39,552 bases of DNA from a virus, in the IMG/VR virus record IMGVR_UViG_3300031565_000132, positions 1 through 39,552 of that record; one strand, given 5' to 3'. The number at the start of each line of letters is the position of its first letter. The first letter of the stretch is position 1. Both the position numbers and the translations under genes were made by a program. Below the pieces are notes generated by a model that ran no database searches, was not told where the DNA came from, and worked only from the letters and a program-made list of their open reading frames with translations. Of this stretch, positions 1 to 39,552 are shown in pieces.

Positions 1-2
1 AG

Positions 3-242
3 CATGACGGTACGACAATAGCCGCCGTACCTGTCGGGGCACTCAAGCGACCAGACGGAGGCGATGCGATGCTTGCCGTGGCACGGGCGGCACGTCAGCA
101 GATGGCGCTGAAGATATTCAAGAAGATGAATGTGATTGACCGCGTGCGCCAGTCAGTAGAGGAGTGCGAGAACGACTGGGAAGAGCTTCATGAATATATC
201 GAGGCCATCGCCACCGGCACGAGCGAGGGGAGCGACGGATGA
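3..242 (+). CDS. Unknown small helical protein, 5' end cut by window
   Basis: The frame is open from the first complete codon at the window edge to a TGA at 240-242 and encodes at least 79 residues. The gene may begin upstream of the window or at the ATG at 69. The C-terminal half is strongly helical and charged, with a K-I-F-K-K-M stretch followed by an acidic E-E-C-E-N-D-W-E-E segment. I recognise no family. Its stop overlaps the next start as ATGA (239-242), which suggests translational coupling. Its last residues, A-T-G-T-S-E-G, are encoded by a 22-base sequence that recurs at the end of the next gene. Confidence 0.6.
   Translation, partial: HDGTTIAAVPVGALKRPDGGDAMLAVARAARQQMALKIFKKMNVIDRVRQSVEECENDWEELHEYIEAIATGTSEGSDG
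208..229 (+). repeat. 22-bp direct repeat, copy 1
   Basis: The 22 bases are identical to 435-456. They lie in the same reading frame at the end of the upstream gene, encode A-T-G-T-S-E-G, and sit 9 bases before an ATGA stop/start overlap. The G-rich end (gcgaggg) could act as a ribosome-binding site for the overlapping downstream start. Confidence 0.85.
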
Positions 243-469
243 CGAATACCGCCTGCATGATTCTGAGCCCGGACGAGTCGGTCCTGGTGTCGGGACTCGC
301 ACCGGCAACCTCGCATACGCCCTGTGGAGGAACCTCCACTGACGGGTCGGTCTGTAGTCGCCATCGGGCCCATCCGGGGTGGCATGTCAGCCACGATGCG
401 TCTGGTCGAGCGACCGTCTACTGGCCGCGAGACGTCGCCACCGGCACGAGCGAGGGAGAGACGCGATGA
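239..469 (+). CDS. Unknown 76-residue protein
   Basis: The ATG at 239 overlaps the previous stop (ATGA), and the TGA at 467-469 overlaps the next ATG at 466, so the gene is locked between two coupled neighbours. The protein has four cysteines, several histidines in its middle (residues about 42-52) and no obvious membrane segment. I cannot assign a family. Its C-terminal A-T-G-T-S-E-G matches the end of the preceding gene, with identical codons. Position and close packing support expression; function is unknown. Confidence 0.55.
   Translation: MTNTACMILSPDESVLVSGLAPATSHTPCGGTSTDGSVCSRHRAHPGWHVSHDASGRATVYWPRDVATGTSEGETR
435..456 (+). repeat. 22-bp direct repeat, copy 2
   Basis: Second exact copy of the 208-229 sequence, again in frame at the 3' end of a gene and again followed 9 bases later by an ATGA overlap. 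A copied gene-end/ribosome-binding cassette would explain the arrangement. Confidence 0.85.
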
Positions 470-834
470 AAACACTACGTGGTGATGACTGGGCGGATAC
501 CGTGACGTGCGTGACGGCCTTCGTCGTGATCCTGGTGGTGGCGGCGGTGACGATTGCGTACGCGCAGAGTTACGGGGGGCCGGACGGGGATCGGAAGGCG
601 GGATGGGAGACGCTCTTGACGACGGTGCCGCGCACGGCGACGGGTGTGCATTATGAGTGCGAGCACTTCGGGGCAACGGACCTCGTGGGCACCGTGCGAC
701 CGGATGGCTCGGTGGTGCAAGGCTGGCAGATGGCCGGGGGTGGGGCGAGCGCGGTGGCGAACTCGGTCGTCATGCAGAACGAGGATGGAACCTGGTCGTT
801 TTGTACGGGGTTTGTGGTCTGGGGGGTAGAGTAG
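466..834 (+). CDS. Membrane-anchored small protein of unknown function
   Basis: I chose the ATG at 466 because it overlaps the upstream stop (ATGA) and follows a G-rich site. The in-frame upstream start at 379 would run through the previous gene. The product is 122 residues with one hydrophobic segment at about 12-33, ending in A-Y-A-Q-S. It is therefore either a signal anchor or a cleavable signal peptide. The rest (about 35-122) looks like a small beta-rich exported domain with two cysteines. It precedes a putative hydrolase gene by four bases. No family was recognised. An accessory lysis or envelope protein is possible but unproven. Confidence 0.65.
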   Translation: MKTLRGDDWADTVTCVTAFVVILVVAAVTIAYAQSYGGPDGDRKAGWETLLTTVPRTATGVHYECEHFGATDLVGTVRPDGSVVQGWQMAGGGASAVANSVVMQNEDGTWSFCTGFVVWGVE

Positions 835-838
835 GGGC

Positions 839-2014
839 ATGGCGAACGCGAAGGCGTGGTGGGTGGTGGTGTTTGGGCCGGTGTCTGGGAAGACGGGCTA
901 CTGGCAGCCGATTGACGCGGCGATTGCCGTGGACCATGTGTATCGGGGGCAGTCGGGTCCGAATGGGCAGTTTCATTTCTCGAATGCCCAGGACGACATT
1001 GACCTGAATGTGACGGCGTCGGGGTATGAGGATTGGGAGCGGACGGGGTTGGTCCATGATGGGCACCGGACGATCATGGTGCGGATGACGCCGCGGGATG
1101 GGACGACGCCGATTGACCCGCCGGATCCGCCGCCGCCGTTACCGCCGGTGGACCCCCCGGACCCGCCGCCTCCGATTCCGCCGCCGCCGCCGGTGCCTCC
1201 GCCGCCTCCGCCGGTGCCGATTCCGCCGGGGCCGGTGTTGCCGGCGATCTCGTATGGGGATTTCCTGACGTTCACGGTGCAGATGCCGCATCGGTATACG
1301 CATGTGTCGCACCATGCGTTGTCGCGGGGGGCGTTTCAGACGTTGTTGTATCAGCACAAGCAAGCGGGGCATAACGTCTACGGCATTGGGGTCATCAACA
1401 AGATTGGTGGCGGGAACCTGGGGGACTATACCAATCAGGGGTTGAACATCTCGTTTGACTATTACCAGAATGTGCCGCGGTTGTTGGTGACGTTGCAGTT
1501 GATTCTGGATGCGGGGTTGACGCCGATTATTTGGTTGCGGCAGGACGACCAGGCGGCGTGGGACGCGACGGCGGCGAATGACTTGGCGGGATGGTGGAAG
1601 ACCTGGTTGCGCCAGGTGAACAATTTGTGTCGGGTGTTCGTGGTCGGCCTGGAGATGGATGAGTATTGGAATGCGTCGACACAGTTGCGGATGACGCGGT
1701 TGGCGTTATCGTTGACGACGTCGGACACGATCATTGCGGCGCACTGGACGCGCAATAAGTGGTCGGGGGATGGGACGAGTGCGTGGTGGAATGCGGCAAA
1801 GTCTGGGTATCCGTCGCGGCGGTTGGTGGGGGCGTTGCAGTACGGGATTGGGGAGTCGGACAGTCAGTTTCGGAGTTCGACGCAGACGTATGTGAGTCGA
1901 TTGAATGGGGTCGGGGTGCGCGGGGTGTATGCGGAGGGTGCGAACCAGCGGGATCCGGGTCGAGGGCAGTTGGCGATTGGGAGTGGGATGGTGGGGACAT
2001 GGCAGGGGATCTGA
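839..2014 (+). CDS. Proline-hinged two-domain protein, putative TIM-barrel glycosidase-like virion or lysis protein
   Basis: 391 residues. Residues about 5-88 resemble a carboxypeptidase-regulatory-like beta domain (G-P-N-G-Q-F-H-F then a V-T-A-S-G-Y-E strand). Residues 91-133 are almost pure proline with a few Asp, Ile and Val, which makes a stiff hinge. Residues about 138-391 alternate hydrophobic strands and helices like a TIM barrel. Acidic residues sit at strand ends: V-V-G-L-E-M-D-E (E272, D274, E275) and G-V-Y-A-E-G (E366). That arrangement is common in glycoside hydrolases, but I cannot name the family or prove catalysis. There is no signal peptide. The gene precedes small genes and the lysis cassette. 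A polysaccharide- or peptidoglycan-active protein, or a binding protein on an inactive barrel, is plausible. Confidence 0.6.
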   Translation: MANAKAWWVVVFGPVSGKTGYWQPIDAAIAVDHVYRGQSGPNGQFHFSNAQDDIDLNVTASGYEDWERTGLVHDGHRTIMVRMTPRDGTTPIDPPDPPPPLPPVDPPDPPPPIPPPPPVPPPPPPVPIPPGPVLPAISYGDFLTFTVQMPHRYTHVSHHALSRGAFQTLLYQHKQAGHNVYGIGVINKIGGGNLGDYTNQGLNISFDYYQNVPRLLVTLQLILDAGLTPIIWLRQDDQAAWDATAANDLAGWWKTWLRQVNNLCRVFVVGLEMDEYWNASTQLRMTRLALSLTTSDTIIAAHWTRNKWSGDGTSAWWNAAKSGYPSRRLVGALQYGIGESDSQFRSSTQTYVSRLNGVGVRGVYAEGANQRDPGRGQLAIGSGMVGTWQGI

Positions 2015-2175
2015 GGACGCCGGAGCGGACGATACGGATTGAGGCGGGAGTGTTCAAGGGGCAGCACGCGGTGAAGATGGTGATGGGCGACCGGGAGTAT
2101 CTGTTGAGTGACCAGGGCGCGCGGGAGTTGGCGGAGGGGTTGGTGGCCGCGGCGGGGCCGTTGGTGGTGCAGTGA
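1999..2175 (+). CDS. Unknown 58-residue protein
   Basis: The ATG at 1999 overlaps the end of the preceding gene by 16 bases, and a ggtgggg run just upstream can serve as ribosome-binding site. A longer in-frame extension reaches 1759 but lies wholly inside the previous gene, so I reject it. The product looks like two or three beta-strands followed by a helix (Q-G-A-R-E-L-A-E-G-L). The gene at 2443 encodes a protein of similar layout, so the two may be distant paralogues. No family recognised. Confidence 0.55.
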   Translation: MAGDLRTPERTIRIEAGVFKGQHAVKMVMGDREYLLSDQGARELAEGLVAAAGPLVVQ

Positions 2176-2450
2176 CCTGGTTGGGGGCGACGATGCGGAT
2201 GGCGGCGTCGATGCGCGGCTGTCACAAGGAGTTGCGTCGGATTGCGGATGGCATCGAGTTGCTGCAGCCGACGAAGGGGGTGGGGTTCCGGTCGTTCTAT
2301 GGGGACACGACCGGGAAGGGGGTTGACGACGCGAGTTTGATGATGCAGTCTGAAGCCGAGTTTGCGGCCTTTGAACGTCGAGAAGCGGCACGCGCCCGTC
2401 GCGGTCCCCCGGTCACCTTGGATGAGGCCTTGGATGACGATGATGGATAG
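2172..2450 (+). CDS. Unknown acidic-tailed small protein
   Basis: The frame opens with GTG at 2172, overlapping the preceding TGA, and ends with TAG at 2448-2450, giving up to 92 residues. An ATG at 2193 follows a G5 run at good spacing and may be the true start (85 residues). The product is helical with an R-R-E-A-A-R-A-R-R stretch and ends in an acidic D-D-D-D-G. No family recognised. It lies directly upstream of the small-terminase-like gene cluster. Confidence 0.5.
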   Translation: MTWLGATMRMAASMRGCHKELRRIADGIELLQPTKGVGFRSFYGDTTGKGVDDASLMMQSEAEFAAFERREAARARRGPPVTLDEALDDDDG

Positions 2451-2673
2451 CGCGGAGCAGGACCACACGGTAGTGGAGCACGGGTCGGTCATGGTGCGGT
2501 TTCCGCACGCCCAAGTTGAGCAAGAGGTCTGCGTGGATTCCTGTGCGTGTGGGTATGTCCACATTCACCTGGACGGGACGGGGTTCTACGTGCCGGCCGA
2601 GGATGCGATCGCGTTCGCGCAGTTGGTGATGGAAGCCGCGTACCTGGCCGTGCCGACGGAGGGGACGCATTGA
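2443..2673 (+). CDS. Unknown 76-residue protein
   Basis: Adjacent ATGs at 2440 and 2443 both lie at the end of the previous gene; I use 2443. The in-frame ATG at 2362 is unlikely because that segment only shadows the upstream gene. The product has an alternating beta pattern with three cysteines (C-V-D-S-C-A-C) and a C-terminal helix. It resembles the strand-then-helix layout of the 58-residue protein encoded at 1999. Its TGA at 2671-2673 overlaps the next ATG at 2673. Confidence 0.55.
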   Translation: MDSAEQDHTVVEHGSVMVRFPHAQVEQEVCVDSCACGYVHIHLDGTGFYVPAEDAIAFAQLVMEAAYLAVPTEGTH

Positions 2674-3284
2674 TGGCCACACGCAAGCGCAAACCGAGTA
2701 CGGCGTTGGCCTCGGGGTTGTCGAACCTCGAGAAGGCGGTGGGGGGGCGCAAGCGGTTGGTGTCGACCTTGCTCGAGGCGCCGCTCTCCAAGGAGCAGCG
2801 GGCGGTCTTGGGGATCTTGGCGGACCCGGGCAATGACAAGCTCCACTTGCTGGACATTTGCCGCACGAACCGGATCAGTTACCAGGCACTCATTCGGCTC
2901 TTTCAGGATGCCACCTGGGCGAAGGCGCATGTGGACGCGGTCGCGCGTGCGGCGGAGAAGTTGCCGGCGGTGGCGGAGAGTGTGATGGACCGGGGGGTGG
3001 TCCATGACGTGCCGTGTCCGATCTGTTTCGGCCGTGGGGCGGAGGGGTGCTCGGCCTGTGATGGGAAGGGGACGATTCTGCGGGCGCCGGACACGCGCAG
3101 CCAGGAGCTCGCGCTGCAGTTGGGTGGGCTGGTGTCGCGTGGGGGGGCCGGGGTGAATGTCTCGGTGAACCAGCAGACGACGGTGCAGCAGGCGCAGGGG
3201 GAGTTCCACCAGGACTTTGCCACGTTCCAGACGGATTCGGACGCGGCGCTTTTTCCGGTCATTGACGTGAAGGCGAATGAGTAG
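2673..3284 (+). CDS. Putative small-terminase-like DNA-binding protein with a DnaJ-type zinc site
   Basis: 203 residues from an ATG that overlaps the previous stop. The N-terminus is basic. Residues about 38-100 form a helical region including a helix-turn-helix-like stretch (H-L-L-D-I-C-R-T-N-R-I-S-Y-Q-A-L), as in small terminase subunits. Residues 115-133 carry two C-x-x-C-x-G-x-G motifs (C115, C118 and C126, C129), the signature of the DnaJ central zinc domain. The tail is Gln- and Val-rich (V-N-V-S-V-N-Q-Q-T-T). A small terminase subunit recognises the packaging site and delivers DNA to the large subunit. The call rests on the HTH-like region and on the large terminase gene 1.5 kb downstream; a transcription factor is the main alternative. 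Confidence 0.45.
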   Translation: MATRKRKPSTALASGLSNLEKAVGGRKRLVSTLLEAPLSKEQRAVLGILADPGNDKLHLLDICRTNRISYQALIRLFQDATWAKAHVDAVARAAEKLPAVAESVMDRGVVHDVPCPICFGRGAEGCSACDGKGTILRAPDTRSQELALQLGGLVSRGGAGVNVSVNQQTTVQQAQGEFHQDFATFQTDSDAALFPVIDVKANE

Positions 3285-3372
3285 GGACGCACATCCGGGG
3301 CGCGCGCATCAGTGGTCGCCCCATGCGGCGACGGGCAAGTATATTTGCCTGCTCTGTTGGAAGTTCACATGA
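3277..3372 (+). CDS. Micro-ORF, 31-residue CxxC protein
   Basis: The ATG at 3277 overlaps the end of the preceding gene, and the TGA at 3370-3372 overlaps the ATG of the M15 peptidase at 3369. It exactly fills what would otherwise be an 84-base gap, with coupled overlaps on both sides. The product has two H-rich segments and an I-C-L-L-C-W motif that could hold half a metal site. It may be a real mini-protein or a translational leader that delivers ribosomes to the endolysin start. Confidence 0.45.
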   Translation: MSRDAHPGRAHQWSPHAATGKYICLLCWKFT

Positions 3373-3851
3373 CACCCCCCAGGCTGGCCTGGGTGTCAGA
3401 GCGCCTCGACGGACCCTCCGAGCACCTGAGTTGGGCGGAGCTCGCGTGTCACGACGGGACGCCCTACCCGAAGGCGTATGGGGATCGGGCGCAATGGCTC
3501 GGGTATGTCTTCGAGGAGATTCGCAGGGAGTGGGACAAGCCGATCGTTGTCACGAGTGGATACCGCACGCCGGCGTACAATCGTGCGGTGGGTGGGGCGC
3601 GTCGGAGTCAGCACCTGGTGGGGCGCGCGATGGATCTGCGCCCCCCGCAGGGTGTGCCGATGGCGGAGTTTTATGCCACGATTCGAGCGATGGCGAACAC
3701 GCCCTACTGCTTGATCAATGACCGGCCCGCCCATGCGATTGGCGGCATCGGTCGGTATGCCCGATTCGTCCATGTTGACGTTCGCCCACGCCCAGGCCGT
3801 CTCGTGGTCTGGGATTCTCGTCCACACATTTTGGCCGCTCGCTATGGCTGA
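3369..3851 (+). CDS. M15-family peptidoglycan peptidase (endolysin)
   Basis: 160 residues from the ATG at 3369, which overlaps the micro-ORF stop; the GTG at 3312 is in frame but unnecessary. The M15 zinc-peptidase signature is complete: S-G-Y-R-T at 63-67, then S-Q-H-x-x-G-x-A-x-D at 80-89 (H82 and D89 as zinc ligands), and H-V-D at 135-137 (H135 as third ligand). This family cuts D-Ala-containing cross-links or stem peptides of peptidoglycan. There is no signal peptide, so release depends on a holin. Two membrane proteins follow at once (3844 and 4175), which fits a lysis cassette. Its stop overlaps the next start by eight bases. Confidence 0.9.
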   Translation: MTPPRLAWVSERLDGPSEHLSWAELACHDGTPYPKAYGDRAQWLGYVFEEIRREWDKPIVVTSGYRTPAYNRAVGGARRSQHLVGRAMDLRPPQGVPMAEFYATIRAMANTPYCLINDRPAHAIGGIGRYARFVHVDVRPRPGRLVVWDSRPHILAARYG

Positions 3852-4149
3852 CGAAAAACCAGAAGCCGTCGTGTTTCACCAGGACGCAATGTACGCCGTG
3901 GTGTGTGAGCCTCGCCTATCCGGGATGGAGCGGGAGATCCGCAACGGGTTCACACGGATCACGGATCACCTGGAGCGACTCAACGGCTCGACGGCTGTGG
4001 CTGTTACCTCGACGGCGGTGGCGCTGGAAGTCGCCAAAGCCACCAGTGCCCGCGTCTTGTTTTTGGAAAAAGTGGTGTTCGGCGGCATCGGCATCATCGT
4101 GATCGCGGTGATCGGTGCGGTGCTGAGCGGAGTCGTCGTCACGCCGTAA
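3844..4149 (+). CDS. Holin-like or XhlA-like single-span membrane protein
   Basis: 101 residues from the ATG at 3844, which overlaps the M15 stop. Residues about 26-70 form an amphipathic, coiled-coil-like helix (M-E-R-E-I-R-N-G-F). Residues 78-98 are one clear membrane span (G-G-I-G-I-I-V-I-A-V-I-G-A-V), followed by a very short tail. A helix, a C-terminal span and a place beside the endolysin match the haemolysin XhlA/holin-associated type. The longer frame from 3718 lies inside the M15 gene and is rejected. Confidence 0.65.
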   Translation: MADEKPEAVVFHQDAMYAVVCEPRLSGMEREIRNGFTRITDHLERLNGSTAVAVTSTAVALEVAKATSARVLFLEKVVFGGIGIIVIAVIGAVLSGVVVTP

Positions 4150-4174
4150 TTTCCGCCACGTGAAGGAGCGTGTG

Positions 4175-4531
4175 ATGTTCGAGACGTACCCATGGTTCGC
4201 TGATGTCGTCGCGGCGTTGTTGGGGCTCTTCGGCACGGCCATTGCTGCGGGGGTCACGGCATTGGTGGGCATCTTGGCGAAGAAGGCGCACCTGTCGCTC
4301 AGTGCGGAGCAGGACGCCAAGCTCGAGAAGATGGTGGCGGACCTGGTGCTGCGCGTGGAGGAGGAGATACGGCGGCATCGGTCAATGCCGTCCACGCCAG
4401 AGGCACCCCCGTTGATGTCGAAGGATGCCATCTTTGATGCCCTGGCGGCGGATGTCGGGTTGGACGTTGCCATCGCCCGTGGCGTACGCGACCATGTGTT
4501 ACCGCGTTTGCGGTCGTTGGGAGCTGCGTGA
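4175..4531 (+). CDS. Putative holin with N-terminal membrane segment
   Basis: 118 residues. The ATG at 4175 is preceded by AAGGAG at 4163-4168, six bases away, which makes it better than the GTG at 4160. Residues about 10-34 are a Gly/Ala-rich membrane segment. Residues about 43-70 are a long charged helix (K-L-E-K-M-V-A-D-L-V-L-R-V-E-E-E), and a short helical C-terminal domain follows. This is the layout of LLH-type phage holins, though I cannot confirm family membership. Position after the M15 endolysin supports a role in membrane permeabilisation. Confidence 0.6.
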   Translation: MFETYPWFADVVAALLGLFGTAIAAGVTALVGILAKKAHLSLSAEQDAKLEKMVADLVLRVEEEIRRHRSMPSTPEAPPLMSKDAIFDALAADVGLDVAIARGVRDHVLPRLRSLGAA

Positions 4532-4822
4532 ATGCCTGTTGACCCGTCGTCCCCACCGAATCCATGGACGTCGAGGGAGCCGTTGCTCGGGGGGGCCAGG
4601 GTGCCTTCCCCTGCCCCACCCGACCCGGCACCGCCGCTGGGGATTGTCCCATCGCTGGCGGCGGGTGCGCGCGGCGCTCTTGATTTGTCGGTGGACACGA
4701 GTCGGTTTCGCGCGGGCCTCGCCACCCGTGCGACGACCTGGCTCTCGGTGCGCGGATACGCGGAGCGGCAATGGGGAGGCGCGGGCTGGACAGCGGGCGC
4801 GAGCGCGGCCTTTCGCTGGTGA
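4532..4822 (+). CDS. Small Pro-rich protein with outer-membrane-like C-terminus
   Basis: 96 residues; the ATG directly abuts the previous TGA. Residues 1-45 are rich in Pro, Ser and Gly. Residues about 50-96 alternate polar and hydrophobic residues as two or three beta-strands, ending S-A-A-F-R-W. A terminal aromatic residue after an alternating strand resembles the beta-signal of outer-membrane proteins. Lying last in the lysis cassette, it could be a spanin-like or outer-membrane disruption factor. There is no lipobox or signal peptide, so this is only a hypothesis. Confidence 0.5.
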   Translation: MPVDPSSPPNPWTSREPLLGGARVPSPAPPDPAPPLGIVPSLAAGARGALDLSVDTSRFRAGLATRATTWLSVRGYAERQWGGAGWTAGASAAFRW

Positions 4823-4823
4823 T

Positions 4824-6092
4824 ATGTATCACGAGGCCATCATCGCCGACCGCGTGGCTCGCGTGGAAGCCACCCATCCGCGCTATGTCCCGCCTGGCGG
4901 GTTTACCCGCACCGCGGTCGATGAAGTGCGGGCCCGACAAAGTGTGCTCGACCTGGCCATGGATGACCGCGGCCAGTGGCGTCGGTCGCTGACGCCGGCC
5001 GAGCACGAGTGGTGTCGGAATGAGTGGGTGCTCAGCAAGTGTGACTTCGCCTACTGGGCCGAACGCTATGTCACGATCAACGTCGCCGGCAGTGCCTTGG
5101 GCTATCTCTATCCGCTCTGGGAAAGTCAGCGCCTGATCCTTGATCGGATCGCCCTGCTCGAGAAGAAGCGCCGGGACACCGGCGACCCCGACGGCCTCTG
5201 CATCAATGAACTGAAAGCGCGGCAGCTCGGCGCGTCCACGTTGACGGCGGCGATGATCGCGCATCGCATCACGATGTTCACGCACACCTTCGGCCTCATC
5301 GCGTCGGATGTGCCGGAGTCGAGCTCCTACCTCTTCGGGATGGTCGAGCGCATCATCAGCCACTTGCCGTGGTACATGAAGCCGACGACGAAGTATCACG
5401 TCAAGGATACGGAGTTGGTGTTCGACACCAATTCCAGCCATCTCTGGGTCGGGTCGGGGAAGAGCACGCGCGGCACGGAAGGGAAGCGCGGCCAGCTTGG
5501 GCGCGGGAAGACGATCTCGGCTGTCCATCTCTCCGAGCTCTCGACCTGGGAAGAGCCGCAGCAGATTGACGGCGCGCTGCAGCCGGCGGTGCCGATCTCG
5601 TCTCGCACGCTCTGGGTGAACGAGTCGACCGCCAAGGGCCGACACAACTGGTGGCATCAGCACTGGCTCGCGGCGAAGAAGGGCGTGGGACGGTTCGAAA
5701 ACATTTTCATCCCGTGGTACGCCGAGCAGCACAAGTACTGGCGGCCGGCGCCGATTGACTGGACCCCCAAGCCGCTGACGCTCGCGCACGCCACCCGCTG
5801 CGAAGAGACGAGCCACTTGTGGATGGACCGGACGATTCAGCTCACACGGAACCAGTTGTACTGGTATGAGTCGACGCGCGCGTCGTATGAAGAGAAGGAC
5901 GATCTGTCGACGTTTCTTGAAGAGTACCCGGCCGACGATGAAGAGTGTTTCCAGTATTCGGGACGGAGCATCTTCGGCCTGGACGTCCAAGAGCGGATTC
6001 GCGCACAAGCACGCCCATTGCTTGGGGTCTGTGAAGTTCGGCCCCGCCGCGAATATGTGCTCGACTCTGAGGGTCATCGCATGACACATTGA
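4824..6092 (+). CDS. Terminase large subunit, ATPase part
   Basis: 422 residues from the ATG at 4824, one base after the previous stop. This part powers DNA packaging at the portal. A terminase Walker-A variant K-A-R-Q-L-G-A-S-T-L occupies 131-140. The Walker-B-like strand with catalytic glutamate is A-V-H-L-S-E-L-S-T-W at 233-242 (E238). A coupling-type E-S-T-A-K-G motif follows. The ORF ends at TGA 6090-6092 with R-M-T-H, just where a normal large terminase would continue into its nuclease domain. The nuclease is encoded in the -1 frame immediately downstream, so the protein is split, frameshifted or mis-sequenced here. Confidence 0.88.
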   Translation: MYHEAIIADRVARVEATHPRYVPPGGFTRTAVDEVRARQSVLDLAMDDRGQWRRSLTPAEHEWCRNEWVLSKCDFAYWAERYVTINVAGSALGYLYPLWESQRLILDRIALLEKKRRDTGDPDGLCINELKARQLGASTLTAAMIAHRITMFTHTFGLIASDVPESSSYLFGMVERIISHLPWYMKPTTKYHVKDTELVFDTNSSHLWVGSGKSTRGTEGKRGQLGRGKTISAVHLSELSTWEEPQQIDGALQPAVPISSRTLWVNESTAKGRHNWWHQHWLAAKKGVGRFENIFIPWYAEQHKYWRPAPIDWTPKPLTLAHATRCEETSHLWMDRTIQLTRNQLYWYESTRASYEEKDDLSTFLEEYPADDEECFQYSGRSIFGLDVQERIRAQARPLLGVCEVRPRREYVLDSEGHRMTH

Positions 6093-6982
6093 CCGCCTTC
6101 GATGCCGTCAAGCTGCCGCCGGCCTATGGGCTCCGCACGCTGTCTGAGCGCGAACGGGCTCAGATGACCGAGACGGAGGATCTGGAGGACCATCTCCTGA
6201 TCTGGGAAGCCCCGGCCCGCGGGCACAAGTACGTCATCGGGGTGGATGTCTCCGATGGCCTGGGGCAGAACCGGTCGGTGATCGATGTGTTGCGGGTGGG
6301 GACGATCGAGGAGCCCGATGAACAAGTCGCGCAATACGTCAGCCGATGGGTGGACCCGGTCGACCTGGCCTACCTTATCGACCCGGTGGGGCGGTTTTAC
6401 CGCGACGACGATGGCTTTGAAGCCCTGGTGGCCGTCGAGACGAACAATCACGGCGTGGCGACCCAGGCGGAGCTGGCGCGGCATCTCGGCTACGCGAACT
6501 TCTTTATCTGGCAGAAGGAGGATGCGGCGCCTGGCACGAACCGCTACACGACGGCCATTGGGTGGGTCACGACCTCACGGACGCGCCCGATCATCCTCTC
6601 GCGCTATCACAAGATGGTCAAGTCCGTGGACCCGGTCACCGGCCTCTCGGACTACCGCATCAATAGCCCGTTCACCATGGCCGAACTGAAAGACTTTCAG
6701 ACCGAAGGGATGCTCTGGGAGGCCGAGGCGTCGGCGGGCGCGACGGACGACTGCATCATGGCGGGGGCGATTGCCTGCCATGTCGCGCAGACCATGCACC
6801 ATGAGGAGTCGGAACCGGTGTCCGAGCAGCGACACCGCCTGGCTCAGGAGCGCGAGCGGTCGTCGGAGTTCGAGGATGCGCTGCGGACGCGCCGGGATTT
6901 CCAGAATACGGACACGACGATAGGAGAGTTGGATGGCGAAAGCGAGTTCGACGGGTGGAGCGGGGCGCAAGACTTCGAGTAA
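6089..6982 (+). CDS. Terminase large subunit, nuclease part
   Basis: 297 residues if translation begins at the TTG at 6089, which overlaps the upstream TGA. An RNase-H-like nuclease domain cuts concatemeric DNA at headful or site-specific ends. The expected acidic residues are present: Y-V-I-G-V-D-V-S-D-G (D53), V-A-V-E-T-N-N (E118), and A-T-D-D-C-I-M-A-G-A-I-A (D220/D221). Residues 240-297 are a charged tail. The residues flanking the junction (R-M-T-H, then L-T-A-F-D-A-V in the new frame) read naturally as one protein. I see no classic X-XXY-YYZ slippery heptamer. The overlapping stop and TTG could allow reinitiation as a separate subunit. Confidence 0.85.
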   Translation: MTAFDAVKLPPAYGLRTLSERERAQMTETEDLEDHLLIWEAPARGHKYVIGVDVSDGLGQNRSVIDVLRVGTIEEPDEQVAQYVSRWVDPVDLAYLIDPVGRFYRDDDGFEALVAVETNNHGVATQAELARHLGYANFFIWQKEDAAPGTNRYTTAIGWVTTSRTRPIILSRYHKMVKSVDPVTGLSDYRINSPFTMAELKDFQTEGMLWEAEASAGATDDCIMAGAIACHVAQTMHHEESEPVSEQRHRLAQERERSSEFEDALRTRRDFQNTDTTIGELDGESEFDGWSGAQDFE

Positions 6983-7346
6983 CGCGGTGGTCGGACAGAT
7001 GGTACAGTTCCGGGTGGGCGAGGACCGGTGGTTGCCGCTGCTGACCCTACGGTGTCTCAATGGCCTTGTCTCGGGGTGGATCATTACCGATGGCCGAGAC
7101 GATGGCGGCGAAACCTGGATCACGCGGAATGCGTTTTACCGGCCGACCAAGGATGCCCCGTGGGTGTGGGTGGACGCGGCGACCGCAGGCTTGAGTATCG
7201 GCCAATGGAGAGAGGGACCAGATGCGACTCACCATACCGGACGACCTCGTAGAGGTGTTTCAGCCCCAAGCGTCAGCCAAGGAGCCCGTCGAGAAGCTGT
7301 TACTGCAGCAATTAACCAAGTTCTCCCACGTACCGGTACGCGATAG
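6933..7346 (+). CDS. Unknown protein overlapping the terminase end
   Basis: The ATG at 6933 lies inside the last 50 bases of the terminase gene and has a good AGGAGAG site at 6922-6928. The product is up to 137 residues. Residues about 18-85 look like a compact beta domain rich in Trp (W-L-P-L-L-T-L-R, W-I-I-T, W-V-W-V). The last 42 residues overlap the next gene out of frame and are Arg/Ser-rich, so the true C-terminus may be a passive extension. No family recognised. Confidence 0.55.
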   Translation: MAKASSTGGAGRKTSSNAVVGQMVQFRVGEDRWLPLLTLRCLNGLVSGWIITDGRDDGGETWITRNAFYRPTKDAPWVWVDAATAGLSIGQWREGPDATHHTGRPRRGVSAPSVSQGARREAVTAAINQVLPRTGTR

Positions 7347-7608
7347 AGTCCTCATCATTGATGGGGCCGCGCGTGACGACCTGGAGCAGCTTCTGCACGG
7401 GCCGTCGCTGACGACGGCGGCCGACCTGGTGAATCGGGTGCGGGCGCTGATCGACGTGAAGATTGAAGGCGTGAATGTGGCGCTGACGTTGGCGCAGCTC
7501 GAGCAGCTCGTCGGCCGTGCAGAGAAGCTCGGGAAGACCCCGGAGGCGCTGATCGAGGAAACGGTGGCGCAGATGGCCACCCAGTTCTTCGACTACGCGA
7601 GTATCTGA
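7222..7608 (+). CDS. Unknown helical protein upstream of portal
   Basis: 128 residues from an ATG preceded by a purine-rich gagagaggg site. It overlaps the previous ORF by 125 bases, and its amino-acid composition is the more protein-like of the two in that stretch. Predicted mostly helical (A-L-T-L-A-Q-L-E-Q-L-V-G-R-A-E-K-L), ending F-F-D-Y-A-S-I. No family recognised. Its stop overlaps the next ATG (TGATG). Confidence 0.6.
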   Translation: MRLTIPDDLVEVFQPQASAKEPVEKLLLQQLTKFSHVPVRDRVLIIDGAARDDLEQLLHGPSLTTAADLVNRVRALIDVKIEGVNVALTLAQLEQLVGRAEKLGKTPEALIEETVAQMATQFFDYASI

Positions 7609-8027
7609 TGGCCCTCCATGATTTCCGGTGCGCGTCCTGCGGCTACATCTTGCGTGACCACAACGTGCCGATTGCGCTCGGGGCCAGGCGGGGGGCGCCG
7701 TCGTGTCCGTGCAGCCTGTCCACGACGATGGACTGGGTACCACAGCTCGGCTCGTTCGACGCCTTCACCGCATTCACGGCGGATGTCAACGGGACGCCGA
7801 CGCAGATCGACTCCCTCCATACGCTCCGCGCGGTCGAGCGCGAGACGGAACGGAAGTTCCGTGACGGGATTGGCCAACCGCTCGTCTGGCGTGACCTCTC
7901 TCAGAACAGCAGTAACCGCGACGTGAACAGCTTTGGGCCGTCCCCACAGCCCACGTTCGAGACGCATAACCGTCGTGGTATCCCGTTCATCACGAGGCGA
8001 GACGGACGACCACTCAATGGCGAATGA
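7608..8027 (+). CDS. FmdB-like zinc-ribbon protein
   Basis: 139 residues. The start overlaps the previous stop as TGATG. The N-terminal 50 residues carry C8-A-S-C11 and a later C33-P-C35 pair after H-D-F-R, similar to the FmdB-type zinc ribbon (x-Y/F-x-C-x-x-C-G) found in small phage and bacterial proteins. The rest is polar and ends R-R-D-G-R-P-L-N-G-E. It may bind DNA or another virion component; its place immediately before the portal suggests a packaging- or head-related role. The start of the portal gene overlaps its last 11 bases. Confidence 0.6.
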   Translation: MALHDFRCASCGYILRDHNVPIALGARRGAPSCPCSLSTTMDWVPQLGSFDAFTAFTADVNGTPTQIDSLHTLRAVERETERKFRDGIGQPLVWRDLSQNSSNRDVNSFGPSPQPTFETHNRRGIPFITRRDGRPLNGE

Positions 8028-10044
8028 CCCTCTACTCGACGGCGTCCTTCCCTCCATGGGCTCGGGGCAGCATTTCTTCGAGAAAGGTGACCCGCGTGTC
8101 CTGGGCTGGCTCCGCGAGGCCATCACCGAGGGCGAGCGGATCAACAAGTCAGACCCGGCCTACGAACGCATGGACCAGGCGGCGACCTATGTCATGGGTG
8201 AGCAGATGGACAGCGACCGGCCGTCCTACCTGCCCAAGGTGGTGGTCAACCAGACCAAGAAGAGCATCCGCGCGCACGTCTCAGCCCTGACCGACCTGAA
8301 ACCGCTCTTCTCCTTTCATTGCGGCAACCCGGCCTACGAACAACAGTCCTACCTCCTGAACAAGCTGGTCGTCATGTGGTGGACGAACACGTTCGCCGAC
8401 CTCGACCTGGCCGACGTGATCCGCTACTCCCTCACCATGGGCGCGGGCGACTGCGTGGTGGAATACGACAACCACTACGGCAATTACGGGGACAACCGCC
8501 TCATCCCGCGAGACGCGCGAGACACGCTGCCGATCCGGCCCAGCCGCGAACGCTCGATCCAGACCTGGGAAGGCGTCGTGATCCGCGAGGCGCACAGTCC
8601 GAACGTGCTCCGCGGCATGTTCCCCGACAAGGCGCATCTCCTGAAGCCCGACTCGGAAGGCCAACGGTTTGGGGCGTCGGCGACGAAGTTCCGCCGCCTG
8701 GTGAAACAGGTGGTGACCCCCACGATCTTTGATCGACTGCAGTCAGGGCCGACCCAGACCGGCAGTGGCGTGTCGCCCGAGCTCACGCTCTACCGGGTCT
8801 TCCTGACCGACCGTTCCGTCAATGCGACGTTGGGACCGGTGCTGATGGGCAAGCCGGGCACGAGCTGGGCCTACATGGTGCAACCCGGCGAGCGGCTCTA
8901 CCCACGCAAGCGTCTCATCGTAGCGACGGAGACGGTCATCCTCTACGACGGGCCGAGTCCGTACTGGCACGGGATGTTCCCGATCTCCCGGCTCCGCCTG
9001 GACCCGTGGCCCTGGCTCTTCTTCGGCCTGGGCCTCACGCACGACCTGAAGCCGATGCAGGACGGCTTGAACACCATCGTGAATGACTTCATCTCCACGT
9101 TCAGTCAATGGGTGAACCGTGGCGTCATTGCGGACAAGAACGCGGTGCCGGAGTCGCTGCTCCGTCGGTTCGACCCGCGGCGCAAGAACTGGAAGATGAA
9201 ACTGAACCCGACGTACGGCGAGGGATTCAAATTGGCGGATGGGCCGACCTTGCCGCCCTGGTCGATGGAGTTCCTCCAGATGTTGTTCACCAAGTTTGAC
9301 GAACACTCGGGGACGGCCAACCTCCAGGCGCTGATGCAACTGCGGCAGATGCCCGGGGCCGACACTATCCAGAAGTACTACGAAGCCATGACACCGGAGC
9401 TCCGGCTGGAAGGGCGGCTCATCGAAGCCTTTCTCCGTGACGTGGCCGACATGATCAAGGTGAACATCTTCCAGTACTACTCGACCTCCCGGCGGATGAT
9501 GATGCTGGGGGAGCAGGGGTTGGCGCTCGAAGACCTGGACTACGACCCGGGGACGCTGGTGCCGGCGATGACCCCCGACATGGAGGGGTACACCCCGGAG
9601 CTCGACAAGAAGCATTCGCGGGACGTGCGCGCCCAGTATTTCCAGCGGCTCTTCACCTTCTCGGTCGAACCGAACTCGATTCTTGCCATGAACGCGGTCG
9701 AGAAGAAGATGGAAGGCTTCCAGATGTTCCGTATGGGCGTCATGGATTTCTGGACGTTCCACGAGCGGATGCAGACGCCGAACGTCGGGTCGCCGCCGGC
9801 CGTGCCGTTGCCGCCGAAGGATCCGCAGAACCCCGACCCGAACACCGCGGTCATGGATCCGATGACGGGGATGCCGACCGGGATGGAGATGCGCGTACCC
9901 GAGACGATCACGGAACGGCTCATGGCGCAGATGTCGATGGGGCTCGGCCAGGGGGAGAGCGGGGGAGGCCGCAAGCCGTCAGGCCAGGAGCCGCCAGACC
10001 TGGAACAGAAGTCAGATGGTCGAACGACCATTACGGAGAGCTGA
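8017..10044 (+). CDS. Portal protein
   Basis: 675 residues. I chose the ATG at 8017, which overlaps the previous stop; the in-frame start at 7933 would lie inside the preceding gene. Portals form the dodecameric ring through which DNA enters and leaves the head. Support comes from length, position after the terminase and before scaffold and capsid, and portal-like features. These are an N-terminal R-M-D-Q-A-A-T-Y region, P-K-V-V-V-N-Q-T-K-K, a Trp-rich core (P-W-P-W-L-F-F-G-L-G) and a long helical middle. The C-terminus (about 590-675) is Pro/Met/Gly-rich and probably disordered. The size suits a podovirus-like portal. Confidence 0.82.
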   Translation: MANDPLLDGVLPSMGSGQHFFEKGDPRVLGWLREAITEGERINKSDPAYERMDQAATYVMGEQMDSDRPSYLPKVVVNQTKKSIRAHVSALTDLKPLFSFHCGNPAYEQQSYLLNKLVVMWWTNTFADLDLADVIRYSLTMGAGDCVVEYDNHYGNYGDNRLIPRDARDTLPIRPSRERSIQTWEGVVIREAHSPNVLRGMFPDKAHLLKPDSEGQRFGASATKFRRLVKQVVTPTIFDRLQSGPTQTGSGVSPELTLYRVFLTDRSVNATLGPVLMGKPGTSWAYMVQPGERLYPRKRLIVATETVILYDGPSPYWHGMFPISRLRLDPWPWLFFGLGLTHDLKPMQDGLNTIVNDFISTFSQWVNRGVIADKNAVPESLLRRFDPRRKNWKMKLNPTYGEGFKLADGPTLPPWSMEFLQMLFTKFDEHSGTANLQALMQLRQMPGADTIQKYYEAMTPELRLEGRLIEAFLRDVADMIKVNIFQYYSTSRRMMMLGEQGLALEDLDYDPGTLVPAMTPDMEGYTPELDKKHSRDVRAQYFQRLFTFSVEPNSILAMNAVEKKMEGFQMFRMGVMDFWTFHERMQTPNVGSPPAVPLPPKDPQNPDPNTAVMDPMTGMPTGMEMRVPETITERLMAQMSMGLGQGESGGGRKPSGQEPPDLEQKSDGRTTITES

Positions 10045-10256
10045 TGACCGTTGCTGACGAGGTGCAGTCGGCTTGTCATCTCTTCGAAGATTGCGACACG
10101 GAAACACCGCTGGGGTTCGGGGACATCCTTGACCGCTTGAAGCGCCAGGGGTTCACCGGGGCGGTGACGTTTCACTTCCGGCACGGTCGCCCGCAGCTCA
10201 TGGAATTGGGCCCGCCGGTGCGGTTGAAGGTGGGGCGTGTTGACAGAATAGCGTAA
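10044..10256 (+). CDS. Unknown 70-residue protein
   Basis: The ATG overlaps the portal TGA (TGATG). The product has an acidic N-terminal helix (A-C-H-L-F-E-D-C-D), a second helix (D-I-L-D-R-L-K-R-Q-G-F) and two strands ending V-R-L-K-V-G-R-V. Its last 17 bases contain the TTGACA of a possible promoter. No family recognised. Confidence 0.6.
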   Translation: MTVADEVQSACHLFEDCDTETPLGFGDILDRLKRQGFTGAVTFHFRHGRPQLMELGPPVRLKVGRVDRIA

Positions 10257-10269
10257 CTGCCTCCATACT
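10240..10269 (+). promoter_or_regulatory. Candidate sigma70-type promoter
   Basis: A perfect TTGACA at 10240-10245 is followed, after 18 bases, by CATACT at 10264-10269 (four of six matches to TATAAT). It overlaps the end of the upstream gene and would start transcription near 10275-10277, just ahead of a structured intergenic stretch that ends in a strong terminator. No experimental support; the host's promoter preference is unknown. Confidence 0.45.
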
Positions 10270-10275
10270 CGGCAA

Positions 10276-10363
10276 CAGTAACCCTTGGGGTCCATGGTCT
10301 GAGGCCTCGCATCAGACTACGACTCCTGCTCAGGATGCCCGTCCTGCAGCAGGAGTCTTTTTT
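10276..10363 (+). ncRNA. Candidate small RNA between portal and scaffold modules
   Basis: The putative start near 10276 and the T-tract end at 10363 define an RNA of about 88 bases. It can fold into a short hairpin (ACCC 10281-10284 with GGGT 10288-10291), a second hairpin (GTCTGA 10297-10302 with TCAGAC 10312-10317), and the terminator stem at 10321-10357. No tRNA cloverleaf or known riboswitch is evident. The alternative is simply the terminator of the portal operon. Confidence 0.35.
10321..10363 (+). terminator. Strong rho-independent terminator
   Basis: The left arm at 10321-10335 pairs fully with the right arm at 10342-10357 apart from one bulged G. The stem is 15 base pairs, the loop is TGCCCG, and six Ts follow at 10358-10363. 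It separates the terminase/portal genes from the scaffold/capsid genes. Confidence 0.9.
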
Positions 10364-10374
10364 CGTACAGGGCG

Positions 10375-10563
10375 ATGGAAGGTCTTGGGTTAATGAAAGA
10401 CCGTGCCCCGCGGAACGCGGAGAAGATTGGCGCCACGCCGAAGCGTGCGTATCGGGAAGACCCCGAAGTGTCTGGGCAGAAACTCTCAACACCCAAACCG
10501 TTTACGAAACAGCGGGCCTCGAAGTCGCAAGCATCGTCACGCAGCCTACGGAGGAAACGATGA
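10375..10563 (+). CDS. Small very basic protein
   Basis: 62 residues from the ATG at 10375, or 56 from the ATG at 10393, which has GGAAGG upstream. The product is rich in Lys, Arg and Ser and ends S-L-R-R-K-R, so it could bind nucleic acid. Its TGA overlaps the ATG of the next gene (10560). It begins 12 bases after the terminator. Small, so coding status rests mainly on the coupled overlap. Confidence 0.45.
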   Translation: MEGLGLMKDRAPRNAEKIGATPKRAYREDPEVSGQKLSTPKPFTKQRASKSQASSRSLRRKR

Positions 10564-10664
10564 AGAAAACAAGTTCTGGCGGCAAGGGCAGCATCAAGGT
10601 GGGCAAGGGCGGCGGCGCCATCCTCACCCCGTTCAAGGACAAAGTCGTCGACGGAAAGAAATAG
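10560..10664 (+). CDS. 34-residue Gly/Lys-rich peptide
   Basis: The ATG at 10560 has an excellent GGAGG site five bases upstream and overlaps the previous stop (ATGA). The product is G-K-G-S-I-K-V-G-K-G-G-G-like with nine lysines and ends D-G-K-K. The strong ribosome-binding site next to the scaffold/capsid genes suggests a real, well-expressed peptide. Function unknown; DNA-associated virion peptide is one guess. Confidence 0.6.
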   Translation: MKKTSSGGKGSIKVGKGGGAILTPFKDKVVDGKK

Positions 10665-10667
10665 TCC

Positions 10668-11030
10668 ATGCCTGACATGATGGACTATCCACCGCCGACT
10701 CCCGGCAGCATCGGTGGCGCCCCACCCGGCGGCGGGATGGGCGGCGGCGGTGTCCCGGGCGGCATGGGCGGCATGGGCGAAATGGCCCCAGCCCCCCAAG
10801 GCCTCCCCCCAGAAGTGCTGCAAGGCATCATGGGACTCGCCGACCAGATCGACCAGTCGATCCTCGCGCTCGCGCAAGCGATGCCGACGGCCGCGGCCGG
10901 TCTGGGACAAGCCCGCGAGATCATTCAGAACGAACTCGCAAAGATGCTCCAGTCCGATGCGTCGGCCATGTCGCCGACGAACGTCGGATCGCAGTTCCCT
11001 GGCGGAGGCTTCTCCCAAGGGCTCGTGTAG
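10668..11030 (+). CDS. Gly/Met/Pro-rich small virion-type protein
   Basis: 120 residues from the ATG at 10668, three bases after the previous stop. Residues 8-45 are low-complexity Gly, Pro and Met. Residues about 46-97 are helical (L-P-P-E-V-L-Q-G-I-M-G-L-A), with an I-I-Q-N-E-L-A-K-M-L amphipathic helix, followed by a Gly-rich end. It precedes the scaffold gene, so a head-assembly role is likely, but I recognise no family. Confidence 0.6.
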   Translation: MPDMMDYPPPTPGSIGGAPPGGGMGGGGVPGGMGGMGEMAPAPQGLPPEVLQGIMGLADQIDQSILALAQAMPTAAAGLGQAREIIQNELAKMLQSDASAMSPTNVGSQFPGGGFSQGLV

Positions 11031-11171
11031 CACCGTTCAACCACCGCCGTGCCCACGGCGTGTGCCGCTCAGACCCGATTCGATCACTGGCCGAGGTTGT
11101 CCTTCAGGTCGACGTGTGGCTGCTTGCCCCGATTCGGGAGGCGCCAGAGCGCGACTGGCGGAGGTTGTGGA
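11031..11171 (+). other. Intergenic leader before the scaffold gene
   Basis: 141 bases without a convincing gene. It contains a 7-bp inverted repeat with a 2-base loop (11045-11051 with 11054-11060), not followed by a T-tract. It ends with the GGAGG of the scaffold ribosome-binding site (11160-11164). I see no good promoter. Confidence 0.4.
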
Positions 11172-11957
11172 ATGGCCAAGAAACTAACACGAGTAGAAGC
11201 CGGCAACGAGTACGTCGAGAGTATCCTCGCGCGATTGCCCGAGGAAGTACGCGAGATCGCGGCCAGCAAGGTGTTTACCGACGACGTGCGAAACGAACTC
11301 GGCGAACGCTCGCTGCGGCAAGTGGAGTTCTCGCGGTTAGCGGACGAAACACGGATGGCCCGAGAGACGGCCGAGAAGTGGAAGTCCAACCTCGACGGCT
11401 GGTACGCCGGGAAACAGCAGGATCTCGAAGAACTGGATCGGTTGCGAACGAAACTGGCCGAGGCGCCGGCCGCATCGGCGGTTGACGACCTGGACGTTGA
11501 TGACTTCGGGGACCGTCGTCCCCCGGCCGTTGATACCAGCAAGTTCGTGTCCCGCGAGGACATGGCGCAGCAGATGCTGCAGATCCAGAAGGACGGTCTG
11601 GCGCTGATGTCGCTCACCCCCACGTTGTCCGTGAAGCACCTTCGGGAGTTCGATGAAGTGCTCGAGATCCAGAAGGTCGTGGAACACGCACAAGCCAAGG
11701 GGATGCGACTCGAGTCGGCGTACGACGACATGGTATCCGGGCGGCGCGAAGAAGTGCGCCTGGCCAGCGTGGAGTCGCAGATTGCCAAGGCCCGTGAAGA
11801 GGGCCGGCAGGAAGCCATTCGCAATTCACAGTCGATGCCGTACCCCGTGAGCTCTACGGAGCCCACGACGCTCGACGGACTCAAGCCCGATTTCCAGAAG
11901 GGCCAGGCCTTGGATGCGGCAGTCAATGACTTTTACACCAACCAACAGTCCTCGTAG
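11172..11957 (+). CDS. Putative capsid scaffolding protein
   Basis: 261 residues from the ATG at 11172, which has GGAGG seven bases upstream; the in-frame GTG at 11049 lies in the leader. Almost entirely charged helix and coiled coil (residues about 8-100 and 120-225, with R-M-A-R-E-T-A-E-K-W and S-Q-I-A-K-A-R-E-E-G). An acidic linker (D-D-L-D-V-D-D-F-G-D) occurs near 108-118, and the C-terminus is polar. Scaffolds guide coat assembly into the prohead. Composition, size and position directly before the major capsid gene support the call. Confidence 0.75.
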   Translation: MAKKLTRVEAGNEYVESILARLPEEVREIAASKVFTDDVRNELGERSLRQVEFSRLADETRMARETAEKWKSNLDGWYAGKQQDLEELDRLRTKLAEAPAASAVDDLDVDDFGDRRPPAVDTSKFVSREDMAQQMLQIQKDGLALMSLTPTLSVKHLREFDEVLEIQKVVEHAQAKGMRLESAYDDMVSGRREEVRLASVESQIAKAREEGRQEAIRNSQSMPYPVSSTEPTTLDGLKPDFQKGQALDAAVNDFYTNQQSS

Positions 11958-11997
11958 TTCGTTGCGCGCGGCGTGACCAGCGGGGATGGAGTGACAC

Positions 11998-13056
11998 ATG
12001 GCTGCACCACAACTTGACGAAGTCAACACTGGCGTCAGTAAGCACATCATGCCCGGTCTTGTGGATAACTTCTTCAAGAACGGTCCCGTGATGGCGTATG
12101 CCAAGCGCAACCGGATGAAGCCGTGGCCGGGTGGCCCGCAGATTCAGGAAAACTTTCTGTACAAGCCCATGAAGGGTGGCGCGTACACGAAGGGCGCACA
12201 GTTCGACATCACCAAGCTCCAGACGAAGACCGGGTTGCTGTTCGACCCGCGGTTCTACGAGGTCAACGTCACGGAGTACACGGAAGATGTCGAAGTCATC
12301 ATCCGTGGGCCGGAGTCGGTCTACAGCCTGGTCCAGGTCGACCTCTCGAATGCGGCCCTGACCTTGTCGGCCATTCTCGAGATCGCTATCTACAAGCACG
12401 GGCAGGCCATCGCGGGCGACGACCGGTCGACCGAGATGAACGGCTTCTCGGAGGCGCTGTCGGACGGGGTGAACGCCAACTACGACGGCAACACCTACGC
12501 CTCCTACGGTGGCCAGACGCGAGCCGACGTCAGTCCGGCGCTGAACTCGCCGTCGGGCCTCATTGCCGCCAACGTCAATGGGGGCATCACCTACCACGTC
12601 CTCGAGCATAGCTACATGAGCTGCGTGATCGGGGAAGAGCATCCGAAGCTGGGCGTCACCACGAATCGCTGCATGGGGTTCATCAACGAGAACTTCCAGC
12701 CACAACAGCGGATCGACACGATGGAGCCCAACATCGGCTGGCCGGGCTTGAAGTTCAAGAACTCCACGATTCTCGTGTCGCAGTACGCGCCCGGGATCGA
12801 CGGAGTGAATGACCCAGACCTCGGCGATTACTCGCTGGCTGGCGGAGAAACCTTCCACTGGCTGAATCCTGGTGGGGAAGGCGAAGATGCGTTCTTCCGC
12901 CTCCATACCTCGACGTCACCGAAGTACGCCTTCGGCTTCACCGGGTTCAAAGTGGCTCAGGACTCGACAGTCGTGGCAGGACAGATTCTGTGGAGCGGAA
13001 ACTTCACGGTGCGTGCGCCGCGCCTGATGAGGATTCTCCATGGCATCACCAAGTAG
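11998..13056 (+). CDS. Major capsid protein
   Basis: 352 residues; the start follows a ggatggag site. It forms the icosahedral shell. The call rests on length, order (scaffold, this gene, decoration-like genes) and content. There are N-terminal helices, a beta-rich loop (G-A-Q-F-D-I-T-K-L-Q-T-K-T-G), an A-D-V-S-P-A-L-N-S-P region and a C-terminal strand-rich part ending N-F-T-V-R-A-P-R-L-M-R-I. An HK97-type fold is expected for any tailed phage coat but is not read directly here. The codon pattern is rich in C-ending codons, as expected of an abundant protein. Confidence 0.82.
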   Translation: MAAPQLDEVNTGVSKHIMPGLVDNFFKNGPVMAYAKRNRMKPWPGGPQIQENFLYKPMKGGAYTKGAQFDITKLQTKTGLLFDPRFYEVNVTEYTEDVEVIIRGPESVYSLVQVDLSNAALTLSAILEIAIYKHGQAIAGDDRSTEMNGFSEALSDGVNANYDGNTYASYGGQTRADVSPALNSPSGLIAANVNGGITYHVLEHSYMSCVIGEEHPKLGVTTNRCMGFINENFQPQQRIDTMEPNIGWPGLKFKNSTILVSQYAPGIDGVNDPDLGDYSLAGGETFHWLNPGGEGEDAFFRLHTSTSPKYAFGFTGFKVAQDSTVVAGQILWSGNFTVRAPRLMRILHGITK

Positions 13057-13068
13057 GAGAGAGGCCAC

Positions 13069-13626
13069 ATGAGCCCGAACAACATCAGACAGCAGGGCGT
13101 GTTCGTCAGCACGGGCGATCCCGAAACCGTCGACGATGCGTCGATGTACGCCCCCGGCACGTTGGGTGCCAGGGTCACGGTCAAGCAGCCCACGCGCGGG
13201 GCCGCGGGTGCCGAAGACTACCGCTACAAGACCTACCAGTATGTGCGGGGTGACAGCTCGATGTCGGTCACGCCGTTCAAAGGGGCGGTCATGTGGTGGG
13301 CCGACAAGACGGCCTACCAGGTCACGACGGATCCGACCAAGCTGGGTCGGGGACGGGTGGCCGGGATTTGCCAGAGCGCGCCAGGCGCGGGCAACTTCTT
13401 CTACGTGCAAACGCAGGGGCCGGGCATCGTCAAGTTCATTGACGGGGTCACCGCAGCGCCGTCTGATGACGGACTGATCGTGGTGCCGTCAGCCACGGCC
13501 GGGAAGGCGGATGCGCTGGCGGCCGGCTCGGCTGCGACGTATCCGGCCATCGGCGTGACCGCGGGGGCGCTGCAGGGCGGCACGTCTGAAGCGGTGGTCG
13601 ACCTGGACGTGCCAGAGACACCGTAA
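13069..13626 (+). CDS. Putative head decoration/stabilisation protein
   Basis: 185 residues; AGGAGAG upstream. Mostly beta. The tail end reads V-V-P-S-A-T-A-G-K-A-D followed by a Y-P-A-I-G-V-T-A-G strand, a pattern seen in small capsid-stabilising proteins that expose a variable, replaceable value. It directly follows the major capsid gene, the usual place for a decoration protein. I cannot name the family. Confidence 0.55.
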   Translation: MSPNNIRQQGVFVSTGDPETVDDASMYAPGTLGARVTVKQPTRGAAGAEDYRYKTYQYVRGDSSMSVTPFKGAVMWWADKTAYQVTTDPTKLGRGRVAGICQSAPGAGNFFYVQTQGPGIVKFIDGVTAAPSDDGLIVVPSATAGKADALAAGSAATYPAIGVTAGALQGGTSEAVVDLDVPETP

Positions 13627-13644
13627 GCGGGAGGATGGACTCAG

Positions 13645-13959
13645 ATGGCAACGATTGACCTGACGGTAGTGCGACCCTTTGACGCGGCGGGTGTTCGACG
13701 CCGGGTGATCGGGCAGTACACCGGTCCCGCTTCGTATGTCGCTGGGGGTGACGCACTCCTGGCGAACGAGCTCAAGCTGGGCACGATCGAGAAATTGACC
13801 TTCGAGAACGCGATCAACGTCACGCCCAACAACCGACTCCTGACCTATGACCACACGAACGAGAAGGTGGTCTGGATCATTCCCGATACGGGGTCGGAAG
13901 TGGCGGGGGCGGTGGATCTCTCGGGGTTCAGTGCTCGGTTCGAAGCGATCGGTATGTGA
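13645..13959 (+). CDS. Small capsid-region structural protein
   Basis: 104 residues; the ATG at 13645 follows a GGGAGGA site. Beta-rich (T-I-D-L-T-V-V-R-P-F, V-V-W-I-I-P-D-T) and without cysteine. It sits between the decoration-like protein and the connector-like protein, so it is likely a virion component. Family not recognised. Confidence 0.6.
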   Translation: MATIDLTVVRPFDAAGVRRRVIGQYTGPASYVAGGDALLANELKLGTIEKLTFENAINVTPNNRLLTYDHTNEKVVWIIPDTGSEVAGAVDLSGFSARFEAIGM

Positions 13960-13969
13960 GAGCACGGGC

Positions 13970-14037
13970 CAGGGGGCTTTCTTATGGGCCTCGGGATTGG
14001 TGCTGACGCCTCGGCCGCTCGAGTAGTGAGCCCCCTG
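13970..14037 (+). promoter_or_regulatory. Long-range inverted repeat between head genes
   Basis: CAGGGGGCT at 13970-13978 is perfectly complementary to AGCCCCCTG at 14029-14037, closing a 50-base loop that contains two copies of GCCTCGG. The left arm contains a G5 run that could be a ribosome-binding site for a 21-codon ORF (13984-14049). There is no T-tract, so it is not a typical terminator. It may control translation of the connector-like gene that follows. Confidence 0.4.
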
Positions 14038-14055
14038 CTTCCGTGGTAAGGGATT

Positions 14056-14994
14056 GTGGATACGTTCGAAGATGTCTGGCGCAAGGTCAAACTGCATGTG
14101 CCACTCGCTGACGCGCTGTTGTGTCAGGAGTGGGTGCAGGCGTCCTGGCGTCGATTGTGTGACAAACGTCCGTGGTCGTGGTTGCGCTCGGAGAACGAGA
14201 TCATCACCAACGACCAGGTCACGGGCACGGTTGACATCACACGATCTTCGGCAACGGTGACCGGCGTCGGCCTGGTCTTCGCCGCGTCCGATGTGGACCG
14301 GCAGTTCCGGGTGGGCACCAATCAGCCGATCTACACGATTACCGCGGTCGACCTCGGGTTGAACACGGCCACGTTGGACCGGGTCTACGGTGGCCCGACG
14401 GCGACGGCCACGGCGGGCGTCGTGCTGGATGCGTATGTCACCATGCCGGCAGACTTCGGCCGGTTTCTGGGGGTGTTGGATCCGCAGAATGGCTGGCAAC
14501 TACGGTGGTGGATTACGGAAGATGAACTCAACCTGTGGGATGCCCAGCGATCGTCCACCGGAACCCCGTGGGCTCTGGTGGCTCGTCGGCTGGCGTCTAC
14601 CACGGCCTTGGATGGTCGCGCGCAGTATGAGCTCTGGCCGTATGCAACGGCCGCCAAGAACTATCCGTTCTACTACATTCGACGACCTCCAGCCTTACAG
14701 GATTCGTCGACGTTCGAAGGTGTCTTGGCCGACCGCGGGGATCTGATCATCTTGGCGGCATTGGCGGAGGCGGCTGAATGGCCTGGGTTGGAGGACCGGA
14801 AGAATCCGTACTTCAATTTACGCCTGGCCGAGATCAAGCGGAAGCAGCTCGTCGAGGAATTGGCGCTGCTCGAGCTCCGCGACGAGGAAGTGTATATGAC
14901 CTGGCTGGAGACGGTGTCGTGGATCAATCGCGGACGCGCCCCGATCGATAGCCGGTATCTCCAGTCGCATGACGTGCCGTTCGCGGCTGGGTAA
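14056..14994 (+). CDS. Connector/neck-like virion protein
   Basis: 312 residues from a GTG at 14056 with AAGGG upstream. The N-terminal helices contain a W-V-Q-A-S-W-R-R-L motif, residues about 50-130 form a beta domain with repeated T-A-T strands, and the rest is helix-strand mixed with a helical C-terminus (A-L-A-E-A-A-E-W-P-G-L-E). The layout resembles the adaptor proteins that dock under the portal in short-tailed phages. Two other proteins (30121 and 30831) have a similar shape. The adaptor role is inferred from layout and position. Confidence 0.5.
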   Translation: MDTFEDVWRKVKLHVPLADALLCQEWVQASWRRLCDKRPWSWLRSENEIITNDQVTGTVDITRSSATVTGVGLVFAASDVDRQFRVGTNQPIYTITAVDLGLNTATLDRVYGGPTATATAGVVLDAYVTMPADFGRFLGVLDPQNGWQLRWWITEDELNLWDAQRSSTGTPWALVARRLASTTALDGRAQYELWPYATAAKNYPFYYIRRPPALQDSSTFEGVLADRGDLIILAALAEAAEWPGLEDRKNPYFNLRLAEIKRKQLVEELALLELRDEEVYMTWLETVSWINRGRAPIDSRYLQSHDVPFAAG

Positions 14995-15004
14995 AGGAGA
15001 AACC

Positions 15005-15214
15005 ATGAACAAAGGCAAACTGAGCAACGTGCTGTTCAAGGACGCGCAAGCGTCAAAGCCTGACGTGAAGGGCGTGTGGGGTGGGCATCTCGACAGCTCG
15101 CTCACGGGCGGTCGAGGTGCGACGGCCGACGAACTCAAGGGGCATGACTGCGCCAGTATCGAAGGCGCACCAGGCGCTGGCAAGTTCGGCGCGACGAAGT
15201 TCAAGGGGAGCTAG
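15005..15214 (+). CDS. Unknown small Gly/Lys-rich protein
   Basis: 69 residues from the ATG at 15005, with AAAGGAG nine bases upstream; the longer frame from 14969 is rejected because it starts inside the previous gene. The composition is Gly- and Lys-rich with one cysteine, ending T-K-F-K-G-S. The strong ribosome-binding site argues that it is made in quantity. Function unknown. Confidence 0.6.
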   Translation: MNKGKLSNVLFKDAQASKPDVKGVWGGHLDSSLTGGRGATADELKGHDCASIEGAPGAGKFGATKFKGS

Positions 15215-15218
15215 GCCC

Positions 15219-15554
15219 ATGTTCGCGCATTACGACCTGACGCTCGACGCAAGCATTCAGTCGCTGCTGGACGCGGTGTCTCCGGGGTCGGCGGTCGGCG
15301 GGGTCAACGATGTCCCGTGCCGGTCGATCATTCTCCAGGCTGACGACGGGAACAGTAATCTCATCTTCGTGGGTGGGGCGAATCAGGATGTCAGCGCGAG
15401 CTCCCATGCGTTCCAGCTCGCTATTCCGGTGACGTCGATACCGGAGGAGCCACGCACGATCGGCGGGTTCGATACGGGGCCATTACGGCTCTCGGATTTC
15501 CGCGTCCTTGGCACCAACGCAGAGGTGCTTCACATCGGGATCATCCCGTACTAG
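15219..15554 (+). CDS. Small beta-sandwich-type virion protein
   Basis: 111 residues from the ATG at 15219, with AGGGGAG upstream. The pattern (C-R-S-I-I-L-Q-A-D-D-G, N-L-I-F-V-G, then F-D-T-G-P-L-R-L-S and V-L-H-I-G-I-I-P-Y) looks like a small beta-sandwich used as a head or tail surface module in many phages. Neighbours on both sides are other small virion-type genes. Family not proven. Confidence 0.5.
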   Translation: MFAHYDLTLDASIQSLLDAVSPGSAVGGVNDVPCRSIILQADDGNSNLIFVGGANQDVSASSHAFQLAIPVTSIPEEPRTIGGFDTGPLRLSDFRVLGTNAEVLHIGIIPY

Positions 15555-15564
15555 GAGAGAGAAC

Positions 15565-16002
15565 ATGCCACGGTATGCAGCATTCGGAGAAAAGGGCGCG
15601 GCCAGCGTTGCTCAGATCCTCGTCGTCAACGCCACCACGACCGTTCGTCGGGTCAAGGTCTACGACTACATGGTCGCCTGCATCGCCACGCCGGCGGATG
15701 CGGTCTTCACACACCAGATCAAGCGCACGTCCGCGGATCCGACCGGTGCGTCCGTGACGCCCAGTCCGCTTGACGTGGCTGATGCCATCGCGGTGGGCGC
15801 GGCGTGGGACACGGTGACCATCATCGGCACCGAAGGCGTGGTCCTGCTCGAGGTTCCGCTGAACCATCGTGCGACCTACCGCTGGGTGGCGGCTCCGGGC
15901 AGCGAGCTCGTCGGGCCGGCGACGGACAACAACGGGATCGCGGGGTCGATGCTCGCAGCGACCACGACGGACTTCGCGGGCACGATGCTGTTCGAGGAGT
16001 AG
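15565..16002 (+). CDS. Unknown beta-rich virion-type protein
   Basis: 145 residues from the ATG at 15565, with AGGAGAGAG upstream. Almost wholly beta (A-Q-I-L-V-V-N-A-T-T-T, V-V-L-L-E-V-P-L, A-T-Y-R-W-V-A-A-P-G). It ends with an acidic F-E-E. A structural protein is likely from position, but no family was recognised. Confidence 0.5.
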   Translation: MPRYAAFGEKGAASVAQILVVNATTTVRRVKVYDYMVACIATPADAVFTHQIKRTSADPTGASVTPSPLDVADAIAVGAAWDTVTIIGTEGVVLLEVPLNHRATYRWVAAPGSELVGPATDNNGIAGSMLAATTTDFAGTMLFEE

Positions 16003-16006
16003 GTCA

Positions 16007-16327
16007 GTGCTTCGACCGCAAGGGTACGCGACGATCGATGATCCCGATACTCGCAAGGTCGAGTACGACACGGCGATGTGTGGTCACTGCCAGCTCCACT
16101 TGCATGTGAAGCCTGGCAGTGGCTGCACCGTCTATCTCTTCCCGCAGGCTGACGGGCGTGTGATCGAGCAGATGGGCGCGTTCTGTCGCGTCTGCATGTC
16201 ACCCGTCTGTCTGTCGTGTGACGAGGTCGGCAACTGCATCCCGTGGGAACGATCGCTGGAGCTCGTGGAGTCGAAGCGGTCGACCATTCGCAGTGTAGAA
16301 GAGGCGCTCGGGCGTTCACTGTCGTAG
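16007..16327 (+). CDS. Zinc-ribbon protein with multiple CxxC motifs
   Basis: 106 residues from a GTG at 16007, with GAGGAG upstream overlapping the previous gene's end. Motifs C25-G-H-C28, C60-R-V-C63 and C68-L-S-C71, plus C40 and C77, give enough ligands for two zinc sites. The C-terminus is a helix (S-T-I-R-S-V-E-E-A-L-G). In a head/tail gene block this may be a small virion component or a DNA-binding regulator; I see no known family. Confidence 0.6.
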   Translation: MLRPQGYATIDDPDTRKVEYDTAMCGHCQLHLHVKPGSGCTVYLFPQADGRVIEQMGAFCRVCMSPVCLSCDEVGNCIPWERSLELVESKRSTIRSVEEALGRSLS

Positions 16328-16354
16328 GCTCTCGGGTGCCAGGAAGGTACTGGC

Positions 16355-16723
16355 ATGTCCCGGCGTGGAACGCTCGTGCTCGTGCTGCTGCTTGGCTGGA
16401 CGACGCCCCTGTACGCCCAGTCGACTGACTCCTTCCCGTTACATCTCGCCCTGGCCGGCATGATGGCCGCGCATGGGGCCGATCTCTCTACCACCATGTA
16501 TTGCCTGGGGGCGGAGACGTGCCACGAGGCCAATCCGTTCTTTGCCCCGTTGACCCGGCATCCCGCAGCGGCGGGTGCGGTCAAGATGGGCATTGCCGCA
16601 GGCACGGCCTGGGTGCTGCTGCGGCACCACGAGGAGCACCCGAAGCTGGTGTTCTGGACCTCGGTGGGACTAACGGCCTTCTACACGGGCGTCGTGATTC
16701 ACAACGCAAGGCTGGGGCGATAG
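16355..16723 (+). CDS. Secreted/membrane protein with HEANP motif (DUF5658-like)
   Basis: 122 residues. A signal peptide is clear: basic R-R, hydrophobic V-L-V-L-L-L, then cleavage at L-Y-A|Q-S near residue 21. Residues 37-62 read A-H-G-A-D-L-S-T-T then H-E-A-N-P-F. Membrane segments follow at about 73-90 and 98-116, ending V-I-H-N-A-R-L. A-D-x-x-T-T with E-x-N-P and two spans resembles DUF5658-type bacterial proteins, which I have mostly associated with soil Acidobacteria. This would be a host-derived gene between virion genes, perhaps active in the host envelope. Family assignment is from memory. Confidence 0.55.
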   Translation: MSRRGTLVLVLLLGWTTPLYAQSTDSFPLHLALAGMMAAHGADLSTTMYCLGAETCHEANPFFAPLTRHPAAAGAVKMGIAAGTAWVLLRHHEEHPKLVFWTSVGLTAFYTGVVIHNARLGR

Positions 16724-18010
16724 ATGGCGGCACTGGAAAACGCCCTCAAGTTTCTGTCCGGGTTTGAGACGGGACAGGTTAACGACTGGGTTCGGAGTAG
16801 CGGCACGGTGGCAATGGAAACCACCACCGTCAATTCAGGGGCATATAGCCTTCGTGTTAATCCGACGACGACCGCCGTTGGGTATGTCGAACACGACCTG
16901 AACGACCCGGCCTCAAACAACGACACCCTGACCGCCCGATTCTATTTTCGATACGCCACAAAGCCCACGGCAGGTAATGAAGAACTGTTCTTTGGGACGG
17001 GCGGCGGGACGGCAGTAGACGCCTTCGGATTCCGGCTCGATAGCGATGGGCATATCAATCTCTATAGCCATCCTAGTGGCGGGGGTTACACGTTACGCGC
17101 TTCGGGCACAACGGCGCTATCGGTTGATACGTGGTATCTGATTGACGTTTTTATTGAGATCACAGCAGGTGCAACCGCTGACCAAGTTGTCCTCCAGATC
17201 AATGGCGTGGAGGAGTTCAACACCACCTACGTCTTTGCGACGGGTAGTTCAGAACCGCTACCAGTCTTTCTCGGGAAGCGCGTTGACATTAACGGGCAGA
17301 CCGTTGACTTTTTCTTCGATGACTTCCGCTGCGAACGGAACCAGGACACGACTCCCACCTTCTTTGGGGAGGGGAAAATTATCGCCCGATCCCCCGAGAC
17401 TGGTACGCCAACGCACGACGCCTGGGACAAATCGACAGGGTCCGATGCGTGGTCCCTCTGGGATGGGACACCGCCAGATGGCGCGACGTTTTGCGAAAGC
17501 CCCGGCAGCGGTGATCCGCTCGCCCAGACCGCACACATCGCAGCGTTTGATAGTACGCAAACGGGGCATGGCTCCGAAACCATCAGCGGGAGTGACACGC
17601 TCAATGCGGCATCGGTGGTTGCTGCGGCCTATCGACAAAACGGTGCGGCCCGCAACCATGAGCTTCGTCGCATCATCAACTCCAATACGACCGACTCGGT
17701 AATTGGAGATGTGGGCACGGGGGCTGGATCGGATGTGCAAGAGGAGTGGTGGACGACGGACCTCACGCTTACCAACCTCAACGCGATGGAGGCGGGTGGG
17801 TATAAATATGGAGGAGCCGGTGGGCGTGACCTGGGCATCTACGACCTCTGGGTAATGGTGGACTACACGCCCTCGCCGGCCGTCGCACCAGACGATGCCG
17901 CCACCTTCAGCTATTTCCCCGATCGCGCCCGCACCGGCTCCCGCGGCCCGGTCAACACCTCGGGCATGACGCCATCCTGCCACGATGACGGTGAGGCTAT
18001 TCCCATCTAA
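16724..18010 (+). CDS. LamG/concanavalin-like tail protein
   Basis: 428 residues. Its ATG directly follows the previous stop. Residues about 10-200 form a jelly-roll lectin-like domain (L-S-G-F-E-T-G, W-Y-L-I-D-V-F-I-E-I, V-V-L-Q-I-N-G-V-E), typical of LamG/concanavalin-like sugar-binding folds. Residues about 215-390 are another beta domain. The C-terminus contains F-S-Y-F-P-D-R-A-R, a single degenerate copy of the Y-P-D unit that fills the large protein two genes downstream. The first part is visibly less GC-rich than its surroundings. Likely an exposed host-recognition or decoration protein. Confidence 0.6.
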   Translation: MAALENALKFLSGFETGQVNDWVRSSGTVAMETTTVNSGAYSLRVNPTTTAVGYVEHDLNDPASNNDTLTARFYFRYATKPTAGNEELFFGTGGGTAVDAFGFRLDSDGHINLYSHPSGGGYTLRASGTTALSVDTWYLIDVFIEITAGATADQVVLQINGVEEFNTTYVFATGSSEPLPVFLGKRVDINGQTVDFFFDDFRCERNQDTTPTFFGEGKIIARSPETGTPTHDAWDKSTGSDAWSLWDGTPPDGATFCESPGSGDPLAQTAHIAAFDSTQTGHGSETISGSDTLNAASVVAAAYRQNGAARNHELRRIINSNTTDSVIGDVGTGAGSDVQEEWWTTDLTLTNLNAMEAGGYKYGGAGGRDLGIYDLWVMVDYTPSPAVAPDDAATFSYFPDRARTGSRGPVNTSGMTPSCHDDGEAIPI

Positions 18011-19281
18011 TGGCTGACATTCAGACGGTCTACGGCACGTTCACCAAAGCCACCGGCACGGGCAATCAGTCGGTGTCGACCCTGGCCTTTCAGCCCAAGG
18101 CGGTGTTCTTCTGGTGGAATAACCATACCGCCCAGGACACGTTTGAAGACGCCGTGCGATTCGGCTGCGGCCTCTACGACGGCACCTTCCAGGTGGCGAT
18201 CTCCGCGGGGCACGCCGATGGGGGGGCGTCCGCCGACACGCTCTCCACCTTCGACGAAGCCTTCTGCATGCGCATGATGACGGAGGCCGGGTTCAACTAT
18301 GCGCGGGCGGCTGGTGTCTCCCTGGATACGAACGGCTTCACGGTGAACTGGACGATCAATAACGGCCTGGCCGAGACGGTACATTTCCTCGCCGTGGGGG
18401 GCGCGGAGGTACAGGCCAAGGTTGGCGTGGTTGATAGCGGCACGGCCGTGACGACGGTGGCCGCCACGGGCGTTGGGTTCCAGCCGTCGTGTCTGCTCCT
18501 GATGCCGGTGTGGTCCACGGCCACGACCGCGACCGGGGACTGTCGCACACCGGCCATTGGGGTCACGGACGGGGTGAACCAGGGCTGCATGGCCGCGCAC
18601 GGGGAAGACAACGTCAACCCCTCGAACACTACCCGGTATCAGCGCACGGACAAGTGTGTCGCCGCCCTGACGAACACGGGGGCGCTCCTCAAAGAGGCCG
18701 ATATCAGTTCGATGGACGCGGACGGGTTCACCCTCAACTGGACGACCAATGGCGCCCCGGATGGCGGGGTCTATTACCTAGCGATCCGCATGGCTGGGGC
18801 GTCCCCGACCGTGGGCGCCTTCACGCAGAAGACGTCGTCGGGGACCAAAGCTGTGAGCGGACTCGCGGCCGAACCGCAGACGCTGTTGTTTCTCGGCGTG
18901 GGAAACACGGCCAGCGGCGTCGTGGTCGATGGCTGCCGAGCCTCGATCGGGGCGTATCAGCCCGCCAGCGATGTGAACGGCGCCGCGTGGCACGGGTCGA
19001 CGCACGGGGTGACCCCGACGGAGGTGGTCAAGTACAACGCTTCGGCCAAGGCGGTGATCCACGCCACGCCGAATGCGACGGCCGCCAGTAGCACGATCGA
19101 GGCCGAGGCGGAGGTGTCAGCCATCGCGGGGGATGGGTTCACGCTGAACTGGACGACCGCGGATGCCGTCGCCCGCGAAGTGCTTTTTCTCAGCCTGCCC
19201 CTGGTGACGGCGCCGCCGGAAGCAGCCGACCTGTTCTGGTCGCCGCCGGTCGTGCATGTTGAAGGCGGGGCGCGTGGATGA
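18010..19281 (+). CDS. Threefold-repeat tail/decoration protein
   Basis: 423 residues; its ATG overlaps the previous TAA. It is built of three tandem beta modules. L-A-F-Q-P-K at 25-30, V-G-F-Q-P-S at 155-160 and L-A-A-E-P-Q at 285-290 are exactly 130 residues apart. Each module ends with a D/N-G-F-T-V/L-N-W-T strand (108-115, 238-245, 375-382). No family recognised. The C-terminus (L-F-W-S-P-P-V) looks like the beginning of a W-x-P repeat unit continued in the next protein. Repeated beta modules in this position suggest a fibre or surface-exposed tail appendage. Confidence 0.65.
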   Translation: MADIQTVYGTFTKATGTGNQSVSTLAFQPKAVFFWWNNHTAQDTFEDAVRFGCGLYDGTFQVAISAGHADGGASADTLSTFDEAFCMRMMTEAGFNYARAAGVSLDTNGFTVNWTINNGLAETVHFLAVGGAEVQAKVGVVDSGTAVTTVAATGVGFQPSCLLLMPVWSTATTATGDCRTPAIGVTDGVNQGCMAAHGEDNVNPSNTTRYQRTDKCVAALTNTGALLKEADISSMDADGFTLNWTTNGAPDGGVYYLAIRMAGASPTVGAFTQKTSSGTKAVSGLAAEPQTLLFLGVGNTASGVVVDGCRASIGAYQPASDVNGAAWHGSTHGVTPTEVVKYNASAKAVIHATPNATAASSTIEAEAEVSAIAGDGFTLNWTTADAVAREVLFLSLPLVTAPPEAADLFWSPPVVHVEGGARG

Positions 19282-22200
19282 CCTGGCGCGACACCGACCG
19301 GCATTCTGAGCAGACCTTCGGGCCGGTCTTTATCCCGGCAGGCACCCTCCCGGCGCCTGATACCTGGCTCCCTCGCTATCCAGACTTCGCTCGAGCAGCG
19401 GTCATCTCCGCGGCGCTGATTGCCAGCTCCGGGGTGGCGGTGAGTTCGCCGTATCCGGTGGATGCTCGCGGTCAGGTGTTCTGCCACACGCAGGAAGACG
19501 GCACGTTCTCGGAGTGGACCTCGGTTACGGCCGATGCGGACCTCACGGTCGATGCCGCCGCTGCGTTAGCGAACACGCACTATGGGATTCAGGTTGTCGT
19601 TGACGACACCACCACCCTGCAAGCGACACAGGAGTTTGACCGGGTCAACGCACGGGACACGGGTGGCTGGTCACTTCGCTATCACGCAAGTCTTGAGAAT
19701 CTAACCATCAATGTCGGGAATACGGTTGTCCCGATACGGCTCCAAGACGGAAGCGCGTTGTTCAGGTTCCAGTCGCTGATCTCAAACAACGGCGGAACGA
19801 TTCAGGTCCGAGGACAGATACACAACGACGCAGGCGCCAACCAAAACGGCACCCTGATCACGCTTGACTCGCCCACGACAGAACACGTCTTCGCGTTTAT
19901 CGCAACATGGGCATCGTCTGCGACAGCCTCAGATGGAACGCTAGAGTTTTTCATTGACGGTGTGTCGCAAGAGCTTCTGACGGGGCTCGACATCTACGAC
20001 CGGAATGGCCCAGACATCCTTCGCGCTGGGTTGTCCGGCGCGGACGGGGTGACGGCGGGCACGTTCAAGATCGATGAAGTTTGCTTTCGAGACGACACCC
20101 AGTTAATCGAGGACGCCTACCTCCCCGACTGGCGTGGCGTCTACGATGACGTCCTTCCGCACTGGACGCCTATCCATCGAGCCGAGTATCACCGAGCGTT
20201 CTTTTTAGACCCGAACAAGCCGCCATACGCACCAGCGGATCTTGCCTGGGCGCCCACGCTCAGCTACCGATTCCTACAGCCTGGCCTCCCGGCTCTCGGC
20301 AGTATCGAAGGCAGGCTCCAGGCGCCTATTCCGGTCGCGGAGCACCCCCAGTCCCTCAAAGGTGGGCACAAGCACAAGCCGGGGAAGGCGTATGGGCCAG
20401 GGCAGGAAGGCTATGCCCAGGCGCTGGCGGCCTCGTCCGGTTCGTTCGATCCAGGGATCTTCCCGCCACTACTTCCAGGCTCGGTGGCGAGCCAGGTCGC
20501 ACACTACCCCGACTGGATACCGGCGCCGCCACGGCTGCTGACCGCGGCACAGACCGCGTTTTTCCAGAGCCTTGAACCGATCGCGGCGCTCTACGACGAG
20601 TCGGAGTTCGGCTGGGCGCCAGCCTTTGACGCCCAGGTTCACCGCCGCCCAGAGGACCGCTACCAGCACCCGTCGTTCTTCGGCCCGGGCATTGAAGGCG
20701 TTGCCGATGTCGCCGCCGAGGAACTGGGCTGGCTGGCCGTCTACCCGGAGATGGCCCCCGGCCGCCGACCCATCGACTATCTGGGCCGTCTCGTCACGCC
20801 CGAGCTGCCTATCGATCCGCCGCCGCAACTGATCAACTGTGCGCGGGACTTCCTGGCCGCTGACACGACCACGTCCGCCACGGCCGAAGCCGTCGATGGG
20901 CTCTCGACCACGATCGACATTGTCCGCAGCGCCGAGATCGTCGCGTTCCTGTCGCTCGAGTCCAGCGTCGACACGTCTAACCGGGCGGGTAACTGGCGTC
21001 TCGTCATCGACAGCGAGACCGGGCCGACGATCACCCGCGAGCACAGCAACAGCAGCGACACCGGCAGCGTCGGCGTGCTGTTCCGTAGTGGGGTGCTCCC
21101 CGCCGGTACCTACACTGTCTCGGTTGAGCACTGGATCACGGGCGGGGCCGGCACGCTCACCACCGCCCAGGCCACGCTCGCCGTCATGGCGATGGAGGAC
21201 CAGGGCGGGAACCCGTTCATCAACGCCTACGACACGGTCGCCAGTGACACGACGCTCTCGGCCACCCTCGAGGACATCGACGGGCTGACGCAGGATCTCA
21301 GTCTCGACGGGACCAACTTCGTGCTCGGGGCGCTCATGGCGAGCGTCAGCAATTCCGGGGCGAACAACCTCTCCACGCTGGCCATCGACATCGCCGGTGA
21401 GGACGGCACGATCAATCGTCTGGTCTCGGGCGCGGGAGACATCGGAGCGGCGGGGGTGGTCAACCGTTCCACGGCGCGGCTCACCGGGACGCAGACGGTC
21501 AAGGGGCAGCATGCGACCGACGGCGGCACGCTGACCACCGCCCCGAGCCTCCTGTTCGGCCTGGAGCTGGGCACCAGCCCCGCGGAGATTCCCTCGTCCC
21601 ACGTCCGCGTCACCGCCGGGAGCACGACCTCGGCCAGTCTGGTCGACATCCCGGGACTGAATACCGACGTCATCCTCTCGCAGACGTCGAACATCCTGGC
21701 ACTCCTGACGCTGGATGCGACGAAGTCGTCCGGGGGCGATGCCAACTTCGCCATCCAGATCAACGGCGTCGATCAGGAGGCCATCACGCGGACGTTCGGT
21801 GGGGCCAATGATGACGGAGCCGTCGTTGTTGTCGCGCTGACCGCGGCACCCTTGGCCCCCGGGACATATACGGTCACCGCCCGCTGGTCGACGACAGGCG
21901 GGACGCTCTCGATCTTCAACGAAGCGAACCTGACCGTCCTCGCCTGCGAGCACTCGCTTCGCGTGGACGTGCCCGAGCTGAGCTGGGCGCCCACTTACCC
22001 CGACTTCGCCCGCACCCAGCAGCCAGCCGCCGAGTTCCCGGCCTTCGTCTTCGTCGGGGAGCCCGCGGATGTGCCGCCGGCCGCCGAGCGCCTGGCCTGG
22101 CTGGCTGTCTACCCCGACTTCGCTCGTGGGCTGACGCTCGACACCGCCAACCAGCCGACGGGCGCCTACGCCCCGGATGTCGACGAGATCGATGCCGTCG

Positions 22201-24716
22201 CGCTCTATCCGACCTGGGAGTCGACGGCACCCAACCAGCTCCCGGCCTGGACCACGACGCATGGCGCCCAGCTCCAGCAGCCGTTCTTCTTCGACCCGGA
22301 GCCACGGCCGGATGCCTACGACCCGCAGGAGCTGGGCTGGGCTCCGAGCTACGCAGACTTTGCTCGTGCCGAGACGCTGCCGACTGCCGCCCAGACCACC
22401 GGCGCGTTCCTGCCCGACCTGGACGACATCGCCGCAGGGTTGCTGTTCCCGACCTGGACGCCGACGTATCCCGACGAGCTGCTGCCGGCAGTGCGCGTCC
22501 CGGCCTTCCCGGCCCTGGCGTATGTCCCCGACCTGGCCGACTTCGCCGCCGAGGCCGCGTTCCCGACCTGGCTACCGACGTATCCAGCCTTCGCCCGCAC
22601 GACACCGCCGACGACCGAGTTCCCGGCGTTCGTGTTCGTGGGGGAGCCGAGCGATACGCCAGCGGCGGCAGAACGCTTCGCCTGGGAGCCGGTACTCCCT
22701 GACTTTGCGCGGGTCAGCACCCTCTCGGTCGCGGCGCAGCCCTTCCTGTTCTACCAGGAGGACGTTGACGAGCTCGACGCCGAGGCGCTGTATCCGACCT
22801 GGTCGCCCGTCTACCCAGCGACGGCGCCTGGGACGTCGCTCCTCACGGCCCAGCACCCGACGTTCGTCTTCTACCCTGAGCCACAGGTCGACGTTCCCAC
22901 GATTCCGTATTCGGTCTACCCGGATGCGCTCGAGCCGCTCGCCCGCACGGCATGGTATCCGTCGATCTTCTCGCAGATTGACGTCGCTGACATTGCGGCG
23001 GAGACGCCCTACCCGACGTGGTTGCCGGTCGCCCCCTCGTTTGCGCGAGCCGCGCATGTTCATGTCAGCCAGATCCCATCGGTCTTCTATGACTCGACGG
23101 CGACCTTGCCGGCCGCTGCTGCCCCGGAGCTGAGCTGGGCGCCAACACTGAGCTCGCGGTTCAGGCAGCCTGGCCTCCCATCGCTTGGTTCGTATGTCGC
23201 GTCCCTGCAGGCGCCGCTCAGGCGGTGGCCGGATGCGGTCTACCCAGACGCGATCGAGCCGACCCGGGGACTGCACGCCTCGCAGCAGCGCCCGTTTTTC
23301 TTCGATACGGAACCGATTCCGAACCCGGTGCCGGATGTCGTTTCCTCGAGCTATCCAGACCAGGTCGAACCGCCGCGTGGCCTGCCGACCGCGCTGCGCC
23401 CGTCGTTCTTCGCGCCCGCGTTCTGGCCGCCGAATACAGACGTCCCCAAGTTGGCCTGGACGCCGGTCTACCCCGGTCGGATCGACCCGCCGCAGGGGCT
23501 GACACCCTCGCTGCATCCGTCGTTCTTCCAGCCAGCCGCCTGGGCGCCGAACATCTCTGGCCCAGCGATTGGATGGCTGCCGGTCTACCCGACGACGTTG
23601 CCGCAGTGGGACGCGACCACCCACGCGAGTCGCATTCGCAGCGTCTTCTTCGACCCGGCGGATCTGAAGATTGACGTCGACCAACTGGCGTGGCACCCGG
23701 TCTACCCAGACGCGCTCCCTCAATGGGCGCTCTCGGTCCATACCAGTCGCATACCGTCGTACGCCGAACCTGGTTTCTGGCCGCCGAACACTACGATTCC
23801 AGACCTGAGCTGGTCGCCGGTCTACCCAGACTTCGCTCGCGTAGCCGAGCTGCACGCCAGTCAGATCCCGAGCGTCTTCCCGCCGGCCTTCTGGCCGCCA
23901 AACACTGGCGTCCCAGAACTGGCCTGGGCGCCGGTCTATCCGTCGCGGATAGCGCCGACGCAAGGACTCGAGGCCCAGCACCAGCGAGCGACGTTCTTCG
24001 ACCCCGACCCACAGGTCACGCCCATTGACGAGGCGTGGTGGCGTCCGGTCTATCCGTCCTGGCTGGCGCCGCCCACCGGGCTTGCGCCCTACCTGGCCCC
24101 GTCGTATGCCGAACCGGCATTCTGGCCGCCGAACACGCCAGTTCCGGCGCTGAGCTGGACGCCCGACTACCCGGCACAGCTCGCACCGCCAGCGGGGCTG
24201 CCGGCGTATCAGCAGCAGACGGTCGCGTTCAACCCGGCCCCACAGGTCGACCCGGTCGATGAGCTGGCGTGGCGTCCGGTCTATCCCGACATCGTGCGCG
24301 GGCTGTCGGTCCATGCGAGCCAGCAGGATGCGTTCGTCCTCTACGAAGACCCGCTGCCAGACGAGCCTGTGCTCTCGTGGGCGCCGGTCTATCCAGACTC
24401 CGCGCCTGGTCGCCCGCCGCTCACGCCGACCGTCATTACGCCGGTCTATCTGGGCGAGCCTGTCATCCCCCAGGCCGTGCTCTCGTGGGCGCCGGTCTAT
24501 CCAGACTTCGCCAGGCGCCAGCTCTCGAATGCGGCGTTCCAGTCGTTCTGGTTCCAGCCGGGCCCAGAGGTCTACCCGAACGACGGGATCGGCTGTATCC
24601 TCGTCACAACTGAAGGACTCGCGCAGCCGCTGATGGTGAGCGAGCTCGTGGGGGCGCCGGATCTCGACACCGAGACGCTGACGCAACCGCTCATGGTAGA
24701 TGAACAGGTGTGCTAG
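19278..24716 (+). CDS. Giant W-x-P-x-Y-P-D repeat tail protein
   Basis: 1812 residues; the ATG overlaps the previous stop (ATGA). Layout: one Y-P-D unit near 29-36; a LamG-like beta domain at about 60-280; about five units at 285-520; three tandem beta modules of about 115 residues at 525-895, each with an S-x-T-x-D-I-x-G-L start and two keeping a P-A-G-T-Y-T-V-like hairpin; then about 23 units of 33-43 residues from 902 to 1780; and a tail with duplicated Q-P-L-M-V. A typical unit is hydrophobic-x-W-x-P-V-Y-P-D, a short variable stretch, Q/H-P-S-F-F-x-P, then an acidic/Pro linker. No cysteine pattern, coiled coil or enzyme motif is seen. Probably an extended, surface-exposed adhesive or fibre protein. 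The family is unknown to me. Confidence 0.75.
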   Translation: MTWRDTDRHSEQTFGPVFIPAGTLPAPDTWLPRYPDFARAAVISAALIASSGVAVSSPYPVDARGQVFCHTQEDGTFSEWTSVTADADLTVDAAAALANTHYGIQVVVDDTTTLQATQEFDRVNARDTGGWSLRYHASLENLTINVGNTVVPIRLQDGSALFRFQSLISNNGGTIQVRGQIHNDAGANQNGTLITLDSPTTEHVFAFIATWASSATASDGTLEFFIDGVSQELLTGLDIYDRNGPDILRAGLSGADGVTAGTFKIDEVCFRDDTQLIEDAYLPDWRGVYDDVLPHWTPIHRAEYHRAFFLDPNKPPYAPADLAWAPTLSYRFLQPGLPALGSIEGRLQAPIPVAEHPQSLKGGHKHKPGKAYGPGQEGYAQALAASSGSFDPGIFPPLLPGSVASQVAHYPDWIPAPPRLLTAAQTAFFQSLEPIAALYDESEFGWAPAFDAQVHRRPEDRYQHPSFFGPGIEGVADVAAEELGWLAVYPEMAPGRRPIDYLGRLVTPELPIDPPPQLINCARDFLAADTTTSATAEAVDGLSTTIDIVRSAEIVAFLSLESSVDTSNRAGNWRLVIDSETGPTITREHSNSSDTGSVGVLFRSGVLPAGTYTVSVEHWITGGAGTLTTAQATLAVMAMEDQGGNPFINAYDTVASDTTLSATLEDIDGLTQDLSLDGTNFVLGALMASVSNSGANNLSTLAIDIAGEDGTINRLVSGAGDIGAAGVVNRSTARLTGTQTVKGQHATDGGTLTTAPSLLFGLELGTSPAEIPSSHVRVTAGSTTSASLVDIPGLNTDVILSQTSNILALLTLDATKSSGGDANFAIQINGVDQEAITRTFGGANDDGAVVVVALTAAPLAPGTYTVTARWSTTGGTLSIFNEANLTVLACEHSLRVDVPELSWAPTYPDFARTQQPAAEFPAFVFVGEPADVPPAAERLAWLAVYPDFARGLTLDTANQPTGAYAPDVDEIDAVALYPTWESTAPNQLPAWTTTHGAQLQQPFFFDPEPRPDAYDPQELGWAPSYADFARAETLPTAAQTTGAFLPDLDDIAAGLLFPTWTPTYPDELLPAVRVPAFPALAYVPDLADFAAEAAFPTWLPTYPAFARTTPPTTEFPAFVFVGEPSDTPAAAERFAWEPVLPDFARVSTLSVAAQPFLFYQEDVDELDAEALYPTWSPVYPATAPGTSLLTAQHPTFVFYPEPQVDVPTIPYSVYPDALEPLARTAWYPSIFSQIDVADIAAETPYPTWLPVAPSFARAAHVHVSQIPSVFYDSTATLPAAAAPELSWAPTLSSRFRQPGLPSLGSYVASLQAPLRRWPDAVYPDAIEPTRGLHASQQRPFFFDTEPIPNPVPDVVSSSYPDQVEPPRGLPTALRPSFFAPAFWPPNTDVPKLAWTPVYPGRIDPPQGLTPSLHPSFFQPAAWAPNISGPAIGWLPVYPTTLPQWDATTHASRIRSVFFDPADLKIDVDQLAWHPVYPDALPQWALSVHTSRIPSYAEPGFWPPNTTIPDLSWSPVYPDFARVAELHASQIPSVFPPAFWPPNTGVPELAWAPVYPSRIAPTQGLEAQHQRATFFDPDPQVTPIDEAWWRPVYPSWLAPPTGLAPYLAPSYAEPAFWPPNTPVPALSWTPDYPAQLAPPAGLPAYQQQTVAFNPAPQVDPVDELAWRPVYPDIVRGLSVHASQQDAFVLYEDPLPDEPVLSWAPVYPDSAPGRPPLTPTVITPVYLGEPVIPQAVLSWAPVYPDFARRQLSNAAFQSFWFQPGPEVYPNDGIGCILVTTEGLAQPLMVSELVGAPDLDTETLTQPLMVDEQVC
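21981..24590 (+). repeat. Array of about 23 degenerate W-x-P-x-Y-P-D coding repeats
   Basis: Units average about 114 bases and are divergent in DNA, so they are seen mainly in protein. Islands of near identity remain, for example ttctggccgccgaaca-like segments near 23421, 23775, 23889 and 24120, and gcgccggtctatccagac at about 24382 and 24490. The reading frame is kept throughout. Variation between units with conserved edges is the pattern expected of repeat expansion and recombination. Confidence 0.8.
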
Positions 24717-25109
24717 ATGCCCAAGCCGACCATCTTTGACGACGAGATCGCGGAAGAAACGACCGCGCAGTATTCGGCCATACTGAAAGACGAGGACGAC
24801 AATGTCATCCCGGCCGCCTCGCTCGCCTCGTTCACGCTCACGCTCTACGTCAAGGACGTGGGGGGCACGACCATCATCAATGGCCGCGACGGCCAGGACG
24901 TCCTGAACGCCAATAATGTCGTGGTCGATGCGTTCGGTGCGGTGCTCTGGACGATGCAGGTAGCCGACAACGCCATCCAGAACTCAGCCCTAGACTACGA
25001 GCGACACTACGCGCTATGGGAGTTCACCTGGACCCGCGGTGGTGGCGGGACCGGCCTGGGCCGCCATGAAGTGGTGTTCATTATTCGGAACCTGGTGAAG
25101 GTGCCGTAG
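24717..25109 (+). CDS. Ig-like baseplate/tail protein
   Basis: 130 residues; the ATG directly follows the previous TAG. The sequence (T-A-Q-Y-S-A-I-L-K-D-E-D-D-N, then F-T-L-T-L-Y-V-K-D, then a gap and A-V-L-W-T-M-Q-V-A-D-N, ending E-V-V-F-I-I-R-N-L) has the strand order of the small Ig-like domain found at the N-terminus of phage upper-baseplate proteins (BppU-like). It may anchor the neighbouring fibre proteins. Assignment is by pattern only. Confidence 0.5.
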   Translation: MPKPTIFDDEIAEETTAQYSAILKDEDDNVIPAASLASFTLTLYVKDVGGTTIINGRDGQDVLNANNVVVDAFGAVLWTMQVADNAIQNSALDYERHYALWEFTWTRGGGGTGLGRHEVVFIIRNLVKVP

Positions 25110-28100
25110 GTGGCCTACTCCTTCCGCTCGAGCTCGGCGCTGGTTCAGACCTTTGGTGCGTCGATCACGGTCGCGGCGCCAGCGGGCATCGTCGCGGGGG
25201 ATCTCCTGGTCTTCAGCCTGGTGCAGAAGGCTAAGGACTGGGGGACGTTCCCCGCCGGATGGGTGCTCGCCATCCACGGAGTGGCCGAGGCGGGTTCGCG
25301 TACCGAGATATGGTACAAGCGAGCCACGGGGAGTGAACCCGCGAACTACACGGTCACGCTGATCGACGGGTTCTTCGATTCCCTGGCAACGCAGGGCATC
25401 ATCGTGGCCTACGCGGGCGGGTTGGCCGCGGGGGTCATGCACGACCAGGTCGCCTTCCGCGACAACCCCGCCGGAACGAGCGGAGCGCCGAGTATCTCTC
25501 CGACCACTATCAACCAACTGGTTGTTACGGTGGAGGGGAAGTCTACGGCTGCGCCATTCCCCGGATCTTCGCCATCGTTGGGCGTCCCGTTCAGCGCGGC
25601 TTGGTTTCCCATGACGTCCCGGGCGAATCAGGGGTCGTCCACGCCCTCACCCATCGGCATTGGCGTAGCCGAGCGCCTGACGTTTGCGACGGCGTCTCCC
25701 ACGGGCGACGTGACGGGCTACGACACGACCTTCGGGAGCGCGGCTGCCATCGCGTCGTTCTTCCCCGCGGTCACCGAGCCTGGGCCTGGCGGGCCAACGC
25801 GCTACTACCCGGTGACGTCGTTTCCGTCCGTGCGGGTGGGTGGTCCTTGGGTTGGCGTCTGGGGGGACAAGGCAACCGCTGACCCGAACGGGGATTCCGG
25901 GGCTCTGCGATTGCAGACCTCGAAGGTTGACGGTGGCTGGCTTCGGCCATCTGCAAATCGTTGCAACCGGCAAGGGAACTACGATTTCGCGTGGGCGCGA
26001 TTCGCCACGCCACCGCTCGTCGCGCAACTCATCGACGGAACATTCGACGTGTGCTTCCAGGTGCGGGCGGCGTGGGAGGACGCGGTATTGGCCGATACGA
26101 CGGCCTCTGTCGTGGTCTACAAAGTCCACGTCTATATCGCTATCGGTGAGTCAACGACCGTGCGCCACACGCTGCTTGATAATTACGTTGATTCAGGTGC
26201 GTGGGTTGGGCCGCCAGTCACCGCGACCTACCAGGGGCTCGCTGGGCCTCCCACGCTGTTGCCGAACAGCACCGTGGACGGAGACGTCATCGTGATCGAG
26301 ATCGGGGCGCGGATTGTGTCGTCTCCCACGCCAGCGCCGACCTATCCCGCCAGTAATATGACCGCCCTCCCCATCAACGGGATTGGCGTGACGGACACGG
26401 TCAATGCGGCCTACGTCGATGCTGCTCCGGGGGATACGTTCGCCACGTTTGCTCCGTGGATGGAGTTCTCGGGGACACACGTCCCGGCGGCTGTCCCGCT
26501 GCCCCCAGCGAACGGGTCGTGCGCGACCGCCACCGTGATTGCCTCGCTCCCGTATGACTCTGGGTTCATCGACACCACGCAGGCCACCGATCCCGGGTGG
26601 AACCCCGGCGGCTCCCCGAAAGATGGCGGGCGGGCGGTCTGGTGGACGTGGACTGCCGACCGGAACGGGACGGTCTTCTTTGCTACTCGCGGCAGCAACT
26701 ATCCCTGCAGTACCTATATCCTGCAAGGCGGGTGCGGGGGGCTGAGCTTCGGGTCAGCGTCTTGGAATACGCGGCGGCGGTACGGGACGGGGCGTGACCA
26801 GGGGTCAGCGTCCATGGATGTCGTGGCTGGCGTCACGTACCACATCGTCGTGCAGCATTGGCAGAGCGACTTCTTCACCTATGGCAACAACCAGGGCGGA
26901 TCGTGCCGACTGCTCGGGTTCTACCGAGAAGTACCAGTAGAAAACGACATCTATATTGTCTCCGGCGACGTGCTTGCCTTGCGCGAGACGAGTCCTGGCG
27001 TGCTGACGCCTGTCAATTTGGGCTCAGAGAACGTGCCGTCAGAACCGGCCGGCGTGGCTATCGACTACACCAAGCGGCCCATGGTGTCCGTCGAGGGAGT
27101 GAGCCCGCATGTAGACGAGCGGTTGCTCGTCGCGTCGTTCGCCTTTGGGCACGTCGATGTCATGGACCTAAAGACCCTGGCGTGGTCGGATGGGTTCACG
27201 GGATACGTTGACTACTTGAGTCCGTGGGGGGCGCTAGGTCCGAATGCTGCCCAGATGTACATCACGGCAGCGGGGTTCCTGTGGTTCGGCCAGTTCGGGA
27301 ACGGGTTCCACCTTGTGGGCAGTGCCGGCCTGCTTCCGGCGTTTCTTGATAACGTGAGCGATGACCCCGACATCAGCACCCCGCTTGGGGTTGAGGCGAT
27401 CAACGGGACGTCACAGGCTGGTTCGCCGTTCGCCTACCAGACCCTGAACGCCCCGCACCCCGTCGTGGAGCACACGGCTGTCTGGTGCTTCACGGTGGAC
27501 GAAGCGAACAACATTCTCTTTTACTCCAGTGGTGGACAGTATTCGTCAGAGACAGGCGACCATCCCACGCGAAACAACATTGCGGCCGTGCAGATCAAGC
27601 GGTACGACCTGTCGACGAATACGCAACTCGCGGACTTCGCCACGGTCACCCCGGCCGCTGGCGTGAACCCGGGGCTCAAGGGGATGAGATTCTTGCCGGG
27701 AGATGGGGGGTTGCTCGTGTGCAACGGCTCTCAGGTCTTGCGGCTCAGCAGCGCAGGCGCCGTGGTGGGGACGTTCACGCCGTCCATTCCGGCGGAGTCC
27801 AATACCCTGCAAGACCTCGTGGTCCTGGCGGATCAGTCCGCGTTCTGGGTGCAGGATCTCAACACCACCCGACTGTTCAAGTTCGACCTGGCGGTCGGCA
27901 TCGAGGTTGCCACATATCAGCCCTACGCCGAACAGGGCGGCTTTGTGCAGATGGCGATCTATCTCCCTGATGGGCATTCGATCTGCCCGCCTGGCTCAGC
28001 CCCCTGTCCACCGCCGCCCTGCTTGGACCCACCGTGTGGTCCACCACCACCACCGGGGCCGGGCCCGAGCGAGGGATGCCCGCCGGTGTCGCATGTGCCG

Positions 28101-28154
28101 ACCGCGAGCTCGACTGGGGGCGGCTGTGCCCCTGTGCCTAATCAAGGAGAGTAG
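25110..28154 (+). CDS. Multidomain tail protein with PPC-like domain and beta-propeller
   Basis: 1014 residues from a GTG directly after the previous stop. Residues 1-215 are a beta-sandwich (S-I-T-V-A-A-P-A-G-I-V-A-G-D-L-L-V). Residues about 225-465 are a second beta domain. Residues about 468-610 match the bacterial pre-peptidase C-terminal (PPC) pattern: N-G-S-C-A-T-A-T-V-I, V-W-W-T-W-T-A, G-S-N-Y-P, then A-G-V-T-Y-H-I-V-V. Residues about 612-955 repeat blade-like strands (V-L-R-L-S-S-A-G, L-F-K-F-D-L), as in NHL/SMP-30-type propellers. A Cys/Pro-rich tail (about 956-1014) follows. Likely a host-recognition tail protein assembled from imported modules. Confidence 0.65.
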   Translation: MAYSFRSSSALVQTFGASITVAAPAGIVAGDLLVFSLVQKAKDWGTFPAGWVLAIHGVAEAGSRTEIWYKRATGSEPANYTVTLIDGFFDSLATQGIIVAYAGGLAAGVMHDQVAFRDNPAGTSGAPSISPTTINQLVVTVEGKSTAAPFPGSSPSLGVPFSAAWFPMTSRANQGSSTPSPIGIGVAERLTFATASPTGDVTGYDTTFGSAAAIASFFPAVTEPGPGGPTRYYPVTSFPSVRVGGPWVGVWGDKATADPNGDSGALRLQTSKVDGGWLRPSANRCNRQGNYDFAWARFATPPLVAQLIDGTFDVCFQVRAAWEDAVLADTTASVVVYKVHVYIAIGESTTVRHTLLDNYVDSGAWVGPPVTATYQGLAGPPTLLPNSTVDGDVIVIEIGARIVSSPTPAPTYPASNMTALPINGIGVTDTVNAAYVDAAPGDTFATFAPWMEFSGTHVPAAVPLPPANGSCATATVIASLPYDSGFIDTTQATDPGWNPGGSPKDGGRAVWWTWTADRNGTVFFATRGSNYPCSTYILQGGCGGLSFGSASWNTRRRYGTGRDQGSASMDVVAGVTYHIVVQHWQSDFFTYGNNQGGSCRLLGFYREVPVENDIYIVSGDVLALRETSPGVLTPVNLGSENVPSEPAGVAIDYTKRPMVSVEGVSPHVDERLLVASFAFGHVDVMDLKTLAWSDGFTGYVDYLSPWGALGPNAAQMYITAAGFLWFGQFGNGFHLVGSAGLLPAFLDNVSDDPDISTPLGVEAINGTSQAGSPFAYQTLNAPHPVVEHTAVWCFTVDEANNILFYSSGGQYSSETGDHPTRNNIAAVQIKRYDLSTNTQLADFATVTPAAGVNPGLKGMRFLPGDGGLLVCNGSQVLRLSSAGAVVGTFTPSIPAESNTLQDLVVLADQSAFWVQDLNTTRLFKFDLAVGIEVATYQPYAEQGGFVQMAIYLPDGHSICPPGSAPCPPPPCLDPPCGPPPPPGPGPSEGCPPVSHVPTASSTGGGCAPVPNQGE

Positions 28155-28156
28155 TG

Positions 28157-29968
28157 ATGATGCGACGACTTCTATTCGGTATCGTGGCAGGGTTGCTGCT
28201 CGGCGCCGTGCTGCTCGAGGCCCAGGCGCTCTCGCCCGGGGTGCTGCAGCTCCTGCAGCGTGACAATACCTGGACGGGGACGCAGACCTTCAACGCCAGC
28301 GTGGGTGACGGCGGGATCGAGCTGACGGATGGCGCCCCGACGACGACGTCCATGCGGTTGTATCGCGTGGGGAGCACGCTCTACTTCAACGGCAGCATCG
28401 TGGCGGCCATCGCGCCCGGCGCGGCCGTGCCGCACAACCTGTTGTCGGCAGACCATCCTGACACCAGCGCACAGAGCCCCGTGCGGGGTGACCTGGTCGT
28501 GGCAACCGCCGCCCCGAACTGGGAGCGGTTCGCTATCGGGGGCGTGGGCTCGATGCTGCGCTCCAACGGTGGCGACCCCGTTTGGTCGACCGATGCGTCG
28601 TCCTTGACGCAGCTCAACGCCTCGCAGCTCAGCGCCGGGAGCGTGCCCCTGGCGCGGCTCTCTGGCATCACGAACACGCAGATCGCGGGCGCTGCCGCCA
28701 TCGCCTGGACGAAGCTGGACACGACGGGGAGTTCGCTCGCAGACCTCGTTACGCGGTCGGCCGCTGACCTGTCGAGTGGCACCCTGGCCGATGCGCGTCT
28801 CGGCGCGACCGTCTCGCTCCTGGGGCAGACCATCGAATCGGCCGAGATCACGAACGGCACGATCGTCTTCGCGGACTGGGGGTCGAATGCGTGCGGCGCC
28901 GGCCAGGTCGCACAGTACAACGGGGCCGCCTGGGTCTGCGCGGCGGATGCGGGCACCGGCACCGTGACGTCGGTAGCGATGACCGTGCCGGCGATCTTCT
29001 CATTGGCGGGTTCGCCCGTGACGACCACCGGAACCTTCGCGCTCACGCTGGCGACTGAAGTGGCGAACACGGTCTGGGCTGGCCCGACGACCGGGGCCGC
29101 GGTAGCACCAACCTTCCGTGCGCTCGTGGACGACGACATCCTCGACACGCTCACCGTGGCAGGCACGGGCAACGTCACCTGGGCGTCCATCAACCAGTCG
29201 GCCTCAACGCTGGCTGACTTGAATACGCGGCTCATCTCGGACACGACCGGCACGCTCGCAGCCACTCGCGGCGGCACGGGCGTCATTACAGTGGCGGCGG
29301 GGCAGTACCTGCGGGCCAGCGGGCTGGACACCTGGGCGACGAGTGCCATCCTGGCGGCTGACCTCCCGGCGACGGCGCTGACCACCACGTCCGTGTCCTC
29401 ACTGACGAACAAGACGATTGACGCGGAGGCGGCTGGCAACATCATCACGCTACCCGTGGTTGAATACCTCAAGGCGGCCACCTGTAACAACGCGACGGCG
29501 GATACCGACTGGTCCTTCGAGACGACGCTCCCGGCGGTGCCGACCTGTGTCACCGGCACCAATACGCAGCGGGGCGTCCTGGGGTTCACGGACGCCGGGA
29601 CAATCCTCAAGGCCCACACCGAACTGCGCCTCGCGGGGGACTGGGACGTGGGTGTCGTGGACGCGGAGTTTACCTGGCACACGACCGCCGTGTCTGGTGC
29701 AGTCGTCTGGCAGCTCGAGACGACGTGCGTGGCGGCCGGTGAGACGGGTGACCCAGCGTTCAACACGGCCCAGGTCGTCGTGAGCAACGCGCAAGGGACA
29801 ACCTTGTTCTATCAGGAAGCGGCGATGGCTGGCGTGGACATGACCGGATGCGCCGCAGGCGAGCATCTCTATCTGCGCGTGAGTCGTGATCCGGCCCATG
29901 TGTCGGATACACTGGCAGCGACAGCGAGTCTTGTCGGCCTCGAGTTGACGTATCGGAGGGCCATGTGA
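28157..29968 (+). CDS. Tail-fibre-like protein with apparent signal peptide
   Basis: 603 residues from the ATG at 28157, with AAGGAG seven bases upstream; a GTG at 28154 overlaps the previous stop and is less likely. The N-terminus is basic (M-M-R-R), then hydrophobic (F-G-I-V-A-G-L-L-L-G-A-V-L-L), ending E-A-Q-A-L-S, a good signal peptide. The body has phage-fibre features: W-T-G-T-Q-T-F-N, G-T-V-T-S-V-A followed by T-G-T-F-A-L-T-L, and A-T-R-G-G-T-G-V-I. The C-terminal about 190 residues form a separate beta domain with cysteines. A signal peptide on a fibre-type protein is unexpected for virion assembly in the cytoplasm. Confidence 0.7.
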   Translation: MMRRLLFGIVAGLLLGAVLLEAQALSPGVLQLLQRDNTWTGTQTFNASVGDGGIELTDGAPTTTSMRLYRVGSTLYFNGSIVAAIAPGAAVPHNLLSADHPDTSAQSPVRGDLVVATAAPNWERFAIGGVGSMLRSNGGDPVWSTDASSLTQLNASQLSAGSVPLARLSGITNTQIAGAAAIAWTKLDTTGSSLADLVTRSAADLSSGTLADARLGATVSLLGQTIESAEITNGTIVFADWGSNACGAGQVAQYNGAAWVCAADAGTGTVTSVAMTVPAIFSLAGSPVTTTGTFALTLATEVANTVWAGPTTGAAVAPTFRALVDDDILDTLTVAGTGNVTWASINQSASTLADLNTRLISDTTGTLAATRGGTGVITVAAGQYLRASGLDTWATSAILAADLPATALTTTSVSSLTNKTIDAEAAGNIITLPVVEYLKAATCNNATADTDWSFETTLPAVPTCVTGTNTQRGVLGFTDAGTILKAHTELRLAGDWDVGVVDAEFTWHTTAVSGAVVWQLETTCVAAGETGDPAFNTAQVVVSNAQGTTLFYQEAAMAGVDMTGCAAGEHLYLRVSRDPAHVSDTLAATASLVGLELTYRRAM

Positions 29969-30120
29969 TGACGATTCCCTGGAAGACGGTAGGTTACGGC
30001 CTCGTCGGGTGTTTCCTGGGGCTCCTGCTCTACGGACTGACGCTCCATCTCTGGACCGACCACGCAGCCATTCACGAGCTCGCCGGCCTCGAAGTGCAGC
30101 GCCAGGCGGCGGAGGAGTAG
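29968..30120 (+). CDS. 50-residue single-span membrane protein
   Basis: The ATG at 29968 overlaps the previous TGA (TGATG) and has GGAGG at 29955-29959. The stop at 30118-30120 abuts the next ATG. The product has one membrane segment at about 9-28 (G-L-V-G-C-F-L-G-L-L-L-Y-G-L) and a short charged C-terminal helix ending A-A-E-E. It is flanked tightly on both sides, which supports expression. It follows the signal-peptide-bearing fibre gene, and its role may be linked to membrane targeting of that product. Confidence 0.7.
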   Translation: MTIPWKTVGYGLVGCFLGLLLYGLTLHLWTDHAAIHELAGLEVQRQAAEE

Positions 30121-30834
30121 ATGGCCTACGCAAGCGTCACGCTCTCGAATCTCCGCCAGCGCCTGCAGGACAAGTGGGAGGGCGTCCCGTTCTGGTCGGA
30201 GGAAGAGGCGCTGACCGCGATCAACGAGAGCCTGCACGTCTGGAACATGCTCACCGCCATGTGGAAGGTGCGGGCGACCGTGCTGACGACGCCCAATGAC
30301 CCGTGGGTGCCGCTGCCGAGTACCATGACCTATGGTCTGCGCGTCGAGTTTGGCGGGCATCCACTCGGTCTGAGCTCGATCCAGGCGCTCGACCTGGCGA
30401 TTCCGCGGTGGCAGGGACAGACGACCGCCTCTGGTGGGTCCGTGCCGACGTCGCCGCGAGTTTTTGCGAAGGCCGGGATCAACCTGTTGGCTATCTGGCC
30501 GGCGGATGCGGTAGGCCTCAACAGTCTGGTCGTCGACTCGGTCACTGAAACGCCGGTGCTCCAGACCAACGACGATACGGTAGACGTAGGGGAAGAAGAC
30601 CTGAACACGCTCCTGGGCTACGCGCTGCATGTAGCGTCGTTCAAGGAGGCGGGTCCACGGTGGCAGTCGACGCAAGGGTACTACCGGGCGTTCATGACGG
30701 CGGCGGCGGATCGGAACCATCGGCTCCGCACCAGTGCGTACTTCCGTGTTGCCATGGGCCTCGACCAAGCCCCGATGCAGCCCTTCCGTGTGCGTGAGTC
30801 ACTGGATGGGAAGCATCAGACGCAAGCATCATGA
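30121..30834 (+). CDS. Connector/adaptor-like virion protein
   Basis: 237 residues; the ATG directly follows the previous TAG. N-terminal helix-turn with W-S-E-E-E-A-L-T-A-I-N-E-S-L, then W-V-P-L-P-S-T-M strands, a V-F-A-K-A-G-I-N-L-L-A-I-W-P strand pair, and a C-terminal helical half (L-N-T-L-L-G-Y-A-L-H-V-A-S-F-K-E). This order, helices then W/V-x-L-P and L-x-x-x-W-P strands then helices, is that of small head-tail adaptor or tail-tubular-type proteins of short-tailed phages. It overlaps the next similar gene by four bases. Confidence 0.55.
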   Translation: MAYASVTLSNLRQRLQDKWEGVPFWSEEEALTAINESLHVWNMLTAMWKVRATVLTTPNDPWVPLPSTMTYGLRVEFGGHPLGLSSIQALDLAIPRWQGQTTASGGSVPTSPRVFAKAGINLLAIWPADAVGLNSLVVDSVTETPVLQTNDDTVDVGEEDLNTLLGYALHVASFKEAGPRWQSTQGYYRAFMTAAADRNHRLRTSAYFRVAMGLDQAPMQPFRVRESLDGKHQTQAS

Positions 30835-31472
30835 GCCAGATTACTGACCAGGCGATTCTGTCGGAGATGCAACGACACCTTATCGAAGTGGTGAACGGGG
30901 GGTTGTCGTGGGAGTCTGACCTGTGGACGGTGGACGAGGTTCACGGGTATCTGAACCAGCGGCAGAACCGGTTCCTGCGCGAGACGATGCTGCTGCAGTC
31001 CTGGGCGAATGTGCCCTACGCACCGTCGCAGCTCCGGCACGACCTCCCCACGGACTTCGTGGCGCTCGCGCGGGTGGTGTGGAAGAGCTCGACGGGCGTG
31101 TTCTACGGGCTGCCACGGACGGATGGGTTCGCCGCGGACTACGGCGACAGCGATTGGCCGACCGCCTCCGAGAGTCGCCCCCGGTTCTACATGGAGGCAG
31201 AAACTCCGACGCGCACCATCCAGGTCGCCCCGGTCACGACGGACACGGGGTCGATCGAGATCCTCTACGTGGCGCTGTCGGCGGTCCTGGGGAATGAGTA
31301 TGCCGAGTTCTTCACCGTGCCGGACCTGTTCGTTCCAGCCGTGAAGTGGGGCACGCTGGCTGACATGCTCGCCAAGGTGGGCCGAGGACAAGACAACCCC
31401 CGAGCGGGCTATTGCGAGAGTCGATACCGGGAAGGTGTCATGGCGGCACTGTTGCTGCAGGAAGGGCAATAG
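30831..31472 (+). CDS. Second connector/adaptor-like virion protein
   Basis: 213 residues; the ATG overlaps the previous stop (ATGA). The N-terminus has W-T-V-D-E-V-H-G-Y-L-N-Q-R-Q-N-R-F and the middle L-P-T-D-F-V-A-L-A-R-V-V-W-K. Strands I-Q-V-A-P-V and I-E-I-L-Y-V and a helical C-terminus with G-R-G-Q-D-N-P follow. The layout matches the preceding gene and the protein at 14056, so the three may be paralogous neck components. Located directly before the largest tail-base protein gene. Confidence 0.55.
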   Translation: MSQITDQAILSEMQRHLIEVVNGGLSWESDLWTVDEVHGYLNQRQNRFLRETMLLQSWANVPYAPSQLRHDLPTDFVALARVVWKSSTGVFYGLPRTDGFAADYGDSDWPTASESRPRFYMEAETPTRTIQVAPVTTDTGSIEILYVALSAVLGNEYAEFFTVPDLFVPAVKWGTLADMLAKVGRGQDNPRAGYCESRYREGVMAALLLQEGQ

Positions 31473-34400
31473 ATGGCTCAAGGATCTGAAGGCGCCACTC
31501 CGCGCGGCACCGGACTCGACGTCACGCGCTCGGAGTATGAAGCCCCGTTCTCGACGCCGACGATGCGCCTGGGGACGAACGGGCTCGAGCTCCGCAAGGA
31601 CCAGGACACGCTCGAGGGGGCAGCCGCCATCCTCACGAACATGCACCACGACAACGATGGGGAGCTCCGCGCCCGTAACGGGCTGACCTCCTACGCGACG
31701 GCCGGGGTGAACCATCACAGCTATGAGCGGATGAACCACCCGCGGGCGGGGACCGCGACCGCGTTCTGGGGGATCGATAGCAGTGTGTATCGAGGGGCGT
31801 CTGGTGCGCTGGTCCTGACGGATAGTGGGTACAGCGGGAACCCGCTGACGATGGTGGAGCACCGGGTCGAGCAGAGCGGCGAGCCCTGGATCTTCGTCGG
31901 AGACGACCAGCGGAATCGAAAGATTCGATCGGACGGTCTGACGTTGACTATCGGGCTGCCCGAGCCCGCGGCGGCGCCGGCGGCGGTACTCGCGGCCCCT
32001 GACGTGACCTACGTCGCGCACTTCGACGCGGCGGATGGAACCGAAGCGGCCGCCTGGACGGGCCACGGCGGATTCAATTACTCCGAGCCTCCGGTAGCGA
32101 CGGGGCCAGCGATTGCGAATGTGGGGCAGGGGCCATACGGGTCGCCGGAACATGTCGAGTTCGCGGCGATCATTGGGGCCGCGGTTCCGCTGGACCCGAC
32201 CGGGTACTACAGCTTCTGGGACATTGCCAAGGTGCTGGACCTCAGTACGGTTGGCGCCGTCCCGGCGAGCGACGAGGACATTTTCCACCTCTGGACCAAG
32301 TTCTCGCATCCCGACAAAGTCACGGAGGCTCGGATCTACTTCACGATCACGCCGACGTTCACGTCGGGGGTCGTCCCCGGAACGAGCCAGACGACAGACG
32401 CGAGTGGCACCCGCCTGGAGAACTCAGACTTCTACGTCAAGAGCTTCCGGCAGTCGGACTTCGCGTTGTATCTGAGCGCCCTTGGGTCGAACATTGCCAG
32501 CGGCGCCGTCGCTCAGGAGAACCGTGCGATTTCACAGGCAGACGTACAGGACGTCCAAAGCGATCTAGGGCTCGATACGACCGATCCGAATTACGTCACC
32601 AACATGAAGGACGAGCTCCACCAGCGTGGGATCGCCACGTCATCAGGCACGACGGCCTCCGTGGAGGCATCGGGTGGCGCGCATGAGTGGGTGGAGTTCG
32701 GCAAGATTGGGGTGCCTCTGCGGCGAGGGGACTTTCAACGGGTCGGTTCAGACCCGGCCCTCGACTGGGCCGATGTCTCTGGCATTACGATCCTGTTGAT
32801 TCTGGAGCCGGGCGTGACGATCGACGTCTCGGTAGCGTTCGACAACTTCTACCTCACCGGGGGATATGGCCCCGACTCCATCGAGCCAGGCGCGCTGCTG
32901 TATGACTATCGCTACACGCACTTCGACCCACGCACCGGGGAAGAGGGCAACCCGTCACCCGAGATGGCGACCACGGCGTTTGTGGGGGCGCTGCGTTCCA
33001 AGATCAATGTGACGCCAGTCGCCTTCGGCGCTGCGGCCATGCGCCAGCGCATCTACCGCCGCGGCGGTAGCCTGATCAACGACTGGTTCTACGTCGGTGA
33101 GAACACCAGCGATGGTGGGGTCTACGTGGACATCCTGACGGACTCGGCCATCATTGCGGCTGGGCAGCTCGAGCTCGACCATTGGCAAGCGGTCCCCTCG
33201 GTCGATGCGAGTGGCGTCGTCGTCAAGGCCGCGCCTGTCCGGTCGTTCTTCGGCCCTATCAATGACGTACTGTTCGCGCTCGGTGACAAGTGGCGACCTG
33301 GGCATCTGTACTACTCCTTGCCGAACGAGCCCGATCACTGGCCGGCCGAGAACCATGTCGAAGTGTGCTCGCCGTCAGAGGAGCTCATGGCGGGTGTGCT
33401 GTTCGGCGGCCAGGGGTTCGTATGGTCGCGCCGCCGCCTGTATGCCGTGTATCCGTCGCTGACCCAGTTGAGCGGGGTCACGGTCACGCCGACCCCGTGC
33501 AAGCGTGGACTCGTGTCGCCCTGGTCGTGGGCGGTGGGCCCGGGGAGTATCTTCTTCTGCGACTTCGAAGGCGTCTGGAGTACGACCGGTGGCGAGCCGA
33601 CCGTTCTGTCGCTCTCTATCGAGCCGCTGTTTCGTGGCCAGACCGTCAATGGCTACGAGCCCATCGACTTCTCGACCACGGACCATGTCCGACTCGCCGT
33701 GTTTGAGCACGAGCTGTGGTTGAAGTATCGGGACACCGGTGGTGCGACCCAGGTCATGGTGTTCTCGCTCGTGCATAATTTCTGGCGTCATTACAAGTTT
33801 GGGGTGTCGGTCAATACCGTGACGGCTGACGAGACGGCTGATGCCAGGCGCTTGATCGTCGGTGGCTCTGGCGTGTCCTATACCCATGAGGGCACGTCCG
33901 ACTTCGGCCAAGCGATTGCCTGCCAGTGGCGGAGTGGCTCGGAGGACTTCGGGAAACCACGCGAGGACAAGCTGTTTGGGGATCTGATTGTCGACATCAC
34001 GCGGAACGATGCGGTCGCAGTGACCGCGCAGACCTTCTTGAACAACGAGCAGTTCACTGGGGTCGCGCAATCAGTAGGCGAAGGCGTCGGCCGCGAGCGA
34101 TACATCTTCGATCCATTCGGCACCGGCCCGCAGCAGGGGCGCAATCTGGCGCTCGACATCTCGTGGTCGACGGGCCTCGTTAGTCCTGTCATCCATTTTG
34201 CGGGTGTCAGCATCATCACCGAGCCTGACATCATCATGCAGCGGGTGACGCAGTGGGACAAGATGTCTCACCCCTACGAGTCGTACTTGTTCGGGGTCAC
34301 CATCCAGGCCCAGACGTACGGTGAGGACATCACGCTCCTGGTGGAGTATGACCTGGGCGGGGTCATCCTGACGGCGGCCACCATCGTGCTCAACTGCGAT

Positions 34401-35522
34401 GGGCGACACCGGCGGTTCTTTACCTGGCCGGTCGTCCATGCGAACTTCGTGCGCCTCCGTCCCACCACGGACTGTGGCCCCTGGAAACTCTACGAGTTGG
34501 ACTGGATTGCTGACCCGCAGCCGGCGCGCATTCCGGGATGGGATAGCAACTGGGAGGAGCACTGGGACACGTACCATACCGGGCTTGATCTGGATTGCGA
34601 TACGTTCGGCGCGACCAAGACGGTCGAGGTCTACGCCGACACCCAGATTGGCGACGACACGACGGACCCGGTCAAGCTCTTGGGGACGTTCCCGGTGGTG
34701 GCGAACGGACGGAAGGTCGTCCACATCACCCTGCCGTGGGGCCGCGCCCACCTGTATCGGTTTGTGGCGATCGATGCGAACGACGGACTGCTCTACAACC
34801 ATCGGTGGCACCTGGACGCAGAGCCCAGCGAGCAGACAAACTGGAACCAGAACTTTACGGTGGCGGGGGCGCTGCCCGACAAATACCTAAAGGCCATCAT
34901 CCTCGAGTGCGACACCTACGGCGTCAACAAGACGGTCACGATCGAGGTTGACCATGTCGTCGTGGAGACGTTAACTGTCAACGCCAACGACCGCCAGGTG
35001 CTTGAGTTCTCCTTCGCGCAGCACTTGGGCCGGGTCTTTCGGCTCTGGGCGACCGACGCGAACCAGGGCCGGCTGTACAACATCCAGTGGGTGTTCGACC
35101 AGGAACCGTTGGCCTTGTCTCGGTGGGAGACGCAGGAGCTCGACCATGGGCTGCTTGGATGGCAGACTCCGCTCTTCGCCCACATCACGCTCAAGAGCAC
35201 GGCCGATGTCACGTTGCAGATTACCGTCCATGGGCAGTCTGGCAACAGCAAGACGCTGACCTACATCATCCCGCACACGAGCGGCCGGAAGCAGAAGCTG
35301 TTCTTGCCATTCGAGGCCTACAAGGGGGTGCTGTTCAAGTGGGTGCTGACGAGCACGGTGGCGTTCTGGCTCTACCGGGAAGAGTCGCATGTCATTGTGC
35401 AACCGTGGGGTGGGGACCAACCGATGCGTATTCACCCGTGGGGCAACGATGACCTGGACATCACGCGGACGATGACCTCGTCGGCGTTGGCTGCGGCGCG
35501 GTCGGGAGGGGGGACAGGGTAG
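31473..35522 (+). CDS. Large tail protein with four C-terminal repeat modules
   Basis: 1349 residues; the ATG follows the previous stop directly. Residues 1-170 have the start (F-S-T-P-T-M-R-L-G-T-N-G-L-E-L-R-K-D-Q) and strand-rich body expected of a tail-hub or stabilisation-type protein that binds near the connector. A region at about 580-800 contains repeated blade-like strands (I-F-F-C-D-F-E-G-V-W, H-E-L-W-L-K-Y-R). Four tandem modules of about 95 residues occur at about 928-1310, each with a W-x-x-x-x-x near the start, a C-D-T-F/Y-G-x-x-K-T-V-like strand and an x-x-x-R-L-x-x-T-D-like end. Exact family not recognised. Position after the two adaptor genes suggests a tail nozzle/hub role. 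Confidence 0.6.
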   Translation: MAQGSEGATPRGTGLDVTRSEYEAPFSTPTMRLGTNGLELRKDQDTLEGAAAILTNMHHDNDGELRARNGLTSYATAGVNHHSYERMNHPRAGTATAFWGIDSSVYRGASGALVLTDSGYSGNPLTMVEHRVEQSGEPWIFVGDDQRNRKIRSDGLTLTIGLPEPAAAPAAVLAAPDVTYVAHFDAADGTEAAAWTGHGGFNYSEPPVATGPAIANVGQGPYGSPEHVEFAAIIGAAVPLDPTGYYSFWDIAKVLDLSTVGAVPASDEDIFHLWTKFSHPDKVTEARIYFTITPTFTSGVVPGTSQTTDASGTRLENSDFYVKSFRQSDFALYLSALGSNIASGAVAQENRAISQADVQDVQSDLGLDTTDPNYVTNMKDELHQRGIATSSGTTASVEASGGAHEWVEFGKIGVPLRRGDFQRVGSDPALDWADVSGITILLILEPGVTIDVSVAFDNFYLTGGYGPDSIEPGALLYDYRYTHFDPRTGEEGNPSPEMATTAFVGALRSKINVTPVAFGAAAMRQRIYRRGGSLINDWFYVGENTSDGGVYVDILTDSAIIAAGQLELDHWQAVPSVDASGVVVKAAPVRSFFGPINDVLFALGDKWRPGHLYYSLPNEPDHWPAENHVEVCSPSEELMAGVLFGGQGFVWSRRRLYAVYPSLTQLSGVTVTPTPCKRGLVSPWSWAVGPGSIFFCDFEGVWSTTGGEPTVLSLSIEPLFRGQTVNGYEPIDFSTTDHVRLAVFEHELWLKYRDTGGATQVMVFSLVHNFWRHYKFGVSVNTVTADETADARRLIVGGSGVSYTHEGTSDFGQAIACQWRSGSEDFGKPREDKLFGDLIVDITRNDAVAVTAQTFLNNEQFTGVAQSVGEGVGRERYIFDPFGTGPQQGRNLALDISWSTGLVSPVIHFAGVSIITEPDIIMQRVTQWDKMSHPYESYLFGVTIQAQTYGEDITLLVEYDLGGVILTAATIVLNCDGRHRRFFTWPVVHANFVRLRPTTDCGPWKLYELDWIADPQPARIPGWDSNWEEHWDTYHTGLDLDCDTFGATKTVEVYADTQIGDDTTDPVKLLGTFPVVANGRKVVHITLPWGRAHLYRFVAIDANDGLLYNHRWHLDAEPSEQTNWNQNFTVAGALPDKYLKAIILECDTYGVNKTVTIEVDHVVVETLTVNANDRQVLEFSFAQHLGRVFRLWATDANQGRLYNIQWVFDQEPLALSRWETQELDHGLLGWQTPLFAHITLKSTADVTLQITVHGQSGNSKTLTYIIPHTSGRKQKLFLPFEAYKGVLFKWVLTSTVAFWLYREESHVIVQPWGGDQPMRIHPWGNDDLDITRTMTSSALAAARSGGGTG

Positions 35523-35852
35523 ATGGCGACCAGGAAGACGGGGATGCCGCACGTCCAAGAGATTCAGGACCGGGCGGTGCAGCAGGCGATTCGATTGGTC
35601 TACGAGCGGCTGTCTATTCTTGAGACGGAGACAGACCCGCTGCTCGTCACGGGCGCTGGGCGTCGACCACGGGAGGCGACGGCGAAGGCGAAAGCCTCAA
35701 GCCGTATCAGCAACATCATTGATCCGGCCGAGGCCCAGGACGCCGCGACGAAGGCGTATGTCGACCGAGCAATCAGCGGTTACCGAAACGAGAATGCCGC
35801 GCTGCGGAGCGAGCTCCGTCGACTCGCAGCGGTGGTGGCGGCCCTGCCATGA
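35523..35852 (+). CDS. Short fibre-like coiled protein
   Basis: 109 residues, ATG directly after the previous TAG. It carries I-S-N-I-I-D-P-A-E-A-Q-D-A-A-T-K-A-Y-V-D at 63-82, the motif widely found in phage tail-fibre proteins just before their coiled coils, and ends in a helix (R-S-E-L-R-R-L-A-A-V-V-A-A-L). Lacking a receptor domain, it may be the stem or cap of a larger fibre. Its stop overlaps the next ATG (ATGA). Confidence 0.65.
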   Translation: MATRKTGMPHVQEIQDRAVQQAIRLVYERLSILETETDPLLVTGAGRRPREATAKAKASSRISNIIDPAEAQDAATKAYVDRAISGYRNENAALRSELRRLAAVVAALP

Positions 35853-36265
35853 CGACTGATGCCGGCGTGGTGCTGTCGATGCCTGACGTGCGGGTGCTCC
35901 CGCCGGAGGACTGGGATCGGTTGGCGGAGTTCCATCCGTTCACGGAGTTCGGGATTCCGCACCCTGAGTATGCGACAATCGTCGTGGCCGAGGAGCAGGA
36001 CGAGATCGTAGCGTTCTGGTGTCTGTTCCAGACGGTTCATGTCGAGCCCATGTGGATAGCCGATGCCCATCGGCACCGTCCAGGGCTCATTCGACGGTTG
36101 TGGAAAACCGTCACCACGGTACTGGCAGACGCAGGGATTCCGGCGGCGTTCGCGGTGATCCTCGACGAGAATGCTCAGGCCACCCTCTCCCCGGCCTTGC
36201 GCCTCGGGTTCAAGAAGGTACCTGGCGACCTGTTTGTCATCACACCAGGCAAGGAGAAAACCTAA
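35849..36265 (+). CDS. GNAT-like N-acetyltransferase
   Basis: 138 residues. Strand I-V-V-A-E-E-Q-D-E-I-V-A-F-W, then a helix in which R-H-R-P-G-L-I-R-R-L-W could occupy the acetyl-CoA binding loop, then A-V-I-L-D-E-N and a L-R-L-G-F-K-K-V-P-G-D strand, the typical GNAT end. The usual Q/R-x-x-G-x-G/A P-loop is degenerate (R-P-G-L-I-R), so activity is uncertain. Phage GNAT proteins can modify host or virion proteins. Placed between a fibre gene and internal-virion-type genes; both neighbours overlap. Confidence 0.55.
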   Translation: MTTDAGVVLSMPDVRVLPPEDWDRLAEFHPFTEFGIPHPEYATIVVAEEQDEIVAFWCLFQTVHVEPMWIADAHRHRPGLIRRLWKTVTTVLADAGIPAAFAVILDENAQATLSPALRLGFKKVPGDLFVITPGKEKT

Positions 36266-37014
36266 TGGCTCCAGCCATTCCATGGATCGTCAAAGGTGGC
36301 ATAGCCATTGCGGGTCACTACGCAAACAAGCGCGCGGCCAACAAAGCATCCTCGAGGGGTGGCGAAGAGGAGCTCGCCAGGACGGGGGCACAGGGCGCGG
36401 CGGGCCGCCTCGGTCGGCAAGGCGAGCAGGCGTTCGATACCGGGTTCGGCCAAGGGTACGAGCCGGCGATGGGGTACTTCCGCAGCCTGGCGCGTGGCGG
36501 GAACGCGGCCCAGGTGGCCACGGCTGGTCCTCGAGCGCAGATCACCGACGCCTACCGGGGAGCCAACACCGCGCTGGACAAGAACCTCATGGACCCGGCG
36601 CAGAAGGCCCAGGCTCAGGCCGGGAACGCACGGGACGTCGCGGCGCAAGTCTCCCGGTTGACGGCTGGCGTGCAGCCGATGGCGTATTCCCAACTGGCGA
36701 ACATGGGGATGCAGGGGATGGAGCTGGGCGGTCGGTCGACCGCGCAGTCCGGTGGCCTCTATGGGGGACTCTTGCAGCAGGGGTCTGGTGATCGCCACAA
36801 GGGCAACGAGGAGCAGCGCCAGAGCGGGTCGGCGTTCGGTGGGTTGTTTCGGGATCTGATGGGCGGGCTGAACTTCGGTGGGAGTGGCAATAGTGGCGGG
36901 GGGATCTGGGAAGGTGGACAGGGGCTGCCCGGGACGAACCGTGGGATGCCGCCACCGCCGCCACGGATGGGGGCCGGCGCTGCGCGTGGTGGCTTCAGGG
37001 GCGGAGGCTTCTAA
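36265..37014 (+). CDS. Gly/Ala-rich internal-virion-like protein
   Basis: 249 residues; the ATG overlaps the previous TAA, with AAGGAG upstream. The N-terminus has a hydrophobic I-V-K-G-G-I-A-I-A-G. The middle is helical and Gln/Ala-rich (A-Q-A-Q-A-G-N-A-R-D-V-A-A-Q-V), and the end is Gly- and Pro-rich (M-P-P-P-P-P-R-M-G-A). This composition, and the two similar large genes after it, resemble the internal virion proteins that short-tailed phages eject to form a channel in the host envelope. Not provable by sequence alone. Confidence 0.5.
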   Translation: MAPAIPWIVKGGIAIAGHYANKRAANKASSRGGEEELARTGAQGAAGRLGRQGEQAFDTGFGQGYEPAMGYFRSLARGGNAAQVATAGPRAQITDAYRGANTALDKNLMDPAQKAQAQAGNARDVAAQVSRLTAGVQPMAYSQLANMGMQGMELGGRSTAQSGGLYGGLLQQGSGDRHKGNEEQRQSGSAFGGLFRDLMGGLNFGGSGNSGGGIWEGGQGLPGTNRGMPPPPPRMGAGAARGGFRGGGF

Positions 37015-38792
37015 TGAGTTATCTCAGTGGGTTCATCGAGGGGTTCCACGGGCGCCACCGCGAGAAGGAAGCCGAGAGCCAGCGGCAGGCTGAGGTGCAG
37101 TCGCAGCGGGAGATGAGCATCTTCGACGCGCTGGCGAACTCCCCCGACCAGGAAGTGCAGCAACTGGCGATTGCCGGGTTGTTACACTCCGCGAAAGGGC
37201 CGAAGAAGAAGGGTGGCCTGGCGGGGTGGATGGGGGAGGTTGAGAAGTCTCCCTACATGGACATGATTCGCGGCCTCTCCCCGACGACGACCTCGACGAA
37301 ACAGGTCGCAACGGGGCGCAGCCTCCCGTCCGCGTCGTTCACCGGGGTCGGGCAGGGGCAATCACCAGGGCCGCAGGCAGGGCCGCAGGCAGGGCCGCAG
37401 CCAGGGCCGCAGGCGCAGCAACCGCAGCAGGGGCGGTTGGCTCAACCGCCTGTGGGGCAGCGTGATTTCGGGGGGCGCCAGATGGGCATGGTTCCGCCGG
37501 GGTATGCCGAGGGCGTTGACTCGCGTGGGCTCGGGGGGAACGCCCCGGCCGCCGCGCAGTCGATGCAGCCAGGGCAACCGGCCGCTGCTCCGCAGGAGTC
37601 ACGACTCGGTCGGATGACCAGGCCCGTCGGTGGTCCGCAGGGACCGACCGCGCAGAACCTGGACATCACATCCCAGACGCCAAACGTCCTGGGTGGTGAG
37701 GTCAGCGTATCGCCGGGCGAGACGCAGTACGAAGACCGCCAGGTGACGTCGCCTCGGCAGTGGTTCCGTACCCCTGAATATGCGGCAAAGCAGGGGGCGG
37801 ACCTTCGGCGCGGTGAGCTCACGAAGGACATGGAGTTCTGGCGGCAGAACTTCCCGAATATGTCCGACGAGCAGATCGCGGAGCTGGCGTCTGGTCATAA
37901 CGTGTTCAACAACAGTCAACGGGGCGCCAACATGCAGCGCGTGGAGCTCACCGGTCCTGACGGCGAGCCCATGATGGGATTCTTCGACCCGCAGCGGGGC
38001 ATCTACTTCGATGCCCAAGGACAACCGGTCGACAACCCGCAGCCGTACGATGAGCCAGGAGCCGTTCGTCCGATCACGTACGCCGGGCCGGATGGGTCAC
38101 CGCGTCGAGCCAATTTCCAACCAGACACTGGCACCTACACTGACGTGGAGACGGGCGAGGTCGTGGACAACCCGGCGGTGTACTCAGCACCGCGACAAAC
38201 GACGTGGGGCCAGCCTATCTTCGACGCCAACGGGCAGGCCTACCAAGGACGCAATGATCAACCAGGGGTCATGCCGCTCGCAGGCTTTCACGGGCGCGTG
38301 GATGACCAACGAGTAGCGAGGGCGCAGAATTATCTCGCTACGACATATAAAAACATTGACCCCATCGTCAGGGAGGCTGCGAGCACGCGCACGAACCGAC
38401 TCGCGTATGAGAGGAGCCAACCCCCCGATGTCCAGGCGTATTTGCGAGGCCTCGACCCAGTGGCGTGGCAGCAGGCCGTGCGGAATTACGTCTTAGAGGA
38501 CACGGTTGCCAGGGAGCGCCTCTATGAGAGCGCGGAGATCCTGGTGAACACGGCGAACCAGACGCCACAGTTTACGGGGAGCTACGACCAGCAGATGCCG
38601 AGCATGGGCATCCTTGGACAAGGGGTCAAGAAAGACCACGACCAGTTCGACCTCTTGGCCTCGTTGTTCGCGGACGCTGAGGATAACCCCGAACAGATGG
38701 ACGCCCTCTCGGACGTCTGGGAAGACTTCATCACGCAGTATCAGCAACGGTACCCAGAGGGTCGCGCCGCCTCGCCACCGCCAGGACAGTAA
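37014..38792 (+). CDS. Large Gln/Pro/Gly-rich internal-virion-like protein
   Basis: 592 residues; the ATG overlaps the previous stop. The N-terminal helix (about 10-60) is charged and coiled. Residues about 105-215 are low-complexity with a G-P-Q-A repeat at 118-134, encoded by four 12-bp tandem copies (37367-37414). Residues about 300-420 contain three related F-F-D-P-Q-R-G-I-Y-F-D-like turns (G-x-x-x-D-x-Q-G/T-G-x-Y), each followed by a V-D-N-P-like step. The last 150 residues are helical. No enzyme motif seen. Likely an ejected core protein. Confidence 0.55.
   Translation: MSYLSGFIEGFHGRHREKEAESQRQAEVQSQREMSIFDALANSPDQEVQQLAIAGLLHSAKGPKKKGGLAGWMGEVEKSPYMDMIRGLSPTTTSTKQVATGRSLPSASFTGVGQGQSPGPQAGPQAGPQPGPQAQQPQQGRLAQPPVGQRDFGGRQMGMVPPGYAEGVDSRGLGGNAPAAAQSMQPGQPAAAPQESRLGRMTRPVGGPQGPTAQNLDITSQTPNVLGGEVSVSPGETQYEDRQVTSPRQWFRTPEYAAKQGADLRRGELTKDMEFWRQNFPNMSDEQIAELASGHNVFNNSQRGANMQRVELTGPDGEPMMGFFDPQRGIYFDAQGQPVDNPQPYDEPGAVRPITYAGPDGSPRRANFQPDTGTYTDVETGEVVDNPAVYSAPRQTTWGQPIFDANGQAYQGRNDQPGVMPLAGFHGRVDDQRVARAQNYLATTYKNIDPIVREAASTRTNRLAYERSQPPDVQAYLRGLDPVAWQQAVRNYVLEDTVARERLYESAEILVNTANQTPQFTGSYDQQMPSMGILGQGVKKDHDQFDLLASLFADAEDNPEQMDALSDVWEDFITQYQQRYPEGRAASPPPGQ
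37367..37414 (+). repeat. Four tandem 12-bp repeats
   Basis: Unit agggccgcaggc four times in frame (the third copy ends agcc), encoding a Gly-Pro-Gln-Ala/Pro tract in the disordered part of the internal-virion-like protein. Simple slippage-type expansion. Confidence 0.85.
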
Positions 38793-38795
38793 GCG

Positions 38796-39552
38796 ATGCC
38801 GCCACAGCAAGCGCCGCGTCCGACGCCCGAAGACGCCTATCGCCAAACCGAGAGTGCGGAACCGCCACGTCGCACCCCCTTCGCGGATGGCGAGCGGATG
38901 CTCGCGCAGATCCGCGCGCGCAGAGCCGGGAAGGCGGGCGCGCCTGAACCGTCAGGGTGGGACCGCCTCGGGAAAGGTGCGAAGGCCGTCGCCACGGGGG
39001 TCAAGAACGTCGGGGTGGGGTTGGCGGAGTTCGCGGGGACGGCCGCCTACGAAGCCAGCCCCCTCGGCCTTTACGGGATCATGTCAGGCCGGGAGAAGTC
39101 GTCTATCTGGGAAGGGACGAAGGACGTCGTCCGCTCGGACATCGAGAAGCACAACAAGGCGACGGGCCTGGTCGAGCGCGCCGGTCGTGCCGCCGCCATC
39201 GTACCGGACGTCTTGTCGGGTGGTGCTGTCACGCGAGCGGGTGAAGAGATTGCCGCGGCGTACACGCCAGGCGAGCGTGGGAACGAGCCGGGGTTGGGTG
39301 CGTCGGACATCTTCGACCTGAAGAACTACGATGAAGAGGCCTTGGGTCGGGTGCTTGGGGAAGTGGGCACGCTGGGGGCGATCCCCTTCGCCGCGAAGGC
39401 CGTCAAGGCTCGCCTGAAGGCTCGAGGCGCGGCGGCAGCGCCAGGGGCAGGGCCGGTACCGCCGCCAGGGCCGCCCCCTGGCCCCACGGCTGCCCCCGGT
39501 GGGGCCACTGGGCCCGGTGGTCCTAGCGCCGGCCCAGCAGGTGCCAGGGGCG
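38796..39552 (+). CDS. Internal-virion-like protein, 3' end cut by window
   Basis: The ATG at 38796 lies three bases after the preceding stop, and the frame stays open to the window end (252 codons). The N-terminus is basic and Pro-rich. Residues about 60-110 include a Gly/Ala-rich amphipathic stretch (A-K-A-V-A-T-G-V-K-N-V-G-V-G-L). Residues about 125-150 form a helix (V-E-R-A-G-R-A-A-A-I-V-P), and a Pro/Gly/Ala tail follows. It is probably a very large ejected protein continuing beyond the window. Such proteins often carry lysozyme or polyvalent domains later, which cannot be seen here. Confidence 0.65.
   Translation, partial: MPPQQAPRPTPEDAYRQTESAEPPRRTPFADGERMLAQIRARRAGKAGAPEPSGWDRLGKGAKAVATGVKNVGVGLAEFAGTAAYEASPLGLYGIMSGREKSSIWEGTKDVVRSDIEKHNKATGLVERAGRAAAIVPDVLSGGAVTRAGEEIAAAYTPGERGNEPGLGASDIFDLKNYDEEALGRVLGEVGTLGAIPFAAKAVKARLKARGAAAAPGAGPVPPPGPPPGPTAAPGGATGPGGPSAGPAGARG

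Follow-up and report, generated by a model that had tools for sequence, protein, structure and literature searches.

A tandem W-x-P-x-[YF]-P-D repeat array protein and its associated gene cassette in uncultivated phages

BACON is a folded domain of about 90 residues. Tandem BACON repeats in crAss-like phages formed arrays in structural proteins, evolved by duplication, and were proposed to act in host binding (PMC6949934). The array protein P0001 and its relatives were likewise tandem-repeat arrays in phage proteins, but BACON is a named family with bacterial homologues, while the unit of P0001 and its relatives spanned 31–41 aa, had no confidently predicted fold, and belonged to no named family. 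MORN repeats (PF02493) are also short tandem repeats, but the units of the P0001 family lacked the MORN pattern. Laminin_G_3/concanavalin-like lectin domains (PF13385) were found inside array proteins of relatives and in a gene neighboring one array (G016; see below) but were undetected in P0001, and they were unrelated to the repeat unit itself. Tandem-repeat surface proteins of phages are a known kind, but neither the unit nor the cassette, nor their occurrence beyond cultivated phages, seems to have been described in the literature searched, and the motif was described in no paper found in the open-access literature.

The window (the whole 39,552-nucleotide stretch analyzed, i.e., positions 1 to 39,552 of the uncultivated virus record IMGVR_UViG_3300031565_000132) carried the array gene between terminase, portal, and major head genes on its upstream side and two phrog_399 structural genes on its downstream side (features of the locus in Table 1). 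In P0001, the motif W-x-P-x-[YLFA]-P was observed 17 times, compared to a mean of 0.19 and a maximum of 3 in 1000 shuffles. A profile from 16 seed units matched the P0001 ORF at E 3e-213 (next best 0.28 in the six-frame window, with no second ORF matched). The family-wide profile, refined on 31 array proteins (see below), gave 25 W-x-P-x-[YF]-P-D units at i-E<0.01, composed of 3 N-terminal units (residues 27–56, 409–431, and 483–511) and 22 units in residues 899–1763; both profiles were trained partly on P0001, and its 25 units are therefore internal members rather than an independent test. Four further degenerate units were recognized with the family-wide profile. The original prediction had counted about 23 units plus about six near the N-terminus: the array itself was real, while the count was slightly generous, with only 22 plus 3 being solid.

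Table 1. Features of the array locus in the window
Feature	Position	Strand	Evidence or remark
C2, 145 aa	15565..16002	+	Retained upstream of arrays across phages that are otherwise unlike
C1, small CxxC protein	16007..16327	+	Directly after C2, conserved in cassette
P0006, PHROG 2448	16724..18010	+	C-terminus resembles half-unit (SYFPDRAR)
P0005	18010..19281	+	C-terminus DLFWSPPVV resembles half-unit; overlaps array start
Array protein P0001, 1812 aa	19278..24716	+	ORF and coordinates verified
N-terminal signature (SEQTFGPVFIPAGTLP)	19302..19349	+	N-termini compared by eye; counterpart of 'xQYQxxxEPxxxP' opening other array proteins
N-terminal unit 1, residues 27-56	19356..19445	+	Family HMM 21.8 bits
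Insert, residues 58-288, beta-rich-looking	19449..20141	+	LamG unsupported
Distant internal duplicate, copies A and B	20236..20299 (A); 23125-23188 (B)	+	73% DNA identity over 64 nt
N-terminal unit 2, residues about 408-431	20499..20570	+	HMM 15.0 bits
N-terminal unit 3, residues about 482-511	20721..20810	+	HMM 14.5 bits
Threefold module, residues 517-892, three ~120-aa copies	20826..21953	+	phmmer 35-40 bits between copies
Main array, 22 units, residues 899-1763	21972..24566	+	Seed and family profiles
C-terminal short repeats ending in Cys	24585..24713	+	Sequence inspection; like tails in L004, L010, L054, L116
P0007, 130 aa	24717..25109	+	Homologues near array in G003, G007, G018

P0001 displayed a modular architecture, as had been predicted, with the insert and the threefold module interrupting its units; the copies making up the threefold module recognized one another, and the pair of close copies expected near 20248 and 23137 was recovered at the DNA level (Table 1). 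The LamG-like label given earlier to the insert was unsupported: no profile match to LamG or a concanavalin-like lectin was found in residues 58–288, and no support came from Pfam, from the LamG domains of relatives, or from the neighbor P0006. Neither the insert nor the threefold module corresponded to a named fold. The designation 'tail protein' was not borne out either, as the gene had the major head gene on one side and additional structural genes on the other, and P0001 had no tail-fiber family match in PHROGs, Pfam, or NCBIfam; in one relative (G014), baseplate genes preceded the cassette. Two minus-strand open frames, 22572–24686 (704 aa) and 20469–22262 (597 aa), ran antisense to the array and probably just reflect the high G+C content and the codon usage of the repeats.

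The earlier statement that no named family was known for the unit was upheld: searches of PHROGs, Pfam, and NCBIfam gave nothing meaningful for P0001, and a three-unit profile had no match in the PDB. At E 0.5, nothing except a subthreshold FlgD_ig was found in Pfam for P0001, with neither BACON nor MORN among the matches. A tblastn search of 50,697 phage records with seven array proteins as queries (P0001, L008, L011, L045, L055, L116, and L121; limits 1e-5 to 0.1) gave no match. A MORN match on L030 was rejected as diffuse (26.9 bits summed, with all single stretches failing), no MORN match was present in the other array proteins scanned, and beta-lactamase/CATSPER-type matches were dropped as diffuse or subthreshold. 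The whole-protein P0001 search of viral contigs identified no relative because the repeats had diverged.

Relatives were found with degenerate DNA patterns for two successive units, and these relatives came from IMG/VR contigs plus one Actinomycetes MAG (two contigs). Pattern matches in bacterial genomes (e.g., L014, L018, and L029) were judged to be chance, each with one or two motifs in short frames. After filtering with the unit HMM, 31 array proteins remained (eight of them added via C2; see below), and they were held by about 28 uncultivated phage contigs of 5–197 kb with differing heads and tails. The 31 proteins each contained 4–26 units with a period of 31–41 aa, and P0001 displayed the same tandem units, period, invariant W, and [YF]-P-D. 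Across 272 units from the 31 proteins, conservation was 1.00 for W (an invariance partly imposed by how the units were found), 0.95 for P10, 0.90 for P28, 0.83 for D11, and 0.80 for P7, while position 9 was Y (0.74) or F (0.23), together 0.97. The second block proposed in the original prediction, P-S-F-F-x-P, was real but loose.

The mean unit identity was 0.44 within a protein versus 0.29 between proteins and rose to 0.68 for L030, a pattern that recent duplication would produce; L030 was the most homogenized array protein, with tandem repeats still present at the DNA level. The alignment of L045 and L030 contained gaps of 31, 32, 32, and 34 residues, each corresponding to whole units, and in G003, G007, and G018, which were the closest relatives, the syntenic protein had 4 units versus 25 in P0001. 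Growth by internal duplication was supported, as originally anticipated, and unit number varied among related phages.

Several variants of the array proteins were observed. In L115:11984–15538 and L143:13429–16326, most units were swapped for other short repeats (LASLTLSAPQPTV; ATPSLTATVSGALSTGI) with the array position kept, as if the array slot accepted different repeat types. Three small proteins (L121:14084–14683, L116:14178–14747, and L140:10443–10958) had one or two units followed by ~20-aa 'RVSQIPVE..YQYA' repeats. Many array proteins ended in C-terminal short repeats of the E-T-x-x-V-P-x-L or Y-E-S-R-x-I-V-V type (L004, L010, L050, L054, L008, and the window at 24585–24713), and some carried N-terminal 'LLLEDG' repeats (L058, L115, and L004). 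A ~300-aa domain (AVRQNIL..LAF...TTFGTD.TFTA) inserted in the array was common to L039, L046, and L117.

The arrays usually belonged to a small conserved gene cassette, in the order C2, C1, 0–3 variable genes (in at least one case encoding a LamG lectin), and the array as the last gene. C2 and C1 were located upstream of the array in about 15 of 20 records, even in those without any match to the head proteins of the window, and they were also upstream of the array on the same strand in the window. In G006 and G019, the cassette followed major head genes that belonged to other families; G016 had the same head family as the window. C1 looks like a zinc-binding protein. Within the cassette of the window, 16355–16723 encoded a DUF5658 membrane-type protein (Pfam 2.6e-9), for which the comparison with the other records revealed no homologue. 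Laminin_G_3 was detected inside the array protein L115 (at E 1e-6, passing the curated cut-off), just below the cut-off in L091/L012, and in the G016 cassette gene adjoining the array (E 7e-18).

C2 represented a family of ~150-aa proteins with a conserved 'LNQRATFRWVAAPGGELV.PAT' and 275 relatives in IMG/VR contigs; it had no match in Pfam, PHROGs, or the PDB, gave a weak match (21.6 bits) to an encapsulin cargo protein model in NCBIfam, and was matched in 50,697 phage records by only one, metagenomic MW202566.1, in which no array was detectable. An array-independent test was based on the 79 of the 275 C2 relatives that had been collected by C2 alone, 55 of which had at least 3 kb downstream. 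An array was found downstream on the same strand at 18 of these 55 loci (10 contigs already known from the array searches and 8 new) and upstream or on the other strand at none, and no array was detectable at two thirds of the loci, which makes the array a common but not obligatory companion of C2.

AlphaFold gave pLDDT 59 and pTM 0.16 for four units (26 aligned sequences) and pLDDT 75 and pTM 0.20 for two units (74 sequences), in monomer models to which a trimeric fiber or folding upon oligomerization would be invisible. The two-unit model contained two 3-residue helical turns only, with no strand and no long helix, so in this model the unit looks like an extended linear motif; a globular unit fold was not confidently predicted, while the local conformation seems to be defined. 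The predicted chain was locally ordered but extended, and the idea that units were folded structural modules was accordingly not supported. Tertiary structure was absent from both models. This result points to an extended chain of motifs or to a chain that folds upon binding or oligomerization.

These data were considered under several explanations. There is about an even chance that P0001 is a modular, extended virion-surface array that carries beta-rich domains and has been lengthened by whole-unit duplication. Under this explanation, the ~38-aa unit would be a short linear motif P-x-L-x-W-x-P-x-[YF]-P-D followed by a loose basic/Pro/aromatic block, and the units would sit on an extended, Pro-rich chain, a long arm or strap along which inserted domains would be spaced out and presented for host-surface binding: (i) the insert and the threefold module in P0001 and (ii) LamG lectins in relatives. 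The array gene closes an accessory cassette (C2, C1, and variable, partly lectin genes) distributed across phages with differing heads and tails, and its length changes through gain and loss of whole units. The data show the family, the cassette, the modularity, the whole-unit indels, and the lack of a predicted globular fold, whereas the virion-surface location, the extended arm, and the host-binding role are inferred from the order of the genes, the composition, and the lectin domains that relatives carry; the adhesive function suggested for P0001 at the outset is likewise an inference. A disordered spacer, with the array acting as an entropic bristle whose sequence matters little beyond extension, would fit the low pTM and the Pro-rich composition, but W and [YF]-P-D were strongly kept in 272 units of 31 proteins despite 29% between-protein identity; conservation of this kind is not what one would expect of a pure spacer, and this explanation is very unlikely.

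The main rival to the extended surface array, itself rather improbable, is a docking array, in which each W-x-P-x-YPD unit would bind one copy of a repeated virion protein (C2 being the obvious candidate), and the array would be a strap crosslinking the particle and holding lectin-like proteins tagged by a single C-terminal half-unit. The combination of an invariant motif, variable spacers, and the absence of a predicted fold is characteristic of linear motifs, and C2 and C1 often accompany the array, but many C2 loci lacked arrays. Half-unit-like C-termini were present in the G016 LamG protein and several other cassette proteins, P0006 and P0005 among them. A pattern test found such C-termini in 4 of 29 cassette proteins, including a LamG protein in G016, versus 2 of 297 others (Fisher p 7e-4, with the pattern chosen post hoc after examples had been seen), but the unit HMM did not confirm them, ranking the half-unit tails no higher than controls. 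It is doubtful that the units instead fold only as intertwined homotrimers to form the shaft of a long tail or head fiber with knob-like inserts: the 31–41-aa period, the short beta-like repeats with which many members end, and the G014 cassette behind baseplate genes would suit such a shaft, but the unit profile had no evident heptad or beta-spiral pattern and was high in Pro, the period shifted by several residues within one protein, and no chaperone domain was recognized.

Although the unit belongs to no named family and matched nothing in 50,697 phage records, it is found across phages that differ greatly in size and in head/tail type. The C2–C1–array cassette provides a genomic handle for finding and testing this family, through which the otherwise anonymous genes of many environmental phages could be annotated jointly as one candidate surface system. 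An unlikely extension of the docking idea would make the W-x-P-x-YPD unit the general docking tag in a surface system that is widespread among uncultivated phages, with C2 as the receptor subunit on the particle, lectins carrying one tag, and the array up to 26; if this were true, phages would build interchangeable host-binding coats from tagged parts.

Follow-up and report, generated by a model that had tools for sequence, protein, structure and literature searches.

A tail-fiber-like phage protein with a predicted Sec signal peptide, and signal-bearing, cysteine-rich proteins in the fiber loci of other phages

A 603-aa tail-fiber-like protein in a virus record begins with a predicted Sec-type signal peptide, and similar signals recur on fiber-locus genes of other phages. 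The record, IMG/VR entry IMGVR_UViG_3300031565_000132, was analyzed whole (39,552 bases; "the window" below) and may be a fragment of a genome. Read directly from the sequences were the signal and its Shine-Dalgarno sequence, the fiber-like body with its tip, the recurrence of signals, a cysteine signature, and the contrast with the relative L004, which has a fiber interval in which no signal-bearing gene was found. In our judgment, these make it very probable that the protein is functionally exported, and they leave the chances that it acts away from the virion about evenly balanced. The explanation that we favor, to which we give an even chance, is that of an accessory, Sec-exported, fiber-like adhesin whose place of action is the envelope or matrix. 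The features of this part of the window are as follows.

25110 to 28154, plus strand: upstream 1014-aa protein that looks fiber-like, with no signal and 14 cysteines beyond residue 30 (ORF list, cysteine count)
28144 to 28149, plus strand: Shine-Dalgarno sequence AAGGAG, 7 nt before ATG 28157 (sequence)
28157 to 29968, plus strand: signal-bearing tail-fiber-like protein, 603 aa, with GTG 28154 as an alternative start (ORF list, translation, BLAST match)
28157 to 28228, plus strand: Sec/SPase I-type signal peptide of 24 residues, with predicted cleavage between AQA and LS (rule-based score)
28265 to 28291, plus strand: fiber motif NTWTGTQTF, 12 residues past the predicted cleavage site (peptide encoded in 104 IMG/VR stretches)
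28433 to 28465, plus strand: HNLLSADHPDT fiber module, resembling HNLLSASHTDT of L133 (by eye)
28892 to 28939, plus strand: cysteine pair C246 and C261, a candidate disulfide (positions in sequence; pairing putative)
29465 to 29965, plus strand: C-terminal tip domain, rich in beta structure, whose four cysteines are C443, C464, C524, and C565 (alignment, AlphaFold2, fold matches)
29968 to 30120, plus strand: 50-aa protein with one predicted span at about 29989 to 30045, probably N-in, with an acidic tail and 29965 as an alternative start (sequence)
30121 to 30834, plus strand: SU10_adaptor-family protein (Pfam E 2.6e-9), which matches Tunturi_1 gp30 and marks the tail-gene context
30831 to 31472, plus strand: second SU10_adaptor-family protein (Pfam E 5.2e-12)

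By our home-made, rule-based scorer, the N terminus had the n-, h-, and c-regions and the small-X-small cleavage site of a Sec/SPase I signal peptide, with MMRR as the n-region, LLFGIVAGLLLGAVLL as the h-region, and EAQA, followed by LS after the cut, as the c-region. The protein opens with MMRRLLFGIVAGLLLGAVLLEAQA, continues past the predicted cleavage site with LSPG, and shortly afterwards reaches the fiber motif LLQRDNTWTGTQTF. The signal scored 59.7. When the protein was shuffled 20,000 times at constant composition, a single shuffle reached 59, and in a second set of 20,000, any score at all was obtained by 1.9%. The scorer, which is not SignalP, recognized OmpA and MalE, turned down LacZ, and overlooked PhoA; simple membrane anchors, for instance, Tunturi gp18, pass it as well. 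Four of 31 hand-listed ORFs in the window scored: those at 28157 (59.7), 16355 (39.4), and 839 (24.7, weak) and the 50-aa ORF (34.8). The ORF at 16355 to 16723, in the tail-gene region, encodes a 122-aa DUF5658 protein (Pfam E 2.6e-9) with a signal-like N terminus. Because AAGGAG is located at 28144 to 28149, ATG 28157 was taken as the start, with the signal included, and the position of this Shine-Dalgarno sequence ruled out a misannotated start that would remove the signal. By eye, no comparable site precedes any of the later in-frame starts that were listed, which run from 28184 to 28553. A preliminary description of this DNA had placed two ORFs at 28157 to 29968 and 29968 to 30120 (both plus strand) and had read the first as fiber-like with a signal peptide, to be checked by signal-peptide prediction. 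Both ORFs exist as described, and the signal held up in the prediction by our scorer, in the shuffle test, and in the placement of the Shine-Dalgarno sequence.

The fiber-like body described there was likewise borne out, by the NTWTGTQTF motif and by a tip domain common to phage tail fibers. Residues 513 to 599 matched a protein of Pseudomonas phage Achelous annotated as "tail fiber protein" (35% across 87 aa), with an E value of 9e-3 for the whole protein as the query and 1e-3 for the C-terminal domain alone. The domain query returned 14 Pseudomonas-phage records at E up to 10, the best at 1e-3, and the five that were inspected were Uliginvirus. The tip domain was also present in gp74 of EBPR siphovirus 2 (query L133, E 1e-6). 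In IMG/VR, a degenerate tip pattern occurred in four stretches; the domain is encoded in L132, L133, and L134, and L135 was rejected as a chance match in a 17-codon frame. The window domain was 54% identical to that of L133 and 49% identical to that of L134. Uliginvirus fibers, gp74, and L132 carry the domain with no signal detected by eye or by script. In the AlphaFold2 model, the tip was all beta. Confidence was moderate: pLDDT averaged 63 over 167 residues, of which 72 fell between 70 and 90 and 46 below 50. Foldseek gave 127 matches among viral models at an E cutoff of 0.001. Proteins of uncultured Caudovirales phages ranked highest, and the first ten included a putative Aeromonas phage MJG tail fiber as well as collagen-like giant-virus proteins. 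Against the PDB there were 12 matches at the same cutoff, TNF-, CBM6-, and Pgp3-like proteins among them, with query-normalized TM-scores below 0.5. Assignment to the tail fibers was made on the motif, on the matches to Achelous and other Pseudomonas-phage tail fibers, and on the viral fold matches; the 603-aa protein matched no Pfam or PHROG family, and neither collection revealed a tail-attachment domain after the signal. Sequence searches of solved structures gave nothing at E up to 1. Two scans of genome contigs with narrow patterns, for which absence is weak evidence, produced 35 and 147 candidate stretches and no confirmed cellular homologue of the tip, and an alignment-based tip scan of IMG/VR confirmed five loci, all of them the Uliginvirus records already matched.

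The closest annotated head-protein matches of the window were Tunturi_1 and Tunturi_2 (26.6% identity, E 3e-29; three records matched altogether), which are podoviruses with an Acidobacteriota host. The window holds a head and tail module with a terminase, portal, and major head protein (PHROG matches) and the two SU10_adaptor proteins (Pfam), and the terminase, portal, head protein, adaptors, and a 1349-aa tail protein matched Tunturi_1 in identical gene order. The accessible portion of the paper describing the isolation of the Tunturi phages names only Tunturi_1 and Tunturi_2 as mutually close (PMC11924767). The 1014-aa protein upstream of the fiber matched no Pfam or PHROG family above the cutoff, and no close IMG/VR relatives of the whole 603-aa protein or of either adaptor were confirmed.

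Signals were concentrated in the fiber interval of Tunturi_1, where five of six genes (gp12 to gp17) scored versus 1 of 28 others (Fisher P = 1.3e-4; 34 plus-strand genes between gp2 and gp37). The sole scoring gene outside the interval was gp18, which encodes a 44-aa membrane protein. The matching five genes and gp18 scored in Tunturi_2 (6 of 20 examined), as did gp113 and gp114 in the siphovirus Tunturi_4 (2 of 19 examined). None of 26 structural-region genes scored in Tunturi_3, which has the same host strain as Tunturi_1; one of three genes outside that region scored and is annotated as a lipoprotein. A Bradyrhizobium phage had no scoring gene among 16, and one 67-aa gene looked signal-like by eye. 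Of 91 IMG/VR fiber ORFs that contain NTWTGTQTF and are complete at the 5′ end, four scored, with three plausible cases (L039, L098, and L112); L068 was rejected, scoring at an internal start only. Several neighboring signal-bearing genes were found around L039 and L098 and in L134, some of them scoring only at internal starts, and L112 had one. This means that the signal-bearing form is a minority among fibers and is often clustered. The L134 fiber scored at three starts 25 to 32 codons inside its longest ORF, and L133, negative with the scorer, had by eye a hydrophobic segment ending in AHAQ about 94 to 116 codons inside its longest ORF. Two signal-bearing proteins matched PHROG tail fiber families, L112 (phrog_5668, 1.7e-16) and that of an L098 gene (phrog_972, 2.2e-7), and ten further ones that were scanned matched no fiber family in PHROGs. 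A signal-bearing L134 gene matched Pfam Beta_helix (E 7.5e-15), and Tunturi_1 gp17 fell below the Pfam cutoff. In the phage collection, neither the 512-aa fiber of L098 nor the 599-aa fiber of L039 had a match at E of 0.001. The long nonsignal genes of Tunturi_1 are gp31 and gp36, and since no long nonsignal fiber is evident, its signal-bearing proteins could be virion receptor-binding proteins. The premise of the preliminary description that virion proteins lack signals is therefore uncertain: nearly all of the large fiber and spike genes of Tunturi_1 bear signals, and some may encode virion proteins. Tunturi_1 gp17 (L010 19474 to 23028) and Tunturi_4 gp114 (L126 35018 to 37324) have in common a domain of about 650 aa, at about 50 to 56% identity. 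As one of these phages is a podovirus and the other a siphovirus, a host-specific spike may have been transferred.

If the signals are functional, the mature proteins would fold in an oxidizing place, and cysteine contents were therefore compared. In samples that were hand-picked and nonindependent (several proteins per genome), with some starts chosen for the signal, the mean cysteine content was 1.69% for 23 signal-bearing proteins versus 0.69% for 25 nonsignal tail proteins from the same or related genomes (P = 1.5e-6). Ordinary fibers, represented by 71 nonredundant NTWTGTQTF ORFs, some of them cut by contig ends, averaged 0.18% (P = 5e-14 against the signal-bearing set). The number of cysteines in the mature protein was even in 18 of 22 cases (P = 0.002), in 19 of 23 with the later-added L006 protein (P = 0.0013), and in 16 of 23 when a fixed 30-residue cut replaced the cleavage site, which for L133 had been set by eye. 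The positions were also conserved. A good example of this is the pair Tunturi_1 gp17 and Tunturi_4 gp114, in which 19 of 20 cysteines coincide at 56% identity (P = 1.6e-4). The window protein shared all five aligned cysteines with the signal-bearing L134 fiber (P = 0.011) and four of six with L133 (42.5% identity; P = 0.22), compared to one of four with L132 and none of two with Achelous (one opposite a gap), both nonsignal; L133 shared none of four with nonsignal gp74. However, there were exceptions. The nonsignal window genes at 18010 (1.78% cysteine) and 25110 (1.42%) exceed the signal-bearing one (1.05%), and three other Uliginvirus fibers carry one or two cysteines. With these exceptions, the paired, conserved cysteines suggest a mature part fitted to an oxidizing compartment, and cysteine richness with even counts is what would be expected of disulfide folding outside the cytoplasm. 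The case for export, as the preliminary description proposed it, thus appears to extend beyond a hydrophobic N terminus to the recurrence of signals on other phages' fiber-locus genes and to the cysteine signature.

Two relatives, L004 and L006 (head protein 72% identical), hold the fiber interval; an adaptor in the L004 contig was 43% identical over 143 residues. In L006, the first fiber gene encodes a signal-bearing protein of 554 aa with six cysteines after the signal, next comes the start of a signal-bearing gene resembling Tunturi_1 gp17 and Tunturi_4 gp114, and then follows a fiber without a signal, 420 aa to the contig end, with no cysteines. The reading frame of the gp114-like gene (L006 15377 to 17058) shifts after 72 codons, which may be real or due to assembly. 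When plus-strand ORFs with a minimum length of 45 aa were scored at their first starts, the L004 interval yielded none with a signal; its nonsignal fiber of 505 aa has no cysteines, and the interval also holds a small single-span ORF. The signal-bearing fiber therefore looks optional in this group, being present in L006 with none found in the L004 interval. Signals also go with cysteines, since the nonsignal fibers of L004 and L006 have none, whereas the signal-bearing L006 fiber and Tunturi_1 gp12 (20 cysteines in 1190 aa) contain them. A stretch of 59 to 77 aa of signal-bearing gp12 is common to the nonsignal L004 and L006 fibers.

In the explanation that we favor, the fiber-like adhesin would be exported through the host Sec system, lose its 24-residue signal, and probably form up to three disulfides in the periplasm. 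The mature adhesin would then have its site of action beyond the cytoplasm, either in the envelope or in the polysaccharide around it, as an optional member of the fiber locus with other fibers alongside. Its job, likely late in infection, may be to occupy or clear a surface polysaccharide or receptor used by the phage, so that progeny and later phages would not be stuck to the producing cell or its debris. Action at the host envelope, by receptor blocking or as a decoy, is a reasonable inference. The occurrence of beta-helix and fiber proteins with signals in one locus suggests binding, masking, or cutting of polysaccharide that leaves progeny unretained; work on polysaccharide fits because signal-bearing beta-helix proteins are found in such loci. 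On a broader scale, and at slightly less than an even chance, tailed phages may carry a fiber-locus cassette of Sec-exported, disulfide-bonded fibers and beta-helix spikes, which would be either secreted adhesins and depolymerases or proteins mounted outside the cytoplasm. A further point runs counter to our explanation: Sec alone delivers proteins to the periplasm and leaves the crossing of the outer membrane unexplained.

The main rival is that the protein is a virion fiber made by an unusual route, in which it would be exported, fold and trimerize in the periplasm with disulfides, and dock to the tail at or after lysis. Such late attachment is possible and is made plausible by Tunturi_1, because most of its large fiber-interval genes bear signals, five of the six, with no evident long nonsignal fiber. 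The stretch of gp12 shared with the nonsignal L004 and L006 fibers points the same way, as does the tip domain on nonsignal proteins that include annotated tail fibers. However, the L004 interval has no detected signal-bearing ORF, several large fiber-like genes of the window lack signals, no tail-attachment domain is recognizable after the signal, and Tunturi_3, despite sharing the host strain, has no signal on any of its 26 structural-region genes. We consider this route unlikely, at roughly one chance in four. The N terminus might instead be an uncleaved anchor that keeps the fiber on the periplasmic face of the inner membrane, with or without the 50-aa protein as a partner, which would be in keeping with the long hydrophobic core (16 residues) and with the position of the L133 segment about 94 codons inside its longest reading frame. 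This is improbable, in that the AQA-LS junction suits SPase I and the signals of many signal-bearing relatives end in alanine followed by Q. Equally improbable is an ordinary virion fiber with a hydrophobic N terminus that has no role in export, serving as a tail-insertion or chaperone-binding segment or resulting from capture of a host secreted-protein sequence. Phage proteases can remove signal-like ends of virion proteins, as argued in the accessible text on Porphyromonas gingivalis phage capsid proteins (PMC10367356), but the enrichment, parity, and conservation of cysteines and the recurrence of signals across phage morphotypes speak against it.

Very improbable, in our view, is that the fiber and the 50-aa membrane protein work as a single unit of superinfection exclusion, by analogy with T5 pb5 and Llp. 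The 50-aa ORF does encode a membrane protein, as first described, with one predicted span of 19 residues, whose Kyte-Doolittle values average 1.84, and an acidic C-terminal tail (net charge -4). Its ATG at 29968 overlaps the fiber stop, it ends just before the adaptor gene at 30121, and in Tunturi_1 and Tunturi_2 the 44-aa single-span gp18 likewise directly follows signal-bearing gp17. In T5, Llp adjoins pb5 downstream, and added pb5 blocks T5 infection, according to the accessible part of PMC9586334. The earlier proposal that fiber and membrane protein act together was nevertheless weakened by L004, where the interval has a small single-span ORF and no signal-bearing ORF among those tested. 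Because of this small ORF, the two proteins are probably not a pair, and the tiny protein is apparently independent of the exported fiber; it probably has a separate function, perhaps in lysis. No endolysin was found among the scanned ORFs of this possibly fragmentary record, and the 50-aa ORF had no convincing PHROG match (best E 0.12). A lipoprotein requires a lipobox in a cleavable signal, with a polar start of the mature protein. By eye, the 50-aa ORF lacks this Llp/Cor arrangement and a clean lipobox: its LVGC resembles one, but a hydrophobic stretch follows the cysteine, and the lipoprotein reading was rejected.

A close parallel among cultured phages is gp12 to gp17 of Tunturi_1 and Tunturi_2 (PP887698 and PP885685), podoviruses with shared gene order and Sec-type signals on fiber and spike genes, in which gp17 is directly followed by the 44-aa single-span gp18. 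They differ in having five signal-bearing genes rather than one, and the window fiber had no BLAST match at E of 0.05 in Tunturi_1 stretch 1 to 50000. The tail fiber protein of Achelous and its Uliginvirus kin shares the C-terminal stretch, but its N terminus is different and lacks a signal, and the Achelous fiber has no cysteine after residue 30. L133 and L134 share the C-terminal domain, a signal-type segment, and fiber modules; the L133 segment, however, lies inside a longer ORF and is unscored by the script, and the L134 fiber is one of several signal-bearing genes. Chlamydia Pgp3, "secreted" according to PDB titles, was one of the proteins that matched the tip model weakly, a likeness of structure only, with no sequence relation shown and query-normalized TM-scores of 0.42 to 0.48 among the matches listed. 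T5 also encodes an envelope-directed protein beside its receptor-binding protein; the accessible part of PMC9586334 describes Llp as a periplasmic lipoprotein that blocks the phage's own receptor, which shows that phages do use such blocking. In T5, the envelope-directed protein is the small lipoprotein Llp, whereas in the window the fiber-like protein itself bears the signal.

The cytoplasm is regarded as the place where phage fibers fold and assemble. If our reading is correct, either receptor binding and matrix cutting are tasks of proteins secreted by phages, or the last steps in the assembly of some tails take place outside it; both would depart from cytoplasmic tail assembly and would change fiber-gene annotation and studies of host range and superinfection. 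The cultured isolates Tunturi_1, Tunturi_2, and Tunturi_4 make this proposed class of exported fibers directly testable. The literature searched, which left out most subscription papers, held no description of signal-bearing tail fibers, nor did the accessible portions of PMC11924767, PMC12309495, PMC13001222, PMC10367356, PMC8951688, PMC9586334, PMC3338817, and PMC6102473. The closest published statement found, in the accessible part of PMC10367356, concerns P. gingivalis phages with signal-bearing genes of unknown function, in which signal-like ends of capsid proteins are likely cleaved by phage prohead proteases.

Some further features of the window were apparent. The large terminase appears to be split between overlapping ORFs at 4425 to 6092 and 6089 to 6982, which align to residues 66 to 404 and 471 to 605, respectively, of the single Tunturi_1 terminase ORF. 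At 19278 to 24716, a 1812-aa protein contains, by eye, many WAPVYPDFAR-type repeats. Finally, the tail module includes a GNAT acetyltransferase gene (35849 to 36265), and an acetyltransferase is also annotated in the tail-gene region of Tunturi_1, Tunturi_2, Tunturi_3, and the Bradyrhizobium phage.
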